Of a stretch of DNA of 64,000 nucleotides, positions 1-64,000 are shown one piece after another; position 1 is the stretch's first letter; each line of letters starts with the position of its first letter. Under the pieces are notes generated by a model. It was not told the origin of the DNA. It searched no databases and saw only the letters and a list, made by a program, of their open reading frames with translations. This stretch comes from Anaerocolumna cellulosilytica (GTDB lineage Bacteria > Bacillota > Clostridia > Lachnospirales > Lachnospiraceae). The translations under genes and the position numbers were made by a program. The stretch covers positions 1,985,501-2,049,500 of the forward strand of contig NZ_AP023367.1 of the NCBI RefSeq assembly GCF_014218335.1, in the 5' to 3' direction.

Positions 1-2274
1 TTTGTAAATAAGATGGATCAGCCTGGAACAAATAAGGATCAGCTGATAAAAGAAATAAAAAGTCAACTGGATGACGGTTGTATCCCATTCGAACACGCAG
101 GGAGTGATTATTTTTATGACCAACTGGCTATGTGTGATGAAATTTTATTGGAAACCTATTTGGAGACAGGTAGTATTAAGAAAGAGCAAATAATTGAAGC
201 TGTAAAGGTACGAAAAGTATTCCCCTGTTTTTTCGGCTCGGCACTAAAATTAGAAGGGGTAGAGCAGTTCATTAAAGGTATTCAAACGTATACAGCGGTA
301 CTTGACTACCCGGACGAGTTCGGGGCTAAAGTGTTTAAAATAACAAGAGATGAACAGGGAAACCGTCTTACCCACATGAAGCTTACCGGCGGCAGGCTTA
401 AGATAAGAGATACTATATCAAATGGCGACTGGGAAGAGAAAGTAAATCAGATTCGAGTGTATTCTGGACAAAAATTTGAGGCATTAAATGAAGCAGAAGC
501 AGGAACTGTAATTGCAGTAGCCGGACTTAGTAAGACCAGACCGGGAGAAGGACTGGGAGCAGAAAAGGCTTCCGATATTCCAGTATTAGAGCCGGTGCTG
601 TCCTATCAGATTATTCTGCCAATGGACTGTGACCCAAGAGCGATACTTCCTAAGCTGCGAACGATTGAAGAAGAAGAACCGGAACTTCATATTGTTTGGG
701 AGGAACAGCTCCAGGAGATTCAAGTTCAGATAATGGGAGAAGTACAGATTGAAATACTGCAAAGTCTGATAAAGGAACGGTTTGGAGTGGAGGTATCCTT
801 TGATGCCGGAAGAATTGTATATAAAGAAACCATTGCTGGTACCGTAGAAGGGGTAGGACACTTTGAACCATTACGGCATTATGCGGAAGTACATTTGCTA
901 TTAGAGCCGGGAAAACCAGGCAGTGGTTTACAGTATGGGACAGATTGCAGTGAAGACATTCTGGGCAAAAGCTGGCAGAGGCTGATAATAACCCATCTTG
1001 AGGAAAAAGTGCATAAGGGTGTACTGACAGGTTCCCCTATTACAGATATGAGGATTACTCTGGTATCCGGGCGTGCCCACAATAAACATACAGAAGGCGG
1101 AGATTTTAGAGAAGCTACTTACCGGGCAGTTCGTCAGGGGTTAAAAGAAGCAGAATCCATAGTATTAGAACCATACTATGCCTTTCAATTAGAATTACCG
1201 GAAAAAATGGTTGGAAGAGCCATGACTGATATTGAGAAAATGTCCGGTACCTGTGAGATATCCCAAACTTATGATGGAATGACAGTTCTTACAGGAAGTG
1301 CTCCTGTAATTACCATGAGGAATTATCAGAAGGAAGTGATTGCTTATACGAAAGGCGTTGGGAGGCTGTTTTGTAGTTTAAAAGGTTACGAACCTTGTCA
1401 TAATACAGAGGAAGTCACTGGTAATTTGGGTTACGATTCGGAAAGAGATATTGAAAATCCTACAGCTTCCGTATTTTGTACCCATGGAACAGGATTTTTA
1501 GTCCCTTGGGATGAAGTGAAGAATTATATGCATATAGAAAGCTATTTTCAGAAAAAAGAAAGTATAGCAGAGAAGGAAGTTAAAAATCAAACACCTTACA
1601 CAGAGGAGAAGTGGATTAGTTTAGAGGAGATTGATAGTATCATCGGCAATATATCCTATGCAAACCAAGGGAAAAAATCAGTTTGGAAAAAACGGAAAAC
1701 TGCCCATGAAAGCTTTTACGATACGGTTCATTATAGCAACAGGCAGACAGAAAAGAAGGAAGAATATCTTCTGGTGGACGGATACAATATTATATATGCT
1801 TGGGAAGAACTCAAGGTGCTTGCAGATGAAAATATGGATGCAGCCCGAATCCGATTGCTGGATGTACTAAGCAATTATCAGGGAATTCGAAAATGTCAGA
1901 TAATTGTCGTCTTTGATGCATATCGTGTTGAAGGACACCAAGAGGAAATGATTGATTACCATAATATCCATATGGTATTTACAAAAGAAGCACAAACGGC
2001 GGATCAGTATATTGAAAAATTTGCTCATGACAATCAGAAAAAATACAATATCGTAGTAGCAACCTCAGACGGATTACAGCAAGTCATCATCAGAGGAGCG
2101 GGAAGTGCGCTGCTATCTGCCAGAGACCTAAAAGCAGATATTGAAGCAGCCAATGAAAGAATAAAACAAGAATATCAGGAAAAGCAAGGAATCCAGCGTA
2201 ATTATTTGTTTGATACCTTGACGCAGGAAGCAAAGCAGCAGATGGAGAATTTGATAGATAAAGAAGAAAAATAG
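1..2274 (+). CDS. Tet(M)/EF-G-like ribosomal GTPase fused to a C-terminal NYN (YacP/Rae1-like) nuclease domain, 5' partial
   Basis: The reading frame is open from base 1, so the start and most of the G domain lie upstream of the window. The first visible residues include the G4 motif NKMD of a translational GTPase. The next roughly 450 residues follow the domain II-V layout of Tet(M)/Tet(W) ribosomal protection proteins, for example the stretch with GRAHNKHTEGGDFREA. A poorly conserved linker (about residues 470-590 of the visible part) leads to a NYN/PIN-like domain with LLVDGYNIIYAW, IIVVFDAY and VVATSDGLQQ, the acidic pattern of YacP. B. subtilis YacP (Rae1) is a ribosome-associated endoribonuclease, so a factor that both remodels and cleaves at the A site can be inferred but is not shown. 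It precedes rlmD. Such proteins may be chromosomal housekeeping genes rather than tetracycline resistance genes. The fusion is clear; the function is uncertain. Confidence 0.85.
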   Translation, partial: FVNKMDQPGTNKDQLIKEIKSQLDDGCIPFEHAGSDYFYDQLAMCDEILLETYLETGSIKKEQIIEAVKVRKVFPCFFGSALKLEGVEQFIKGIQTYTAVLDYPDEFGAKVFKITRDEQGNRLTHMKLTGGRLKIRDTISNGDWEEKVNQIRVYSGQKFEALNEAEAGTVIAVAGLSKTRPGEGLGAEKASDIPVLEPVLSYQIILPMDCDPRAILPKLRTIEEEEPELHIVWEEQLQEIQVQIMGEVQIEILQSLIKERFGVEVSFDAGRIVYKETIAGTVEGVGHFEPLRHYAEVHLLLEPGKPGSGLQYGTDCSEDILGKSWQRLIITHLEEKVHKGVLTGSPITDMRITLVSGRAHNKHTEGGDFREATYRAVRQGLKEAESIVLEPYYAFQLELPEKMVGRAMTDIEKMSGTCEISQTYDGMTVLTGSAPVITMRNYQKEVIAYTKGVGRLFCSLKGYEPCHNTEEVTGNLGYDSERDIENPTASVFCTHGTGFLVPWDEVKNYMHIESYFQKKESIAEKEVKNQTPYTEEKWISLEEIDSIIGNISYANQGKKSVWKKRKTAHESFYDTVHYSNRQTEKKEEYLLVDGYNIIYAWEELKVLADENMDAARIRLLDVLSNYQGIRKCQIIVVFDAYRVEGHQEEMIDYHNIHMVFTKEAQTADQYIEKFAHDNQKKYNIVVATSDGLQQVIIRGAGSALLSARDLKADIEAANERIKQEYQEKQGIQRNYLFDTLTQEAKQQMENLIDKEEK

Positions 2275-2493
2275 AGACTTTATAATAATGCGGCACTAAT
2301 CTAAAATATGATTGGTGCCATTTTAATATATCTAACTATGCTTACTACTTATAAACTGAATCAATACTTATAGACAAAGCCTATCAGGGTATCGTATAAT
2401 AAAAAAATCTGGGTTAAGAGTATAAAGAGCATGGTTGTAAAAATCTGAAACAATATAAAAGTGAATACTTAACATAGAGAAATAGAAAGGATA

Positions 2494-3915
2494 ATGTGTC
2501 AGCAGAATAAAGGGAGCCTGATGCAAGGAGTCAATGTGAAAAAAGGAACACAGATAGAGGGTATTGTAACTAGAGTAGATTTTCCTAATAAAGGAATTGT
2601 TGAAATAGATGGAGAAAAGGTAACCATTAAAAATACGTTACCTGGACAAAAAATAAATGCAGTGATAAATAAAGCAAGAAAAGGGCGAAGTGAAGCAAGG
2701 CTTTTAAAGGTTATTGAAAGATCCCCCCTCGAAACAGTAGAAGCAAAGTGTAAACATTTTGGACCTTGCGGAGGATGTACTTATCAGACCATACCTTATC
2801 AAACACAATTGGATATGAAGGCAGAACAGGTAAAACAATTACTGGATCCGGTATGTTCAGAATATAAGTTTCTCGGTATAAAAGGAAGTCCGGTACAGTG
2901 GGGATATCGTAATAAGATGGAATTTTCTTTTGGTGATGAAGAAAAGGATGGACCTTTAGCACTGGGGCTTCATAAAAAAGGCAGTTTTTATGACATTATC
3001 ACCACCTCTGGCTGTCAGATAGTGGACGAGGATTATAATCAGATATTAAGTTGTGTGCTAGCTTACTTTACGAACCTTTCAGTAAGCTTTTATAAAAAAT
3101 TGTCCCATATAGGATATTTAAGACATCTTCTAATCAGAAGGGCAGCAAAGACCGGAGAGATTCTTGTTAACCTTATAACTTCAACCCAATGGGTACTTGA
3201 TACGCCGGAAGAACTGGTTATGGAAGAATTAAAGAATAAACTGTTAAAGCTATCCTTAAATGGTACCATTGTTGGAGTTCTCCATACACAGAATGACAGT
3301 CAGGCCGATGTAGTACAAAGTGACCGTATGGATGTTTTATATGGACAAGATTATTTCTTCGAAGAAATTCTTGGACTTAAATTTAAAATATCAACCTTTT
3401 CATTCTTCCAAACGAATTCACTAGGAGCAGAGGTGCTTTATAGTACTGCCAGAGAGTTCGTAGGTGAGACTAAGAACAAGCTTATTTTTGATTTATACAG
3501 TGGAACAGGTACAATTGCACAACTTTTAGCATCTGTGGCAAAAAAGGTAGTAGGCGTTGAGATAGTGGAGGAAGCTGTTAAGGCAGCCAGGGAAAATGCT
3601 GAACTGAACGGCTTGAATAATTGCGAATTCATTGCAGGGGATGTTCTCAAGGTCGTTGATAGTATAGTGGATAAACCTGATTTAATTGTTTTAGACCCTC
3701 CAAGGGATGGAATTCATCCAAAAGCCTTGGAAAAAATCATAGATTTTGCAGTTAATCGAATCGTATACATTTCCTGTAAACCTACAAGTCTTGCAAGAGA
3801 TCTGGTGGTGCTGCAGGAGAGAGGGTATAAAGTTGAGAAAGTTTGGGCAGTTGATATGTTCCCTGGCACGGTGCACGTGGAGACTATTGTGTTGATACAA
3901 CGAGCCGATACGTAG
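2494..3915 (+). CDS. rlmD: 23S rRNA (uracil-5-)-methyltransferase RlmD/RumA, with ICE-supplied C-terminus
   Basis: Transfers a methyl group from SAM to C5 of a uracil in 23S rRNA. An N-terminal TRAM domain (about residues 15-70) is followed by the Fe-S cysteines in CKHFGPCGGC, a Rossmann methyltransferase with DLYSGTGTIAQLL, the DPPRDG motif and the catalytic-Cys segment YISCKPTSLARD. The length of about 473 residues is normal. An ATG at 2521 preceded by aaaggga is an alternative start. The last ten residues (TIVLIQRADT) are not the native end: the family tail HVETVVLLS plus 15 further residues is found at 28828-28902, on the far side of the ICE. Integration therefore left the gene intact but swapped its extreme C-terminus. 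The catalytic part is untouched, so activity is probably kept. Confidence 0.93.
   Translation: MCQQNKGSLMQGVNVKKGTQIEGIVTRVDFPNKGIVEIDGEKVTIKNTLPGQKINAVINKARKGRSEARLLKVIERSPLETVEAKCKHFGPCGGCTYQTIPYQTQLDMKAEQVKQLLDPVCSEYKFLGIKGSPVQWGYRNKMEFSFGDEEKDGPLALGLHKKGSFYDIITTSGCQIVDEDYNQILSCVLAYFTNLSVSFYKKLSHIGYLRHLLIRRAAKTGEILVNLITSTQWVLDTPEELVMEELKNKLLKLSLNGTIVGVLHTQNDSQADVVQSDRMDVLYGQDYFFEEILGLKFKISTFSFFQTNSLGAEVLYSTAREFVGETKNKLIFDLYSGTGTIAQLLASVAKKVVGVEIVEEAVKAARENAELNGLNNCEFIAGDVLKVVDSIVDKPDLIVLDPPRDGIHPKALEKIIDFAVNRIVYISCKPTSLARDLVVLQERGYKVEKVWAVDMFPGTVHVETIVLIQRADT
3877..3884 (+). other. attL core of the ICE
   Basis: The 8-bp gtggagac falls in the rlmD codons for Val-Glu-Thr of the conserved C-terminal HVET motif. 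The same 8 bp recurs at 28831. To its left rlmD is native; to its right the coding sequence diverges from the native tail. Confidence 0.75.
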
Positions 3916-4061
3916 AAATCCTTAGTTTTAGGCACTTTTTCAAGCATATCGTCTTCACTGGTGAGGGTGATAAAATCAGAAATAAGGTGATTAAAAACTA
4001 CATCAATGTTTCTGTGGTGGTTGATATAGAGTGTGGGGATACAAGAAAATAAAGATAGATT

Positions 4062-4094
4062 AAAAGGGGGTACCTGAAAAAGGTACTCCTTTTC
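4062..4094 (+). terminator. Rho-independent terminator at the left end of the ICE
   Basis: Hairpin with arms aaaagggggtacc (4062-4074) and ggtactcctttt (4082-4093), one G bulge, ending in a T run. It lies ten bases after the stop (4050-4052) of the frame that would extend the recombinase in the excised circle, so it fits as that gene's terminator; when integrated it sits behind rlmD. Confidence 0.75.
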
Positions 4095-4164
4095 TGATGA
4101 TAAGAACATAGAAAAAACTGGATTAATTATTAATCTTGTTATCCCATTATTTGATAAAATATTG

Positions 4165-4170
4165 TATAAT
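4165..4170 (+). promoter_or_regulatory. Likely -10 box of the Gabija operon
   Basis: Perfect TATAAT in a very AT-rich stretch, 33 bases before the gajA start, after a terminator. No convincing -35 hexamer at 17 bp is visible. Confidence 0.4.
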
Positions 4171-4202
4171 ATTTATCATAATAAACAAAAAGGGGATAAG
4201 GT

Positions 4203-5963
4203 ATGAAAATTTCAAGGATTGTTATTAAGAACTATAGGAATATTAAAGATGTTGATATTTGTTTAAATAACATTGTCGCTATTATAGGTGAAAATAATAG
4301 TGGGAAGAGCAATTTTCTTAAAGCAGTAACTTTACCCTTTTTATCAGATGATGTGGGTTATACGGGAAAAACCCTTTGCTGGGCAGATATAAACAATGAA
4401 GAAAAATCAAAATACTACGAGTACATACTAAAGAATAGTGAAAGTATTAAGGACGAATCAGTTGATATTAAATCGTTTACAGAAATTTTGCCCAAAGTAT
4501 CAGTAGAAGTAACACTTGAACCAACTGACATGGAATTATATTTTGTAAAAGATTTGAGTTACACTGTAAATGAAGATAAAAGTAAAGTTGTTTATGGTCT
4601 GTTATATGAATTTTTTTCTAAGAATCCAAGTGAAATTTTAAAGCAAATAAAAGATGTGCTACTTTCAGAAGAAGTAAATAAAGATAATTTTGAAAGTATA
4701 AAGATGAATTTATTACCTACAAATTTTTATTCTCATTCTATAGTGGTGCCGCAAAAGAAAGTATCTGTTTCGTATGATACATTGAGATATTTTAAATATA
4801 CATCACTAATTGCTGAAAGAGATGATTTTTCAAATACTAATGAAAAGCTTGGTTCAAAATCTTTAGTTAAATTATTGCAAATGAAATTAGATACTAAGGC
4901 TAAGTTAATTGTAGAGAAAGAATATACAAAATTTTTTGATACTTTAAAAAATTTAAGTGGCATGGAAGATGTTATCAACTGGCAAGAAAATACAGAGTTA
5001 AAAAATGCTAAGAATTTTTTTGATGAAATCAGCATTCTACCTAATATGCCGCCAATGAATTCTTTATTAAACAGTGTCAGATTGGGGTATTCTGGGGAGC
5101 AATTATCTTCACAAGGGCTTGGTTATAGAAATTTAATTCTTCTTCTTGTGCTTATGAATTCATTATTAGATAAGAAGAATGACTTGGCATATTCTCTTTT
5201 AACTATGGAAGAGCCAGAAGCACATTTATGTGTAAACAATACACGATTAATGGTTAGTTTTATAAAATCGTTTATGAGTACAAATAATTTTATTCAACTT
5301 TTCTATTCTACGCACAGTACACAATTTATAAATAAACTTGATTTTAATAATGTAGTTGTGGTTAATAATGGAGATGCGTATGCATTAGCAAGTGAACTCA
5401 ATTTAGAAGGAAAAGATTATCTTTCAAAGAATCCTAATTTGGATTTACTTAAACTATTCTTCTCTAAAAATTGTATATTAGTTGAAGGTTTAACAGAAGA
5501 GCTTTTTATTCGAGCTTATCTTGATTCAAAACCGGAATTGAATGATATAGAAGTAATAGCATTTCATAAAGGTTTCCAAAATATTATGGATATATGGTTG
5601 AAGATAAATCATGAATCTAAAAATAAATTGGGCATTGTTAGAGATTTTGATTCCCAGCCGGTCGCACAAAAAGAGCACGAAAAATATAATCAGTATTCTA
5701 ATATTTGTGTAAGAACCACTGTTCAATATACATTAGAGCCAGAAATAGTTGGAACTGGTGATAATTATCAATTGCTAAAAAAATATTTTGAAGATAAATA
5801 TTCTTGGAAGATTAGTTCTCAATCGGATTTATCAGATAAATGGAGAAATGCGAAATCGACGGTAATGTTGCAGTTGTGTAAGGATATGGCAAATAAGGAA
5901 TTGGAAAAGTTTGAAATGCCTGGTCATATTAAAGATATTTTAGATTTTTTGACTATTAAGTAA
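4203..5963 (+). CDS. gajA: Gabija antiphage protein GajA (OLD-family ATPase/TOPRIM nuclease)
   Basis: 586 residues, the normal size for GajA. The N-terminal ABC-type ATPase has Walker A GENNSGKSN (about residue 30), Walker B in LLTMEEPEAHL (about 340) and the switch region STHSTQF (about 370). The C-terminal TOPRIM domain has ILVEGLTEEL (about 425) and the acidic pair in VRDFDSQ (about 480). In the family, GajA is a sequence-specific DNA nicking endonuclease restrained by nucleotides and complexed with GajB. The gene follows a terminator and an AT-rich promoter, has the site aaaggggat before the ATG, and is followed 13 bases later by gajB. It is much AT-richer than the adjacent transfer genes, as expected of a defence cargo acquired separately. 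OLD nucleases also occur elsewhere, but the helicase partner decides the call. Confidence 0.9.
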   Translation: MKISRIVIKNYRNIKDVDICLNNIVAIIGENNSGKSNFLKAVTLPFLSDDVGYTGKTLCWADINNEEKSKYYEYILKNSESIKDESVDIKSFTEILPKVSVEVTLEPTDMELYFVKDLSYTVNEDKSKVVYGLLYEFFSKNPSEILKQIKDVLLSEEVNKDNFESIKMNLLPTNFYSHSIVVPQKKVSVSYDTLRYFKYTSLIAERDDFSNTNEKLGSKSLVKLLQMKLDTKAKLIVEKEYTKFFDTLKNLSGMEDVINWQENTELKNAKNFFDEISILPNMPPMNSLLNSVRLGYSGEQLSSQGLGYRNLILLLVLMNSLLDKKNDLAYSLLTMEEPEAHLCVNNTRLMVSFIKSFMSTNNFIQLFYSTHSTQFINKLDFNNVVVVNNGDAYALASELNLEGKDYLSKNPNLDLLKLFFSKNCILVEGLTEELFIRAYLDSKPELNDIEVIAFHKGFQNIMDIWLKINHESKNKLGIVRDFDSQPVAQKEHEKYNQYSNICVRTTVQYTLEPEIVGTGDNYQLLKKYFEDKYSWKISSQSDLSDKWRNAKSTVMLQLCKDMANKELEKFEMPGHIKDILDFLTIK

Positions 5964-5976
5964 GGGGAATCGTCAT

Positions 5977-7317
5977 ATGATAATTAACGTTGCAGGAGCT
6001 GGTGCAGGAAAAACAACACAATTGGCAGATAAAATAATAAACAAGTATAATGAAATGTGCAATAACAAGAATATATACTGTATTACGTTTACAAACAATG
6101 CTGCGTCATGTATTGAAAAAAAACTTATAGAGCACTTTGTAAAGATACCCGATAGTATTAAAGTTAGTACAATACATTCTTTTTTATATCAGGAGATAAT
6201 AAAACCGTATTATTTTTTATTGTATCAGAAACATTTTGATGTTGTATCAAGTATAATTTTGCCAGATAAACCCCAATTTAAAAATTGGAAAATAAAGCAA
6301 CTTGAAAATAGTAACATCTTACATATAACTGCATTTACAGAAAAAGCAAAGTGGATATTAGTAAAAAAATCATCTGATAGAAAAAAAGAAAAGGATATTC
6401 GCTGTGCTATACTGAAAGCATTTTCTCAATATTGTAATATGATTTTTATAGATGAAGCACAGGATATTGATGTTAATCTAGTTGAAATATTAAAACAATT
6501 AGATAAACATGGAATAGAAATAGAAATAATGGGAGACCCAAAACAAGATTTAAAAGGCTTTGATAGTTTCAGAAAATTAATGGAATCTTATTCCAAACAT
6601 ATTAATTTTATTAATGACTGTCATAGATGTCCTCAAAATCACTTAGACCTTTCTAATTCTATTATCCCTAAAGAAGAATGGCAGGTATCCTCAAAAAAGT
6701 TTGGAGAGATTAAAGTAATATTTGAAAAAGAATTAGATGATATTGAATCAATGGTTGCGTCAGATTTTGATTTAAAATATATATCACAGCAAAATGATAG
6801 ATATGATACTCATGGAGAGTTAGATTTTTCCGTAAAGTTTGATTCATTATTTTATGAACTTAAAGATATACTTGCAGAATTGTCCACAGATAAAAATGAA
6901 CTTCGGATTAAAAAACTGGCGTATTATTATGCTTCTAAACTAATAGATAAATATAGGAAAACTCAAAATTTGGAAAAATCAATAAAAGAGACCATTGTTT
7001 TTATAAAGGGAAATAAAAAGGCATATGCAAGAATAATTAATGCACTTAAATTTAATGAAATAAGCAAAGCTAGCAGAATTCCAGTTGATTCTATTGAAAG
7101 AGTAAAAGGGCAAGAAGGAAATAATTGTCTATTTATTGTAACTACGGATTTAGCCACTTATTTATTTCATGAAAAAAAAGATAATAACAGAACCAAAAAT
7201 AAATTATATGTGGCTTTAACACGTTCTTTAGAAAAATTGACGCTTTTAATTACAAAAGAAGTGGAAGATAAATATGGGAAAGAGTTTATATGTGCACATT
7301 TTAAAGAATATTTATAA
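5977..7317 (+). CDS. gajB: Gabija antiphage protein GajB (UvrD-like helicase)
   Basis: 446 residues, a compact UvrD/Rep-like superfamily 1 helicase. Visible motifs: Walker A GAGAGKTTQ (residues 7-15), Ia ITFTNNAA, II FIDEAQD (about 157), III GDPKQDLKGF (about 187), the NDCHRCP segment (about 213), V VKGQEGNN (about 377) and VI KLYVALTRS (about 410). In Gabija, GajB senses DNA ends or nucleotide depletion and activates GajA. It is co-directional with gajA with a 13-base gap, and a terminator follows, so the pair forms a self-contained two-gene operon. No frameshift or missing helicase motif is seen, so the system looks functional. Confidence 0.9.
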   Translation: MIINVAGAGAGKTTQLADKIINKYNEMCNNKNIYCITFTNNAASCIEKKLIEHFVKIPDSIKVSTIHSFLYQEIIKPYYFLLYQKHFDVVSSIILPDKPQFKNWKIKQLENSNILHITAFTEKAKWILVKKSSDRKKEKDIRCAILKAFSQYCNMIFIDEAQDIDVNLVEILKQLDKHGIEIEIMGDPKQDLKGFDSFRKLMESYSKHINFINDCHRCPQNHLDLSNSIIPKEEWQVSSKKFGEIKVIFEKELDDIESMVASDFDLKYISQQNDRYDTHGELDFSVKFDSLFYELKDILAELSTDKNELRIKKLAYYYASKLIDKYRKTQNLEKSIKETIVFIKGNKKAYARIINALKFNEISKASRIPVDSIERVKGQEGNNCLFIVTTDLATYLFHEKKDNNRTKNKLYVALTRSLEKLTLLITKEVEDKYGKEFICAHFKEYL

Positions 7318-7333
7318 GAGATATAATTTTGCC

Positions 7334-7361
7334 AAGGCGTTCAGAAATGAGCGTCTTTTTT
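7334..7361 (+). terminator. Terminator after gajB
   Basis: Arms aaggcgttc (7334-7342) and gagcgtctt (7349-7357) with G-U pairs, loop of six, followed by a T run to 7361. Ends the Gabija operon and separates it from the transfer genes. Confidence 0.75.
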
Positions 7362-7390
7362 CTTGCAAAAAATAAGAAAGGAAATGATAT

Positions 7391-7608
7391 GATGCCACAG
7401 TTAAAACAGCAGGAGCGTCCACCGCCCCAATTATTATGTTGAAAGTCAGCCAGATGAAAACTGGCAGGAATACTCCTTATTCTGCTTAATTGCGCCTTAC
7501 CTGTCTGAATGGGATTTGTCAAGGGTGCGAAGCACAATGCTTGCCCTTGATGAATTTCATTTAGACGGGTATTCTCCGCAAAGTAGAATGAGGTTATATG
7601 TCACATGA
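7391..7608 (+). pseudogene. Small ICE ORF with an internal frameshift
   Basis: A site aagaaaggaaatgat precedes ATG codons at 7390; the frame gives MMPQLKQQERPPPQLL and then meets a stop. A +1 shift near 7436 opens a frame that continues about 55 codons through ENWQEYSLFCLIAP and ALDEFHLDGYSPQSR to a stop at 7606-7608. The second part looks genuinely coding and ends overlapping the region before orf23, as small accessory ORFs do in this ICE family. I do not know its function. Either a broken gene or a start I have misplaced. Confidence 0.45.
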
Positions 7609-7642
7609 AAACATTCATTTTCAGAAAGGAAAGGTAAAACAT

Positions 7643-7957
7643 ATGGAACTGAAATTTGTTATCCCAAACGTAGAAAAGACATTCGGCAGTCTGGAATTTG
7701 CCGGAGAAAACAAAGTGGAACAGCGAAGAATTAACGGAAAAATGACCCTGCTGTCACGCAGCTTTAACCTGTACTCGGACATTCAGAGAGCAGACGATAT
7801 TCTGGTGATTCTTCCGGCAGAAGCAGGCGAAAAGCATTTTGACTTTGAAGAAAAAGTAAAGCTGCTGAACCCACGCATTACCGCAGAGGGCTATAAAATC
7901 GGCACTCGTGGTTTCACGAATTATATTCTGCACGCTGACGATTTGGTAAAAGAATAA
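7643..7957 (+). CDS. Tn916 Orf23-like conjugative element protein (YdcP family)
   Basis: 104 residues starting MELKFVIPNVEKTFG, closely like the Orf23/YdcP proteins that open the transfer operon of Tn916-type elements. The ATG at 7643 is chosen over one at 7598 because it has aaaggaaagg just upstream and matches the family start. Contains RRINGKMTLLSRSFNLYSD and NPRITAEGYKIGTRGF. No enzymatic motif; the family is thought to be part of the conjugation module, of unknown role. Followed 20 bases later by the paralogous orf22. Confidence 0.85.
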   Translation: MELKFVIPNVEKTFGSLEFAGENKVEQRRINGKMTLLSRSFNLYSDIQRADDILVILPAEAGEKHFDFEEKVKLLNPRITAEGYKIGTRGFTNYILHADDLVKE

Positions 7958-7977
7958 GGAAAGAGAGGGATTATTCT

Positions 7978-8361
7978 ATGAGATTAGCAAATGGAATTGT
8001 AATTGACAAGGACGCAACCTTTGGTATGTTGAAGTTTTCTGCTCTCCGTCGTGAGGTTCGTATTCAGAATGAGGACGGAACGGTATCAGACGAAATTAAG
8101 GAGCGTACCTATGATTTAAAATCAAGAGGTCAGGGGTGCATGATTCAGGTCAGTATTCCTGCTACCGTACCGCTGAAAGAGTTTGATTATAACGCAGAGG
8201 TGGAACTTGTGAATCCGGTGGCGGATACGGTGGCAACGGCTACCTTTCAAGGGGCAAATGTGGACTGGTATATCAAGGCAGAGGATATTGTCTTGAAAAA
8301 GGGTGCTGCTTCTGCCGGAAATCCGCAGCCGCCGAAAAAGGATATGCCTGCCGGAAAGTAA
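7978..8361 (+). CDS. Tn916 Orf22-like conjugative element protein (YdcP family)
   Basis: 127 residues, MRLANGIVIDKDATFG at the start and VDWYIKAEDIVL near the end, the second YdcP-family protein of the transfer operon and distantly similar to orf23. The extreme C-terminus is Pro/Lys rich. Good ribosome site (gaaagagagg) seven to ten bases upstream. Function in transfer is unknown in the family. Confidence 0.85.
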   Translation: MRLANGIVIDKDATFGMLKFSALRREVRIQNEDGTVSDEIKERTYDLKSRGQGCMIQVSIPATVPLKEFDYNAEVELVNPVADTVATATFQGANVDWYIKAEDIVLKKGAASAGNPQPPKKDMPAGK

Positions 8362-8413
8362 AAGTTCCTATTAAGCAGGAGCTTTCAAATAAAAGAAAAG
8401 GAGTGATTCAGAC

Positions 8414-9808
8414 ATGAAACAGTTTTTCTTCCGTGGGAAACGGATTCGCCCCACGGACAAGGATTTAGTTTTCCATGTTACCCTTGCCGCCCTGCTTCCG
8501 GTTTTTCTGCTGATTGTTCTGCTGTTTCATAGCAAGGCAATCCTGCAGATAGACTGGAAGAACAGCTCTCTTTTGCAGATAAGCAACATCAGTTTCCCGT
8601 ATCTGCTTATCAGTATAGGCGTGGCAGGCATCATATGTCTGGTGTTGGCTGTGCTGTTTTATCATTATCGCCGTGATACTATAAAACAGCTCTATCACCG
8701 CCAAAAGCTGGCGAAGATGATTCTGGAAAACAAGTGGTATGAAGCGGAGCAGGTACAGTCTGACGGCTTCTTCAAAGACCTATCTTCCAGCCGTTCCAAA
8801 GAGAAAATCACTTATTTCCCAAAACTGTACTACCAGCTTCAAAATGGGCTGATTCACATACAGGTGGAAATCACGCTGGGGAAATATCAAGACCAGCTTT
8901 TGCATTTGGAAAAGAAGCTGGAAAGCGGATTATACTGTGAACTGACCGACAAGGAATTAAAGGATTCCTATGTGGAATATACCCTGCTCTATGATACCAT
9001 TGCAAACCGTATTTCCATAGAAGACGCACAGGCACAAGGCGGTAAGCTCCGGTTGATGAAGAATGTATGGTGGGAATATGACAAGCTCCCTCATATGCTC
9101 ATTGCTGGTGGAACAGGCGGCGGCAAAACATACTTTATTCTGACACTGGTGGAAGCCCTGCTCCGCACTAATGCTGTCCTTTTTATCTTAGACCCGAAGA
9201 ACGCCGACCTTGCAGATTTACAAGCTGTCATGCCAAATGTCTACTATAAAAAAGAGGATATGCTCTCCTGCATTGATTCGTTCTATGAAGAAATGATGAA
9301 GCGCAGCGAAGACATGAAGCAGATGGTGGGTTACAAGACAGGCGAAAACTATACCTACTTGGGACTTCCAGCTCATTTTCTTATCTTTGATGAATACGTT
9401 GCGTTCATGGAAATGCTGGGAACCAAAGAAAACACTGCTGTTCTGAATAAGCTGAAACAGATTGTTATGCTGGGACGGCAGGCAGGCTTCTTTCTCATCT
9501 TGGCTTGTCAGCGTCCAGACGCAAAGTATTTAGGGGACGGAATCCGTGACCAGTTCAATTTCCGTGTCGCTTTGGGGCGTATGTCTGAAATGGGTTACGG
9601 TATGATGTTTGGAGAAACTGACAAGGATTTCTTCCTAAAACAGATAAAAGGACGTGGCTATGTGGATACGGGAACCAGTGTCATATCAGAATTTTACACA
9701 CCTCTCGTACCAAAAGGACATGACTTCTTAAAAGAAATAAAAGTTCTGATAGACAGCAGGCAGGCGGCACAGGCGGCGTGCGAAGCGAAAGCCGCAGGTG
9801 ACGACTGA
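8414..9808 (+). CDS. tcpA: FtsK/SpoIIIE-type coupling protein (TcpA, Tn916 Orf21)
   Basis: 464 residues, as in Tn916 Orf21. Two N-terminal membrane helices (about residues 20-40 and 60-85) precede a P-loop ATPase with Walker A AGGTGGGKTYF (about residue 235), a Walker B region FLIFDEYVAF (about 325) and the arginine-finger/sensor segment LACQRPDAKYLGDGIRDQFNFR. It is the membrane coupling protein that hands the relaxase-DNA complex, or double-stranded DNA, to the mating channel. The oriT lies directly behind it, before the relaxase gene, exactly as in Tn916. Confidence 0.92.
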   Translation: MKQFFFRGKRIRPTDKDLVFHVTLAALLPVFLLIVLLFHSKAILQIDWKNSSLLQISNISFPYLLISIGVAGIICLVLAVLFYHYRRDTIKQLYHRQKLAKMILENKWYEAEQVQSDGFFKDLSSSRSKEKITYFPKLYYQLQNGLIHIQVEITLGKYQDQLLHLEKKLESGLYCELTDKELKDSYVEYTLLYDTIANRISIEDAQAQGGKLRLMKNVWWEYDKLPHMLIAGGTGGGKTYFILTLVEALLRTNAVLFILDPKNADLADLQAVMPNVYYKKEDMLSCIDSFYEEMMKRSEDMKQMVGYKTGENYTYLGLPAHFLIFDEYVAFMEMLGTKENTAVLNKLKQIVMLGRQAGFFLILACQRPDAKYLGDGIRDQFNFRVALGRMSEMGYGMMFGETDKDFFLKQIKGRGYVDTGTSVISEFYTPLVPKGHDFLKEIKVLIDSRQAAQAACEAKAAGDD

Positions 9809-9847
9809 CTAGCTGGCTGGTGTGGCGCAAGCCACGCCAGCACATAA

Positions 9848-9900
9848 CCCCCCGTATCTAACAGGGGGGTACAAATCAACAGGAAACAGAACATAAAAAG
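9848..9900 (+). other. Origin of transfer (oriT) of the ICE
   Basis: Inverted repeat cccccc (9848-9853) / gggggg (9864-9869) with loop gtatctaaca, followed by tacaaatc. It is in the orf21-orf20 gap, the position of the Tn916 oriT, and the sequence strongly resembles what I recall of that oriT. The exact nick site is not assigned. Confidence 0.75.
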
Positions 9901-9940
9901 GCGAAAATCCTTTGTGGCATAAGGGTTTTCTAAAAAAATG

Positions 9941-9981
9941 ACGTATGTCGGCTTGGTATGAAAAGTTGACATACGTTTTTT
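9941..9981 (+). terminator. Terminator-like hairpin before the relaxase gene
   Basis: Arms acgtatgtc (9941-9949) and gacatacgt (9968-9976) followed by six T, ending right at the start of orf20. Could attenuate transcription entering orf20 or be part of the extended oriT structure. Confidence 0.55.
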
Positions 9982-9982
9982 G

Positions 9983-11200
9983 ATGGGAGGGATTTTACTG
10001 AATTACAAAACATGGATACAGGAATTACGGAAAAAGCGTTCCGCTTACGGTGTGTCCCAAAGAAGACTTGCGGTAGCTGCCGGAATCACACGCCAGTATT
10101 TAAGCGATATGGAAACCGGAAAGATAGTTCCATCAGAGGAATTGCAGGCGTCCATTTTGGAAGCACTGGAACGGTTTAATCCCGATTCTCCGCTGGAAAT
10201 GCTCTTTGACTATGTGCGGATTCGATTTCCAACGCTGGACGTAAAACACATTGTTCAGGACGTTTTGAAGTTGAAGCTGTCCTATCTGCTCCATGAGGAT
10301 TACGGTTTTTATTCCTATGCAGAGCATTATTCACTGGGCGATATTTTTGTACTGGTATCCCCCGAACAGGAAAAAGGCGTTCTGTTAGAGCTAAAGGGGC
10401 GTGGCTGCCGCCAGTTTGAAAGCTATCTGCTGGCACAGGAACGAAACTGGTATGATTTTTTCATGGATTGTCTGGTTGAGGGTGGTGTGATGAAGCGGCT
10501 TGACCTTGCCATTAATGACAAGGCAGGCATTTTAAATATTCCAAACCTGACAGAAAAATGCCGAAAAGAAGAATGTATTTCGGTCTTTCGTAGCTTTAAA
10601 AGTTACCGCAGCGGCGAACTGGTACGGCGTGAGGAAAAAGAATGTATGGGAAATACGCTTTATATCGGTTCTTTGCAGAGTGAAGTATACTTTTGCATTT
10701 ATGAAAAGGATTATGAGCAGTACAAGAAAAATGATATTCCTATAGAAGAAGCCGAAGTGAAAAACCGTTTTGAAATCCGGCTGAAAAATGAGCGTGCCTA
10801 TCATGCCTTACGTGACCTGCTTTATTATGACAATCCAGAACGCACCGCTTTTAAGATTATCAACCGATATGTCCGGTTTGTGGATAGGGATAATACAAAG
10901 CCCCGTTCCGACTGGAAGCTCAATGAAGAATGGGCGTGGTTTATCGGGGAGAATCGGGAAAGTATGAAGCTGACCACGAAGCCGGAGCCGTATTCCTTTC
11001 AACGTACCTTAAACTGGCTTTCCCATCAGGTAGCCCCCACGTTAAAGGTAGCCATGAAATTAGATGAACTCAATCATACGCAGGTGGTAAAGGACATTAT
11101 CGCTCATGCAAAGTTGACGGAACGGCACAGAACCATTTTGAAACAGCAAACTGCTTCTGCAAAGGAACTGATAGTAAAAGAAACGGACACTGCCCTGTAA
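9983..11200 (+). CDS. MobT-type relaxase/replication initiator (Tn916 Orf20)
   Basis: 405 residues. The N-terminal helix-turn-helix of Cro/cI type (about residues 15-65, GVSQRRLAVAAGITRQYLSDME) is followed by the Rep_trans-family relaxase domain with GDIFVLVSPE, LELKGRGCRQFESYL and the catalytic-Tyr region; length and order match Tn916 Orf20, which nicks at oriT. The ATG at 9983 is chosen over the TTG at 9980 by family alignment (MGGILLNYKTW). It lies immediately after oriT, so it is probably controlled through the hairpin before it. Confidence 0.92.
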   Translation: MGGILLNYKTWIQELRKKRSAYGVSQRRLAVAAGITRQYLSDMETGKIVPSEELQASILEALERFNPDSPLEMLFDYVRIRFPTLDVKHIVQDVLKLKLSYLLHEDYGFYSYAEHYSLGDIFVLVSPEQEKGVLLELKGRGCRQFESYLLAQERNWYDFFMDCLVEGGVMKRLDLAINDKAGILNIPNLTEKCRKEECISVFRSFKSYRSGELVRREEKECMGNTLYIGSLQSEVYFCIYEKDYEQYKKNDIPIEEAEVKNRFEIRLKNERAYHALRDLLYYDNPERTAFKIINRYVRFVDRDNTKPRSDWKLNEEWAWFIGENRESMKLTTKPEPYSFQRTLNWLSHQVAPTLKVAMKLDELNHTQVVKDIIAHAKLTERHRTILKQQTASAKELIVKETDTAL

Positions 11201-11228
11201 TTCGGGCGAAAAAGAAAGGAGCTTTTTT

Positions 11229-11450
11229 ATGAATTTCGGACAGAACTTATACAACTGGTTTTTAACCAATGCGCAATCACTAGTACTGTTGGCAATTGTG
11301 GTCATTGGATTGTACTTAGGCTTCAAGCGTGAGTTTTCTAAACTCATTGGTTTTTTGGTGGTTGCCTTAATTGCCGTTGGACTGGTGTTCAATGCTGCTG
11401 GCGTAAAAGATATTTTGCTGGAACTGTTCAATAAGATTATTGGGGCTTAA
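11229..11450 (+). CDS. Small membrane transfer protein (Tn916 Orf19)
   Basis: 73 residues with two hydrophobic segments (about 17-33 and 40-57), starting MNFGQNLYNWFLTNAQS, the Orf19 type of Tn916 elements. Good site gaaaggagc before the ATG. Presumed inner-membrane part of the mating channel, VirB2/TrbC-like in size, but this role is inferred from position only. Confidence 0.82.
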   Translation: MNFGQNLYNWFLTNAQSLVLLAIVVIGLYLGFKREFSKLIGFLVVALIAVGLVFNAAGVKDILLELFNKIIGA

Positions 11451-11519
11451 ATTATAAATTGTGCTTTTAAATTCGGCTTGGTATAATAAAATTATGTATA
11501 TAAAAAAGGAGTGTTAACA

Positions 11520-12062
11520 ATGAAAACATCTATATTTTTAAGTTATCCTAAGCCATTTACAAAACAACAAGAGCAATTTGTAGACATGCTATCAAAATAT
11601 TTAAGTGAACGAGGATTAGAACCTAGAACTTTAGGAGTAACTGATTATGATATGGACGCTCCTTTAAAGGCAATCAGGCGACTCATGTTGGAATCTAACG
11701 GTTTATTAGCTATTGCTTTTAGAAGAAGTTACGTTGAAACGGGCGTTAGTAAGCCCCAAAGTGATATTAACGAAAAAGAAACGGACATATCTAATTTCTG
11801 GTTAACAAGTCCATACTGCCACATTGAACCAGCAATGGCATTTCAATTGGGTTTACCTGTATTAATATTGAGAGAAAAAGGAGTATTAGCAGACGGAATA
11901 TTAGAAAAAGGAGTACTGGGAACATATATGCCAGAGTTTAGCTTAGAAAATCCTTTTGAAGAATATTTTCAATCCAGTGAGTTTTTATCTTTAATAGGAA
12001 AATGGGAAGGTTATGTTAGAACAGTAGTTGAAAAGAAAGGTAATCCCCCACAATTATTTTAA
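11520..12062 (+). CDS. TIR / nucleoside-deoxyribosyltransferase-like fold protein (cargo)
   Basis: 180 residues from the ATG at 11520, which has aaaggag eight bases upstream (a GTG at 11511 is less likely). The N-terminus KTSIFLSYPKPFTKQQEQFVDML and the alternating strand-helix pattern, then NGLLAIAFRRSY, and YCHIEPAMAFQLGLPVLIL near residue 100 follow the TIR/NDT-like layout, in which a Glu in the equivalent of IEPAMA is the catalytic residue for NAD or nucleoside cleavage. It is not part of the Tn916 backbone: it interrupts the orf19-ardA junction, is AT-richer than its neighbours and has its own promoter region and terminator. A defence or toxin effector is the likely role by inference. 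No partner gene is visible next to it. Confidence 0.6.
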   Translation: MKTSIFLSYPKPFTKQQEQFVDMLSKYLSERGLEPRTLGVTDYDMDAPLKAIRRLMLESNGLLAIAFRRSYVETGVSKPQSDINEKETDISNFWLTSPYCHIEPAMAFQLGLPVLILREKGVLADGILEKGVLGTYMPEFSLENPFEEYFQSSEFLSLIGKWEGYVRTVVEKKGNPPQLF

Positions 12063-12079
12063 TTTAGTCATTTTACTAG

Positions 12080-12114
12080 AGCAGTTAATTCACAATGAGT
12101 TAGCTGCTTTTTTT
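12080..12114 (+). terminator. Terminator after the TIR-like gene
   Basis: Arms agcagttaa (12080-12088) and ttagctgct (12100-12108) followed by a T run. Confidence 0.8.
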
Positions 12115-12148
12115 ATACCCATTTTTAGAAAGGAGGTGATGATTTCAC

Positions 12149-12649
12149 ATGGAAATGCAGGTTTATATCTCGAACCTCGGCAAATACAATGAGGGTGAAT
12201 TGGTTGGTGCATGGTTTACCCCTCCCATTGACCCCGAAGACGTAAATGAAAAAATCGGGCTGAACAGTGAATATGAGGAATACGCAATCCATGATTATGA
12301 GTTGCCGTTTGATATTAACGAGTATACGTCCATTGAGGACATTAATCACCTGTGTGCTTTGGCGGAAGAACTCTCCGGCACACCTATGGAATCGGAAATG
12401 AAAGAGATTCAGCAAGCCTTTTTTGGCAGCTTTGAAGAAATGGCAGAACACGCAGACGATATTATCTGTTACCCCGATTGTGACGATATGGCAGACGTGG
12501 CACGCTATTTCATTGAGGAAACGGGAGCCTTGGGCGAAGTGCCTGTCCGTCTTCAAAACTACATTGACTATGAAGCATATGGACGTGACTTAGAGCTGGA
12601 CGGCAACTTTCTTGTTACAGCTCATGGTGTATTCGAGTACGCAGGATAA
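12149..12649 (+). CDS. ardA: Antirestriction protein ArdA (Tn916 Orf18)
   Basis: 166 residues, highly acidic, starting with MQVYISNLGKYNEGELVGAWF, the classic ArdA N-terminus. ArdA mimics bent B-form DNA and inhibits type I restriction enzymes while the ICE enters a new host. Length and position between orf19 and orf17 match Tn916 Orf18. Site aaaggaggtgat upstream; a terminator follows. Seen in combination with Gabija, it gives the ICE both anti-host-defence and antiphage functions. Confidence 0.93.
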   Translation: MEMQVYISNLGKYNEGELVGAWFTPPIDPEDVNEKIGLNSEYEEYAIHDYELPFDINEYTSIEDINHLCALAEELSGTPMESEMKEIQQAFFGSFEEMAEHADDIICYPDCDDMADVARYFIEETGALGEVPVRLQNYIDYEAYGRDLELDGNFLVTAHGVFEYAG

Positions 12650-12667
12650 CAATATAACGTAACTTTG

Positions 12668-12702
12668 AGGGCAGTTCTTTTTCTAGGGACTGCCCTTTTT
12701 TT
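12668..12702 (+). terminator. Terminator after ardA
   Basis: Arms agggcagttc (12668-12677) and ggactgccct (12687-12696) followed by T residues to 12702. Confidence 0.8.
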
Positions 12703-12734
12703 ATGTAAATTTTTAAAAGAAAGGACAAGTGTTT

Positions 12735-13127
12735 ATGAAGAAAATACGAAGCTACACCAGTATCTGGTCGGTGGAAAAAGTGCTGTATTCCATCAATGAC
12801 TTTAAGCTGCCGTTTCCCATCACCTTTACCCAAATGACATGGTTTGTGGTGTCTCTGTTTTTCGTAATACTTTTTGGCAATCTGCCACCGCTTTCCCTGA
12901 TAGACGGGGCTTTTCTCAAATACTTTGGGATTCCTCTTGCCCTCACCTGGTTCATGAGCCAGAAAACCTTTGATGGAAAGAAGCCTTACGGTTTTCTAAA
13001 ATCTGTCATGACCTATCTGGCACGCCCCAAAATCACCTATGCCGGAAAGCCTGTGAAGCTGCAAACAAAGCGGCATACCGAAGCCATCACGGCAGTTAGG
13101 AGTGAAATCTATGACCTATCCGATTAA
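12735..13127 (+). CDS. TcpE-family membrane protein (Tn916 Orf17)
   Basis: 130 residues from the ATG at 12735 (agaaagga upstream). Two membrane helices in the middle (FTQMTWFVVSLFFVILFG and FLKYFGIPLALTWF) with basic flanks, as in TcpE/Orf17 of Tn916 and pCW3-like systems, where it is an essential component of the conjugation channel. It overlaps the start of orf16 by 17 bases, indicating translational coupling. Confidence 0.87.
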   Translation: MKKIRSYTSIWSVEKVLYSINDFKLPFPITFTQMTWFVVSLFFVILFGNLPPLSLIDGAFLKYFGIPLALTWFMSQKTFDGKKPYGFLKSVMTYLARPKITYAGKPVKLQTKRHTEAITAVRSEIYDLSD

Positions 13128-15564
13128 ATATATCGAAAACAATTTGGTCTGGAACCATGACGGGGAGTGCTTTGCATACTATGAGCTGGTTCCCTATAAC
13201 TATTCGTTCCTAAGTCCAGAGCAGAAATTTCAGGTACACGATTCGTTCCGTCAGCTCATTGCACAAAACCGTAACGGAAAAATCCATGCGCTGCAAATCA
13301 GTACGGAATCCAGCATACGGGCGGCGCAGGAACGCTCCAAACAGGAAGTGACCGGAAGACTAAAGGAAATTGCCTATAAAAAAATTGACCAGCAGACGGA
13401 AGCCCTAATCTCCATGATTGGAGAAAATCAGGTGGACTACCGCTTCTTTATCGGGTTTAAGCTACTTTTAAATGAGCAGGAAGTCACGGTGAAAAACATC
13501 GAAAAAGACATGGCAAATACCTTTTCTGATTTTATCCATGATGTCAACCACAAGCTCATGGGGGACTTTGTTTCCATGAGCAATGATGAAATTGGACGTT
13601 TCTCTAAGATGGAAAAGCTGCTGGAAAATAAGATTTCCCGACGCTTCAAGATTCGCCGCTTAGACAAGAATGATTTTGGCTATCTTATCGAACATTTACA
13701 CGGACAGTCCGGCACAGCCTATGAGGATTACGAATATCCGTTGCCAAAGAAAAAGCTGAAAGGAAAAACGCTGGTAAAGCGTTATGATCTGATTAAGCCT
13801 ACCCGTTGCCTGATAGAAGAAAATCAGCGGTATTTGAAAATCGAACAGGAGGATTCCACCACCTACGCTGCTTATTTTACGATTAACTCCATTGTAGGGG
13901 AACTGGATTTTCCCTCTTCTGAAATCTTCTATTATCAACAGCAGCAATTTACCTTTCCCATTGATACCAGTATGAATGTGGAGATTGTAGCGAATAAAAA
14001 AGCCTTATCCACCGTCCGCAATAAGAAAAAGGAACTCAAAGACCTTGATAACCACGCATGGGAAAGTGACAACGAAACCAGCAACAACGTCATGGAAGCC
14101 TTGGATACGGTCAATGAGCTGGAAACAAATTTAGACCAGTCAAAGGAAGCCATGTATAAGCTCTCTTATGTCGTCAGGGTATCGGCTCCCGATTTGGAAG
14201 AACTGAAACGCCGCTGCAATGAGGTCAAGGATTTCTACGACGATTTAAGTGTGAAGCTTGTTCGTCCCTTTGGGGATATGCTGGGGTTACATGGCGAATT
14301 TCTTCCTGCCAGCAAGCGTTACATGAACGATTATATCCAATATGTGACCTCGGACTTTCTGGCTGGCTTGGGCTTTGGAGCAACACAAATGTTAGGAGAA
14401 AATGAGGGTATCTACGTAGGCTACAGTCTGGATACGGGAAGAAATGTGTATCTAAAACCTGCCCTTGCCAGTCAGGGAGTGAAAGGCTCCGTCACTAATG
14501 CCCTTGCTGCCGCTTTTGTAGGTTCTTTGGGTGGTGGTAAATCCTTTTCCAACAATATGATTGTGTACTATTCTGTATTGTTTGGCGCACAGGCAGTCAT
14601 TGTAGACCCAAAGGCAGAACGTGGAAACTGGAAAGAAACCCTGCCGGAGATTGCAGAGGAAATCAATATTGTTAATCTCACCAGCGAAGACAGGAACAAA
14701 GGCTTGCTTGACCCTTACGTGATTATGAAAAATCCAAAGGATTCCGAAAGCCTTGCCATTGATATTTTAACCTTTCTCACAGGAATTTCCTCCCGTGATG
14801 GGGAACGCTTCCCTGTCCTTAGAAAAGCCATTCGTGCAGTAACAAACAGCGAAGAACGGGGATTATTAAAAGTCATTGAGGAATTGAGGGTAGAAAATAC
14901 GCCAGTCAGTACCAGTATCGCTGACCATATCGAAAGCTTTACGGACTATGATTTTGCACAGCTTTTATTTTCCAACGGAGAAGTTACACAGTCCATCAGT
15001 CTGGAAAGGCAGTTGAATATTATACAAGTGGCAGATTTGGTATTGCCGGACAAAGAAACCGGATTTGAGGAATATACCACAATGGAGCTGCTTTCTGTCG
15101 CCATGCTTATTGTTATCAGTACCTTTGCCCTTGATTTTATCCATACAGACCGAAGCATTTTTAAGATTGTAGACCTTGATGAAGCATGGAGCTTTTTACA
15201 GGTAGCACAGGGCAAAACCTTATCTATGAAGCTGGTGCGTGCCGGACGTGCCATGAACGCCGGAGTTTATTTCGTGACCCAAAACACTGACGATTTACTG
15301 GACGAAAAGTTGAAGAACAATTTAGGGCTGAAATTTGCGTTTCGCTCTACGGACATCAATGAGATTAAGAAGACGCTAACCTTTTTCGGCGTGGACGCAG
15401 AGGACGAAAACAACCAGAAACGGTTACGTAATTTGGAAAACGGTCAATGCCTGATTAGTGATTTATATGGTCGTGTAGGCGTGATTCAGTTTCACCCGAT
15501 TTTTGAAGATTTACTCCATGCCTTTGATACCCGTCCTCCGGTCAGAAAAGAGGTGGAATCATGA
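13111..15564 (+). CDS. VirB4-like conjugation ATPase (Tn916 Orf16)
   Basis: 817 residues, starting MTYPIKYIENNLVW at the ATG 13111, which has aggag seven bases upstream; a GTG at 13102 is rejected. Walker A in AAFVGSLGGGKSFSNN (about residue 470), Walker B in IVDLDEAWSFLQ (about 690), TQNTDDLLDE downstream. VirB4-type ATPase that energises the mating channel at the membrane. Translationally coupled with orf17 upstream and orf15 downstream (4-base overlap). Confidence 0.92.
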   Translation: MTYPIKYIENNLVWNHDGECFAYYELVPYNYSFLSPEQKFQVHDSFRQLIAQNRNGKIHALQISTESSIRAAQERSKQEVTGRLKEIAYKKIDQQTEALISMIGENQVDYRFFIGFKLLLNEQEVTVKNIEKDMANTFSDFIHDVNHKLMGDFVSMSNDEIGRFSKMEKLLENKISRRFKIRRLDKNDFGYLIEHLHGQSGTAYEDYEYPLPKKKLKGKTLVKRYDLIKPTRCLIEENQRYLKIEQEDSTTYAAYFTINSIVGELDFPSSEIFYYQQQQFTFPIDTSMNVEIVANKKALSTVRNKKKELKDLDNHAWESDNETSNNVMEALDTVNELETNLDQSKEAMYKLSYVVRVSAPDLEELKRRCNEVKDFYDDLSVKLVRPFGDMLGLHGEFLPASKRYMNDYIQYVTSDFLAGLGFGATQMLGENEGIYVGYSLDTGRNVYLKPALASQGVKGSVTNALAAAFVGSLGGGKSFSNNMIVYYSVLFGAQAVIVDPKAERGNWKETLPEIAEEINIVNLTSEDRNKGLLDPYVIMKNPKDSESLAIDILTFLTGISSRDGERFPVLRKAIRAVTNSEERGLLKVIEELRVENTPVSTSIADHIESFTDYDFAQLLFSNGEVTQSISLERQLNIIQVADLVLPDKETGFEEYTTMELLSVAMLIVISTFALDFIHTDRSIFKIVDLDEAWSFLQVAQGKTLSMKLVRAGRAMNAGVYFVTQNTDDLLDEKLKNNLGLKFAFRSTDINEIKKTLTFFGVDAEDENNQKRLRNLENGQCLISDLYGRVGVIQFHPIFEDLLHAFDTRPPVRKEVES

Positions 15565-17873
15565 ATCAGCTTGTAACAAGCAGTAAAAAAAGAAAATGGA
15601 GCTGGCAGCGCACAGAAAAAGTGGTGATGACCGTATTTTTAATACTGGGAATTGCCCTTTTTCTTTTATCCGCATTGGGAACGGTGGCATATGCCGCCGG
15701 ACTGGTTGATGATACGGTGAAAGCCGGAAATGAGTACAGCCGATACCCATTAGATAATTACCAGCTTGATTTTTATGTGGATAACGGCTGGGACTGGCTT
15801 CCGTGGAACTGGCTGGACGGCATTGGAAAGCAGGTCATGTATGGGCTTTACGCCATTACCAATTTTATCTGGACAATCAGCTTGTACCTTTCCAATGCAA
15901 CGGGCTATCTGGTACAGGAAGCCTATTCACTGGACTTTATCTCCGATACAGCAGATTCCATTGGAAAGAACATACAGACCATTGCCGGAGTAAGCACAAG
16001 CGGACTTTCCCCTGACGGCTTTTATAGTGGATTTTTGCTGATTCTCATTTTAATCGTGGGAATTTACGTTGCCTATACGGGGCTTATCAAACGGGAAACC
16101 ACCAAAGCTATTCATGCGGTGATGAATTTTGTCGTGGTGTTTATACTGTCAGCAGCATTTATCGCCTATGCACCGGACTACATTGGAAAAATCAATGACT
16201 TTTCCTCGGACATCAGCAACGCCAGCTTATCATTAGGAACCAAAATTGTCATGCCAGATTCAGAAAGTAAGGGTAAAGACAGCGTTGACCTGATTCGTGA
16301 CAGCCTGTTTTCCATACAGGCAAAACAGCCGTGGCTTTTATTACAGTTTGACAATTCAGACAGTAAAGAAATCGGAGAAGAACGGATTGACAGCCTGCTC
16401 TCTACCAGTCCTGACGCAAACAATGGCAAAGACAGAGAAGAACTTGTAAAAGAAGAAATTGAAGAGAAAGACAATACAAATCTTACCATCACAAAGACCA
16501 TCAACCGCTTAGGTATGGTATTTTTCCTGTTTCTGTTTAATATCGGAATTTCGGTTTTTGTATTTTTACTGACAGGAATTTTAATTTTCTCACAGGTGCT
16601 TTTTATTATTTATGCCATGTTCTTGCCTATTAGTTTCCTGTTAAGCATGATTCCTACCTTTGAGGGAATGTCGAAGCGTGCCATTACAAAGCTATTTAAT
16701 ACGATTCTCACAAGAGCAGGAATCACACTAATTATTACTACGGCGTTTAGCATTTCCACCATGCTCTATACCCTGTCTACAGGGTATCCGTTCTTTTTGG
16801 TGGCATTTTTGCAGATAGTCACCTTTGCCGGAATCTATTTTAAGCTGGGGGATTTAATGAGTATGTTCTCCCTGCAAAGCGGCGATTCCCAAAGTGTTGG
16901 CAGACAGATAATGAGAAGACCCCGTATGCTTATGCAAGCCCATATGCACCGCTTGCAGCATAAGCTGGGGCGTTCCGTGGCTGCAATGGAAAAAGGTCAG
17001 ATTACAGGCAAAAAGACCGGAACGAGTGCAGGTGCTTCCGCTTCCAGAGCAACGCAGGCAGACCATACCCGACCAGACAGGGAAGCTACTGTCAGACCGG
17101 AGCAATCCTCCTTGGGGAAACGTGCCGGAGAGATGGCAGGAAAGGTAATGGATACCAAAGACAGGATTCGAGATACCGCAGGACAACTAAAAGAGCAGGC
17201 AAAAGATATGCCCGTCAATGCCAGATATGCTATTTATAATGGAAGAACGCAGGTATCGGAGGGGATACAGGATTTCACCTCCGGCGTGTCACAGACCAGA
17301 GCAGCCAGACAGGAGGAGCGGCAGGAAAAAGCCCAAAAGCGGAGAAAAACCATATCACAGCGTAGGTCAGAAATGGAACGGGCAAGGCAGCAAACAACTT
17401 CTCATTCATTTGATTCAGGTAAAAAAGCACCAAAAGCTGGCGGTTCAGTTCATGAAAGACCTGCTACTGCTCAAACCGGGCAATCCCGTCCGATAGTTGA
17501 CAGTCCGACACAAGAGAGCAGACCTACCATACAGCCGGAACCTGCCAGAACCACCACCCAAAGACCTGTGGTTTCTGCTAAAGGGGAGCAACAAAGGCTC
17601 GCCAAAGTACCCGACTATCAGACTGCACGACCAAAATGGCAGGAAGAGAAACAAATTTCTTCTGAAAGGCAGTCCACACAAAGAGCCGTTTCTTCCAGTC
17701 AGAGGGAACGTACCTTTCCTGTAGAACGGCAGTCTGTCAGCTCTCCTGCGCCCATTGAAAAACGGGGTTTACGGCAATCTACCCAAAACCGCAGGTTTAC
17801 TGTAAAACGGGAACCGAAAATAAAGGGTTCTGCCATTCCTCCGACCAGCAGAAAGGAGGAGCTAAAGCCATGA
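15561..17873 (+). CDS. Polytopic conjugation channel protein (Tn916 Orf15, VirB6-like)
   Basis: 770 residues. An N-terminal hydrophobic segment (about 25-50) then several membrane helices between about 100 and 440 (for example FYSGFLLILILIVGIYVAY, FFLFLFNIGISVFVFLL), then a long hydrophilic tail from about 450, rich in Gln, Arg, Thr, Ser and Pro, ending GSAIPPTSRKEELKP. Equivalent to Orf15 of Tn916 and TcpH-like channel proteins. Overlaps orf16 and orf14 by four bases each. The tail is low complexity and probably cytoplasmic or unstructured. Confidence 0.88.
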   Translation: MNQLVTSSKKRKWSWQRTEKVVMTVFLILGIALFLLSALGTVAYAAGLVDDTVKAGNEYSRYPLDNYQLDFYVDNGWDWLPWNWLDGIGKQVMYGLYAITNFIWTISLYLSNATGYLVQEAYSLDFISDTADSIGKNIQTIAGVSTSGLSPDGFYSGFLLILILIVGIYVAYTGLIKRETTKAIHAVMNFVVVFILSAAFIAYAPDYIGKINDFSSDISNASLSLGTKIVMPDSESKGKDSVDLIRDSLFSIQAKQPWLLLQFDNSDSKEIGEERIDSLLSTSPDANNGKDREELVKEEIEEKDNTNLTITKTINRLGMVFFLFLFNIGISVFVFLLTGILIFSQVLFIIYAMFLPISFLLSMIPTFEGMSKRAITKLFNTILTRAGITLIITTAFSISTMLYTLSTGYPFFLVAFLQIVTFAGIYFKLGDLMSMFSLQSGDSQSVGRQIMRRPRMLMQAHMHRLQHKLGRSVAAMEKGQITGKKTGTSAGASASRATQADHTRPDREATVRPEQSSLGKRAGEMAGKVMDTKDRIRDTAGQLKEQAKDMPVNARYAIYNGRTQVSEGIQDFTSGVSQTRAARQEERQEKAQKRRKTISQRRSEMERARQQTTSHSFDSGKKAPKAGGSVHERPATAQTGQSRPIVDSPTQESRPTIQPEPARTTTQRPVVSAKGEQQRLAKVPDYQTARPKWQEEKQISSERQSTQRAVSSSQRERTFPVERQSVSSPAPIEKRGLRQSTQNRRFTVKREPKIKGSAIPPTSRKEELKP

Positions 17874-18868
17874 GAGGAAAGCATATCCTGATTGCTTTTT
17901 CCGGAGTGTTCCTCTTGATTTTTTCTCTTCTTTTGCTGGTGGTAGTTCTTTTTTCGGAGGAAGAAGACGGAGGACATGACCTGTCATACGGGGGTGCAAA
18001 TGTATCAGCGGAAGTGCTGGCACACAAGCCAATGTTAGAAAAGTACGCCAGAGAATACGGCATAGAGGATTACATCAATGTGCTGCTTGCAATTATACAG
18101 GTGGAATCTGGCGGTACATTAGAGGACGTAATGCAATCCTCGGAATCTATGGGCTTGCCGCCAAACACGTTGAGTACAGAGGAATCCATCAAACAGGGGT
18201 GCAAATATTTTGCTTCCCTGCTGGAATCTGCAAAAGCAAAGGGCTGTGACTTAAATTCTGTTATCCAGTCCTATAACTATGGCGGCGGCTTTCTTGATTA
18301 TGTGGCAAGGCGTGGAAAGAAGTACACCTTGCCCCTTGCAGAGAATTTTTCTAAAGAACAGTCAAACGGCGTGAAAGTATCTTATTCCAATCCGGTGGCT
18401 GTCCAGAAAAATGGCGGCTGGCGGTACAACTATGGAAATATGTTCTATGTATTGTTGGTGTCGGAATATCTGACCGTGGCACAATTTGATGATGAAACGA
18501 TACAGGCAGTTATGGTGGAAGCTCTAAAATATCAGGGGTGGAGGTATGTATACGGCGGTGCTTCCCCCACTACTTCCTTTGATTGCAGCGGTCTGATTCA
18601 GTGGTGTTATGGAAAAGCAGGAATTTCCCTTCCACGAACAGCACAAGAGCAGTACGACGTGACCCAGCATATCCCTTTATCCGAAGCAAAGGCTGGCGAT
18701 TTGGTCTTTTTTCAAGGTACCTATGACGCAGGTACCTACATTACCCATGTGGGGATATATCAAGGAAATAACCGTATGTTCCATGCCGGTGACCCAATCG
18801 GCTATACCGATTTAACCAGTTCTTATTGGCAGCAACATTTAGTTGGTGCAGGAAGAATCAAACGATAG
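17870..18868 (+). CDS. Two-domain cell-wall hydrolase (Tn916 Orf14: lysozyme-like plus NlpC/P60)
   Basis: 332 residues. A signal-anchor (about 5-25) is followed by a transglycosylase/lysozyme-like domain (about 60-190, with LLAIIQVESGGTLEDVMQSSES giving the catalytic Glu) and a C-terminal NlpC/P60 cysteine peptidase (about 215-330) with FDCSGLIQWCY (Cys), THVGIYQGN (His) and the following HAGD segment. Opens peptidoglycan locally for assembly of the mating channel; matches Tn916 Orf14. Translationally coupled with orf15. Confidence 0.93.
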   Translation: MRGKHILIAFSGVFLLIFSLLLLVVVLFSEEEDGGHDLSYGGANVSAEVLAHKPMLEKYAREYGIEDYINVLLAIIQVESGGTLEDVMQSSESMGLPPNTLSTEESIKQGCKYFASLLESAKAKGCDLNSVIQSYNYGGGFLDYVARRGKKYTLPLAENFSKEQSNGVKVSYSNPVAVQKNGGWRYNYGNMFYVLLVSEYLTVAQFDDETIQAVMVEALKYQGWRYVYGGASPTTSFDCSGLIQWCYGKAGISLPRTAQEQYDVTQHIPLSEAKAGDLVFFQGTYDAGTYITHVGIYQGNNRMFHAGDPIGYTDLTSSYWQQHLVGAGRIKR

Positions 18869-18884
18869 AAAGGACGATATTACT

Positions 18885-19790
18885 ATGAATTTGAGAAAAA
18901 AGCAAGGACAGCCAGAGCAAGTAAAAGAGAAAAAACTCCGTGTTTACAAAGTAAATACCCACAAAAAAACAGTCATAGCCTTGTGGGTGCTTCTGGCAGT
19001 TAGCTTCTGCTTTGCAGTCTATAAGAATTTTACCGCAATTGACGTACACACGGTTCATGAAACAAAGGTAGTGGAAGAAAAAGTGGTGGATACCCATAAG
19101 ATAGAAAACTTTGTAGAAGATTTCGCCAAAGTTTATTATTCTTGGGAACAGACGGCAGCTTCCCTTGATAACCGGAATGACGCTATCAAGCATTATCTGA
19201 CCGCAGAATTACAGGCACTCAATACCGATACTATCCGAAAGGACATTCCGGTTTCCTCTGCCGTCAAAGCAGTGCAGATTTGGTCTGTGTCACAGGACGG
19301 AGAAAACCAGTTTAAAGTAACGTACACAGTAGACCAGTTGATTACAGAGGGGGAAAATAAAAAGACGGTACGCTCTGCTTATGAAGTAGTAGTTTATGTT
19401 GATAGCTCTGGAAATATGGTTATCACAAAGAATCCCACCATTTGCAGCGTACCTGAAAAATCCGGCTATGAGCCAAAAGCAAAGGAAAGTGACGGAACGG
19501 TAGACGCAGCAACGACCAATGAAATCAATGAGTTTTTAACCACGTTCTTTAAGCTCTACCCCACCGCTACGGAAAAAGAGCTGTCTTATTATGTGAATGA
19601 CGGTGTGTTAAAACCAATTGGGAAAGATTATGTATTTTCCGAGCTGATAAATCCCATTTATAACCGAAGCGGCAATCAGGTCACAGTTTCACTGTCGGTC
19701 AATTATCTGGACAACCAAACAAAGGCAACGCAAATATCACAATTTGATTTGGTACTAGAAAAAGACGGAAATTGGAAAATTATAAAATAA
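18885..19790 (+). CDS. tcpC: TcpC-like conjugation protein (Tn916 Orf13)
   Basis: 301 residues from the ATG at 18885 (gaaagga upstream), preferred to an in-frame start at 18843 inside orf14. One membrane anchor near residues 27-45 (TVIALWVLLAVSFCFAVY), then two NTF2-like extracytoplasmic domains, each with the FYKLYP / YYSW type segment (FVEDFAKVYYSWEQ, FLTTFFKLYPTATEKEL). The family is a bitopic membrane component of the mating channel. Last gene of the transfer operon; a terminator follows at once. Confidence 0.9.
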   Translation: MNLRKKQGQPEQVKEKKLRVYKVNTHKKTVIALWVLLAVSFCFAVYKNFTAIDVHTVHETKVVEEKVVDTHKIENFVEDFAKVYYSWEQTAASLDNRNDAIKHYLTAELQALNTDTIRKDIPVSSAVKAVQIWSVSQDGENQFKVTYTVDQLITEGENKKTVRSAYEVVVYVDSSGNMVITKNPTICSVPEKSGYEPKAKESDGTVDAATTNEINEFLTTFFKLYPTATEKELSYYVNDGVLKPIGKDYVFSELINPIYNRSGNQVTVSLSVNYLDNQTKATQISQFDLVLEKDGNWKIIK

Positions 19791-19791
19791 G

Positions 19792-19848
19792 AAAAAGTCC
19801 GGGAGCCTACTCTTTTATTATAAGAATTTGTAGGCTACCGGATTTTCT
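19792..19848 (+). terminator. Terminator of the transfer operon
   Basis: Long arms aaaaagtccgggagcctac (from 19793) and gtaggctaccggattttct (from 19830) with a single bulge, followed by T-rich sequence. Convergent with the minus-strand regulator gene, so possibly bidirectional. Confidence 0.8.
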
Positions 19849-19876
19849 TGTCTTTATTCAATTGTGTTCGGGACAT

Positions 19877-20230
19877 TCATTCGTCCTCTGTTTCGACTTC
19901 CTTTATCTCTTTTGCCGTGGCGGTAACTATCCTCAATCCCTTATCGCTTATATCATCAAGCAGGCTTTCAAGCTGTCTGCGCTGCGTGGATTTGTCTGTT
20001 TCCTTGTTTGGAAAAAAGAATTGGTCTACCGATACATCTAAAAGAGTGACGAGTTCATAAAAAATTTGCAGGCTTGGGTGCTGTCCACTGTTTTCAATCG
20101 ACGCAATATACCGAGGAGCAATGTGCATTTGGTCTGCTAATTGATTCCTTGATATTCCCTTTGATTTTCTTGCTGCTTTTATGGCTTGACCGAAAGCCTT
20201 AAAATCGTATTTTTCAACTTCTCGCTTCAT
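19877..20230 (-). CDS. XRE-family (Cro/cI-like) ICE regulator, Tn916 Orf9-like
   Basis: 117 residues on the minus strand. Helix-turn-helix at about residues 12-68 (IKAARKSKGISRNQLADQMHIAPRYIASIE), then a short helical tail. It is the only clear minus-strand gene of the element and lies between the end of the transfer operon and the cargo, the place of orf9 in Tn916, where it represses the orf7/orf8 circuit. It reads divergently from the small DNA-binding gene at 20405, so the 175-base gap probably carries both promoters. Confidence 0.82.
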   Translation of the reverse strand: MKREVEKYDFKAFGQAIKAARKSKGISRNQLADQMHIAPRYIASIENSGQHPSLQIFYELVTLLDVSVDQFFFPNKETDKSTQRRQLESLLDDISDKGLRIVTATAKEIKEVETEDE

Positions 20231-20404
20231 AATTATTTCACCCTATTACATTTTACTGTTCACCTTGCTTTCTTAGATATGATTACACATATCATTTGAT
20301 TGATAATTATAAATCATATTTTTTCTATCTACACGTTGATATTGTTCGGCTATCCGTATATACTATATATTGATATTACTTGCAAACGAAAGGATAGTTA
20401 ACTT

Positions 20405-20593
20405 ATGGAATATATTTCAGCACCCGAAGCCGCGAAAAAATGGGGCATTTCAGAACGGCGAGTACAAAAACTTTGTGAGGAAAGTAGAATACCTGGTGTT
20501 ACTCGATTTAGTCGACTGTGGCTGATACCAAAAAATGCGGAAAAACCTAAAGATAAAAGGTATAAAAATGATTCTATGTTAGGAAATTCTTAA
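20405..20593 (+). CDS. Small MerR/excisionase-type DNA-binding protein
   Basis: 62 residues: MEYISAPEAAKKWGISERRVQKLCEESRI, then RFSRLWLIPKNAEKP, the winged helix-turn-helix of the MerR/excisionase group. Site gaaaggatagtta upstream, and gatattactt/tatatact AT-rich promoter sequence before it. Proteins of this kind are often found next to VanRS-like systems on ICEs. It could direct recombination (excisionase) or regulate the adjoining two-component operon; I cannot decide between these. Confidence 0.7.
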   Translation: MEYISAPEAAKKWGISERRVQKLCEESRIPGVTRFSRLWLIPKNAEKPKDKRYKNDSMLGNS

Positions 20594-20680
20594 TAATTTC
20601 TCATGCTAAAAATTATAAATAGAAAATGCTGATTTGATATAATAAAATACCTTAGATATATCTGAAAGGAGGAACCCGCC

Positions 20681-21370
20681 ATGAGTGATAAAATTCTTGT
20701 TGTAGACGATGAACACGATATAGCGGATTTGATAGAAGTATATTTGCAAAATGAAAATTATACAGTATTTAAGTTTTATTCTGCAAGTGAAGCACTTGCC
20801 TGCATAGAAACCACAGATCTTGACCTTGCTATTCTGGATATTATGATGCCCGAAGTAAACGGGTTTGCCCTTTGCCGTAAAATTCGAGAGAAATATACTT
20901 TTCCAGTCATTATGCTGACCGCCAAAGATGAAGAAACCGACAAAATTACGGGCTTAACCTTAGGGGCTGACGATTATGTCACAAAGCCGTTTCGGCCACT
21001 TGAATTGATTGCCAGAGTAAAAGCGCAGTTGCGCCGGTATCAAAAATACAATTCTAAGAAAGAGGAAACAGAAACAGTTCTGACCTACGCAGGGTTAGAA
21101 ATTAACACCGAAACATATGAATGCATGATAAATGAAAAGCCTATCTCATTAACACCAACGGAATTTTCTATACTTCGTATTCTGTTGGAGAACAAAGGAG
21201 TTGTTGTAAGCTCCGAGAAGCTGTTCCATGAAATATGGCAGGACGAATATTATAATAAAAGTAACAACACTATTACCGTTCATATCCGGCATTTGCGTGA
21301 AAAAATAGGCGATACCGCAGATGAAGCCAAATATATAAAAACAATATGGGGTGTGGGATATAAAATTTAA
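20681..21370 (+). CDS. VanR-like OmpR-family response regulator
   Basis: 229 residues, MSDKILVVDDEHDIADLIE to WGVGYKI. Receiver domain with phosphorylatable Asp in LAILDIMMPE (about residue 52), Thr/Lys in MLTAKDE and VTKPFRP, then a winged-helix domain (about 130-228) with SLTPTEFSILRILLENKG and ITVHIRHLREKIGD. Closely resembles VanR. Strong site aaaggaggaacc. No van resistance enzymes follow; the downstream vanZ-like gene, kinase and ABC transporter are the likely regulon, pointing to a response to cell-wall-active agents. Confidence 0.87.
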   Translation: MSDKILVVDDEHDIADLIEVYLQNENYTVFKFYSASEALACIETTDLDLAILDIMMPEVNGFALCRKIREKYTFPVIMLTAKDEETDKITGLTLGADDYVTKPFRPLELIARVKAQLRRYQKYNSKKEETETVLTYAGLEINTETYECMINEKPISLTPTEFSILRILLENKGVVVSSEKLFHEIWQDEYYNKSNNTITVHIRHLREKIGDTADEAKYIKTIWGVGYKI

Positions 21371-21403
21371 TACTGCTAGCCATCTGGAAAGGAAAACTAT
21401 GCT

Positions 21404-21919
21404 ATGGAGAAAAATAGAAAGCACTTAAAAATCATTATTCCAATGTTATTCATAATTTATTTGGTCATATTGGTATGGGTTATACTCTTTAAATTGCAAT
21501 TTTCTTTAGGAGATATTGACCATACAAGAAGTATCAACTTAATACCATTTCATTATTCTACTGCTGTCGGAGAACAATTTCATATGAAAGAGGTTGGGGA
21601 TAATATCCTGATTTTCATTCCATTTGGAATCCTGTTGTCCATGCTGGTTTCCAGAATGAAGCTGCGAAATAAATTTCTTCTTATTTTTTGTACAAGCCTT
21701 GTCTTGGAAACCATGCAGTTTGTTCTTTCAATCGGTGGTACGGATATTACAGATTTAATCACCAATAGTTTAGGCGGTGTCATTGGTATGTCCTTATATG
21801 CTCTGTTGCTAAAAGTGGTAAAAGATAAGCATAAAATAGATACTGTAATTTCAGTTGTTGCAGGAATCGTTACTGTGTTATTCTTGGGGCTGATGGCTGT
21901 ATTGCTGCTATTCAATTAA
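21404..21919 (+). CDS. VanZ-family membrane protein
   Basis: 171 residues with about five hydrophobic helices and the VanZ signature region SINLIPFHYS, VGDNILIFIPFGILLS and ETMQFVLSIGGTDITDLITNSLGGVIG. VanZ of Tn1546 gives low-level teicoplanin resistance; relatives act on lipoglycopeptide or antimicrobial peptide tolerance. It is placed between the response regulator and kinase genes, an arrangement that shows it belongs to the same operon. Confidence 0.83.
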   Translation: MEKNRKHLKIIIPMLFIIYLVILVWVILFKLQFSLGDIDHTRSINLIPFHYSTAVGEQFHMKEVGDNILIFIPFGILLSMLVSRMKLRNKFLLIFCTSLVLETMQFVLSIGGTDITDLITNSLGGVIGMSLYALLLKVVKDKHKIDTVISVVAGIVTVLFLGLMAVLLLFN

Positions 21920-21947
21920 AAATACTGCAAAGATAGAGGTGATAACT

Positions 21948-23006
21948 TTGAAGAAAAACGATATAGAAAAGAAATTGAGGATTAAGCTCTACATTACCTT
22001 AATTCTCTATACCTTGATTGGATATATCTTGGCAATCATATTTGACTATGGATTTAGTCAGTTTTCAATTACTTTTTTTCCGTGGCTTTATCTTAGAATC
22101 GAGGTCATCTATTTTTTGTATTTAGTCGTGGGCTTTTGCTGTATCTTTCATCATTACTGGAAAAAGCCTTGGGGATATTTGCAGGAGGTTATTAATGCTA
22201 CCAAAACCGTATATCAGCCAAACGACAGCACTATTGAATTATCGGAACCGCTCAAAGATATGGAAAAACAGATGAACCAAATTAAGATGGCTGTCCTGAT
22301 TAGCCAGCAAGCCGTAAAAGAAGCAGAAAACAAAAAGAACGAACTGGTCATGTATCTTGCACACGATATTCGTACGCCCCTTACCTCTGTAATTGGCTAT
22401 TTAAGCTTACTTGATGAAGCTCCTGATATGCCCGTAGAACAGAAAGCAAAATATATTAGCATTGCTTTGAAAAAGTCTATGCGGCTAGAAAAACTGATTA
22501 ACGAATTTTTTGAAATCACAAGATACAATACGCAACAAATTAAACTGACAAAATCAAATGTTGACTTATACTATATGCTTGTGCAGCTCATTGATGAATT
22601 TTATCCTGTCTTATCTGCTAAGGGAAATTCCGCCATACTTCACGCAGATGAAAATCTGACAGTCTATGCCGATTCTGAAAAACTAGCTAGAGTGTTTAAT
22701 AACATTCTCAAAAATGCTGCTGCATATAGTTACCCCAATACCGAAATTATGATTTCTGCAAAAGCAGATAAAGATACAATTACTGTTACATTTGAAAACC
22801 ACGGTCAAACTATCCCGTCCGATCAGCTATCCTCTATTTTTGATAAATTTAACCGTTTGGACGACGCTCGCAAATCAGATACTGGCGGAGCAGGACTTGG
22901 GTTGTCCATCGCAGATGAAATTATTCGTCTACACGGTGGCGAAATTTCCGCTCAAAGTGAAAATGATACGATTACATTTATTGTATCCCTGCCAGCTTTG
23001 TCTTAG
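21948..23006 (+). CDS. VanS-like sensor histidine kinase
   Basis: 352 residues starting at the TTG 21948, which has agaggtgataact upstream; an in-frame GTG at 21939 lies inside that site and is rejected. Two membrane helices (about 15-40 and 50-70) with a short extracytoplasmic loop, then HisKA with MYLAHDIRTPLTSVIGYL (His about residue 140) and HATPase with NILKNAAAYS (N box) and DTGGAGLGLSIADEI (G box). Closely like VanS. The sensory loop is very short, so it is probably an intramembrane-sensing type that works with the ABC transporter. Confidence 0.87.
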   Translation: MKKNDIEKKLRIKLYITLILYTLIGYILAIIFDYGFSQFSITFFPWLYLRIEVIYFLYLVVGFCCIFHHYWKKPWGYLQEVINATKTVYQPNDSTIELSEPLKDMEKQMNQIKMAVLISQQAVKEAENKKNELVMYLAHDIRTPLTSVIGYLSLLDEAPDMPVEQKAKYISIALKKSMRLEKLINEFFEITRYNTQQIKLTKSNVDLYYMLVQLIDEFYPVLSAKGNSAILHADENLTVYADSEKLARVFNNILKNAAAYSYPNTEIMISAKADKDTITVTFENHGQTIPSDQLSSIFDKFNRLDDARKSDTGGAGLGLSIADEIIRLHGGEISAQSENDTITFIVSLPALS

Positions 23007-23067
23007 GAAAACATCAATCGGATATTAGGATTTTCTTAGGAATTTATCCGGTTCATATTAAAGTTTG

Positions 23068-23109
23068 AAACGTCCTTGTTCAGTACAATAAAACTGAACA
23101 AGGACGTTT
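23068..23109 (+). repeat. Perfect 17-bp inverted repeat before the ABC transporter genes
   Basis: Arms aaacgtccttgttcagt (23068-23084) and actgaacaaggacgttt (23093-23109), loop of eight. No T run follows (gtcgttgtaa), so it is a poor terminator. It lies between the kinase and ABC genes, 33 bases before the ATPase start, and may act as an operator, an RNA stabiliser or a read-through regulator. Confidence 0.75.
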
Positions 23110-23141
23110 GTCGTTGTAATTTTAAAAAAAGGAGAAGTGAC

Positions 23142-24029
23142 ATGGAACTGACAATTACAAACCTTAAGAAACAGTTTAAGGATAAAACCGCAGTTGATGA
23201 TGTTTCCTTAAGCCTTACCCCAGGCGTATGGGGATTGCTTGGAGCAAACGGAGCCGGTAAGACAACGCTTATGCGTATGATTGCGGACATTCTAAATCCA
23301 ACTAGTGGAAAAATTCTTTATGACGGTAAGGACATTCATACGATGGGAGAAGCATACAGAAATCTATTTGGTTTTTTACCACAGGACTTTGGTTTTTTTC
23401 AGGATTTTACAGTGAAAGATTATTTGGAGTATGTGGCTGCACTGAAAGATGTTCCGGCAAGGGAAACCAAAAAAAAGATTGATAGCTTGCTTGATACCCT
23501 CACCCTTTCCAATGTGAAAAGCAAAAAAATCGTCAAGCTGTCCGGGGGAATGAAACGGAGGGTAGGGATTGCACAGGCAATGCTGAATGACCCTAAAATC
23601 CTGATTATGGATGAACCTACTGCTGGTCTTGACCCGGGGGAGCGGGTGCGCTTTCGGAATTTCATTTCGGAATTTTCACATGGCCGGATTGTACTCATTT
23701 CAACACATATCGTATCAGACATTGAGTATATCTCTACCCAAAATGCCATTATGAAAGCCGGGAAAATTCTTGATGTAGGAACAACCGATGAATTGGTAAA
23801 ACAAGTTGTGGGAAAAGTTTGGACTTGCATGGTTCCTGCCGACAAAATGCCCATGTATGAAATGCAGCTGCGGATTATCAATCAACGCAGTGAGGGGGAT
23901 AATCAGGTATCTATCCGCTATCTGGCAGAGGAAGCGAAAACAAGTGATTCTGTAATGGCCCCTCCTCGCTTGGAGGATTTATATTTATGGTTGTTCCCGC
24001 AAGAGGAAACCAGTGAGGAGGGAAAATAA
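23142..24029 (+). CDS. ABC transporter ATP-binding protein (BcrA/BceA type)
   Basis: 295 residues from the ATG at 23142 (aaaggagaagtgac upstream). Walker A GANGAGKTT (about 36), Q loop FLPQDFGFF, signature LSGGMKRR (about 137), Walker B LIMDEPTAGLDP (about 157) and switch His in ISTHIVSD. C-terminal extension of about 80 residues. Pairs with the adjacent permease. With the VanRS-like system upstream, an exporter or detoxifier of a cell-envelope-active peptide is inferred. Confidence 0.88.
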   Translation: MELTITNLKKQFKDKTAVDDVSLSLTPGVWGLLGANGAGKTTLMRMIADILNPTSGKILYDGKDIHTMGEAYRNLFGFLPQDFGFFQDFTVKDYLEYVAALKDVPARETKKKIDSLLDTLTLSNVKSKKIVKLSGGMKRRVGIAQAMLNDPKILIMDEPTAGLDPGERVRFRNFISEFSHGRIVLISTHIVSDIEYISTQNAIMKAGKILDVGTTDELVKQVVGKVWTCMVPADKMPMYEMQLRIINQRSEGDNQVSIRYLAEEAKTSDSVMAPPRLEDLYLWLFPQEETSEEGK

Positions 24030-24032
24030 TCT

Positions 24033-25277
24033 ATGCGTATTTATTTGCTTGAAGTAAAGCGTGTGCTTAAATCACGTCGTTCCATCATTTTATTGCTTAT
24101 CGCACTCTTAATGTCCGCAGTAATGGCTTGGCTGCCCGTTATGTACGAGGACATCAATCAATATGACCAAAATGGTAACAAAGTAGCGGAATTAAATGGA
24201 CTGGACGCGATTGCTTATAAAAAGTCGCTACGCTCTGCGAATGACGGAGAAGTTACCCCCGAAAAGCTCAAAGAAGCTTTAACCATCTATCAAAGTGCTG
24301 TTCAGCCATATGGAGAAGACAGTATTTACAGCGGAGAGTTTCCGACAGAGATTTATATAAAAAAAGTATTTCCGGTAGAAGCGCTTTTGGGTAGACTGCC
24401 CGAAACATTTTCTGACCCTAAAACTGGTCAGGGAACAAGTTTGATGGAGATTTCTCCAGATAAATTAGACGGTTTTTATGAACAAACAGTTCAGCACATG
24501 AAAGACATTATGCAGATGGAGCAAAAAGGGCACCCTTCTGCACAGGAACAATCCTTGCAAAAGTATGCGGAGGTAAAAATGCCCTTTCAGTTTTATCCCG
24601 GCTATTCAAGAGACGCTTTTGATTATATTGTGCTTTTTATTTTTCTCCTTGTCATTCTATGTACTGCCGCCGCTACACCTACATTTTCCAATGAATATCA
24701 AACGGGTTCGGATAGTATTTTGCGCTGTACAAAGCATGGACGCTCACGATTGGCGATTGTAAAGATAATGGCTGCACTGACCATTTTTACCGCAGCGTTT
24801 ATCATTTGTATTTCACTGCATTTGCTCATTTCAAATCTTGCGTTTGGAACAGAGTGCATGAAAACATCAATGCAGATGTTATTTTCCGTTATCAGCCTGC
24901 CTGCCTTTAATTTAGGACAGCTTCAAATTGCCTTGGCAATCGGAGGACTTCTTTCTTTATTGGCAACAATCAGCTTCACACTATTTCTATCAGCCAAATT
25001 CAAGGATTCCATTTCTGTTATCCTAATTGCTATTGTAATGTGTCTGCTCCCTATATTTACCTATTCAGCCGGAGCTAATTGGCTTACTTTCATCTTGCCG
25101 TCAGGAGGAATCGGTATGCAAAACAGCTTGCTTTATCAACTAACAGGCTTTGCTTACCTACATATTGGTAAGATAAGCGTGTGGTCGCCTTATGTAATAA
25201 TGGCGGCAGCAATAATTGAAATTCCTGTATTTCTGTTCCTTGCTGTACGGGATTACTGCAAACATCAAGTTGCGTAA
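24033..25277 (+). CDS. ABC transporter permease
   Basis: 414 residues, starting three bases after the ATPase gene. One N-terminal membrane helix (about 16-36), a large extracytoplasmic domain (about 40-190), then five or six helices (about 200-410; for example FDYIVLFIFLLVILCTAAATPTF and ISVILIAIVMCLLPIF). ABC-2-like layout. Permease of the preceding ATPase; last gene of the cargo block. Confidence 0.83.
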   Translation: MRIYLLEVKRVLKSRRSIILLLIALLMSAVMAWLPVMYEDINQYDQNGNKVAELNGLDAIAYKKSLRSANDGEVTPEKLKEALTIYQSAVQPYGEDSIYSGEFPTEIYIKKVFPVEALLGRLPETFSDPKTGQGTSLMEISPDKLDGFYEQTVQHMKDIMQMEQKGHPSAQEQSLQKYAEVKMPFQFYPGYSRDAFDYIVLFIFLLVILCTAAATPTFSNEYQTGSDSILRCTKHGRSRLAIVKIMAALTIFTAAFIICISLHLLISNLAFGTECMKTSMQMLFSVISLPAFNLGQLQIALAIGGLLSLLATISFTLFLSAKFKDSISVILIAIVMCLLPIFTYSAGANWLTFILPSGGIGMQNSLLYQLTGFAYLHIGKISVWSPYVIMAAAIIEIPVFLFLAVRDYCKHQVA

Positions 25278-25327
25278 CTAAACTATTGACAAAATGTACA
25301 CTTTACAAAACAGTCCAACAGTAACGC

Positions 25328-25420
25328 AAAACGTCGTTTGGCAATAGAAATATTAAATAAAGTATATAGTTTTAGTTAAACGACGGTTTTGAACTACTTT
25401 ATTCAATACCGCCGTTTTCC
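25328..25420 (+). promoter_or_regulatory. Attenuator-like alternative hairpins after the cargo block
   Basis: The 25278-25498 stretch has no gene. Segment 25328-25339 (aaaacgtcgttt) can pair with 25378-25389 (aaacgacggttt), which can otherwise pair with 25409-25417 (ccgccgttt) and is followed by ttttcccttt, that is, a terminator and a competing anti-terminator. This is reminiscent of the transcriptional attenuation that controls downstream genes in Tn916. Structure read by eye only. Confidence 0.5.
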
Positions 25421-25498
25421 CTTTTAAAAGATGGAATTATGGAGGGTATATTAGAGTTACCCTTTTTTAGGACATGGCGGTATCAAGGAGGTATCGCT

Positions 25499-25612
25499 AT
25501 GTCCACTTTTTATTATCATTCTCCACCTGATTTTTATTACTCATTAAAAAAAGTCATTATCCTCCAACGGAATGTTCCGGCCATCAATATGAACACACAC
25601 ATCATTATATAA
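25499..25612 (+). CDS. Short ORF with perfect ribosome site (possible leader peptide)
   Basis: 37 codons, MSTFYYHSPPDFYYSLKK at the start, with aaggaggtatcgct before the ATG. It lies between the attenuator-like hairpins and a terminator (25632-25662), upstream of orf7. Position and strong ribosome site suggest a translated leader that couples ribosome movement to termination. No family recognised. Confidence 0.5.
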   Translation: MSTFYYHSPPDFYYSLKKVIILQRNVPAINMNTHIII

Positions 25613-25631
25613 TTGCTAATAATTCCCTTGT

Positions 25632-25662
25632 GCCCGACTGTGCTATGCAGCCGGGCTTTTTT
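25632..25662 (+). terminator. Terminator before orf7
   Basis: Arms gcccg (25632-25636) and cgggc (25652-25656), partly extended by actg/cag pairs, followed by tttttt. Confidence 0.75.
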
Positions 25663-25789
25663 GCGTTTTTCTTAAATGTTTTTCTGCTGAAATTGCAACT
25701 GGCAGCCCTTTCGTGTCGGGACTTAGTGCGAAAGGGGACAAAAGAGTGTAACCCACTCCCTTTCATGGCAAGAAAGGGGGTGAGATACT

Positions 25790-26212
25790 ATGAAGCCATC
25801 TTCTTTTCAAACTACGATTGAGAATCAGTTTGATTACATTTGCAAGCGTGCAATGGACGATGAACGCAAGGATTACATGAAAAGCCTGTCCAGACAATCC
25901 AAACGAGAAATATCATTTTCTGATATGGGTGATTACCTTGTGAATCAATTTTCAGTTGTAGATAGTTATTCAACAGATTTTCAGATATTCACATGCAATG
26001 GATTTACAGTTGGTGTGGAAAGCGACTTGCTAAGTGAAGCATTGCGTGATTTGCCGGACAAGAAGCGTGAGATTATCCTACTGTACTACTTTATGGATAT
26101 GAATGACACAGAAATTTCAGAGTTACTAAAGCTGAACCGTTCTACGGTTTATCGTCACAGAACAAGTGGACTAGCCTTTATTAAAAAATTCATGGAGGAG
26201 CAGGAGGAATGA
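25790..26212 (+). CDS. Sigma-70-like regulator (Tn916 Orf7)
   Basis: 140 residues. The C-terminal part (about 80-135: LRDLPDKKREIILLYYFMDMNDTEISELLKLNRSTVYRHR) is a sigma region 4 helix-turn-helix; the N-terminal part has the FDYICKRAMDDERKDYMKSLSRQSKRE segment of Tn916 Orf7. Drives transcription towards excision and transfer genes in Tn916. Site aaagggggtgag upstream; overlaps orf8 by four bases. Confidence 0.87.
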   Translation: MKPSSFQTTIENQFDYICKRAMDDERKDYMKSLSRQSKREISFSDMGDYLVNQFSVVDSYSTDFQIFTCNGFTVGVESDLLSEALRDLPDKKREIILLYYFMDMNDTEISELLKLNRSTVYRHRTSGLAFIKKFMEEQEE

Positions 26213-26439
26213 AAACTACATACCCTATGATTCCCTTTTCTGACATTGTGGCAGCGACGGACGGTGATATAGAAACCATTAACCAGATTGTGAAGCATTA
26301 CAGCGGATATATCGCCAAACGCTCTCTGCGTCCTATGAAAGATGAATATGGGAACCAGCAAATGGTCGTAGATGAAAATTTACGTCACAGGATAGAAACC
26401 AGACTGATTACCAAGATTTTATCTTTTGAAATTAAATAG
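26209..26439 (+). CDS. Helix-turn-helix regulator (Tn916 Orf8)
   Basis: 76 residues, MIPFSDIVAATDGDIETINQIVKHYSGYIAKRSLRP, the Orf8 type of Tn916-like elements with a sigma-region-2-like N-terminus. Translationally coupled to orf7 (4-base overlap), so the two probably act as a pair. Confidence 0.85.
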   Translation: MKTTYPMIPFSDIVAATDGDIETINQIVKHYSGYIAKRSLRPMKDEYGNQQMVVDENLRHRIETRLITKILSFEIK

Positions 26440-26651
26440 TATTTTTCCCTTTCGTGGAAGCGTGCTGATATGTTCCACGCTTCCCGAACAGGGAAGTTTG
26501 TCTATCTATCAAAGCATACTGTCATACAGTGTGTTTTGACAGGCTGACAAGCCACTGCTCCTTGAAAATTGAATAAAGCGATTGAATACATTTCGATAGA
26601 GAAAGAGCCGACGGGCTGACACGCCATGACCCAAAAGGAGGGATAAATAAA

Positions 26652-26819
26652 ATGAGCGATTTATGTCAGTGTTCCGTAAGTGACCTTTGGCAAGGTTGCC
26701 GCCATAACTTCCCTATCGTGATAATGATACTCCCGTACAGCCATAGTCCGAGCGTGAAAAAACCGTCGCAGGCATGGGTACGGCTGCATGAGAACCATGC
26801 AGGGGTGGGATTCCCGTGA
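26652..26819 (+). CDS. Short ICE ORF of unknown function
   Basis: 55 codons, MSDLCQCSVSDLWQGCRH at the start, preceded by aaaaggagggataaataaa. It occupies the 440-base gap between orf8 and the recombinase module. Four Cys/His in the first 18 residues could bind a metal, but the C-terminus (PSQAWVRLHENHAGVGFP) is not obviously folded. I do not recognise it. Confidence 0.45.
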   Translation: MSDLCQCSVSDLWQGCRHNFPIVIMILPYSHSPSVKKPSQAWVRLHENHAGVGFP

Positions 26820-26876
26820 GCTTTGCCAGAGCTGTTCAAGGTGCTTATAAATTATCAATGAATGGGAGGGGTGATT

Positions 26877-27023
26877 ATGGATAGAAATTTAATTAGATAC
26901 AGTATGCAGATTGCCATGTTAAAACAATTACTCGCTCGAAACATGATTTCCGAAAAGGAATATGAAACCGTAAAGAAGCGTCTAATGAGAGATTATAAAG
27001 TAGTTTCTGATATAACAGCTTGA
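26877..27023 (+). CDS. SHOCT-like small protein upstream of the recombinase
   Basis: 48 codons. LRYS/QIAMLKQLLARNMISEKEYE, then VKKRLMRDYK, a short helix pair typical of SHOCT domains that precede serine recombinases in clostridial ICEs. Strong site gggaggggtgatt. It ends 64 bases before the recombinase start and probably shares its operon. A role in recombination directionality is possible but not shown. Confidence 0.65.
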   Translation: MDRNLIRYSMQIAMLKQLLARNMISEKEYETVKKRLMRDYKVVSDITA

Positions 27024-27086
27024 TTTTTGTGGTTTTTAGTACTAATATATATACTATAAAAGGAACACGAAAAGGAGGTGCGTTAT

Positions 27087-28883
27087 ATGCAGGAAGTTGA
27101 AGTAATAAAAGCAAAAAATGTTTCATCAAAGCAGACACGGGGAAAATTTCTTGAACGGCAGCGTGTGGCGGCATATTGCAGAGTTAGTACAGACAGTGAA
27201 GACCAGTTGAACAGCTATAAATCACAGAAAGCATACTATACGGATTTGATTAAGAAAAATAAGGAATGGATTTTTGTTAATATATATGCTGATGAAGCGA
27301 TTACTGGAACGCAGGTTACAAAGCGTGAAGAATTTCAGCGAATGATAAATGATTGTATGAATGGCGATATTGATATGGTCATTACAAAATCTATTTCCAG
27401 ATTCGCCAGAAATACGCTGGACACCTTAAAATATGTCCGTATGCTGAAAGAAAAGGATATTGCTGTTTATTTTGAAGATGAAAAAATCAATACCCTAACA
27501 ATGGACGGAGAACTGCTTTTAGTAGTACTTAGCTCCGTAGCACAGCAGGAAGTAGAAAATATCTCTGCAAATGTGAAAAAGGGATTGAAAATGAAGATGA
27601 AGCGTGGTGAGTTAGTAGGCTTTCAAGGTTGTTTGGGGTATGACTATAATAAAGAGGATAAGACCATTACAGTAAATGAAAAAGAAGCTGAAATTGTTCG
27701 CTACATATTCAATCGCTATATCGAAGGGGCTGGTGGTTCCGTAGTAGGACAGGAATTAGAGAATCTTGGATACGTAACGAAATACGGTAGTTCTACATGG
27801 GCACCCTCTACTATTCTTGGCATCATAAAAAACGAGAAATATAAAGGTGACTTACTGCTGGGGAAGACCTTTACGGTTGACCCAATTTCCAAACGACGAT
27901 TAGATAATATGGGAGAAGAAGACCAATTTTATATCCGTGAACATCATGAGCCAATTATCAGTGAGGAAGTCTTCGAAAAAGCACAGGAAATTTTGAATCG
28001 ACGAAATAAAAACAGAGGAAATATCGGCGATGGAAAACGAGAAAAATATAGTCGGAAATATGCTTTTAGTTGTATGCTGGAATGTGGATTTTGTGACAGC
28101 ACATTGTCTAGGCGTAACTGGCACAGCAGTTCCGAGTATAGCAAGGTTATCTGGCAATGTGTAGCCACCACGAAAAAGGGAAAGAAATTTTGTCCTGACA
28201 GCAAAGGAATTCCTGAACAAGCCATAGAGGAAGCCTTTCTTGAAAGTTATCGTCTGTTATGTGATGATAACAAAGACATATTAGATGAATTTTTACAAAG
28301 AATGGACGATACATTAAGCAGCAGCACTGTAAATAAGCAACTTTCTAAATTGGATAAAGAAATTGAATCCATTGAAAGAAAGAAAAGCAAACTGGTAGAT
28401 ATGCGGTTAGAAGATACTCTTGATAAGGCTTCCTATGAAGCAAAATATTTTTCTTTTACAGAGAAGCAAGAACAATTATTAAAAGATAGAGAGAAGTTGC
28501 AGGAAACGGCTGCGAATGAAAAAGATATAAAACGCCGTTTAAGGGATTTTAAAAAGACGCTGCAACAAAACGAAGTCTTATCTGAATTTGACCGCTATGT
28601 TTTTGAAAGTATCGTTGAAAAAGTTATCGTAGGGGGTTATGATGAAGATGGTAATAAAGACCCAGCGCAACTTACGTTTGTATATAAAACAGGATTAAAA
28701 AATAACGTAGATGGTAGCCGATTTAAGCCGCAAAGAAAAAATGCAAGGGGCAAACATAGAACTGCTGAATTGTGTTCCGATGATAAGAACGAGGTTCAAT
28801 CTTTGTCTTCCCATAGTAGTTCCGACACATGTGGAGACGGTAGTTCTGTTGTCCAACGAAAAGAAAAAGGCATATCATGTTGA
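27087..28883 (+). CDS. Large serine recombinase (integrase) of the ICE, 3' end switched by integration
   Basis: 598 residues from the ATG at 27087 (aaaggaggtgcgttat upstream; an in-frame GTG at 27078 lies within that site). Resolvase domain with catalytic Ser in AAYCRVSTDSEDQ (about residue 32) and the arginine cluster in ITKSISRFARNTLDT; recombinase domain (about 190-300); zinc ribbon CMLECGFC ... C-x-C (about 325-370); coiled coil (about 415-500). Codons up to 584 are ICE sequence; the last 14 (GSSVVQRKEKGISC) are read out of frame from host rlmD. Joined across the core as in the excised circle, the frame continues 55 codons at 3885-4049 and stops at 4050-4052, giving about 639 residues. 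Confidence 0.92.
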   Translation: MQEVEVIKAKNVSSKQTRGKFLERQRVAAYCRVSTDSEDQLNSYKSQKAYYTDLIKKNKEWIFVNIYADEAITGTQVTKREEFQRMINDCMNGDIDMVITKSISRFARNTLDTLKYVRMLKEKDIAVYFEDEKINTLTMDGELLLVVLSSVAQQEVENISANVKKGLKMKMKRGELVGFQGCLGYDYNKEDKTITVNEKEAEIVRYIFNRYIEGAGGSVVGQELENLGYVTKYGSSTWAPSTILGIIKNEKYKGDLLLGKTFTVDPISKRRLDNMGEEDQFYIREHHEPIISEEVFEKAQEILNRRNKNRGNIGDGKREKYSRKYAFSCMLECGFCDSTLSRRNWHSSSEYSKVIWQCVATTKKGKKFCPDSKGIPEQAIEEAFLESYRLLCDDNKDILDEFLQRMDDTLSSSTVNKQLSKLDKEIESIERKKSKLVDMRLEDTLDKASYEAKYFSFTEKQEQLLKDREKLQETAANEKDIKRRLRDFKKTLQQNEVLSEFDRYVFESIVEKVIVGGYDEDGNKDPAQLTFVYKTGLKNNVDGSRFKPQRKNARGKHRTAELCSDDKNEVQSLSSHSSSDTCGDGSSVVQRKEKGISC

Positions 28884-28902
28884 AAATGAAATGAAAATTT
28901 AA
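28828..28902 (+). pseudogene. rlmD: Displaced native 3' end of rlmD
   Basis: Frame encodes HVETVVLLSNEKKK then AYHVENEMKI and a stop at 28900-28902. HVETVVLLS is the conserved C-terminal motif of RlmD/RumA. It is out of frame with the recombinase and has no start of its own; it would be rejoined to 3884 on precise excision. Confidence 0.85.
28831..28838 (+). other. attR core of the ICE
   Basis: gtggagac, identical to 3877-3884, preceded by cat (His of HVET) and followed by the displaced native rlmD 3' end. Confidence 0.75.
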
Positions 28903-29106
28903 ATGTAAAGGTATTACCATTTTATGGCAATCCCTTTCTGTTTTTACGTATTTATGATAATATGTATGTGCAGACTAGTCTGCTTCATTTAATTAATATT
29001 TATCGAAAGGTGGGTTGTTAAATATGAAAAGTATTAAGTTCTCATTATTATTGACAAGCAGGAGGGAAACATTAAGGTGACCTTCTGATTTTAGGAGGAG
29101 ATTAAT

Positions 29107-29703
29107 TTGAATGATATTACTATAAGACTAGAAGAAGAAAAAGATTACAGAGAAGTGGAATTACTTACAAGAGAAGCATTTTGGAGAGAAGACCGAATTC
29201 CCAAAATAGGAGTTGGTTGTGATGAACATTATCTAGCACATACATTACGCACATCAAAGGAATTTATACCAGAACTTGATTTTGTGGCAGAAATTAATGG
29301 ACGCTTAGTGGGAAATGTAATGTATAGTATGGCTTTTGTTGAATTACCAGATGGAACTCACCATAATGTGCTCAATTTTGGACCATTGAGTGTTTTACCA
29401 GAGTTGAAGAAACAAGGAATAGGTAGTGCTTTAATGAGACATTCGCTCAAGATAGCTACAAAATTAGGATACGGTTCTGTAATATTCTTTGGTCATGCGA
29501 CTTATTATCCGAGGTTTGGATTTAAAGAGGCAAAAGAATTTGGAATTACAACAAGTTGGGGAGAAAATTACCCATCCTTTATGGCAATGGAATTGATATA
29601 TGGTGATTTAGAAGGAATTACTGGAAAGTATTATGAATCCCCTTTATATGAGGTTAATGCCATAAAAGCAACTGAATATGATAAGCTATTCCCAAAGAAG
29701 TAA
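29107..29703 (+). CDS. GNAT-family N-acetyltransferase (YhbS-like)
   Basis: 198 residues starting at a TTG with the strong site ttaggaggagattaat. GNAT fold: ITIRLEEEKDYREVELLTREAF, then the acetyl-CoA loop GPLSVLPELKKQGIGSALM (about residue 98-116) and YYPRFGFKEAKEFGI. Substrate unknown; YhbS-type enzymes acetylate small molecules or peptides. It is the first chromosomal gene right of the ICE and is followed by a terminator. Confidence 0.85.
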   Translation: MNDITIRLEEEKDYREVELLTREAFWREDRIPKIGVGCDEHYLAHTLRTSKEFIPELDFVAEINGRLVGNVMYSMAFVELPDGTHHNVLNFGPLSVLPELKKQGIGSALMRHSLKIATKLGYGSVIFFGHATYYPRFGFKEAKEFGITTSWGENYPSFMAMELIYGDLEGITGKYYESPLYEVNAIKATEYDKLFPKK

Positions 29704-29727
29704 TGATTTTCAATATATAATCTTAAA

Positions 29728-29757
29728 GACACGTCCATTTTTGGGCGTGTTTTTTGT
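29728..29757 (+). terminator. Terminator after the acetyltransferase gene; group II intron target
   Basis: Arms gacacgtcc (from 29728) and gggcgtgtt (from 29743) followed by T residues. The intron starts immediately behind it. Confidence 0.85.
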
Positions 29758-29759
29758 AG

Positions 29760-31648
29760 GTGTGCCAAGCATGGCACTAATCTAGTCAGTGAAAGTCTGA
29801 CCACGGGTATTTACCGCCAAGTGTAGCGGAGCGCAAGTTGGTGTCAGTAATGGCATAGATGAAGGAAGCGCATAGCAAAGTTCCCCCGCCTACGAACAGA
29901 AACTTGATAAGGCGATGAGGTGGGTAAGGTTGCCTAACAAACCGAAGCCCAAAAGGTAAACGTATAACCAAAATTGTAAATCAAGAGGTTGTGGAATGAA
30001 AGATTAGTGTCTTACCTTGGGAGACCCTACCCACACATCGAAAGATGTGGTCGAAAAAGGTTTAGGGAGGGAGTCAGATGATGTCATAGTAGGCGTAACA
30101 GCTGAAGGACTGAAACGATTTATAGTACACATCGTTATTAAGAGAATGGTGCATAAACCAGAAATCAGATGGATGGGAAAAGTAGGAACGTAACCGAGGA
30201 ATACTGTCTATATCGAGAGGGGTGTTAAGCATAAATTTTGTAATAATCAGAGGAGTAACAACGAATGGAATTAATAGATGTGATCATATCAAAAGAAAAT
30301 CTAAACAGAGCCTATAAGAAAGTAGTGGCAAACAAAGGGGCAGGAGGAGTGGATGGAATGATAGTCGAGGAACTTGGTGCATACATCAAGGAAAACAAAG
30401 ATGAAATTGTCCGGTCAATCAGAAACCGAACCTATATGCCAAAGCCAGTACGCAGAGTTTATATTCCGAAAGATAATGGAAAAATGAGACCGCTAGGAAT
30501 TCCAACAGTCTTAGATAGAGTAATACAACAAGCGATTGCTCAGCCCATTATAGATATCTATGAAGAACTATTCAGTGAGTTTAGTTATGGCTTTAGACCA
30601 GGAAGAAGTTGTCATGATGCCATAAAACAAGCACTGGAGTATCTGAATGAGGGATATGAATGGGTGATAGACATTGATATAGAGCAGTTCTTTGATAAAG
30701 TAAATCATGACAAATTAATTCAAACTCTTAGAGAACAAGTAAATGACAGTACTACATTGAACCTGATTCGGAAATACCTGAAAGCGGGAGCAATGGAAAA
30801 AGGACTAGAGAAAGCTACAACAAGCGGTGTGCCACAGGGAGGTCCCCTTTCAGTTGTACTATCTAATGTATATCTTTATAAATTAGATAAGGAACTGGAG
30901 CAAAGAGGGCTTCGATTTACAAGGTATGCTGACGATACAATGGTGTTCACCAAAAGTGAGATGGCAGCCAATAGAGTGATGAAATCCATCACAGATTGGA
31001 TAGAAAGAAAACTTTTTCTAAAAGTAAATGCAACCAAAACAAAAGTAGTCAGACCAACAAGAAGTAAATATCTTGGATTCACTTTTCTGAATCACGGTGG
31101 TGAATGGAAAGTAAAACCTACCACAGAAAAGAAAAAAAGCTAAAGCAGAAATTGAGTGAATACCTCAAAAGAAACAAAGCTATGGCACGTCCACTTGCAG
31201 TAACCATTAAGCGAGTGAATGAAGTAGTCAGGGGATAGATTAATTACTTTAGAATTGGAATGATGAAAACGTTCATGCAAGAGTTTGGAGCATGGCTTAG
31301 GCACAAGATAAGAGTGATTGTTATAAAGCAATGGAAAACACCTAAGACAATATATAGAAATCTATGCTATCTCAATGAGAAGAATAAGAATGGATACGAC
31401 CATGAATCAATTTACAAAGTAGCAAATTCAAGGCTGGGTTGGTACAGACAAAGCGGAATGAATGTTGTGAACTTTATCATAAGTCCAGATTTGCTTGAAA
31501 ATAAAATAAAGGACGGAGCTGGTTTGCTCAATCCTTTAAATTACTATCTAAGATAAGTTGGAATATAAGTTGTAGAGCCGTATACGAGACCCGTACGTAC
31601 GGTTCAATGAGAGGGAGATAATTCTTAGCAATTATTTCTCTACTCTAT
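29760..31648 (+). mobile_element. Group II intron (class C-like) with decayed reverse transcriptase
   Basis: The 5' end gtgtgcc at 29760 matches the GUGYG consensus. About 500 bases of structured non-coding RNA follow before the ORF. Domain V is recognisable at 31575-31605 (gagccgtatacg ... cgtacggttc), and domain VI is a hairpin gagataatt / aattatttctc at 31615-31640, ending near ctctat (31648). Insertion directly after a Rho-independent terminator is the habit of class C introns. No second copy in the window. Confidence 0.85.
30265..31556 (+). pseudogene. ltrA: Group II intron reverse transcriptase/maturase, frameshifted
   Basis: The first 292 codons carry RT motifs: KGAGGVDGM, LGIPTVLDRVIQQA, YGFRPGRSCHDA, DIDIEQFFDKVNHD, GVPQGGPLS and the catalytic YADD (about residue 222). 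The frame ends at 31143 in an A-rich run. A shift to the next frame continues LKQKLSEYLKRNK, hits an in-frame TAG at 31236-31238 (RG*INYF, normally Trp) and resumes as the maturase X domain MMKTFMQEFGAWL to 31556. No endonuclease domain, as expected for class C. One frameshift plus one nonsense change make it non-functional; mobilisation would need a helper in trans. Confidence 0.9.
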
Positions 31649-31689
31649 TTGTGCATATTATAATAAGGAAAAGTTGGTACCATAGCAGA

Positions 31690-31839
31690 AACAGGGGATC
31701 GGATGCCGCCTATTCATTGGGGGAGAGTTGGTGATTCTTAAAACCTAGTGTTTATGATTATTATGCCGTATCCAAAATAGCAGCAGAACGTCTCCTCATT
31801 GAATCGGGTTTAAAATATGGGACCATGCAGTATTTTTAA
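31690..31839 (+). pseudogene. Fragment of an NAD-dependent epimerase/dehydratase
   Basis: The stretch 31649-32240 has no intact gene. At 31741-31839 the frame reads KPSVYDYYAVSKIAAERLL, which contains the YxxxK catalytic pair of extended short-chain dehydrogenases; upstream bases in a shifted frame give RVGDS. Stops on both sides and no start show a decayed remnant. The following 31840-31989 is open in another frame (YLENLGLTATVVRGICKLPG) and may belong to the same dead gene or to something unrelated. Confidence 0.5.
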
Positions 31840-32240
31840 GATGCTTATTTGGAAAATCTCGGATTAACTGCGACAGTTGTAAGGGGTATTTGTAAACTGC
31901 CAGGAGGGCAGAAACTCATGGGAAGTATCAAGAGACGAGAATGTGAAATATTGGATCTGTTGACAAATAGACTCGGATATATATTATGAAAAAAATACCA
32001 GGTAAATAATCTTTAGGCAATGTAGAATATTGTTGAAAAATCAGTTATAATATTTGTATCATTTTAGATTTATGAGACGAGCTTTTTTAAGGGAGATCAG
32101 TTGTGTACATATAAAAAGTAAATATAGGAGGTTGATGTGATTAAGAAGAAAGTATAATTGAACAAGGAATATAAAATAAGATTTACAAACAATAACGAAT
32201 AATGTCTATGGGAAATCAACGAATGAAAGGAATTAATTCT

Positions 32241-34307
32241 ATGGGAAAAAGATTTACTGGAATAAAAGGAAAGATATTAATTTCTACTATGATTGTACTT
32301 TTGATAACTATGTTTTCTTTGAGCAGTATCATGATTTATATTTTTAATACAAAATCCTATAGTGATTATTATAGCAATTCCACCGAGCAAATGAAGATTG
32401 TATCTCAAGCCATTCATATTTTTTATCAACAGATAGATAGGAATATTGATATGCTGGCTACGAATCCATTAATTATGAAAGCGGACAGTAGTATCACTAC
32501 ATACAGGGATACTACCGAAGAAACACCAATGCACCCTTCCGCCAATAAAGGGATAGAACAGGAAATTTATAAAGTTTTTGAGCAATATGCGGTTAGTCAC
32601 GAAGGTACCAGTTACGTGTACTTAGGAACTAAGGATGGCGGATATATACAATGGCCAGAAGAGACTACTATGGCAGGATTTGATCCGACCAAAAGGCCTT
32701 GGTATAATCAAGCAATGAGTGAAAATGGAGGTATAATCAGGACAGAACCATATGAGTACAAATCACAGTTACTGACAAGTAATGCACGTACGATTACTGA
32801 TAAGAACGGTAATGTCTTAGGGGCAATTGGAATCGATGTTCAGCAATCCGAAATCAGTAATATGCTAAAAGGCATGAAAACCGGTGAAACAGGTTATACA
32901 ATGATTGTACATAGTAATGGTCTAATCATGGCAGATGGTAATAATGAGAACAATAATTTTAAAAATATAAACGAGATAAATATAGAGGGATTAGATAGAC
33001 TTCTGGGTAATGAATTAGTGCCTTTTATAATTACTGCTAATAAGGTTAAGTATATAGTGAATCCGTATAAGGTTAATGGGACTGATTGGATTTTGGCTTC
33101 GTTTATGTCTAAAGCGGAATTAGAGTCGGGAGCTAGAGAAATTGCAAGCAGTGTTGCAGTATCTTCTATAGCTATAGTAATAATAGCTTTTGTTATTTTA
33201 GGCTATGTTGCAGGAAGTATAACGAAACCGATACTAGCAGTTACTAAGAAAGTGCAAGATTTTGCAGATTTGGATTTTTCAACGGATAGTAAAACGGATG
33301 TGGGAAAATATATAAATGGAAAAGACGAAATAGGTAATATGGTAAGAGCACTAAAGGTTATGAGAGATAATGTGGCTAATTTTATATTTAGCACATCCGA
33401 AGCCGCAGAGCAGGTAGCAGCTTCATCCGAAGAGTTGACGGCTACATCCTTTCAAGCGGCAACTGCGTCAGAAGAAATAGCTACAACAATTGAGGAAATC
33501 GCAAAGGGAGCTGGTGACCAAGCAAAAGACACGGAAATGACTGCTGTCAATGTAGAAGAAATGGGAAAATTATTGGAACAGGATTTTCAGTATCTTGAGG
33601 AATTGAATGCTGCTACAGTTCAGATTGAAAAGCAGAAAGAAGAAGGTTTCTCTATTATTAACAATCTGATTAATAAAACAAAGAAAAATAATGATGCTGC
33701 AAATGATGTCTATCAGATTGTTTTGAGCAACAATGAGAGTGCAGAAAAAATTGATAACGCAAGTTCCATGATTCAAGGTATAGCCGATCAGACGAATCTT
33801 TTATCTTTAAATGCCGCTATAGAAGCCGCAAGAGCCGGTGAAGTTGGTAAAGGCTTTGCAGTCGTTGCAGAAGAAATTCGTAAGTTAGCTGACCAATCAA
33901 ATGAATTTACAAAAGACATAAAAACAGTAATCAATGAATTAAAAGAAAAATCCCAAAATGCGGTTGATTTGATGCAACAGTCTAAGCAGATTGGAACGGA
34001 ACAAACGATGAGCGTAGAAGCAACTGAAGAAAAATTTAAAGGTATCGCGGAGGCAATAGACATAATAAAAAGTAAAATAGATAAACTTAATGATTCTTCA
34101 AAGATGATGATAAGTAATAAAACCAAAGTTATAGAACTAACTCAGAATTTAGCTGCAATTTCTGAGGAGAATGCAGCAGGTACGCAGGAAGCTTCTGCTG
34201 CGATGGAAGAACAGGCTGCCACAATTGATGAGATTGCAAATTCTGGAGAAAGTTTGGCTACAATTGCAGAGGAATTAAGAGAGTTAATTGAGAAATTTAA
34301 GATATAA
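32241..34307 (+). CDS. Methyl-accepting chemotaxis protein with dCache sensor
   Basis: 688 residues from the ATG at 32241, which has gaaaggaatt upstream; an ATG at 32202 in frame lacks a site. One membrane helix (about 10-32), a periplasmic-type double Cache domain (about 35-275, with [15 protein letters not shown] and [12 protein letters not shown]), a second helix (about 290-312), HAMP (about 315-370), and the cytoplasmic signalling coiled coil with the hairpin tip [37 protein letters not shown] (split at residues about 520-555). Cache domains of this type commonly bind amino acids or organic acids. Orphan receptor with no che genes nearby. Confidence 0.92.
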
Positions 34308-34436
34308 AAAGAGTGGAAAGTACGACCAAAGTTTTTTCCAAAGAGTAATTTTTAATTACTAACTTTTGCAAATAGTTTGTCAGTTTCAATCGTATGCGTC
34401 AGTTTAGATGAAAACATATAATCTCATAATGAAAAA

Positions 34437-34476
34437 CAAAGGAATCAGGAAGGTAAATCTTGATTCCTTTGTTTTT
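34437..34476 (+). terminator. Terminator after the chemotaxis receptor
   Basis: Arms caaaggaatca (34437-34447) and tgattcctttg (34461-34471), perfect, followed by ttttt. The rest of 34308-34819 shows no ORF or repeat that I can support. Confidence 0.9.
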
Positions 34477-34819
34477 GCAATTGAAAAAAATCCTAAGTAT
34501 AAAAGTTATGAAAAATGATAGGTTACTTCTTAAGTAACAAAAATAAAAATAAGACAGCAGGGAAAACCTTTGAAAAACAACCGGTTTAGTACCTGATTTC
34601 TTAAAACGGATGTAGCATGTTCAAATAACTTTTTCGGAATAGCTTGTTTAAAAGCGCACGCATTTTATGACTACATTTGCTGTAGAAAATTTAAATAAAT
34701 TATTGAAAGTTCTAGACTACTGGAATATAATGGATGATAAGGACGAATTGATAAGGTCATTATCCTTACAACGTAAAGGTTTGTGATGCGGAGATTATAA
34801 TATTATGAGGAGGATATAA

Positions 34820-35314
34820 ATGAGTAGATATGAAGAAGGCTTAAAATTAATTGAAGAAAGATGTGGCAATGGTAAAGATAATGTGATCTCACTCTCAACA
34901 ATTGCAATGGAACAAAATGCTGATGGTAACCCCCGTCCTTATATCCGCGATGTGGATGCTTATTATGAAGATGGTGTGTTTTATGTTACTACTTGGGCAA
35001 AATCAACGAAAATGCAGCAGATAGCTAAAAACCATGAAGTTGCATTTGCAGTTTGCTTTGAGTGGTTTTCCGGAAACGGAATTGGTGAAAATCTTGGTTG
35101 GGTTTTAGACCCGAAAAATGCAGAGTTAAGGTCTAAACTTCGTGAAGCATTTTCTAATTGGTACGATGACGCTAATAATGAAAAGGATGAAAACTGCATT
35201 ATTCTGGCAATCCGTATTACAAGAGCCACAGTGATTAAAGATCACGGTGCTGTTTGTTACAATATGGACTTTGTGAATAAAGTGGAGATTGAAGAAGGGG
35301 AGATTAAATCCTAA
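34820..35314 (+). CDS. Pyridoxamine 5'-phosphate oxidase-like flavin-binding protein
   Basis: 164 residues, split-barrel FMN-binding family: DGNPRPYIRDVDAYYEDGVFYVTTWAKSTKMQQIAKNHEVAFAV gives the strand pattern and the T-x-x-x-S/T-K-M-x-Q phosphate-binding segment (about 45-85). Members reduce or oxidise small molecules or only bind flavin. Site aggaggatataa. It lies about 120 bases before the first cluster gene but with a separate site; membership of the peptide cluster is uncertain. Confidence 0.78.
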   Translation: MSRYEEGLKLIEERCGNGKDNVISLSTIAMEQNADGNPRPYIRDVDAYYEDGVFYVTTWAKSTKMQQIAKNHEVAFAVCFEWFSGNGIGENLGWVLDPKNAELRSKLREAFSNWYDDANNEKDENCIILAIRITRATVIKDHGAVCYNMDFVNKVEIEEGEIKS

Positions 35315-35437
35315 AGGGTCATTAAATAAGAATTATAGTAGGTTTTATATAAATTTAATTAATGTAAAATTTTTATGTAAAGAGCTAGATAAAAGATATC
35401 CGATTTACTCAATCATTTATTATTGGAGGAATGATTT

Positions 35438-36475
35438 ATGTGTGAGCATTATATAAATTTGTATAACCCAAAACTTGGCGAAAAGGTCTTACCTGTATGT
35501 TTTCCGCCACCTATAAAAGCTTATTTACCAATATCAATACTATCTAATATTGCAACTGCAAATTCAAAAAATTATAACTGGATTATGTACAATTTTATTC
35601 AAATTTATAAATATATTGACAATGATAAAGTTGAAACATTTCCTATTCAACCATTTATGTATTTTGACCAGGCGAGTATATCATGTACTTGTATTGACCA
35701 AACAGTTATGGACATTAATCCAATTAATCTTATTGATAATATAATTAATTGGATTAATAAAATGAATTATGTAGTAGTCTATGTAAATGAGGGTATTCTA
35801 CCTAATACACGTCTTTATCAAAGAAAAGATTTTTTACATTCTCAATTTATATTTGGATACGATAAATCAAATAGTATTTTTAAGGTATTAAATTTTTCAA
35901 AAGAGAATAATGATATGTCCATACTAGACGTATCGTTTAAAGACCTATCCTATGCATTTTCTCATAGTTCAACATCAGAATTATATAAAAACGAGAAGGT
36001 TTCTCAAAGCTTAAAAGGAAAAGAATTTTGTATTCAATTATTAAAGTATAAACTTGAGGATAAAAGTTACACAGAATATGAGTTGAATTTAGATATTATA
36101 AAGAATAGTATAAGACAATACATCCATGGTGAAAATACTTCTTATGATACGAATTATTTTACAGGTTTTATACAAGGAAGTTGGGGAATAAATGTTTACG
36201 AAGATATTACTGGAATGTTAAAGCGCGAAATAATTGATCCTAGAATTTTTTGTTTATTATATGAGCATAAATTTTTTATGAAAGAGAGATTATTATTATT
36301 TGATAAATTACTTGGATTAGAATTTGATAATGTTATAGATAAAGCTAGTATATTAAAGGGATTAAGTTTTAAATATATGTTCAATAAAAATATAAAAGCG
36401 ATTGATAAAATGATACAAATATTACATGAATTAAAAGAAGAGGAAATTGAGTGCTTGGCTAAATTATATACATAA
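35438..36475 (+). CDS. BtrH-like protein 1 (papain/C39-like fold, divergent)
   Basis: 345 residues. Around residue 110-160 it has VVVYVNEGILPNTRLYQRK, then FLHSQFIFGYDKSNSIFKVLNFS, the H-x-x-L/F-I-x-G-Y-D signature shared with the proteins at 38086, 48370 and 60990. This fits the BtrH N-terminal family (in butirosin synthesis BtrH transfers an acyl group from a carrier protein to an amine). The Cys expected near the N-terminus is not in the usual setting, so catalysis is doubtful. The C-terminal 150 residues are mostly helical. Site ttggaggaatgattt. A terminator follows, so it is monocistronic at the left edge of the cluster. Family assignment is by pattern, not by search. Confidence 0.5.
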   Translation: MCEHYINLYNPKLGEKVLPVCFPPPIKAYLPISILSNIATANSKNYNWIMYNFIQIYKYIDNDKVETFPIQPFMYFDQASISCTCIDQTVMDINPINLIDNIINWINKMNYVVVYVNEGILPNTRLYQRKDFLHSQFIFGYDKSNSIFKVLNFSKENNDMSILDVSFKDLSYAFSHSSTSELYKNEKVSQSLKGKEFCIQLLKYKLEDKSYTEYELNLDIIKNSIRQYIHGENTSYDTNYFTGFIQGSWGINVYEDITGMLKREIIDPRIFCLLYEHKFFMKERLLLFDKLLGLEFDNVIDKASILKGLSFKYMFNKNIKAIDKMIQILHELKEEEIECLAKLYT

Positions 36476-36531
36476 AATTTTGCTGCTGTTAAGCAAAATA
36501 GAAACCTAAAAATATTTAATTTAAAGATTTA

Positions 36532-36590
36532 AATAACAGACTATCATAAACTTTCGAAAAGTAAGTGGTTTATAATGGTCTGTTATTTTT
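36532..36590 (+). terminator. Terminator after BtrH-like gene 1
   Basis: Arms aataacagactatcataaac (36532-36551) and gtttataatggtctgttatt (36568-36587) with G-U pairs, followed by T residues. Confidence 0.88.
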
Positions 36591-36727
36591 ACTTTATAAT
36601 AATGTTAGATTATAAAATAAATGCCAAAAGACGATTAGCAGAAGGTATAGTTTATTTGGAATAATAGCACCTTTTGCCAGTATTAAGTTAATGTAATAAT
36701 TAAGTAAATTAGTACAAAAGTACATAC

Positions 36728-36760
36728 AACTGGTAAGTGGACGGGTGTCACTAACCAGTT
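36728..36760 (+). promoter_or_regulatory. Hairpin in the leader of the SAM synthetase gene
   Basis: Arms aactggtaagtg (36728-36739) and cactaaccagtt (36749-36760), one mismatch, nine-base loop gacgggtgt. No T run follows. It lies 50 bases before the metK start in a 220-base leader without ORFs. It does not match the SAM-I, SAM-II or SAM-III riboswitch consensus that I know. May be a regulatory RNA structure. Confidence 0.45.
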
Positions 36761-36809
36761 TAGCAGACCTTTTATATTAAAATAATCATGCAAAGGAAAG
36801 TGAGTTAAT

Positions 36810-38033
36810 ATGAAAAACAATTATTTATTTACATCAGAATCAGTAACGTCAGGTCACCCTGACAAAATGTGTGATATGATATCAGATGCTGTATTAGATG
36901 CGTATATTGAGCAAGATCCATACTCTAGAGTAGCTTGTGAAGTATCAGCAACAACAGGCATAGTATTAGTTATGGGAGAGATAACATCAACTGCCACAGT
37001 GAATATTTCAAAAGTAGTACGTGAAACAATTAAAGATATCGGATATATAGGTGAAAAGTTTGGGTTTAACGCAGAAACATGTGCCATTATATCAGCTATA
37101 GACAAGCAGTCAGAAGATATAAGCTTAGGAGTAAATAATTCTTTTGAGCATAGGCAGAAGGAAACAAAATGTAGTTTGTGTGACAATTGCTTAGAATCGG
37201 ATGAATATGATATAATAGGTGCAGGAGATCAAGGAATTATGTTTGGATATGCCTGTAATGAGACGGAAACCCTAATGCCGGCACCTATTTATTATGCGCA
37301 CAAAATTAGTGAAAGACTTAATATTGTTCGAAGTATGGGAATATTGGATTATTTAGGTCCGGATGGCAAGTCAATGGTAACATTCGAATACGATGGTAAT
37401 AAGCCAGTTAGAATAGATACAATCGTGGTATCTGTTCAACACCTATCAGAGATTTTGCAAGAAAAAATACATGCAGATATAAACAATTTTGTCATAGGGG
37501 AAGTAATACCAAAGAACTTGATTGATGAAAATACGAAAATATATATAAATCCTACTGGAAGATTTGTAAAAGGAGGACCTTGTGCGGATACAGGGCTAAC
37601 AGGTCGTAAGATTATTGTTGATACATATGGAGGTGTTGGCAGACATGGAGGTGGAGCATTCTCAGGAAAAGATCCTACAAAGGTAGATAGGACTGGTGCA
37701 TATGCTGCGCGTTATGTTGCAAAAAATATTGTCGCCGCCAATATTGCAGAAAAGTTCGAGGTGCAGATTGCGTATGCAATAGGTCATGCTTACCCTGTTT
37801 CAATACATGTAAATACTTTCGGAACATCCTCTATTGCTGATGATAAAATTGTGAAAATGATATATGACCTATTTGATTTAAGACCGGCGTCATTAATTAA
37901 TCAATTTAATATGAGGAAGCCAATTTATAAAAAACTTGCTGCGTATGGTCACCTTGGAAGAAATGATATTGAGACAGGTTGGGAGCAGATGAATAGAGTT
38001 AATGACATAAAAGAATACTTTCATATTAGCTAA
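36810..38033 (+). CDS. metK: S-adenosylmethionine synthetase
   Basis: 407 residues, full length. ATP-binding [16 protein letters not shown] at the start, [12 protein letters not shown] (about residue 135), [27 protein letters not shown] (split, about 280-305). Makes SAM from methionine and ATP. Compared with housekeeping enzymes it has a Cys-rich insertion ([14 protein letters not shown], about residues 118-131) just before GAGDQG. As a cluster-borne copy it probably supplies SAM for the two radical SAM enzymes, or SAM itself as a precursor. It is followed 52 bases later by a BtrH-like gene. Confidence 0.93.
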
Positions 38034-38085
38034 ATACTAAATAACATTATGATAAAAAGCCATAAAATAGCTTACATAAGTTCAG

Positions 38086-39339
38086 ATGAAATCAAATATC
38101 AAAAACGAAAGGAATAGTGATTATTTAATGCTAAAGGAAGATATCTCTATACCGATTTATCCAACGAAAAAGATAATAGATATAAAAGCACAGAAAAAAT
38201 ACAATACTATCTTACAGATTGCATATCCTTTATGTGTTGCACTTAGAGAAGAGAAATTAATACCATGGATTTATGAAAACTACATGAAAATTTGTGGGTT
38301 TGAAGCGAAACATGATCGTTATGGAATGAATTATGATATTTATATTTATGATAATTTGTGTTATGCGAAAACTGATTTTATAGATAATAGAATCTTAAAT
38401 TATTCTTATATTGATTTAAATACGATAAATAGTATTAATAATATTAATGATTTAATATATAGAAAGATATCGGATGATTTCAATATTATCGTTTTATTAG
38501 ATGAGTATTATATCAAAGGAAGAGATGCATTTCAATCATTTCATTCTAGACATGAGTTTTTGATTTATGGATATGATTTAGAGGATGAGTTATTTTACTT
38601 AGTTGGATTTTATGATAAGATATTTACTAAATTTACTATAACCTTTGAAAGTTTTTATCTGGGATTAGCTTCAAAAGATGGTTTCAACAATGAACTTAGT
38701 TGGCTATATGATAGGGTAATGATGTTTGCTAAACCAGTTAAACCGGTGGAAGAATATCCATTTGATATTAAGATCTTTTCAGATAAATTGAACCATTATA
38801 TTGATGGTACACATGATGAGAAAGACACATATTATATTAATTTATTACTGGATGACAGTGAGAAAAAGATGTACTATGGAATTAATGTATATCTTGTATT
38901 AGATAATTATCTGAAGGATTTAACACAAAGAATATATTTGATTGATGATGAGGATTTAAAACATGCATTATATTTCATTTCGGATAGATATAAAATGTTT
39001 CATTGTTTTATGGAATATAAAAAAGGACTGCTAGAACGCCTTTATTATCTTGTTGAACAATTTAAAGTATCAGAGGAATATATTCTATGTGTTACTAGAT
39101 ATTCAGAGATTGTAGATGTATTTGCTTCTTTATGTAATAAGTATATAAAACTTACATTGAGATTAAAAGATTATCCTTATGCAAACTTTAGAAAATATTT
39201 TTCGGATATCATGAATGAAATCAAAGAAGTATCAAATAGCTGTTATATGAAAGAAAAGGTGATTTTAAAAGAAATATATCATTATATTTATAATTTCAAT
39301 AATAGCAAGGTATGTGGAAGCGAAAAAACCGATGTTTGA
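38086..39339 (+). CDS. BtrH-like protein 2 (papain/C39-like fold, divergent)
   Basis: 417 residues; the start is uncertain (an ATG at 38128 has aaagga 15 bases upstream). Central segment FNIIVLLDEYYIKGRDAF, then RHEFLIYGYDLEDELFYLVGFYDK (about 145-185), aligns with the H-x-x-L-I-Y-G-Y-D block of the proteins at 48370 and 60990. A Cys occurs in IAYPLCVALREE (about residue 50), not in the D-C-F-x-x-S/Q context of the other two. The C-terminal 180 residues are helical. Shares a unit with metK and ends at a terminator. Possibly an acyl- or peptidyl-transferase, or a scaffold if inactive. Confidence 0.5.
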   Translation: MKSNIKNERNSDYLMLKEDISIPIYPTKKIIDIKAQKKYNTILQIAYPLCVALREEKLIPWIYENYMKICGFEAKHDRYGMNYDIYIYDNLCYAKTDFIDNRILNYSYIDLNTINSINNINDLIYRKISDDFNIIVLLDEYYIKGRDAFQSFHSRHEFLIYGYDLEDELFYLVGFYDKIFTKFTITFESFYLGLASKDGFNNELSWLYDRVMMFAKPVKPVEEYPFDIKIFSDKLNHYIDGTHDEKDTYYINLLLDDSEKKMYYGINVYLVLDNYLKDLTQRIYLIDDEDLKHALYFISDRYKMFHCFMEYKKGLLERLYYLVEQFKVSEEYILCVTRYSEIVDVFASLCNKYIKLTLRLKDYPYANFRKYFSDIMNEIKEVSNSCYMKEKVILKEIYHYIYNFNNSKVCGSEKTDV

Positions 39340-39420
39340 AGGACAGCAGATAAAACAAATGAACAATAAAATGGAATTTTTACTTGGTCCAAAAGACTTC
39401 TAGGCGAATGTAAAAAAGAG

Positions 39421-39461
39421 ATACCGCAATTACAGTTAGTATACTGGTTGCGGTATTTTTA
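39421..39461 (+). terminator. Terminator after BtrH-like gene 2
   Basis: Arms ataccgcaa (39421-39429) and ttgcggtat (39448-39456) followed by ttttat. Confidence 0.88.
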
Positions 39462-39688
39462 TATAAGTGATTGAATTGGTACTTACTTAGTAAGTTAAAT
39501 GTGTGATGCTATTACTAATGGTCTTAAAAGAGTGAACTGAATATGCAAAAAGGACGGTATGATTCGGTTTGTTTAGCTTCATACGAGAATAAACGCTTGT
39601 AGTTTATAATTATGAAACCAATGAAAAAGAACAATAGCGTGTTTTTATATATATAGGTGCAGGGTAAAATGAATGCATGTTTAAAACC

Positions 39689-39776
39689 TGTTTCGGCGGT
39701 ATAAAACTAGTAAGAAAATAATCAAATAAAGAAGAATCTGCGAGCCGGCCGGTATCGTAATGGCAAAGCCTTGCCA
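39689..39776 (+). ncRNA. Repeated intergenic element, copy A (candidate structured RNA)
   Basis: Lies in the 500-base gap 39340-39894. Shares tgtttcggcg, then after about 40 variable bases tgcgagc, ggtatcgtaatggc, aagccttgc and at with copy B at 60878-60962, in the same order and spacing. The 3' part folds as aatggcaa / ttgccatt around agcc; the one-base changes c/t and a/g between copies keep or nearly keep pairing. It precedes the DAHP synthase-peptidase-NRPS unit by about 120 bases. Not recognised as any riboswitch class I know. Confidence 0.6.
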
Positions 39777-39894
39777 TTTTATAAAAAAAGAAAGGGTGTA
39801 AAGATTGATTACTTCTGCCTTGGTTTAAATAGGGTACAAAATGCAGTTGTATTCGCTTGTCAGGTTAATAATAGTGTTGAGAGATAAGTATTAT

Positions 39895-40671
39895 ATGAAT
39901 AATAAGCAAATGATTCGTGAAATATTGGGTATTAATTCCCCAATCATGATAGCTGGTCCTTGTGCAGTAGAAAACTTTGATATGATGGAAAAAATTACAG
40001 ATACTTTGGTTAGAAAAGGAATTAGAGCAATCAGAGCAGGTGCATTTAAACCACGGACATCTCCTGAAGATTTTCAGGGATTGGGTATAGAAGGTTTAAA
40101 AATTCTCAATCAAATTCGAAAGAAGTACAATGTAAAAATAGTTTCAGAAATCGTAGATGCAAAATATATTGATATCATGTACGAAAACATCGATGTTTTT
40201 CAAGTGGGTACAAGAAATATGTACAATTACGAGCTTTTAAAGGAATTGGGAAAAACCAACATTCCAGTTATTCTAAAAAGAGGTATGTGTGCCAAGATTG
40301 ATGAATTTATAAGTGCTGCAAATTATATATTACAGGGTGGAAATAAAAATATAATATTATGCGAAAGGGGTATACGTTCTTTTGATCAAAGTACTCGTAA
40401 TGTATTAGATTTATCTTGTATAGCAATTATTAAAAGTGAAACAAAATTCCCAATTATTGCAGATATCAGCCATTCATTAGGAAGAAAAGATATTTATCTG
40501 CCTGTCGCTAAGGCTGTACTTGCAGCCGGTGCGGATGGAATTATGGTTGAGGTACATAATAATCCAGAAAAGGCTTTATCTGATTCAAAACAACAGTTGA
40601 GTTTAAAGGAATTTGAAAAATTCTATAATGAGTTATTTAGTTCAGCTAATGATGCTGACGGATATCTGTGA
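39895..40671 (+). CDS. aroF: 3-deoxy-7-phosphoheptulonate (DAHP) synthase, type I beta
   Basis: 258 residues from the ATG at 39895; an ATG at 39841 would add a hydrophobic stretch without a ribosome site. Motifs: IMIAGPCAVENFD, IRAGAFKPRTSPEDFQGLG, VQVGTRNMYNYELL-like FQVGTRNM, VILKRGM, ILCERGIRSFD, IIADISHSLGRKD and GADGIMVEVHNNPEKALSD. It lacks the N-terminal ferredoxin-like regulatory domain, so is probably feedback-insensitive. Condenses PEP and erythrose-4-phosphate, the entry to the shikimate pathway. Within the cluster it suggests a chorismate-derived building block; the transketolase at the right edge could provide erythrose-4-phosphate. Confidence 0.9.
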   Translation: MNNKQMIREILGINSPIMIAGPCAVENFDMMEKITDTLVRKGIRAIRAGAFKPRTSPEDFQGLGIEGLKILNQIRKKYNVKIVSEIVDAKYIDIMYENIDVFQVGTRNMYNYELLKELGKTNIPVILKRGMCAKIDEFISAANYILQGGNKNIILCERGIRSFDQSTRNVLDLSCIAIIKSETKFPIIADISHSLGRKDIYLPVAKAVLAAGADGIMVEVHNNPEKALSDSKQQLSLKEFEKFYNELFSSANDADGYL

Positions 40672-40735
40672 CACAAAGTCGATTCTATGATTAAGAAAAA
40701 TGAATAAACAATTATTTACAAGGAGGAAAATAATT

Positions 40736-43700
40736 TTGAAAAAATTACTGATATTGTTGATTTTGATTACTTTGTTAATACCATCATCGAATGTTCTTGC
40801 AGAAGATACAGAAATAGGTGTAACCGAATATATGAATGATTTAGACAGCCTAGTACAGAAAGCACTTAATAAGTCAGATACACCTGGAGCGTCCATCGCC
40901 ATTGTTACAAAAGATGGAATTCAATTCAAAACATATGGTTATGCGGATATAGCTGATGGGATAAAGGTTTCCGAAGATACTTTATTTGAACTTGGTTCAA
41001 TGAGTAAAGCGTTTACCGCATTAGGAATTTTATACTTAGAACAGGAGGGAAGCCTAAATTTAACTGACAATATAAAAGAGTATATCCCATGGCTTACGCT
41101 TAATTTTGTAGGTGACTATAAAGGGCAGAAAATTGCTGGTGAAGTACCGGTAACAATTGAAAATGTGTTATATCAGACAACCGGGATTCCATTTCAAACA
41201 ATCGGAAATATACCGGAAGGAACCTCGGAGGATATGCTTGAAAAAACCATTCGTACACTAGATGGGATAAACCTTGATTTTTATCCTGGTACAAAATATT
41301 CCTATGCTACAATTAATTATGATATATTAGGGTTGATTATTCAAAAGATTTCCGGTCAAAGTTATGAAAGTTTTGTTACTGAAAAAATATTAAATCCTTT
41401 AGGCTTAAATCATACTTATTTAGATAAAGAACAGGCGTCCCAAACTGGAAAATTCGCTAAGGGTTATAAAACAGAATTTTTTAGCGCAAGGGAATACGCT
41501 GCTCCTACATACAGAGGAAATACACCAGCAGGGTATGCCATCTCATCAGCAAATGATATGGCACGTTGGCTTGGTATTCAGATGGGGCTGATAGAGATAC
41601 CAGAAACATATAAGGAACTCATACAAAAATCACATATTGGTGATAATACAGTAGCTTCATCAGGAGAGTTTTATTATGCTCCAGGATGGAGTGTACATAT
41701 TAGAGGTGAATCCATAGTACATGGTGGTTCTAATCCAAATTATTCTTCGTTGATCGAAATTAACAATGAAAAAAATATTGGTATATGTATATTAACGAAC
41801 CAAAATTCGAATGCTGCAAATTATGTGTCTGAAAATTTCTTCAATATATTATATCAACGAGATATTACAAAATATAAACCGGATACTTATCAATATTTGG
41901 ATTTGATTTTTTCAATCCTCTGTATAGGTTCTCTGATTTTTGTAGTATTTTTTTTCATTTTATTAGTAATAGCTATTAAAGATATTATCAAAAAAATAAG
42001 GATTAGAGAAAAATTAAGAAAAGCAAAGGTGGCAGGATTACTGCTTGCCATACCAATCATGATTTTCTTTGGTTACTGCATTTATTATCTTCCTAATATA
42101 CTGTTATCAAGATTGCCGTGGAAGACAGTAAATATATGGGGTTCTAGAAGTGTTATGTATGGTAGCGTAGCCACATTTTTTGCAGGAATAATATTTTTTA
42201 TCTATGTATTAGTAACCTTTAATTACCCTAAAAAGAATGAAAAAAATTATTTTGCATTAATTCCATTATCAATTCTGAATGGTTTGACTAGCGCATTAAT
42301 TATATTTACGATTAACGAATCTTTTAATAGGAATCTTGAGTATTCAAAAGAATTATTAATCTATTTTATTTTTTCCCTTATATTTTTTGTTTATACAATC
42401 AAGCTGGTACAAGGTAGATTGATTGTTATTACAAATGAAATGATGTATGAGAAACGGATGAATATGATAAATAAAATATTAAGCTCATCTTTTCAGACAA
42501 TTGAAAGTGTAGGAGTTGAAAGAATTTATTCAGGATTGAATAATGATATAGGTGCCATATCTAAGATTCCGAATATTGTCGTAAGCTTTGCATCGAATTT
42601 CTTGACGGTTATATTTTGCATTGCGTACCTTTTATCAAATAGTTTTGCAGCATTTGTTGCTTCAATTAGTATTATTGTACTAAATTTTTGTGTCAGCATT
42701 ATAACAAGCCGCATTGCAACTAAATTTTGGGAACAGAATAGAGATATTCAAGATATTTACTTTGGGCAAATGCACGATTTAGTCTATGGATTTAAAGAAT
42801 TAGTTTTGAGTAAATTAAGAAAAGCAGATTTTAGAAGTGATATGGAAGAGTATTCAAAAAAATCAAGAGACTTATCCACACAGGCAGACATAAAGTTTTT
42901 AAATTTTAGTATATATAACACTCTTATGTTTAATATTATTTTTGGTATTGTTGTTTTTGTTTTCCCATTATTTATTATTGGGATTCAAGTGAATGATTTA
43001 CGTGAAACCTTGTTTATGGTATTTTACTTGCTTGGGCCATTTCGTGTTATGATGGGCTTTATTCCGGCAATTACACAAGTTCGAATTAATTATAATAGAA
43101 TTAATAACTTGATTTCTGATTTAGAAAATGTATCTTCAAAGGAATGTAAGAAAATAACAACAGTAAATTTAGACAAAAAGAAAATAAATATAAAATTTGA
43201 CAATGCTTTTTATAGTTATATAGTGAAAAATGAAGATACGAATGAGGAAGGTGTGGAATTTACCTTAGGGCCTGTTAATATGGAAATGAATACTGGAGAG
43301 ATCATTTATATTACAGGTGGAAACGGAAGCGGTAAATCAACATTAGGAAGGCTTTTAAGTGGTTTATATGCACCACAAAGTGGAAGTGTCAAACTAAATG
43401 GTGAAATGTGCAATAGGTTGGATTTGAATGAATGTTTTTCTGCTGTTTTTAGTGATTTTCATTTGTTTAAAAAACTTTATGGAGTGGATATTTCATCAAA
43501 CAAACATGAAATAGATGAATTACTTAAAATGATGATGTTAGATAAGAAAGTAGAAATGAATGAATACGGTGAATTTAAATCACTAAATTTATCAACAGGT
43601 CAGAAAAAAAGACTTGCCTATATTGTTTGCTGCCTTGAGGACAAACCGTTTATGCTCTTTGATGAGTGGGCGGCAGAACAAGATCCTGAATTCAGACATT

Positions 43701-43852
43701 ACTTTTATACGGAATTATTGCCATTATTAAAGCAGAAAGGAAAGGGCATTATTATAATTACACATGACGACCGTTATTTTAATCTGGCAGATAAGATGAT
43801 TAAATTGGAACGAGGGGAGATCATAGAAAATGAATGTTCATCCACTATCTAA
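40736..43852 (+). CDS. S12-family prodrug peptidase fused to a cyclic-peptide ABC exporter (ZmaM-like)
   Basis: 1038 residues from a TTG at 40736 that has aggagg nine bases upstream; the ATG at 40700 has none. Signal peptide LLILLILITLLIPSSNVLA; beta-lactamase-fold serine peptidase with ELGSMSKAF (Ser88, Lys91), PGTKYSYATINY (Tyr190) and VHGGSNP; then three membrane helices (about 390-500); then a further membrane domain and an ABC ATPase with GGNGSGKST (about 860), LSTGQKKRLAY and FDEWAAEQDPEFR, the SyrD/PvdE-type exporter signature. This layout is that of ZmaM-like proteins, which export N-acyl-D-Asn prodrugs and cut off the acyl-D-Asn outside. The YxN motif reads YAT. The gene overlaps the Asn-type C-A-PCP-E gene by 23 bases. 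Confidence 0.88.
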   Translation: MKKLLILLILITLLIPSSNVLAEDTEIGVTEYMNDLDSLVQKALNKSDTPGASIAIVTKDGIQFKTYGYADIADGIKVSEDTLFELGSMSKAFTALGILYLEQEGSLNLTDNIKEYIPWLTLNFVGDYKGQKIAGEVPVTIENVLYQTTGIPFQTIGNIPEGTSEDMLEKTIRTLDGINLDFYPGTKYSYATINYDILGLIIQKISGQSYESFVTEKILNPLGLNHTYLDKEQASQTGKFAKGYKTEFFSAREYAAPTYRGNTPAGYAISSANDMARWLGIQMGLIEIPETYKELIQKSHIGDNTVASSGEFYYAPGWSVHIRGESIVHGGSNPNYSSLIEINNEKNIGICILTNQNSNAANYVSENFFNILYQRDITKYKPDTYQYLDLIFSILCIGSLIFVVFFFILLVIAIKDIIKKIRIREKLRKAKVAGLLLAIPIMIFFGYCIYYLPNILLSRLPWKTVNIWGSRSVMYGSVATFFAGIIFFIYVLVTFNYPKKNEKNYFALIPLSILNGLTSALIIFTINESFNRNLEYSKELLIYFIFSLIFFVYTIKLVQGRLIVITNEMMYEKRMNMINKILSSSFQTIESVGVERIYSGLNNDIGAISKIPNIVVSFASNFLTVIFCIAYLLSNSFAAFVASISIIVLNFCVSIITSRIATKFWEQNRDIQDIYFGQMHDLVYGFKELVLSKLRKADFRSDMEEYSKKSRDLSTQADIKFLNFSIYNTLMFNIIFGIVVFVFPLFIIGIQVNDLRETLFMVFYLLGPFRVMMGFIPAITQVRINYNRINNLISDLENVSSKECKKITTVNLDKKKINIKFDNAFYSYIVKNEDTNEEGVEFTLGPVNMEMNTGEIIYITGGNGSGKSTLGRLLSGLYAPQSGSVKLNGEMCNRLDLNECFSAVFSDFHLFKKLYGVDISSNKHEIDELLKMMMLDKKVEMNEYGEFKSLNLSTGQKKRLAYIVCCLEDKPFMLFDEWAAEQDPEFRHYFYTELLPLLKQKGKGIIIITHDDRYFNLADKMIKLERGEIIENECSSTI

Positions 43853-46800
43853 TGCACAAAAAAGAATATGGTTTACCCAAAAAAAATATGAGAACTCATC
43901 TTTATTCAATATCGGTGGCATGGTGAAAATAAATGGAAATGTTGATGTTCTTGCATTAAAACAAGCCATTTCTAATACAATCTTACATAATCCAGCTCTA
44001 AAACTAAGGCTTATTGAAAAAAATAATGAGATTTATCAATATATATCTTCGGAAACAGGTATTGTTGATTTTATTGATTTCTCTTGTGAAAAAGAAGAAG
44101 AAAAAGCTTTTATGGAATGGTATGATGAGCAAGCTAAGACCCCTTTTAAAATGATTAATTGTCCCTTATATTATTTTTCAATCTTTAAAATTTCTGACAA
44201 TAAAACGGGTTATTTTATTAAACTTCATCATATTATAGCGGACGGTTGGTCTATTCAATTGCTAACAGATCAAATCACAAATGAATACGAAAATGTTATT
44301 ATGAAACATTGTGAGAATGATGAAAGAAATACATATTTCATAGAAGAAAAACCCTCTTACATCAATTTCGTATACAATGAAGAATCCCAGTCAAAGCATA
44401 TGGATAAGGCAAAAAAATATTGGAATGAGATGTACTCTAAGATGCCGGAGTTATCCTCAGTTCCATGTACAAACTTAAATGGTCAGAGAATGTCTTTTAT
44501 TCCAGACGATTCTATGCAAGTAAAAATAGAACAATACATAAAGAAGCAAAAAATATCACTTAATACCTTTCTTATTTTTATTTATATCCTATACAGCTAC
44601 AAGAAATCAGGAACCAAAGATATCATAATAGGTATGCCTTTGCTCGGAAGAAAAGGAAAGGTAGAAAGGCAAACCTTTGGAACATTTACAAATACTATGC
44701 CATACCGATATGTCATTGATAAAAAAGAGAAGTTGGTTGATATACTAAAAAACATATCTATAGATTTAAAAAATAATTTGCGTTATCAAAACTATCCCTA
44801 TAATTTATTACATAGTGAATTACGGTTAGCTGAAAATGGAATAGGAAGTTTATATAATATATGTGTTAATTACTATAATACAGATATTAATACCACTTTT
44901 GGAGGATTCAAGGTAGAAAATAAGGAGTTTTATAACGGACAACAAGAATATGCGCTTCAAATCATTATTAGGCACTGGAATAATATTAAACTACAACTTG
45001 ACTTTGATTTCCAGACCGACTTATTTTCGGAGAAGCAAATAAAGGATATGTACCAACAATTTATTATTTTGATGAATCAAGTAATTCTTAATGATAGCAA
45101 TAAGGTTGGCGATTTGTTTCTAATAGATGATGAAGATAAGGTAAAAATTATAGATACCTTAAATCAAACGGGAAAGGTCTACCCAAAAGATAAAACATGG
45201 TTCGCTTTTTTTCATAAAATAGTGCACCAAAAACCAGACAATATTGCTATCTCCCAAAGAAAGGAGTCTATTACCTATCAAGAACTTGACCGCTTTTCGA
45301 ATAGAATAGCCAATACTATGATTCTTGCTGGAGTAAAAAAGGGGGATGTAGTGGCAGTTCTTCCTGAATATGATATTCAAAGTATAGCAATAATTGTTGC
45401 AATTATGAAGTGTGGAGGCGTATACCTCCCAATAGACATTCATTTTCCAATTGGTAGAGTCAATGAGATATTGCATAATTCAGACGCAGATTTTTTAATT
45501 GCTAAAGAAAATCATAGTAATTTCAGAGGCAGATTTTTTTCCTATAGAGAGTTATTATCTGACTCTAGCAATAATGAAACCATAAACTGCTGTGAAGCAT
45601 CGGACATCGCATATATCATATATACATCCGGTTCAACGGGTACGCCGAAAGGGGTAATGATTACTCACAGTAATTTTATGAATTATTTGTGTTGGGCAAA
45701 AGAAAGCTACATAAAACTAGATAAAGAGATATTCGCACTTTATTCTTCCTTTTCTTTTGATTTTACTATGACTTCTATCTTTTTACCATTGATTAGCGGT
45801 AATGAGATTCGGATTTACAATAATATGAAGGAAGATAATATTTTTAAGGAAATTATAGAAGAAAACAAAGCTACAATCTTAAAATTAACACCATCGCATA
45901 TAACACTAATTCAAGATATAAAAATAATGGATTCTAGTATTCATACATTTATTGTAGGTGGAGAAAATCTTAAAACCATTGTATGCGAGCAGTTATCTTG
46001 CAGGTTTAATAATAAGGTGAACATATACAACGAATACGGTCCTACTGAAACGACCATCGGATGTATGATTTATCTTTATGACAAAGATAAATCAGAATCC
46101 ATTCCTATTGGAAAACCAATTGCTAATACAACTATCTATATACTTGATCAAGACATGAAACCGGTACCAAACAACACATTAGGAGAAATTTACATTGGCG
46201 GGGCTGGTGTTTCTAAGGGATATTATCGTTCAAGTAAAGAAACCTGTAAACGATTTCTCCAAAGTCCTTATAGGAAAGATGAAATTATATATAAAACTGG
46301 AGACAGAGCATACCGTGATGATACCGGTAATATTATTTTTTCCGGAAGATTGGATAATGAAATAAAAATGCGTGGTAATCGGATTAATATTTCTGAGATT
46401 GAGCAGAAAATCTTATTAAGCAACATAGTGAAGGATGTTTTTGTTAAAACATTTCAAAATAAAAATGATACTTTACAGTTATGTGCTTATATTATACCAA
46501 ATGATTTATTTGACATCCACAAACTGTGCGATTATTTGAAAGAACACCTTCCAAGTTATATGATACCTTATTATTTTTCAACGCTAGATAAGTTTCCACT
46601 TACATTTAACGGGAAAATAAATGTAAATAAGCTGCCGGAACCATTAATGCCATTAAAAAAATTAAATATAAATAAAAGTATAAAGGCACATGAAATATTA
46701 TTGAATGTGGTAAAAGATATTGTTAATGAAAATAGCACATTAGAAGATAACTTTTACGCCCTTGGGGGAGATTCAATAAAAGCAATACAATTATCTTCCC

Positions 46801-48278
46801 GTCTAAGTGAACAAGGATATGAGTTGACAGTTCAGGATATTCTTTCCTATCCAGATTTATATGATATGGCTTATTATATAAAGGCCAAAACTAAAATAAG
46901 ATACGAACAAGGAACTTGCAGCGGGAATATTATAAAAACACCAATAATTTCATGGTTTTTTGATCAGAAATTTGAAAAAGAAGGACATTATAATCAATCT
47001 ATTTTATTAGAACTTTTTCAAGTTATACCCTTAGAAACACTCGATAAAGTTTTTTTAGAATTGATAAGGCATCATGACATACTTCGTCTAAATTATGATA
47101 AGGAAATGAAAGGTTTATATTATAATAATGAACATTTAAATACCGTTTCTTTTATCAATGTTATAAATTTAGAGGGGGAAAGTGTTAATCATATATTAGA
47201 TGTAATTAATACAAATATAAGTTATAATTTCGATTTGAAAAACAATCTGCTCATTAAACCCTATTTATTAAAGTCATCAAAAAGATGTTACTTGTATATT
47301 ACAGTGCATCATCTAGTAATTGATGGTGTATCTTGGAGAATTTTATTAGAAGATTTTACTACCTTATTAAAACAGGTAACAAATGAACAGACACTTTTAC
47401 TGCCGGAAAAAACAATCTCATATGATCAATATGCAGAAAAATACTGTGATTGGGCTTCAAAGAAAAATATAGATATTAATTTTTGGAATTCTATATTACG
47501 TATTGAGAACTGTCTAGTTAGAAATAGCAATGGCCATACTACTTGTGCAGAAACAGTAAAAACAGAAATTCAATTAAATCAAGAGATGACAGAGAATTTA
47601 CTTGGTTGTGCAAATGAGCCCTATCATACAAAACCGAATGAGCTTTTATTAATTGCTCTGGTACAAGCAGTAAATCAAGTCTTTTCAAGTAATGAACTTG
47701 TGCTGGAGTTAGAAAGTCATGGCCGAGATATAATGGAAGGTGTAAATACAAATCGCACAATTGGCTGGTTTACAAATATGTATCCTATACGGTTGAATAT
47801 ACAGGCGGCGGATTTACAAGTACAAATTAAATCATTAAAGGAACAGATAAGAGAAGGTGTAAGAAAAGGATATGAATATGGTATTTTGAAATATCTTCAA
47901 AAACAGGATTTGCCAGGAAAAAGGATGATATGTTTTAATTACCTAGGTGAATATAAAGAAAAACAAAATGATTATTTTACATTAAAGCAGTTACTGTTTG
48001 ATTGTAATATGTCAGAAAAAAACCAAATACCATACCTGATTGATGTGAATGCAGTTGTGGTGGACAAAAGAACTATTATTTCTATTAAATTTGATAAAAA
48101 CAAGTTTGATTGCAGTCAGATTGAAAAATTTAATCAATGCTTTGAGAAGGAGTTAAAAAAGATAGTAGAGCATTGTGTTGGCCTGAAGGAGAGTATTTTC
48201 ACACCAACAGATTTTGATTTGGTAGATTTGACACAGGAGGAACTAGATTACTTACTTCAAATGAAGGCAGATGAGTGA
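43830..48278 (+). CDS. NRPS module C-A-PCP-E, Asn-type (prodrug-forming starter)
   Basis: 1482 residues. Condensation domain with HHIIADG (133-139); adenylation domain with YTSGSTGTPKG (about 596) and YNEYGPTETT (about 735); carrier with GGDSIKA (about 978); epimerisation domain with HHLVIDGVSWR (about 1159), TIGWFTNMYP and CFNYLGEY. Specificity residues read by hand against GrsA: D-F-T-K-I-G-E-I-G-K, close to the known Asn code DLTKLGEVGK. C-A(Asn)-PCP-E as a first module is the arrangement of ClbN and XcnA, which make N-acyl-D-Asn. Start site gaggggagatcat lies within the exporter gene, so the two are translationally coupled. Confidence 0.92.
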   Translation: MNVHPLSNAQKRIWFTQKKYENSSLFNIGGMVKINGNVDVLALKQAISNTILHNPALKLRLIEKNNEIYQYISSETGIVDFIDFSCEKEEEKAFMEWYDEQAKTPFKMINCPLYYFSIFKISDNKTGYFIKLHHIIADGWSIQLLTDQITNEYENVIMKHCENDERNTYFIEEKPSYINFVYNEESQSKHMDKAKKYWNEMYSKMPELSSVPCTNLNGQRMSFIPDDSMQVKIEQYIKKQKISLNTFLIFIYILYSYKKSGTKDIIIGMPLLGRKGKVERQTFGTFTNTMPYRYVIDKKEKLVDILKNISIDLKNNLRYQNYPYNLLHSELRLAENGIGSLYNICVNYYNTDINTTFGGFKVENKEFYNGQQEYALQIIIRHWNNIKLQLDFDFQTDLFSEKQIKDMYQQFIILMNQVILNDSNKVGDLFLIDDEDKVKIIDTLNQTGKVYPKDKTWFAFFHKIVHQKPDNIAISQRKESITYQELDRFSNRIANTMILAGVKKGDVVAVLPEYDIQSIAIIVAIMKCGGVYLPIDIHFPIGRVNEILHNSDADFLIAKENHSNFRGRFFSYRELLSDSSNNETINCCEASDIAYIIYTSGSTGTPKGVMITHSNFMNYLCWAKESYIKLDKEIFALYSSFSFDFTMTSIFLPLISGNEIRIYNNMKEDNIFKEIIEENKATILKLTPSHITLIQDIKIMDSSIHTFIVGGENLKTIVCEQLSCRFNNKVNIYNEYGPTETTIGCMIYLYDKDKSESIPIGKPIANTTIYILDQDMKPVPNNTLGEIYIGGAGVSKGYYRSSKETCKRFLQSPYRKDEIIYKTGDRAYRDDTGNIIFSGRLDNEIKMRGNRINISEIEQKILLSNIVKDVFVKTFQNKNDTLQLCAYIIPNDLFDIHKLCDYLKEHLPSYMIPYYFSTLDKFPLTFNGKINVNKLPEPLMPLKKLNINKSIKAHEILLNVVKDIVNENSTLEDNFYALGGDSIKAIQLSSRLSEQGYELTVQDILSYPDLYDMAYYIKAKTKIRYEQGTCSGNIIKTPIISWFFDQKFEKEGHYNQSILLELFQVIPLETLDKVFLELIRHHDILRLNYDKEMKGLYYNNEHLNTVSFINVINLEGESVNHILDVINTNISYNFDLKNNLLIKPYLLKSSKRCYLYITVHHLVIDGVSWRILLEDFTTLLKQVTNEQTLLLPEKTISYDQYAEKYCDWASKKNIDINFWNSILRIENCLVRNSNGHTTCAETVKTEIQLNQEMTENLLGCANEPYHTKPNELLLIALVQAVNQVFSSNELVLELESHGRDIMEGVNTNRTIGWFTNMYPIRLNIQAADLQVQIKSLKEQIREGVRKGYEYGILKYLQKQDLPGKRMICFNYLGEYKEKQNDYFTLKQLLFDCNMSEKNQIPYLIDVNAVVVDKRTIISIKFDKNKFDCSQIEKFNQCFEKELKKIVEHCVGLKESIFTPTDFDLVDLTQEELDYLLQMKADE

Positions 48279-48309
48279 AAGGTTGAAAAAAGAACATTTT
48301 CAACCTTTC
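48277..48309 (+). terminator. Hairpin at the end of the NRPS gene
   Basis: Perfect 13-bp arms gaaaggttgaaaa (48277-48289) and ttttcaacctttc (48297-48309) starting in the stop codon of the NRPS gene; the following tattta is only weakly T-rich. Possibly a partial terminator that lowers expression of the downstream genes. Confidence 0.65.
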
Positions 48310-48369
48310 TATTTAGGCCTGTTCAATTTTGTAATAGGTCGTAAAAAATTGAAAGGCATGTGTGTTAAA

Positions 48370-49380
48370 ATGAAAAGATGTGAATTGAAAAACCTAACAA
48401 AGACAATGGAACAGATGCAGCCATTCAATGATTTTTTTTATCGGGATTGTTTTTATAACTCTTTATTCTCCATTATCAATTATGGGAAAGGAGATACCTC
48501 CAATATACTTGCAAATGAAATCCAACTGTATGACTATGTACCAGCGAATATATTGGAGGTAGGCATCGTCACGATATCGGTTGAACCGATGAACAAAATA
48601 CTAGAGAATATGAATATATTCTACGATTGGAGTGAACAAAAAGCAGATCCATATGAAATATATGATGCGCTAGATCATGATATGCCGGTTATTATTATGG
48701 TAGATTGTTTTGAGGAATCCATACGGGAAGAGTATTATCATAAAGAGCATTTGGATCATAATCTGTTAATATATGGCTATGATTTGGAGCAAAAAATCTT
48801 TTATATTATTGAACATAGTAAAAAGAATCGCTTAGATTATAAAAAGAAAACAATTCCAATAGATGTTGTACTAAAAGCATCCAATGCGTATATTTACCAT
48901 TATCAGAATGAGAAACAGGATGCTGCCATTTTTTATAAATTCTATCAAAAACAATCAAAGGATGGAATCAAAAAAAATGCGTCTACAATGTTCTGTGAGA
49001 ATTATTTAAAGTATGAAGTTATTATTAGGATGCAATTTATAAAACTTGACAATATCAAGGATACATTATGCAAATTCATTTACAATAGGAAGAAGCTGTC
49101 AGAGTGTATTGATACAATAACAGATGAGATAACGAATATTATAAATGCTAAAAAGATAGAGCAAAGAAAATATAAACTTTTTTTGAATCATACAGGGGTA
49201 AATCAGTTAATAGAAAGCATTCTAAATGGTTGGATAGCTATAAGACTCTATTTGATGAGTTACCAATATGGTGGGACTGAGATTGATAGAAAACTCGATG
49301 AGGCTGCAAAGCGTATAAATGAAATAGTGTTAGAAGAAAAAAGACTGATTAGATTAGTCTTTTTTCTTTTATATAAATAA
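48370..49380 (+). CDS. BtrH-like protein 3 (papain/C39-like fold, Cys and His retained)
   Basis: 336 residues from the ATG at 48370; in-frame ATGs at 48358 and 48271 are possible, but the last lies in the hairpin. Near the N-terminus FNDFFYRDCFYNSLFSIINYG places a Cys as in the BtrH family (Cys about residue 23); HDMPVIIMVDCFEESI and LDHNLLIYGYDLEQKIFYIIEHSK (about 130-165) supply the His-containing signature. The C-terminal half is helical. If it acts like BtrH it would transfer an acyl or peptidyl group from a carrier protein to an amine. Sits between the first and second NRPS genes, bounded by hairpins. Confidence 0.6.
   Translation: MKRCELKNLTKTMEQMQPFNDFFYRDCFYNSLFSIINYGKGDTSNILANEIQLYDYVPANILEVGIVTISVEPMNKILENMNIFYDWSEQKADPYEIYDALDHDMPVIIMVDCFEESIREEYYHKEHLDHNLLIYGYDLEQKIFYIIEHSKKNRLDYKKKTIPIDVVLKASNAYIYHYQNEKQDAAIFYKFYQKQSKDGIKKNASTMFCENYLKYEVIIRMQFIKLDNIKDTLCKFIYNRKKLSECIDTITDEITNIINAKKIEQRKYKLFLNHTGVNQLIESILNGWIAIRLYLMSYQYGGTEIDRKLDEAAKRINEIVLEEKRLIRLVFFLLYK
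49337..49370 (+). terminator. Terminator overlapping the end of BtrH-like gene 3
   Basis: Arms aaaaaagactgatt (49337-49350) and attagtcttttttc (49354-49367), inside the last codons, followed by tttta. Confidence 0.7.
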
Positions 49381-49400
49381 GTGAAAGAAGGTAGACCTAA

Positions 49401-51785
49401 ATGAAAAGAAATGAATTCATGCAATTAAAAGAACATAGCAGGATAGGTGAGAAATTGAGCAATAGCAGGCTATCCTGGGAGACATTTTATCTTAGTTCTT
49501 ATCTCGTATTACTAAATAAAATGTATGGATGGGAAGAACCAAGGGTTCTTATACAAGAAGGCAGCCAGAAATTAATCCAAATTAGGCTAACAGAGGATAT
49601 GACGTTTATTGAGTTGTGTAATAAGATAACAGAAGGGTTAAAGGAAGATTGTCCAGATAAAGGTTGTCAATATGTAGATAGAGACATTCAAGCTATCTTC
49701 TTAATCAATAAGGAGCAATTACAAATAGACCAGTTGGCTGAGAAATTCAGTAATTGTTTATGTATGGCTTGTTCTGAGGACAGTTTATATGTATCTTATC
49801 AATTTAAGAAAATGAATACAGAGAATAGTTTACTTTCTCTTACAGAGCAAAGACTCAATGAAATTGGTATGCAATATCTTTTATCTGAAGATATAAAAAT
49901 CAAGAATATATCCATTATAGGCAAAGAAGAAGAGGCAAAAATAAGTAGTTTTGTGAAAGGAAATAAAGAAGAGATTCCGGATAAGACTTTTCATAAGATG
50001 TTTGAAGAGCAGGTAATAAAGGCACCAAATAAAGTCGCTGTGATATGTGGTGAGGATACAATTACTTATAATGAATTAAACAAGAAAGCAAACCAACTGG
50101 CAAAATATATAGATGATAAAATAGAAGGTAAAGAAAATCTTATCGGAATCTATATGGAGAGATCCATAGGATTTATTATATCTATCCTAGGAATAATAAA
50201 ATCAGGGAATGCTTATGTCCCAATTGATCAAGATACGCTAAATCCAGGACACAGCGGAAGTTTTCCAAAAAGCAGATTAAGCTTTATGTTAAATGATACA
50301 AAGATGAAATTAGTTATAACAAAAAAAGTTTATTATCATGATATTCCAAGTGAGGATAGAGAAATACTTTGTCTGGATGATGATGTTTTAATTGATTATT
50401 CAACGACTAATTTGGAAAAAGCAATTCCTGCGGATCAGTTGATTTATGGAATCTACACATCTGGCTCAACCGGTTATCCTAAATTGACAATGATTGAACA
50501 CAAATCTGTTATCAATTTATTTTATAGCATTGATAAGTATGCATATTCCAGATTATCCGAGAAAGAAAATCATATAGTTGCACAAAATGCACCGTTTGGC
50601 TTTGATGCCTCTGTTCAACAACTTGTTTGTTTGGTAAAGGGTTATTCACTGTGTATTCTGACGGAACAAATAAGGAATTCTGCAAAAGGGATTATTGATT
50701 GCATATTAGGTAATAAGATTTCGGTCTTTGATTGTACACCTTCACAACTAGAATTATTGCTTAATGAAAGTATACTGGAAAAATGCGGTGATATACTTGA
50801 AGTGATTTTAGTTGGAGGTGAAAGTATTCCCGATAATATGTGGACTCGATTGGTACAGGAGAAGAATATTGATATTTTCAATGTGTATGGACCAGCAGAA
50901 TGCACGGTGGATTCTACATATTATTTGGTGAATGGAAGCGAGCATGAAATTCCGACAATCGGAACAGCAATTGATAACTGCAATATCCACATTCTTGACG
51001 ATGAACAAAATATTGTTCCGATTGGTTCAGTCGGGGAAATATATATATCTGGATTTGGGGTTAGCCGAGGATATTATAATAGAGATGAGTTGAATAAGAA
51101 TAGTTTTTTCAACCATACAGGATTAGGTTCGGCGCATCTATATAAAACAGGGGATAAAGGCTACTATTTATATGATGGCAATATTAGATATATAGGAAGA
51201 AGTGATGGGCAAGTCAAAATCAGAAGTCATAGAATTGAATTGGCTGAGATATCAACTAATTTATGCAAACACCGAAACATAAAGGATGCACTGATAACTG
51301 TAAATGAATCCTCAGGATATAAAAAACTGATTGCGTACTTGATTCTTAAGGAACAGAATGAGTTTGACCCACAAGATATATCCGATTTTTTATCTGACTA
51401 TGTACCAAAATATATGATTCCAAATCAATATATTGTTCTTACTGAATGGCCTCTTAACCAAAATATGAAAATTGACAAAAAACGATTACCATTACCGGAT
51501 GAAATTCATAAGGAAGGTGCTAATGGTATTGAATCAAAGGATGAGCTGGAAAGAGGATTAGCTGAAATCATGGTCAGAATATTAAAGATTAAAATGATTA
51601 CGGATACGGATAATTTTATGACACTTGGGGGAGATAGTTTACGAGTTATGACACTGCTTGCAGAAATATTCAGCAAGTATAATACAGAAATCGATTTTGA
51701 AGAGTTCTTTAAGAATCCAACGCTAAAGTTTATTAAACAAAAAGTGGTGGAAACTAAATTATCTAAGGAAAGGGTATTAAGGTGA
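49401..51785 (+). CDS. NRPS protein with degenerate N-terminus, A (Gln-type) and PCP
   Basis: 794 residues. About 190 N-terminal residues resemble the C-terminal lobe of a condensation domain (LYVSYQFKKMNTENSLLSL) but no HHxxxDG is present, so it cannot condense by itself. Adenylation domain with YTSGSTGYPK (about 352) and FNVYGPAECT (about 495). Residues read by hand: D-A-Q-D-L-G-V-V-D-K, identical to the published Gln code. Carrier GGDSLRV (about 743). With no competent condensation domain, another enzyme must form its bond, which fits the stand-alone BtrH-like proteins nearby. Ends six bases before the next gene. Confidence 0.9.
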   Translation: MKRNEFMQLKEHSRIGEKLSNSRLSWETFYLSSYLVLLNKMYGWEEPRVLIQEGSQKLIQIRLTEDMTFIELCNKITEGLKEDCPDKGCQYVDRDIQAIFLINKEQLQIDQLAEKFSNCLCMACSEDSLYVSYQFKKMNTENSLLSLTEQRLNEIGMQYLLSEDIKIKNISIIGKEEEAKISSFVKGNKEEIPDKTFHKMFEEQVIKAPNKVAVICGEDTITYNELNKKANQLAKYIDDKIEGKENLIGIYMERSIGFIISILGIIKSGNAYVPIDQDTLNPGHSGSFPKSRLSFMLNDTKMKLVITKKVYYHDIPSEDREILCLDDDVLIDYSTTNLEKAIPADQLIYGIYTSGSTGYPKLTMIEHKSVINLFYSIDKYAYSRLSEKENHIVAQNAPFGFDASVQQLVCLVKGYSLCILTEQIRNSAKGIIDCILGNKISVFDCTPSQLELLLNESILEKCGDILEVILVGGESIPDNMWTRLVQEKNIDIFNVYGPAECTVDSTYYLVNGSEHEIPTIGTAIDNCNIHILDDEQNIVPIGSVGEIYISGFGVSRGYYNRDELNKNSFFNHTGLGSAHLYKTGDKGYYLYDGNIRYIGRSDGQVKIRSHRIELAEISTNLCKHRNIKDALITVNESSGYKKLIAYLILKEQNEFDPQDISDFLSDYVPKYMIPNQYIVLTEWPLNQNMKIDKKRLPLPDEIHKEGANGIESKDELERGLAEIMVRILKIKMITDTDNFMTLGGDSLRVMTLLAEIFSKYNTEIDFEEFFKNPTLKFIKQKVVETKLSKERVLR

Positions 51786-51791
51786 CAAGAA

Positions 51792-53423
51792 ATGTCTTTG
51801 GATTGCATATTAATTGGTTTTAATGATGAAAAAATGGAAACAACCATTAAGAGAATAGAACCATATAAGAACCAAGGTGCTGCTTATCAGCACATGCTAA
51901 CAAGGTCGGCTATTGTAGATGGAAAACGAATGAAATATTCAGAACTCATAAGAGAAAGTATCAGCACTTCTTTAGGGATGGAAAGTGACTTATCTATTTA
52001 TAGAATGCCGAATATGGCGGTGCATTATATAAGACAGTATTTAAAGAAAAGAGATATTAGCGTTGAAATAATAAATAACTATAATTTTGGTAAAAAGAGG
52101 TTACAGCATTTACTTAAAACAAGAGAACCACTTCTGGTTGGTGTATCCTCCACCTGTATTGTTGAATCGGCGCCCCTAAGGGAAATGGTCGATTTTATTC
52201 GAGAAAATAATCCCTATGTTACGATTGTAATTGGTGGACCATTTATAAATAGTATCAATTATGAGTATCATGACCAACAGCAAAAGTATCTGCTACAGCG
52301 TATGGGTGCAGATATTTTTATCCATGAAAGACAAGGAGAAAATACATTATTTCGTATTTGTCTGGAATTAAAGAAAGAAAACCCGGATTTAGGCAGCATA
52401 CCCAATATACTATATCGTGATGGTAACGAAATCAAACGGACCATAAAAGTTCCAGAAAATATATCTTTGGATGCTGATCCAATCAAAGAATTTACATTTT
52501 ATGAAAATCATATAAAACCACCCGTATATGTAAGAACAGCAATTAGTTGTGCCTTAAATTGTGCTTTTTGCCGTTATCCCATATTAGGCGGAGAACTTAT
52601 GTATATGGAGCTAGAGTCAATAGAAAAGAATTTGGATTATATATATTCTTTAGGAGTTAAGTATCTTGTGTTCGTGGATGACTCCTTGAATATACCAATC
52701 GAACGTTTTAAAAGCCTGCTAAAATTAATGATTCGGAAAAAATACAATTTCAGGTGGTGTTCATTTTTTAGGATTTCACATTCTGATGAAGAAACTTACG
52801 AATTAATGGAAGAGTCAGGATGTTTAGGAGTTATTTTAGGAATTGAATCCGGTAACAATACAATCCTAAAAAATATGGATAAGCAAGTAACAAGAGAAAA
52901 ATTTTTATTTGGTATGGAACAATTAAAAAAGCATAATATTATAAGCTATGCTTCTTGCGTAATTGGTTTTCCTGGTGAAACAGTAGAGACAGCCAGAGAA
53001 ACTTTGCAATTTATTGAAGAGGCAAAGCCTGTATTTTATGACTTACAAACCTGGTTTTACGAGGGTGCGGTTCCAATTGCCAAGGAGAAAGATTATTACC
53101 AGTTAACTGGCTATGGATATGATTGGTCACATAAAGATATGAACAGTGCTACGGCAGCAAAAATTGTGAGTGACGGAATCAAAACAATTAAAAATTCTGC
53201 ATTTATGCCTTCTTTATCTTTTAACCTTTGGTCCTTTGCCTACTATCTATCTCAAGGTGCAACGTTAGATGAATTTTTATCATTTTCAAACATATTTAAG
53301 AACGTAATTGATTATGAAAAAAATGAAGTTGATGATGCATACAAGGAAAACATAAAGAAACTTATGATGGTTTTCAAAGATAATCAAAATTTATATGATA
53401 ACTTGAAAATGAGGAATGTATGA
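51792..53423 (+). CDS. Cobalamin-binding radical SAM enzyme 1 (PhpK-like)
   Basis: 543 residues. N-terminal B12-binding-like region (about 60-190, including GVSSTCIVESAPLREM and VIGGPFINS), then a radical SAM barrel with CALNCAFC (Cys at about 251, 255, 258), FVDDSLN and GIESGNNTILKNMDK. The start MSLDCILIGFNDEKMET and the region up to residue 60 resemble the PhpK group of B12 radical SAM methyltransferases, which methylate carbon or phosphinate phosphorus. Expected to use SAM and methylcobalamin; the substrate may be a carrier-bound residue. Overlaps the next gene by four bases. Confidence 0.85.
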   Translation: MSLDCILIGFNDEKMETTIKRIEPYKNQGAAYQHMLTRSAIVDGKRMKYSELIRESISTSLGMESDLSIYRMPNMAVHYIRQYLKKRDISVEIINNYNFGKKRLQHLLKTREPLLVGVSSTCIVESAPLREMVDFIRENNPYVTIVIGGPFINSINYEYHDQQQKYLLQRMGADIFIHERQGENTLFRICLELKKENPDLGSIPNILYRDGNEIKRTIKVPENISLDADPIKEFTFYENHIKPPVYVRTAISCALNCAFCRYPILGGELMYMELESIEKNLDYIYSLGVKYLVFVDDSLNIPIERFKSLLKLMIRKKYNFRWCSFFRISHSDEETYELMEESGCLGVILGIESGNNTILKNMDKQVTREKFLFGMEQLKKHNIISYASCVIGFPGETVETARETLQFIEEAKPVFYDLQTWFYEGAVPIAKEKDYYQLTGYGYDWSHKDMNSATAAKIVSDGIKTIKNSAFMPSLSFNLWSFAYYLSQGATLDEFLSFSNIFKNVIDYEKNEVDDAYKENIKKLMMVFKDNQNLYDNLKMRNV

Positions 53424-55351
53424 AAAAAAATATTTTATTTACAGGAATTTATGACCTGTTCGGTTTGAAGCTAGCCAGTGCGTTATATGAACAATTCCCA
53501 TCATCGATATATTATTTTGGAACCAAAGAAAATCTAAAGTGTTTAAATAAAATGATAACCGATTCTGTAATGTCAGTGGCTGAAAAGGAATATTTAACCG
53601 CTTACCTAAAAAAATTAACATATATTGAGGATGAGACGTACTTCACTTTAATGGGTCTAGATGATTTCGATTTAGATATATGGCATATGGATAATATTTA
53701 TCCGGCAACCAGTACTTATAATTTGAAAACATTAAATTTCAACAAAAATGAAATCCACAGAATCGAGAGGATTTGTAAAGCTTATAAGGTGAAACAAATT
53801 CATTATCTAAGTTCAATCTATAGATCTATAGATGATTATTTGTCAGATGTAGCTCTAAAGATTAAGGAAATGAATGAAGAATACATATTGCAAATTTGTA
53901 AAAATCAAAATATAAAAGGGACGATTTATCGGACTCCTATCATATTTAAACAGACAGGCCGAGAATGTGAAAGTGATTATATTAGCTTGCTAACTAAACG
54001 TATTGATGATTTTGTCAAATGGATAAAAGGGCGTATTCCTAATTACTTTGATAATTATAAAGTAAATTTGTTGAGCAAGAGTAATAGTACTTTACATATT
54101 TTTGATGTTGATAGCATCATAGAAAAAATTCTCGATTTAGAAGGTTCAGTAACACAGGATTTAATAGAAATTTATCATATATGTACAAGGACTAAGTATT
54201 CTACTATGGATATATGTAAGAAGATTTTCAAGGACTTATATGATATTGATGCTGACTTAGTTGACGATATATCTAAACTTACGGCAATTGACAAAATATT
54301 TCACAAAATATATACGTTTCACATACCTTACTTACATGAAAAAACAGATGATGCTAAAAGAACTGACTTAATTGCATCTAAGATAGAAGGATTTGAAAAA
54401 AGGGAATTAGGTAATGAAGAGAAGAGGGATGGTATAAGTGGTAGCCATACAAAGATATTGTATATGCATGGCGATAATAAACTTACGTATCATGTTGCCG
54501 GAAGCGGACAAGCCATTTTAATAGTAAATGCTTACGGAGTGAATACCGAAGCATGGGATTCATTGGTAGAGCTTTTATCTCAAAATTATTATGTCATATA
54601 TTGGAGAAGCAGAGGGCTTTATCACGATGAGAAAAAAGATGGTAAACAAGATTCGTACTGTGGCGTATGGGATCTGGTAGAAGATATTGAGCAGATTGTT
54701 CTTCATGAGAAGTTAAGTAGATTTCATATTATGTCTTGGTGTTCAGGCGCAAAAGCAGCTATTTTTTATAATTTAAAGCATCCGGACCACATATTGTCTC
54801 AAATTTTTATAGCAGGAGAGTTTGCGCCCTTTACAGGGAGTGAACCATATCATTCCAAATTTCGAGAAAACATTCAATTAATTGCGGATTTGGTACAAAA
54901 TAATGAACGAATGTTGGACTTCTATATGAAAATTATACATAAAGGAATGTTTAACCATCCGGTAAAGGAATTTTCATCCGCTGATGAAATGTATATTTAT
55001 GAAATAATGCCGGAAGAACATCGAAACGTTTTATTATCGCCATTTACTTCAAAGGAGACTATGGTGAATTTTTTAATGATGTGCATGGAGTACTACAAAT
55101 ACGATGTGACGGAGAAACTGAAAAGTATAAAAGTTCCAACGTTATTTATTTCAGCGGAATGTGACCAAGTAGCACCGTATATGCAATCGAAGTGGGCTCA
55201 CTCCAAGGTAGGAGATTCCTCTTTTGTTTGTTTTCCATCGGGAACACATTTATTGATTTTAGAGAGAACATCAGATGTATATGATATCATAATGCAGCAC
55301 ATGAAGTATAATAATTTTTCAGATGAAGGAAAGGGTGGTATGAACCCATGA
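53420..55351 (+). CDS. Degenerate SDR-like domain fused to a Cys-nucleophile alpha/beta hydrolase
   Basis: 643 residues. The N-terminal part (about 1-330) follows an extended SDR/thioester-reductase layout (NILFTGIYDLFGLKLASALYE at the start, HYLSSIYRS in the middle), but the glycine-rich loop keeps few glycines and the YxxxK is not intact, so redox activity is doubtful. The C-terminal part (about 355-635) is an alpha/beta hydrolase: oxyanion region VNAYGVNTEAWD, nucleophile elbow SWCSGA (Cys in place of Ser), Asp in SAECDQVAP and His in SGTHLLI. Cys-type thioesterases in NRPS systems release strained or amide-linked products. Overlaps its neighbours by four bases on both sides. Confidence 0.78.
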   Translation: MKKNILFTGIYDLFGLKLASALYEQFPSSIYYFGTKENLKCLNKMITDSVMSVAEKEYLTAYLKKLTYIEDETYFTLMGLDDFDLDIWHMDNIYPATSTYNLKTLNFNKNEIHRIERICKAYKVKQIHYLSSIYRSIDDYLSDVALKIKEMNEEYILQICKNQNIKGTIYRTPIIFKQTGRECESDYISLLTKRIDDFVKWIKGRIPNYFDNYKVNLLSKSNSTLHIFDVDSIIEKILDLEGSVTQDLIEIYHICTRTKYSTMDICKKIFKDLYDIDADLVDDISKLTAIDKIFHKIYTFHIPYLHEKTDDAKRTDLIASKIEGFEKRELGNEEKRDGISGSHTKILYMHGDNKLTYHVAGSGQAILIVNAYGVNTEAWDSLVELLSQNYYVIYWRSRGLYHDEKKDGKQDSYCGVWDLVEDIEQIVLHEKLSRFHIMSWCSGAKAAIFYNLKHPDHILSQIFIAGEFAPFTGSEPYHSKFRENIQLIADLVQNNERMLDFYMKIIHKGMFNHPVKEFSSADEMYIYEIMPEEHRNVLLSPFTSKETMVNFLMMCMEYYKYDVTEKLKSIKVPTLFISAECDQVAPYMQSKWAHSKVGDSSFVCFPSGTHLLILERTSDVYDIIMQHMKYNNFSDEGKGGMNP

Positions 55352-55596
55352 ATGAAAAGCAATTACTTAAAAGTTTTTTACAGAAGGATATATTTTTTAG
55401 TGACGAGGATTTTGCAGATAATCAGCAATTGATTGATAGTGGAATGATTGATTCTATTAGTATTGTCAAAGTAATTATTTTTATGGAAAAGAACTTTGGC
55501 ATCTCGTTCAAAGAGGAAGATATGGATCCGGAGAATTTTGAAACCTTGCAAGCCATGGTAAAGACAATTGAGAGTAAAAAAGCCTCAATGACTTGA
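55348..55596 (+). CDS. Free acyl/peptidyl carrier protein 1
   Basis: 82 residues, acidic four-helix carrier. DSGMIDSISIVKVIIFMEKNFGI holds the phosphopantetheine Ser in IDS-I (about residue 36). It overlaps the preceding hydrolase gene by four bases, which makes that enzyme its likely partner. BtrH-like proteins are known to use free carriers of this kind as acyl donors. Confidence 0.87.
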   Translation: MNEKQLLKSFLQKDIFFSDEDFADNQQLIDSGMIDSISIVKVIIFMEKNFGISFKEEDMDPENFETLQAMVKTIESKKASMT

Positions 55597-55626
55597 GGTG
55601 GAATGGTGAATAGATGAGGTGGTTAT

Positions 55627-56052
55627 ATGATATTACATGTTGACATTTTTGTAAATTCAATGGATAAAATGTTGGAATTCTATGTTGATAAACTGGGAAT
55701 GAAAATAGTGGACGATAACATCGTAACAGGAGACTTAGTCCGTTTTGTTTCTAATAATCAGTATGATACTTATCGAGTTGTACTACTGAAAGCATCGGTC
55801 ATGGGTACGATGCTTGAGTTAATGGAATATTTGAGTGAGGATAAAAAAGAATTAGAGGTTTCAGAATCTAGAGCGACGATTACCTTACTAGTTCCATCCC
55901 TGGCAGATGAAATGAAACGCTTGCAAAAAAAAGGTTTGCAGCCGTTGAGCAAGGTGTTTTCAGTTAGTTTTCCAGTTGCCGGTGAATCGGATCTTATTTT
56001 TTATGAGGATCCGGAAAAAAATAAGGTTGAGCTGCTTGAAATGAAAGAGTAA
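55627..56052 (+). CDS. VOC-superfamily (glyoxalase/epimerase-like) protein
   Basis: 141 residues, two beta-alpha-beta-beta-beta modules: LHVDIFVNSMDKMLEFYVDKLGMKI and the C-terminal DLIFYEDPEKNKVELLEM with metal-ligand-type His and Glu. Members include lactoylglutathione lyase, methylmalonyl-CoA epimerase and antibiotic-binding proteins. Possibly a tailoring epimerase/isomerase, or a self-protection binding protein. Site gatgaggtggttat upstream. Confidence 0.82.
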   Translation: MILHVDIFVNSMDKMLEFYVDKLGMKIVDDNIVTGDLVRFVSNNQYDTYRVVLLKASVMGTMLELMEYLSEDKKELEVSESRATITLLVPSLADEMKRLQKKGLQPLSKVFSVSFPVAGESDLIFYEDPEKNKVELLEMKE

Positions 56053-56107
56053 TAAATGTTATAGGTTACCTTCATTAACCCAAATGTATGATATAAGGAG
56101 AGTGGAT

Positions 56108-57289
56108 ATGGACATTCGATCTAAGATTAATTTCAAAGAGAATCAATTTTTAATGTTTGTTTTAGATGACATTGCAAACTATATGGAATATGAAGAAGGG
56201 AAAAAAGTAATTAGATTAACACTGGGTAAGTCTGAATTACCTTTGCATAAGGATATTAGGCAAGCCATGTATGATTCAATGGAGGACTTTAAGAAGAGTT
56301 CACTTGTGTATCCGGGAGGATTGCCGGAACTAAAGAAAGAGTTATCTAAACATTATAAAGAATATTATGCGGTAGATATTAATGAGAAAAATTTTATTAT
56401 TTCGCCAGGTACAAGTGCAGCATTTAGAAATTTGTTTGCAGTATTATCTGCACCTGGAGATGAAGTATTGATTCCAAGGCCGTATTATTCATTATATCAT
56501 TTTTCTGCCTTACTTTCAGGGGCATCCATAAAATATTATACCATTGACACTAATACCAGAAAACTTGATATGGAGTCATTTAAAAAGAATTTTACAGACA
56601 AAACTAAAATAGTTGTTATAAATACACCGGGTAATCCATTAGGAAATGTTTTGTCAGATGAGGAACTGTATGAAATGGATCGTTTTGTTGATGGCAGGGC
56701 TGTTATTATTAATGATGAAATCTATTCAAATGTCTATTTTGATGAAAGAAATAAATCAGTTATGAATTTAAAGGATACGAAATCAGTGTTTATTACTACG
56801 AATGCCTTCTCAAAAGCTTATCGAATGTATAGCAGAAGAGTTGGATATTGTATCGTCCCGGATGAATTGATTGAGCCTTTAACGGTAATTCAACACCATA
56901 CTTTATTAACAGTTGACCCAATCGTCCAATTTGGAGCCATTGCAGCTCTTGATAATCAAAAAGAAGTAGAAGAATTGGTCTCAAGTTATAAAGAGAGAAG
57001 AGATTACACGATGAAAGTATTAAGTGGAAATCAATATATGAGACCCATTTATTCGGAAGGCGGGTTTTATATTACACTGGATTGTAAAGAGTATATGGAA
57101 AAATATAACTATAAAACAAGCCTTGATTTGGCTGTAAAGATCTTAGAGGAAAAATCGGTAGCTGTAGTGCCTGGTTCAGACTTTGGATTGCCTCATACAC
57201 TTAGACTCTCTTTTTCATCACTAAATTATAATGAAGGTATTGATTTACTGAAAGAATTTTTTGACAGTGGAGTAATGTATGGGGAATAA
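56108..57289 (+). CDS. Fold-type I PLP aminotransferase (class I/II)
   Basis: 393 residues from the ATG at 56108, with aaggaga six bases upstream (an ATG at 56084 precedes that site and is rejected). PLP Lys in TTNAFSKAYRMYSRRVGY (about residue 238); substrate and cofactor contacts in VYPGGLPELKKEL, SPGTSAAFRNLF, NTPGNPLGNVL, INDEIYSNVYF and the C-terminal HTLRLSFSS Arg. Makes or consumes an amino acid, perhaps the unusual residue loaded by the A-PCP protein that overlaps it by 11 bases. Confidence 0.9.
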   Translation: MDIRSKINFKENQFLMFVLDDIANYMEYEEGKKVIRLTLGKSELPLHKDIRQAMYDSMEDFKKSSLVYPGGLPELKKELSKHYKEYYAVDINEKNFIISPGTSAAFRNLFAVLSAPGDEVLIPRPYYSLYHFSALLSGASIKYYTIDTNTRKLDMESFKKNFTDKTKIVVINTPGNPLGNVLSDEELYEMDRFVDGRAVIINDEIYSNVYFDERNKSVMNLKDTKSVFITTNAFSKAYRMYSRRVGYCIVPDELIEPLTVIQHHTLLTVDPIVQFGAIAALDNQKEVEELVSSYKERRDYTMKVLSGNQYMRPIYSEGGFYITLDCKEYMEKYNYKTSLDLAVKILEEKSVAVVPGSDFGLPHTLRLSFSSLNYNEGIDLLKEFFDSGVMYGE

Positions 57290-59042
57290 ATCAATACAAG
57301 AGATAATTTCTAAACAGTGTAAAATGAATGCAGACAAGATTGCTGTTATTGAATATGACAGAAAAATCACTTATTCGGAACTGAATGAGATGTCGGATTC
57401 ATTTGCAGAAGGATTCGTAGAGGCAGGTATTGTTTCAGGTATGGCAGTTGTAGTAATCGCGGACAGATGTTTAGAATTAATAGCCATTGCTCTTGCCTTG
57501 CTAAAATGTGGGGCAATTTATGTACCAGTTGATTTAAATTATCCATCACATAGAATACAGAAGATTGTAGACGATACAGGAAGTAATATCATTGTCAATT
57601 TATCTGGACATCAGTTAAAAGAATATAATGGAAGAATTCTAACGTTGAATCATTTGAGTAAAACAAGAAATGATATAACGGGGAAGCATCAAAATTTTCA
57701 TGTTTTCCATATAGCGTATATTATTTATACATCAGGTACAACGGGAAGTCCCAAAGGTGTAATGGTGTCCCAAGAGGCCATTTTGAATACGTTTGATTGG
57801 ATGACTAAGCAATTTAATATAAATGAAGATGATGTTATCGCTCATAAAACATCCATTAGCTTTACAGATTCCATATGGGAGATTTTCTGGCCATTACTGA
57901 ATGGTGCCAAAATATCTATACTAAACAGCAAAGATGCCAAAGACTCAAAGAAGATGTATGAGTGGATGGATAATCAAAGGATTAGTTTCACCCAGTTTGT
58001 TCCGTCTATGCTAAAAGTATTCGTTGAATATATTGAACTAAAAAAAATAGAAAATCCACTGAAAAGATTGAGATGGGTATTTAATGGAGGAGAGCAAGTA
58101 GGAATTAATTTGGTGAAACGGTTCTATGATTACTTTAAAAGTGCAAAGTATGCAAATATATATGGAATGACAGAGTCAGCTATATATGCAACGTATCATA
58201 TTGCAGAAAGAGAATTGCTAGAAATTTGGAATTCGGTTCCCATTGGTAAACCTATACTAAATACCAAAATATTGCTTCTAAATGAATTTGACCAAATATG
58301 TAATCCGTATGAAAAGGGTGAAATATGTATTTGCGGAATCAGCTTGGCGGATGGATATTGGAAGGATGATACGTTAACAAAGGAAAAGTTTATTTATTAT
58401 GAAGAGGGGAAAGATAAGCTGTATCGATCAGGAGATATCGGTATGTCTGATGAGAACGGGTGTTATTGGTACTTTGGCAGAAAAGATAATCAAGTAAATG
58501 TATATGGAAACCGGGTAGAAATATATGAAGTTGAAAAATATATTTTAGAATTTGAAGGGATTACTCAAACGGCAGTGATTCCATACAGAGATCAATATGA
58601 AGAAACCTATTTAGTTTGCTATTTAGAGAATGAACAAATTGAAGTGGAAAAGCTAAAAGCGTTTTTGAAAAATAAGCTGCCAGACTACATGGTACCAAAA
58701 GTATATCAAAAGGTCAAATCTCTACCACTAACAGTGAATAATAAAGTTGATAAAAAGAGTCTTATGGGAATTTTTAAAAATGAGAAACATAGTAACTTAG
58801 AGGCTTCAGATAAAATTGCTTCAATGAGTATCATTCGAAATGTATGGAAACTAATAATAGGAAATGATGATTTTGGAAATAATGATGAATTTTTTCAAAT
58901 TGGTGGAGATTCACTTACCTTAGCAAGGATGCAAATTGAGTTGGAAAAGCAAGGTATATGTTTGAGTTATGACAATTTATTAGAGCATAAAACAGTCAAT
59001 CAAATAGTGGAATTGATAGCAAGGAACGTTTCCTCTGAATAA
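57279..59042 (+). CDS. NRPS A-PCP didomain, probable beta-amino or non-alpha-amino acid
   Basis: 587 residues. Adenylation domain with YTSGTTGSPKG (about 150) and NIYGMTESAI (about 294); carrier GGDSLTLA (about 541). In the position of the Asp that binds the alpha-amino group the segment reads FTDSIWEIF: Thr, with Asp moved one residue on. The hand-read code T-D-W-Q-F-G-I-I-Y-K shares the x-D-W start with the beta-alanine code VDWVISLADK. A beta-amino acid is the best guess; an amino-group-free acid is also possible. No condensation domain. Site gtggagtaatgt upstream inside the aminotransferase gene, hence coupled. Confidence 0.9.
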   Translation: MGNKSIQEIISKQCKMNADKIAVIEYDRKITYSELNEMSDSFAEGFVEAGIVSGMAVVVIADRCLELIAIALALLKCGAIYVPVDLNYPSHRIQKIVDDTGSNIIVNLSGHQLKEYNGRILTLNHLSKTRNDITGKHQNFHVFHIAYIIYTSGTTGSPKGVMVSQEAILNTFDWMTKQFNINEDDVIAHKTSISFTDSIWEIFWPLLNGAKISILNSKDAKDSKKMYEWMDNQRISFTQFVPSMLKVFVEYIELKKIENPLKRLRWVFNGGEQVGINLVKRFYDYFKSAKYANIYGMTESAIYATYHIAERELLEIWNSVPIGKPILNTKILLLNEFDQICNPYEKGEICICGISLADGYWKDDTLTKEKFIYYEEGKDKLYRSGDIGMSDENGCYWYFGRKDNQVNVYGNRVEIYEVEKYILEFEGITQTAVIPYRDQYEETYLVCYLENEQIEVEKLKAFLKNKLPDYMVPKVYQKVKSLPLTVNNKVDKKSLMGIFKNEKHSNLEASDKIASMSIIRNVWKLIIGNDDFGNNDEFFQIGGDSLTLARMQIELEKQGICLSYDNLLEHKTVNQIVELIARNVSSE

Positions 59043-59104
59043 TAAATGAATGTAAGATTAATCCTCATCAAAATAGTTCAGTCAGTATGTGAAAGGATAA
59101 TGTA

Positions 59105-60757
59105 ATGAATATTAAAAAAAAGACAAAAATATTACTGCTCAGTGTGTTAACTGAAAAAAATGCAATTATAACAGAAGAAATTGGTATCTGTTCTATTGCG
59201 GCATTTTTGGAAAAGGATGGGTTCGAGGTTGCGCTGGTGAATTCAACGCGTTCTTATTTGGACTTTAATAAGATTTATAACGATAAGCCAGATTTAATTG
59301 GAGTTACTATGTACTCTACAACAGAAAACGCTGTTTTTGAAACGTGCAAAACAATAAAAGAAAAGCTGCCAGATGTAAAATTTTCAATTGGAGGATACTG
59401 GCCTACTCTTTATGGAAAAAAGTTGCTAGAGAAATATAGCTTATATGATTATGCAATTTGTGGTGAAGGGGAATTGGCTTTTCGTGATTTGGCAAATGCG
59501 ATTGAATTCGATGGAGATGTATCTGCAATAGGGAACTTGTTATATCGTGAGAATGACCAAATAATTGAGAATCAAAGACAAGAGCTAATTGAGGACTTAG
59601 ATTCGCTACCCTTTCCAAGAAGAGACTTATTATTAAATAATAAACTTAAATATGCATACATATCGACAAGTAGAGGCTGCATGGCAAGCTGTAGTTTTTG
59701 CTGGCATCAAAACTTTTGGGGAACAAAAGTGCATAATAAGTGGAGAGGACGGAGTCCTCAAAATATTGTTACAGAGATAAAAGAAATAGTGAATAAGTAC
59801 GGAGTTAACCGCTTTTGGTTTATTGATGACAGCTTTGAGGATTATAGGGCCAGTAACCCCAATCGCATGTGGGATATCGCACAGCTAATTGTGGATGAAA
59901 AACTGGATATAACCTATGAAACCTATTTTAGAGCAGAAGTATACAAACGGTTTGATACGGAAAAAATGAAATTGATTAAGGATTCAGGACTTGTTGGCAT
60001 TGTATTTGGTACGGAATCCGGTAATGAGGACGACTTAAGATTATATAATAAACCGGCTTCTGTTATAGACAATTTACGCTCTATTGAATATTTTAGGGAA
60101 AATGATATTGCGGTTGATATAGGATTTATTAATTTTAACCCTTACTCCACTTTTGATAATCTGAGAAAGAATATTGATTTTCTTGAGAAAACCAAATTTG
60201 CCTCTGTATTATATTATATTGTAGAACGCTGCGGTATAACAGAATTTTCGTCATTATATTATAAATTAAAAAAGGATGGTCTTTTGATTGAGGAAGAAAA
60301 TCTCGGATGCTATTCTTATCATTATTTGAATGAAGATATTGGAAAACTATCAAAATATCTATATTACAAATATCATGAAAATGAAAATTCCAAAGAGTAT
60401 TTTTATGCTAAAAAAATTGGAAGCATAATAAGAGAAGAATTCAAAATTATAAATTATTTAAAAAGAAGCTTTGGGGAAAATAGTGAGGTCATTAAACAAA
60501 TAATTATAGAAAATGAAAACAAAGCGTGGACATACTTAGAACGAATAAATCGCTCAAATGCACAATGTTTCAGAGAACTGCTAAACATGACGGAAAAAGG
60601 ATTCGATTATACGAGTGCTGAGAACATAACGGAAGAATATTTAAATATAGAGTATATTAAAGAAATTAGTGCTTTACTTGAAAAAAATAGATTGGGACTT
60701 TATATGAGATTAAAAAATGAAGGAGTGCCTCCGGAATTGTATTTTAATCTTAAGTAG
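59105..60757 (+). CDS. Cobalamin-binding radical SAM enzyme 2
   Basis: 550 residues. N-terminal B12-binding domain (about 10-145: KILLLSVLTEKNAIITEEIG, LIGVTMYSTTENAV, FSIGGYWPTLYG), then a radical SAM domain with STSRGCMASCSFC (Cys at about 194, 198, 201), WFIDDSFEDY and VFGTESGNEDDLRL, then about 180 helical residues. This is the classical B12 radical SAM layout of methyltransferases and ring-forming enzymes; only about the fold level is shared with the enzyme at 51792. Preceded by gtgaaaggataatgta; last gene of its unit. Confidence 0.87.
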   Translation: MNIKKKTKILLLSVLTEKNAIITEEIGICSIAAFLEKDGFEVALVNSTRSYLDFNKIYNDKPDLIGVTMYSTTENAVFETCKTIKEKLPDVKFSIGGYWPTLYGKKLLEKYSLYDYAICGEGELAFRDLANAIEFDGDVSAIGNLLYRENDQIIENQRQELIEDLDSLPFPRRDLLLNNKLKYAYISTSRGCMASCSFCWHQNFWGTKVHNKWRGRSPQNIVTEIKEIVNKYGVNRFWFIDDSFEDYRASNPNRMWDIAQLIVDEKLDITYETYFRAEVYKRFDTEKMKLIKDSGLVGIVFGTESGNEDDLRLYNKPASVIDNLRSIEYFRENDIAVDIGFINFNPYSTFDNLRKNIDFLEKTKFASVLYYIVERCGITEFSSLYYKLKKDGLLIEEENLGCYSYHYLNEDIGKLSKYLYYKYHENENSKEYFYAKKIGSIIREEFKIINYLKRSFGENSEVIKQIIIENENKAWTYLERINRSNAQCFRELLNMTEKGFDYTSAENITEEYLNIEYIKEISALLEKNRLGLYMRLKNEGVPPELYFNLK

Positions 60758-60877
60758 ATGATTATTTGATAATTACTTTTTAGTTTTTAGAGTTTACATA
60801 TTACGTCTTATAAAACAGAGCAAAAGCGGGTTTTTTAAAGTAATTATCAGGTTTATAATAAAGGTAGACTTTCAATT

Positions 60878-60962
60878 TGTTTCGGCGATTTAAAGTAGGT
60901 AAATAGAATGAGTATAAACAACTATGCGAGCTAATGGGTATCGTAATGGCGAAGCCTTGCTA
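60878..60962 (+). ncRNA. Repeated intergenic element, copy B (candidate structured RNA)
   Basis: Matches copy A (39689-39776) at tgtttcggcg, tgcgagc, ggtatcgtaatggc, aagccttgc. It ends 27 bases before the ATG of BtrH-like gene 4, just in front of that gene's ribosome site gagggtgag, so translational control is possible. Upstream, 60768-60779 and 60837-60848 form a 12-bp inverted repeat (gataattacttt) enclosing 57 bases; the rest of 60758-60989 holds no ORF. Confidence 0.6.
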
Positions 60963-60989
60963 TATTGAAAAGATGAGGGTGAGATAAAC

Positions 60990-62111
60990 ATGGATTTAAA
61001 AAACGTTAATTTGCCAGGTATTGAAGATAAAAGTATTTATAATTGCTTTGAGCAGCAAGTAATGACTATATCCTATTACTTATATAAAGAATATTGGAAA
61101 CTATTTTTAGAAAATTCATTCCAGTGCACAAATGGTGATTTCCAATACATAGAAGAAGCAATTGTGATAAATACGCAGATATGGGATAGAGCAGAAAAAT
61201 ATTATGGAATAGTTTGGGAACCTGTGGGTAGTGAAGAAGAACTGACCTTTGAAGAAGATGAAATCTACATTATTAAAATGAATGTAAAGGATTACCCTTT
61301 CACTACGAAAATAGAGGAAGTGGGAGAGCATTATTTTTTGATATATGGTAGGAGTCAGAATGGCTATTTGGTTAATGATAATTATTATAAAGTAACAGAT
61401 TTTAATTTGGAGGCTGAACTCTATGCCAAAGGGGAGAAGAGCGTATATAGAATAAGAAGACATCCGGATTTTAAACCTTTACCGGATTATAAGGAGCATG
61501 TGATTCAAAAGTTGTCATGCAATTATCATGATGAAATAGAAAAGATAAGGCACTTAATAAGAGAAAGAGATGCATATAGGTATCATTCGGCGCTTCTATT
61601 TGACAAGATTCAAATAATTTATTCGCTCATTAAAAAAGATATTCTTGTGATAGAAACCAACTATGCAGAAAATCCATATATGAAGGAGTGTTTAAGAATC
61701 CTGGATGAGGTTGCTGATAATATCAAAAAGGTCTGGTTTTCTTTAATAAAAACCCAGTTGAAATATTCTGTTATCCCCAATGATAAAATTGATGATAAGT
61801 TTAAAGAGATTAGTCATTATCTAGCGGTTGAAAAACAGGTTAAGAATGAAATAATTCAATTGCTGTCAGCTAAAAACAGCTTAAAAGAAAGGTTGGAACT
61901 TCAGTTGCTGGAATATTTAGAAGCGGAAGAGGTCAGTGATTCACGTTCCATTTATGAAGACCACGAAGGCCTGGCTGTTATGCTGCTGCTTAATTACTGG
62001 GAAAAGAAAAATGATATCATAGAGCTTGATTATCATTTGTATAAGGAACTAAGAACTTATGGGCAATATAAATTAATGACTTATCGAAACATTCTTAGAG
62101 GTGGTATGTGA
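60990..62111 (+). CDS. BtrH-like protein 4 (papain/C39-like fold)
   Basis: 373 residues. N-terminal DKSIYNCFEQQVMTISYYLY places a Cys (about residue 18) as in the protein at 48370; DEIYIIKMNVKDYPF, then GEHYFLIYGRSQNGYLVNDNYYK (about 110-135) carries the His-x-x-L-I-Y-G signature. The remaining 220 residues are helical and charged. Possible carrier-dependent acyltransferase. Directly followed by an 18-codon ORF and a terminator. Confidence 0.58.
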   Translation: MDLKNVNLPGIEDKSIYNCFEQQVMTISYYLYKEYWKLFLENSFQCTNGDFQYIEEAIVINTQIWDRAEKYYGIVWEPVGSEEELTFEEDEIYIIKMNVKDYPFTTKIEEVGEHYFLIYGRSQNGYLVNDNYYKVTDFNLEAELYAKGEKSVYRIRRHPDFKPLPDYKEHVIQKLSCNYHDEIEKIRHLIRERDAYRYHSALLFDKIQIIYSLIKKDILVIETNYAENPYMKECLRILDEVADNIKKVWFSLIKTQLKYSVIPNDKIDDKFKEISHYLAVEKQVKNEIIQLLSAKNSLKERLELQLLEYLEAEEVSDSRSIYEDHEGLAVMLLLNYWEKKNDIIELDYHLYKELRTYGQYKLMTYRNILRGGM

Positions 62112-62165
62112 AATACATATTACTATTGCGTATAGATCCTTGTCATGAGAAAGGAGGTGAGAACT

Positions 62166-62222
62166 ATGAAAAAAATCGAACTTGGTGTATTAAGTGCAGC
62201 AGCAGTTAAGGCACTTACCTAA
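62166..62222 (+). CDS. 18-residue ORF with perfect ribosome binding site
   Basis: Encodes MKKIELGVLSAAAVKALT and a TAA stop. The site aaaggaggtgagaact before the ATG is the best Shine-Dalgarno in the cluster. The strong terminator at 62239-62285 begins 17 bases after the stop. The peptide has a basic start and a hydrophobic Ala-rich middle. It might be a precursor peptide, a signalling peptide or a leader that influences termination; it has no run of one codon as amino-acid attenuators do. Too short for family recognition. Confidence 0.55.
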   Translation: MKKIELGVLSAAAVKALT

Positions 62223-62238
62223 TTAGTCAGAAATGAAG

Positions 62239-62285
62239 GAAGTGGCAAGACTCTGTTTATATAAGGAGTTTTGCCACTTCTCATT
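62239..62285 (+). terminator. Strong terminator after the 18-codon ORF
   Basis: 15-bp arms gaagtggcaagactc (62239-62253) and gagttttgccacttc (62266-62280), one G-U pair, followed by tcattttctt. Confidence 0.85.
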
Positions 62286-62329
62286 TTCTTAGTAAAGCGA
62301 TTTGAAAACGATTGTAAGGAGAAAAAATT

Positions 62330-62578
62330 ATGAGCAATATAACAAATTATACAAGCAGTATATTAAAAATAATTGCAAATGTGATGGATATAGAAGAAAG
62401 TACGATTTCACTTGACAAGACTTTTGAAGAGATTGGCTTGGGATCGTTAGGCTTTATAAATATTATTGTTCAGTGTGAAACAGAATTCGACATCGAGTTT
62501 GGTGAAGATAAGTTCTTGATATCGGAGTTTCCACAAATAACTGATTTTGTATCCTATGTAGAATCATTAATACAATGA
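62330..62578 (+). CDS. Free acyl/peptidyl carrier protein 2
   Basis: 82 residues, acidic. FEEIGLGSLGFINIIVQCETEFDI contains the candidate phosphopantetheine Ser in L-G-S-L (about residue 42), with Gly in place of the usual Asp before it. Otherwise the helix pattern is that of acyl carrier proteins. Site taaggagaaaaaatt upstream. Overlaps or abuts the C45 acyltransferase gene, its probable partner. Confidence 0.85.
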   Translation: MSNITNYTSSILKIIANVMDIEESTISLDKTFEEIGLGSLGFINIIVQCETEFDIEFGEDKFLISEFPQITDFVSYVESLIQ

Positions 62579-62592
62579 AGGGGAATATTAAA

Positions 62593-63669
62593 ATGGAGTC
62601 CAAGATTCCTTATATAAAAGTGGTGGGAAGCTATAAAGAAAGAGGATTTAGTCATGGCAGTCAATGTGCTGAAATGATTAAGAAAAACATCGAATTATGT
62701 AAATCTTTATGCTGTATCTTAAGAAAATCAAGTTGGGAAATGTTATTACGTGATACGAAACGTTTTGTAAAATCAATCCGTAAATATGATTTGGATTTAT
62801 ATATAGAAATGGAAGCAATCGCCGCTGGTGCCGGAGTGACCACTGAAGAAATTATTTTTCTAAATGTACACACCGAACTTTTGAACCCAATCTGGAATAA
62901 AGCCTCTGTAAATGAAGGCTGTACAAGTATATACGTCGGACGTAAACGAACGGCTGGAAATAAGATATACCTTGCACAAACTTGGGATTGGATTCATGAC
63001 TTTAAAGAAGTGTTGATTATTCTACATTCAGATGACCAAGAGGGGCATCAATTTATAACAATTACAGAAGCAGGAATTATCGGAAATATGGGTATCAATA
63101 ATAAGGGGATTGTTGTTTTACTTAATTTTTTACCCATTAATGAACTAAATGTTGACGGGGTACCATACCATCTGCTACTAAGAAGAGTTTTAGAATCTAA
63201 AACCGTATTAGATGCCCAGTGTAATGTTATTCGTTCCCCGATTGCATTTGCATTAAACATAATTGTTGCTGATTCTTCTGATGAGGTTATTGATATTGAG
63301 CTCACAGCAAAAGGAATTGACTTACACTTTCCTGAAAATGACCGTTTAGTACATACAAATCATTTATTAAGTCGCAGGTTGAAGGTTAGAGAAGGAAAAA
63401 GTACATTTGAGTCGTCTGTTATGAGATTAGAAACTGCAATTGAAACACTTGATGAAGCAGAAATAATTGGAATAGATCATATAAAGCAGCTTTATTCTGT
63501 ACACAAAAAAAAGGCACATGAGATATGCAGTCATTTAGTAGGTGACATTAGATCTTGTACTTTATTTACTGTAATTTTTGAGCAAATGGAGCAGGAGCTT
63601 TATATATCATTTGGACTGCCCTGTGAAAACGAATTTGTTAAGTATGATTTGAAGCAGTTATTTAATTAA
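62593..63669 (+). CDS. Acyl-CoA:6-aminopenicillanate acyltransferase-like (C45, Ntn hydrolase)
   Basis: 358 residues from the ATG at 62593 (aagggga upstream); an ATG at 62575 overlapping the carrier gene is also possible. IPYIKVVGSYKERGFSHG at the start and VNEGCTSIYVGRK (Cys about residue 110) match the autoprocessing site of the family, in which cleavage before Cys frees the N-terminal nucleophile; AQTWDWIHDF and EAGIIGNMGINNKGIVV follow. Such enzymes swap acyl or peptidyl groups between a thioester and an amine. With a carrier gene just before it, transfer from a carrier-bound chain is inferred. Confidence 0.88.
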   Translation: MESKIPYIKVVGSYKERGFSHGSQCAEMIKKNIELCKSLCCILRKSSWEMLLRDTKRFVKSIRKYDLDLYIEMEAIAAGAGVTTEEIIFLNVHTELLNPIWNKASVNEGCTSIYVGRKRTAGNKIYLAQTWDWIHDFKEVLIILHSDDQEGHQFITITEAGIIGNMGINNKGIVVLLNFLPINELNVDGVPYHLLLRRVLESKTVLDAQCNVIRSPIAFALNIIVADSSDEVIDIELTAKGIDLHFPENDRLVHTNHLLSRRLKVREGKSTFESSVMRLETAIETLDEAEIIGIDHIKQLYSVHKKKAHEICSHLVGDIRSCTLFTVIFEQMEQELYISFGLPCENEFVKYDLKQLFN

Positions 63670-63682
63670 AATGAGGTTAATA

Positions 63683-64000
63683 ATGAAAGAGGAAAATATA
63701 TTCAAAATCAAAAAGTTTGCCATGAGTATGAGGCAGATAGCATTAGAAATGTCATTGAATGCAGGAACAGACCGTGTCCATTTTGGCGGAGGTATATCTA
63801 CCATCGATATATTAGCGGCTCTCTATGGAGAGGTGATGAAATTTAGAAAAGAAAATCCAACGTGGGAGGAAAGAGATCGTTTTATATTAAGTAAGGGACA
63901 TGGGGTATTGGCATATTATGCGGCATTAAGCGAAGCGGGAATTATTTCAAAAGAAGAACTGCTGACCTTTAAAAAAAATCAAAGTGACTTATTAGGTCAC
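63683..64000 (+). CDS. Transketolase N-terminal subunit, 3' partial
   Basis: The frame is open to the window end, 106 codons. HFGGGISTIDILAALYGEV and ERDRFILSKGHGVLAYYAAL are the thiamine-diphosphate-binding N-terminal motifs of split transketolases; a C-terminal subunit is expected next. Site atgaggttaata upstream. Could supply erythrose-4-phosphate to the DAHP synthase or transfer a two-carbon unit onto a cluster intermediate. Confidence 0.88.
   Translation, partial: MKEENIFKIKKFAMSMRQIALEMSLNAGTDRVHFGGGISTIDILAALYGEVMKFRKENPTWEERDRFILSKGHGVLAYYAALSEAGIISKEELLTFKKNQSDLLGH

Follow-up and report, generated by a model that had tools for sequence, protein, structure and literature searches.

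The locus raises the question of whether two adjoining genes of Anaerocolumna cellulosilytica, at positions 40736 and 43830 of the window (the whole stretch of 64,000 nucleotides analysed here, to which coordinates refer), form a prodrug self-resistance module, in which a peptide would be built behind an N-acyl-D-Asn cap that is removed on export. Acyl-cap protection is already familiar from colibactin and zwittermicin. Our analysis makes it highly probable that the two genes constitute a ClbN/ClbP-type (ZmaM-type) module for self-resistance and export, which would start and end the synthesis of one peptide.

Organization of the peptidase-exporter

The peptidase-exporter and C-A-PCP-E reading frames are both intact over the coordinates in Table 1. 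The former encodes 1038 amino acids from the TTG at 40736 or 1050 from the ATG at 40700, which was the choice of the ORF tool. The TTG is the better start, because the AAGGAGG at 40720–40726 stands upstream of it and the ATG lacks such a site; domain and motif residues are nevertheless given in the 1050-residue numbering. The protein architecture described in the original prediction was found in full. A hydropathy scan shows a single signal-like N-terminal segment, followed by an S12 domain that matches the Pfam family Beta-lactamase (PF00144; residues 48–378, E-value 3.8e-62) and carries SxxK (S100-x-x-K103), Y202 and HGG (341–343). Three membrane segments follow, with hydropathy maxima at 406–424, 444–462 and 489–507. 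The exporter part, C-terminal to the peptidase and with more hydrophobic segments of its own, scores 336.8 bits against the NCBIfam cyclic-peptide exporter family TIGR01194, above the cut-off of 286.2. A fold model of residues 1–523, built from a two-row alignment, had a mean pLDDT of 39.5 and was set aside.

Table 1. Annotated features of the window, in window positions.
Feature	Position	Strand	Basis or remark
S-adenosylmethionine synthetase (metK) copy	36810..38033	+	family match
DAHP synthase, directly upstream of peptidase-exporter	39841..40671	+	family match
AAGGAGG ribosome-binding site of peptidase-exporter gene	40720..40726	+	read directly
Peptidase-exporter (putative ZmaM-type prodrug peptidase + TIGR01194 SyrD-like ABC exporter)	40736..43852	+	TTG start; alternative ATG 40700
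S12 peptidase domain	40841..41833	+	residues 48-378, 1050-aa numbering; Pfam
ClbP-like three-helix membrane domain	41915..42220	+	residues 406-507, 1050-aa numbering
ABC exporter half-transporter	42260..43831	+	residues 521-1044; GGNGSGKST, LSTGQ, DEW, THDD
ClbN-like initiation NRPS, C-A(Asn-type)-PCP-E	43830..48278	+	domains, code, motifs
C domain	43836..45149	+	nearest solved relative RzmA-Cs lipo-initiation domain
A domain, code DFTKIGEIGK	45216..46616	+	alignment
PCP, LGGDS	46698..46877	+	domain match and motif
Second condensation-type stretch, read as epimerase	46947..48254, limits approximate	+	HHLVIDG at residue 1160
BtrH_N/C39-like putative acyltransferase	48271..49380	+	8 bp overlap with NRPS gene
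A-PCP, code DAQDLGVVDK (Glu/Gln type)	49401..51785	+	domains and code
PhpK-family B12 radical SAM methyltransferase	51792..53423	+	649.7 bits, cut-off 600
N-terminal part unassigned, C-terminal alpha/beta hydrolase	53420..55351	+	domain match
Carrier protein	55348..55596	+	domain match
VOC/glyoxalase-superfamily protein	55627..56052	+	domain match
Class I/II aminotransferase	56084..57289	+	domain match
A-PCP, unusual code TDWQFGIIYK (without Asp235)	57279..59042	+	domains and code
B12 radical SAM protein	59105..60757	+	domain match
Weakly BtrH-like protein	60990..62111	+	about 19% identity, without Pfam match
Carrier protein	62330..62578	+	domain match
AAT-family (acyl-CoA:6-APA acyltransferase) protein	62575..63669	+	domain match

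Relationship of the peptidase to ClbP

The original prediction called for a search of the peptidase domain against ClbP, XcnG and ZmaM. A comparison with solved structures places full-length ClbP chains (7mdc, 7ul6 and 7mde) at the top, with a best E-value of 2.5e-59, an alignment that extends through the membrane domain, and 147 identical residues in 439 (33%). Full-length ClbP scores 204.6 bits and its peptidase domain alone 183, followed by Flp (4gdn, 178.5 bits), a PBP-related protein (2qmi, 108.4) and AmpC chains (about 80). The peptidase is nearer to ClbP than to the AmpC, PBP and esterase entries, with a small margin over Flp. Among the best 25 of 200 families, class C beta-lactamase, PBP4B and AmpH yielded 116.1, 76.7 and 77.7 bits and did not reach their cut-offs of 415, 385 and 266. 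By published account, the working zwittermicin peptidase ZmaM and ClbP share only 27% identity.

The D-Asn pocket of ClbP has counterparts in E97, T204, N274 and N345 (ClbP positions 92, 188, 257 and 331), with Thr in place of Ser188 and Asn in place of His257, while W474 and W480 of the membrane domain correspond to W460 and W466. In prodrug peptidases N331 is strictly conserved, position 188 is Ser or Thr, and position 257 is His or Asn, as reported in PMC9889268. All eight long peptidase-exporters keep E92, S95, K98, Y186, Thr at 188, Asn at 257, N331, W460 and W466; K235 of ClbP was rejected as a marker, the Lys being present in 2/8 of them only. Two further S12 proteins of the same genome fail at positions 92 and 331. 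Among the short homologues that lack the exporter (n = 8), E92 and N331 occur in all, Thr188 and Asn257 in seven (G309 has Asn and Cys, respectively), W466 in seven (the G299 frame stops earlier) and the less common W460 in four. The surroundings read for four of these homologues revealed no NRPS. Because such stand-alone ClbP-like proteins of the same family share most pocket residues, the case for a prodrug route needs the pocket, the exporter fusion and the Asn module jointly. Seven of the eight long forms adjoin a C-A-PCP-E gene, whose domains were confirmed in the six cases other than that of the window; the exception is G494, around which 20 kb were read.

A peptidase tree of 19 rows, in which ClbP, on a long branch, alone represents the group that also includes ZmaM, PamJ, EdeA, XcnG and AmiB, has 4 of its 16 inner branches starred. 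It pairs the protein of the window with that of Anaerosporobacter faecicola (97/100) and does not cleanly separate long from short forms; owing to the weak support at deeper splits, it is used solely for that pair. Among plasmid records no relative was found at 1e-60.

The cap NRPS and its specificity

The adjoining gene was predicted to encode a C-A-PCP-E protein with the code DFTKIGEIGK. The domains were found, with E-values from 1.2e-9 (PCP) to 3.3e-136 (C) that exclude chance, and recomputation by alignment returned an identical code. HHxxxDG is present in both condensation-type stretches and LGGDS in the PCP. The code agrees with the Asn code DLTKIGEVGK at eight of ten positions and differs at two; the A domain is predicted to be of the Asn type, in line with the Asn-like reading of the original prediction. 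Exact DLTKIGEVGK is carried by the other such module of the genome and by all four class relatives whose module was read. The nearest solved relative of the C domain is the starter domain of RzmA, which transfers an acyl group (E-value 3.5e-30; the next kind reaches 2e-17). The proposed coupling of the two genes takes the form of a 23 bp overlap between peptidase-exporter and NRPS, and the NRPS overlaps the next gene by 8 bp.

Gene content of the cluster

From 39841 onward the genes overlap or stand closely spaced. No terminator-like site was found between 38000 and 50000, and promoter-like sites number 79, no different from the 77.1 given by shuffling. The A. faecicola cluster and that of G278 likewise have a metK nearby. 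A link of the BtrH/C39-like proteins to closthioamide was dropped, such proteins not being described in the section of PMC6772006 available.

Related loci

The second module of this genome (G000:C1:4558665-4566687) has a peptidase-exporter that is 57% identical, beside its own C-A-PCP-E gene. It differs in belonging to a PKS/NRPS cluster separate from that of the window, in which HAD-type, acyl-CoA dehydrogenase and carrier genes resemble those for hydroxy/aminomalonyl-ACP in zwittermicin synthesis.

The A. faecicola cluster (L014; G166:C15) has 13 genes in the same order, with the cap genes at the head. The peptidase-exporter is 77% and the NRPS 65% identical to that of the window, and the shared genes range from 48 to 87%. 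It differs in that the 95 kb read showed no match to DAHP synthase, to transketolase or to panD, and it has extra PPTase, NusG-like, asparagine-synthase and other PKS genes. A. faecicola is the nearest named relative found, a close full-length relative being present at one of nine loci.

The core recurs in two other genomes (G278 and G531) with its A-domain codes unchanged, and no cap module was seen in the 40 kb read around these two cores; the core thus seems able to do without the cap. In G278 a Tag-type 3-methyladenine DNA glycosylase gene, the sole copy, lies inside the operon, and the ABC exporters are separate. In the present genome one tag lies apart from the cluster, and in G166 none was found. 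The tag near the G531 core was rejected as evidence, since it adjoins the same 211-residue metallo-beta-lactamase-fold gene in 4/4 Ruminiclostridium-like genomes; only the G278 tag is counted, on account of its sole copy and its position inside the operon. The occurrence of one core either capped or capless, with a tag in one operon, suggests that the self-protection module may be an exchangeable cassette; there is also a weak suggestion that the product may attack DNA.

Comparison with known prodrug systems

ClbP shares with the 40736 protein the peptidase, the membrane domain and the D-Asn pocket, but lacks the ABC domain present here. The C-A-PCP-E order of the 43830 protein is also that of ClbN. 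By the architecture published in PMC9889268, ZmaM (zwittermicin), PamJ (paenilamicin) and EdeA (edeine) likewise combine an S12 peptidase, membrane helices and an ABC half-transporter in about 1,050–1,100 residues, and their clusters likewise have an acyl-D-Asn NRPS module. Unlike in those systems, the host here is a Lachnospiraceae-type anaerobe. The core genes presumably also differ in kind from those of the zwittermicin, paenilamicin and edeine clusters. The module appears to be a further ZmaM-type prodrug system; the cluster that contains it spans about 59 kb and is uncharacterised.

Proposed mechanism and alternatives

The domains, the catalytic and pocket residues, the type of the A-domain code, the gene overlap and the conservation in a second genus are read directly from the sequence. 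The prodrug route put forward in the original prediction draws support from the ClbP-like peptidase with its pocket residues, the Asn-type code and the C domain nearest to RzmA. In such a route, the starter C domain would attach a fatty acyl chain to the L-Asn that the A domain activates, and the E domain would convert the acyl-L-Asn to acyl-D-Asn, which would be handed to the downstream A-PCP proteins to give a product with an N-terminal acyl-D-Asn cap. The cap would keep the product inactive inside the cell. Following export by the ABC half-transporter, the S12 domain outside the membrane would cleave the D-Asn bond through Ser100-Lys103-Tyr202, where N345 would recognise the side chain of D-Asn, and would release the active product and free acyl-D-Asn. 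The substrate, the D-configuration, cleavage, export and toxicity of the product to its producer are predictions of this scheme.

Other readings of the two genes were weighed. It is very unlikely that the peptidase is an ordinary S12 enzyme (a D-Ala carboxypeptidase, a beta-lactamase-like enzyme or an esterase) fused by chance to an exporter, beside an NRPS for a plain lipopeptide that retains its N-terminal D-Asn. S12 is a large superfamily, Flp 4gdn (178.5 bits) comes close to the 183 of the ClbP peptidase domain, and lipo-initiation with Asn is also found in plain lipopeptides; however, ClbP residues 92, 188, 257, 331, 460 and 466 are retained together with a ClbP-type membrane domain, and a C-A-PCP-E gene accompanies the peptidase-exporter in all but one of the eight long cases.

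We give similarly little credence to the idea that the cap genes make a small product of their own, such as acyl-D-Asn or an acyl-D-Asn dipeptide signal, apart from the large downstream pathway. The core does occur without cap genes visible beside it, but here these genes head a series of 13, in an order that is the same in A. faecicola, and the tight gene spacing from 39841 continues with no terminator-like site in 38000–50000. Scarcely credible, finally, is a repurposed module whose peptidase scavenges or detoxifies the acyl-D-Asn compounds of neighbours outside the cell, as the stand-alone short homologues perhaps do: these homologues have most of the same pocket and related cores lack the cap, yet the motifs are all intact, the genes overlap, and both are kept (77% and 65%) at the same operon place in A. 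faecicola. The prodrug self-resistance and export module is the reading we retain.

Regarding the product, a bolder proposal, which we hold to be speculative and rather unlikely, is that the shared core (the Gln/Glu A-PCP, the TDWQFGIIYK A-PCP, the PhpK-type and second B12 radical SAM proteins, the aminotransferase and the VOC protein) gives anaerobes a new peptide that alkylates DNA. Its producers would swap protection cassettes, this genome and A. faecicola using the acyl-D-Asn cap with the peptidase-exporter, and G278 the operon-embedded 3-methyladenine DNA glycosylase with separate ABC exporters.

Significance

These results place a complete candidate acyl-D-Asn prodrug module in genomes of Lachnospiraceae-type anaerobes. 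A. faecicola, which has the same module, bears a faecal species name, and a possible human-gut origin is a point worth checking. For the product of a large, radical-SAM-rich cluster, the cap predicts a mass-spectrometric handle, namely acyl-D-Asn, or capped precursors upon treatment with the boronic-acid peptidase inhibitor already published. The sibling clusters, capped and capless and alike in their A-domain codes, allow the purpose of the cap to be asked. If the reading of the product as a DNA-alkylating peptide is true, the defence logic of colibactin would recur for a chemically unrelated anaerobic product.

The peptidase-exporter

Both proteins named in the original prediction are present as intact, neighbouring genes that overlap by 23 bp, on the single contig of a 5.43 Mb genome, where the window spans C1:1985501–2049500. 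The peptidase-exporter is better started at TTG 40736, which is preceded by AAGGAGG, than at ATG 40700; residues are numbered here in the 1050-residue frame from the ATG (minus 12 for the TTG start). Its N-terminal half holds the anticipated S12 peptidase, a Pfam Beta-lactamase domain (residues 48–378, 3.8e-62), and its C-terminal half the anticipated exporter, which matches the NCBIfam cyclic-peptide export ABC transporter TIGR01194 (residues 521–1044; 336.8 bits, cut-off 286.2) and carries GGNGSGKST, LSTGQ, DEW and THDD motifs. A hydropathy scan agrees with the proposed signal peptide and three membrane helices, showing a signal-like segment, then three hydrophobic segments between the halves, and additional ones in the exporter half.

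The peptidase domain had been expected to fall with ClbP rather than with penicillin-binding or esterase families, and this is borne out by a search of 177,635 distinct PDB sequences. Full-length ClbP chains rank first (2.5e-59), in an alignment spanning residues 47–508 that includes the membrane domain, followed by ClbP peptidase-domain chains (183 bits), closely by Flp 4gdn (178.5 bits), and by 2qmi (108.4 bits); AmpC-type chains reach about 80 bits. None of the class C beta-lactamase, AmpH and PBP4B models among the best 25 of 200 NCBIfam matches approaches its own cut-off.

ClbP and the peptidase-exporter share 147 of 439 aligned residues; published identities to E. coli ClbP are 27% for ZmaM and 29% for Pseudovibrio ClbP (PMC13126165). 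In the PDB-search alignment, ClbP E92, S95, K98, Y186, S188 and K235 correspond to E97, S100, K103, Y202, T204 and K251, and K240, F243, H257, N331, W460 and W466 to K257, F260, N274, N345, W474 and W480. ClbP F462, whose mutation has no effect in ClbP (PMC9889268), is replaced by Thr. According to the same work (PMC9889268), prodrug-activating peptidases have Ser or Thr at 188 and His or Asn at 257, N331 is strictly conserved among them and not across S12 at large, and W460 and W466 are strictly conserved residues of the membrane domain. The peptidase-exporter agrees at all five positions.

Eight long peptidase-exporters were compared, from the window, the second cluster of the same genome (the paralogue), Anaerosporobacter faecicola and genomes G496, G435, G531, G644 and G494. 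Positions 92, 95, 98, 186, 188 (Thr), 257 (Asn), 331, 460 and 466 are conserved in all of them, and K235 in just two. Two further S12 proteins of A. cellulosilytica do not match at 92 and 331. Among eight short homologues of the same family, which lack the exporter, E92 and N331 are invariant; Thr188 and Asn257 occur in seven (Asn and Cys, respectively, in G309), W466 in seven (the frame of G299 stops short of it) and W460 in four. By eye, no NRPS was noticed in ORF lists of 13–20 kb around four of the eight, the remaining four being viewed with 1.5 kb flanks only. These stand-alone ClbP-like peptidases with most D-Asn pocket residues are at excerpted loci L037–L040 and L030–L033, in eight genomes of the family; two have a stop within the match.

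The pocket residues thus point to a likely D-Asn preference of the peptidase domain. Because the short homologues conserve most of them, the pocket alone indicates this preference and not self-resistance; the predicted role in self-resistance rests on the exporter fusion and on the Asn module next to it.

The predicted cap NRPS

Pfam detects C, A and PCP domains and a second condensation-type stretch, in keeping with the proposed C-A-PCP-E order; that stretch is read as E from its position and HHLVIDG motif. The C domain contains HHIIADG and the PCP LGGDS. The C domain is closest to three RzmA starter C domain sequences (3.5e-30 to 1.2e-28; next match 2e-17); 7C1H, 7C1K and 7C1P are the RzmA-Cs depositions (PMC7804268).

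The A-domain code DFTKIGEIGK was reproduced and is the same in A. faecicola; the paralogous module, G435, G496, G531 and G644 have DLTKIGEVGK. Of five ten-letter codes looked for in the accessible literature, DLTKIGEVGK alone was found, in the available part of PMC12283262, a survey that places it in its Asp/Asn section and remarks that a cyanoalanine moiety would fit it too. In the A-PCP gene that follows (49401), the code is DAQDLGVVDK, which recognises Glu and Gln (PMC12283262).

Coordinates of the features described (bare numbers, window positions; L, excerpted loci with their own coordinates; G000, A. cellulosilytica; G166, A. faecicola)
Position	Feature	Remark
8414–19790, 27078–28883, 29841–31648	Conjugative element-like genes, serine recombinase (by eye), group II intron	Upstream of cluster; intron RF02001, RF00029
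35438 to ~C1:2080018	Cluster, ~59 kb	Runs beyond window; limits by eye
38086	BtrH_N/C39-like	Below Pfam cut-off
39841	DAHP synthase	Cluster also holds the U32 pair
40736–43852	Peptidase-exporter
43830–48278	Cap NRPS
48271	BtrH_N/C39-like	Above Pfam cut-off
49401–49970	C-domain remnant before A domain of A-PCP protein	By eye; none detected by Pfam
L009:1171–2990	Split transketolase	Adjoins carrier protein and AAT-family gene
L009:15176–17914	A domain VAWALTGDDK, Val at position 235	C-terminal half of a C domain at 15176
L010:1967–2323	panD	Same cluster
L010:2340–3419, 6146–7267	U32-family proteins	NRPS cluster; two homologues in A. faecicola
L010:7257–10871	B12-binding region and A-PCP in one protein	Code DGSSVAEIAK; no Radical_SAM Pfam hit, region radical-SAM-like by eye
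G000:C1:4536000–4567000 (L011–L013)	Second acyl-D-Asn module	Peptidase-exporter 57% identical; C-A-PCP-E, DLTKIGEVGK
L057:7351–9303, L058:6446–8455	Exporter without peptidase domain	Ruminiclostridium-like genomes
L067:5236–5787	Tag-type 3-methyladenine DNA glycosylase	G278 cluster; PF03352, 222 bits
G166:C15:262623–264575, 298434–299764	Asparagine-synthase family, phosphopantetheinyl transferase, NusG-family genes	A. faecicola cluster

Distribution

A search with the peptidase part finds matches at 1e-70 in six genomes, A. cellulosilytica included, out of 299 in the family; the seven matches comprise three in frames above 1,000 residues (two in A. cellulosilytica, one in A. faecicola) and four short ones. 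Six of 15 genomes of the genus match at 1e-50, the long form occurring only in A. cellulosilytica. The full protein finds six of 391 class genomes at 1e-100 and one of 398 phylum genomes, A. cellulosilytica itself. A published network of ClbP homologues has 730 members and 271 candidates, mostly Firmicutes (PMC9889268).

A C-A-PCP-E gene adjoins seven of the eight long peptidase-exporters (assigned by Pfam domains for the six outside the window); for G494, none was seen in the 20 kb covered of its 41 kb contig. The second A. cellulosilytica module, which gives this genome two predicted prodrug systems, lies in a PKS/NRPS cluster that also contains HAD-type, acyl-CoA dehydrogenase, carrier and NusG-like genes. 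The L057 and L058 exporters match the query from residues ~380–400 onward, and their gene overlaps a 439-residue gene without Pfam hit that adjoins a large NRPS gene.

The surrounding cluster

The cluster includes a split transketolase, a DUF362-ferredoxin, a DegT aminotransferase, panD, two U32-family proteins, a KS, a free C domain, a B12-binding protein fused to A-PCP and a second PhpK-family protein (557.7 bits, under the cut-off of 600). Further BtrH_N/C39-like candidates were aligned at just 18–21% identity or picked out by eye. The VAWALTGDDK domain together with panD suggests beta-alanine as a possible building unit. In naphthyridinomycin, a two-carbon unit is loaded via transketolase, and by analogy the split transketolase could load such a unit here. 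Some U32 proteins are O2-independent hydroxylases.

In A. faecicola, 13 genes are collinear (40736 to 62575, the 60990 homologue displaced) and others are shared, at 48–87% identity. Its asparagine-synthase family gene might serve Asn supply or amide formation.

Clusters with and without the predicted cap genes

Related cores occur in G278, from another genus of the family (PhpK-type protein 72.5% identical, aminotransferase 68%, second radical SAM 72%), and in G531 (66%, 70% and 63%, respectively). Both A-PCP codes are identical in all four clusters (window, A. faecicola, G278 and G531). In 40 kb around each of the G278 and G531 cores, tblastn found no peptidase and matched the cap NRPS through its A-PCP part only; run on A. 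faecicola and on another cluster of G531, the same search recovered the two cap proteins. Both cores lie near contig ends and, judged by neighbourhood, a cap module could sit on another contig. The G531 cap module belongs to a different cluster, and the genome-wide family search at 1e-70 gave no peptidase match in G278. The AAT-family protein, the 66801 homologue and the U32 pair are common to capped clusters and were not seen in the G278 cluster, so the capped and G278 products need not be identical.

The tag gene of the G278 cluster, the sole copy found in that genome, overlaps the end of the cluster gene before it (ATGA), starting inside the final codons of that gene. Behind it come a BtrH-like gene and, further on, two ABC half-transporters. 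Self-resistance through DNA glycosylases encoded in the clusters of DNA-alkylating products is well established; the enzymes described are AlkD- or AlkZ-related, whereas that of G278 is Tag (PMC9040887, PMC8626424, PMC8934636). The embedded gene, a single case, hints at a DNA-alkylating product. Proximity of tag to the core in Ruminiclostridium-like genomes was set aside as evidence because tag is genus-wide there.

Conclusions

The S12/ClbP-like pocket, the exporter fusion and the adjoining Asn-type module uphold the proposed prodrug route: very probably the cell uses the known acyl-D-Asn mechanism, with a peptidase-exporter of the ZmaM type. Among the papers listed from the open-access literature, none deals with a module of this kind in these anaerobes. 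The novelty lies in the setting, since the cluster belongs to an anaerobe, its product is uncharacterised, and it has siblings with and without the cap.
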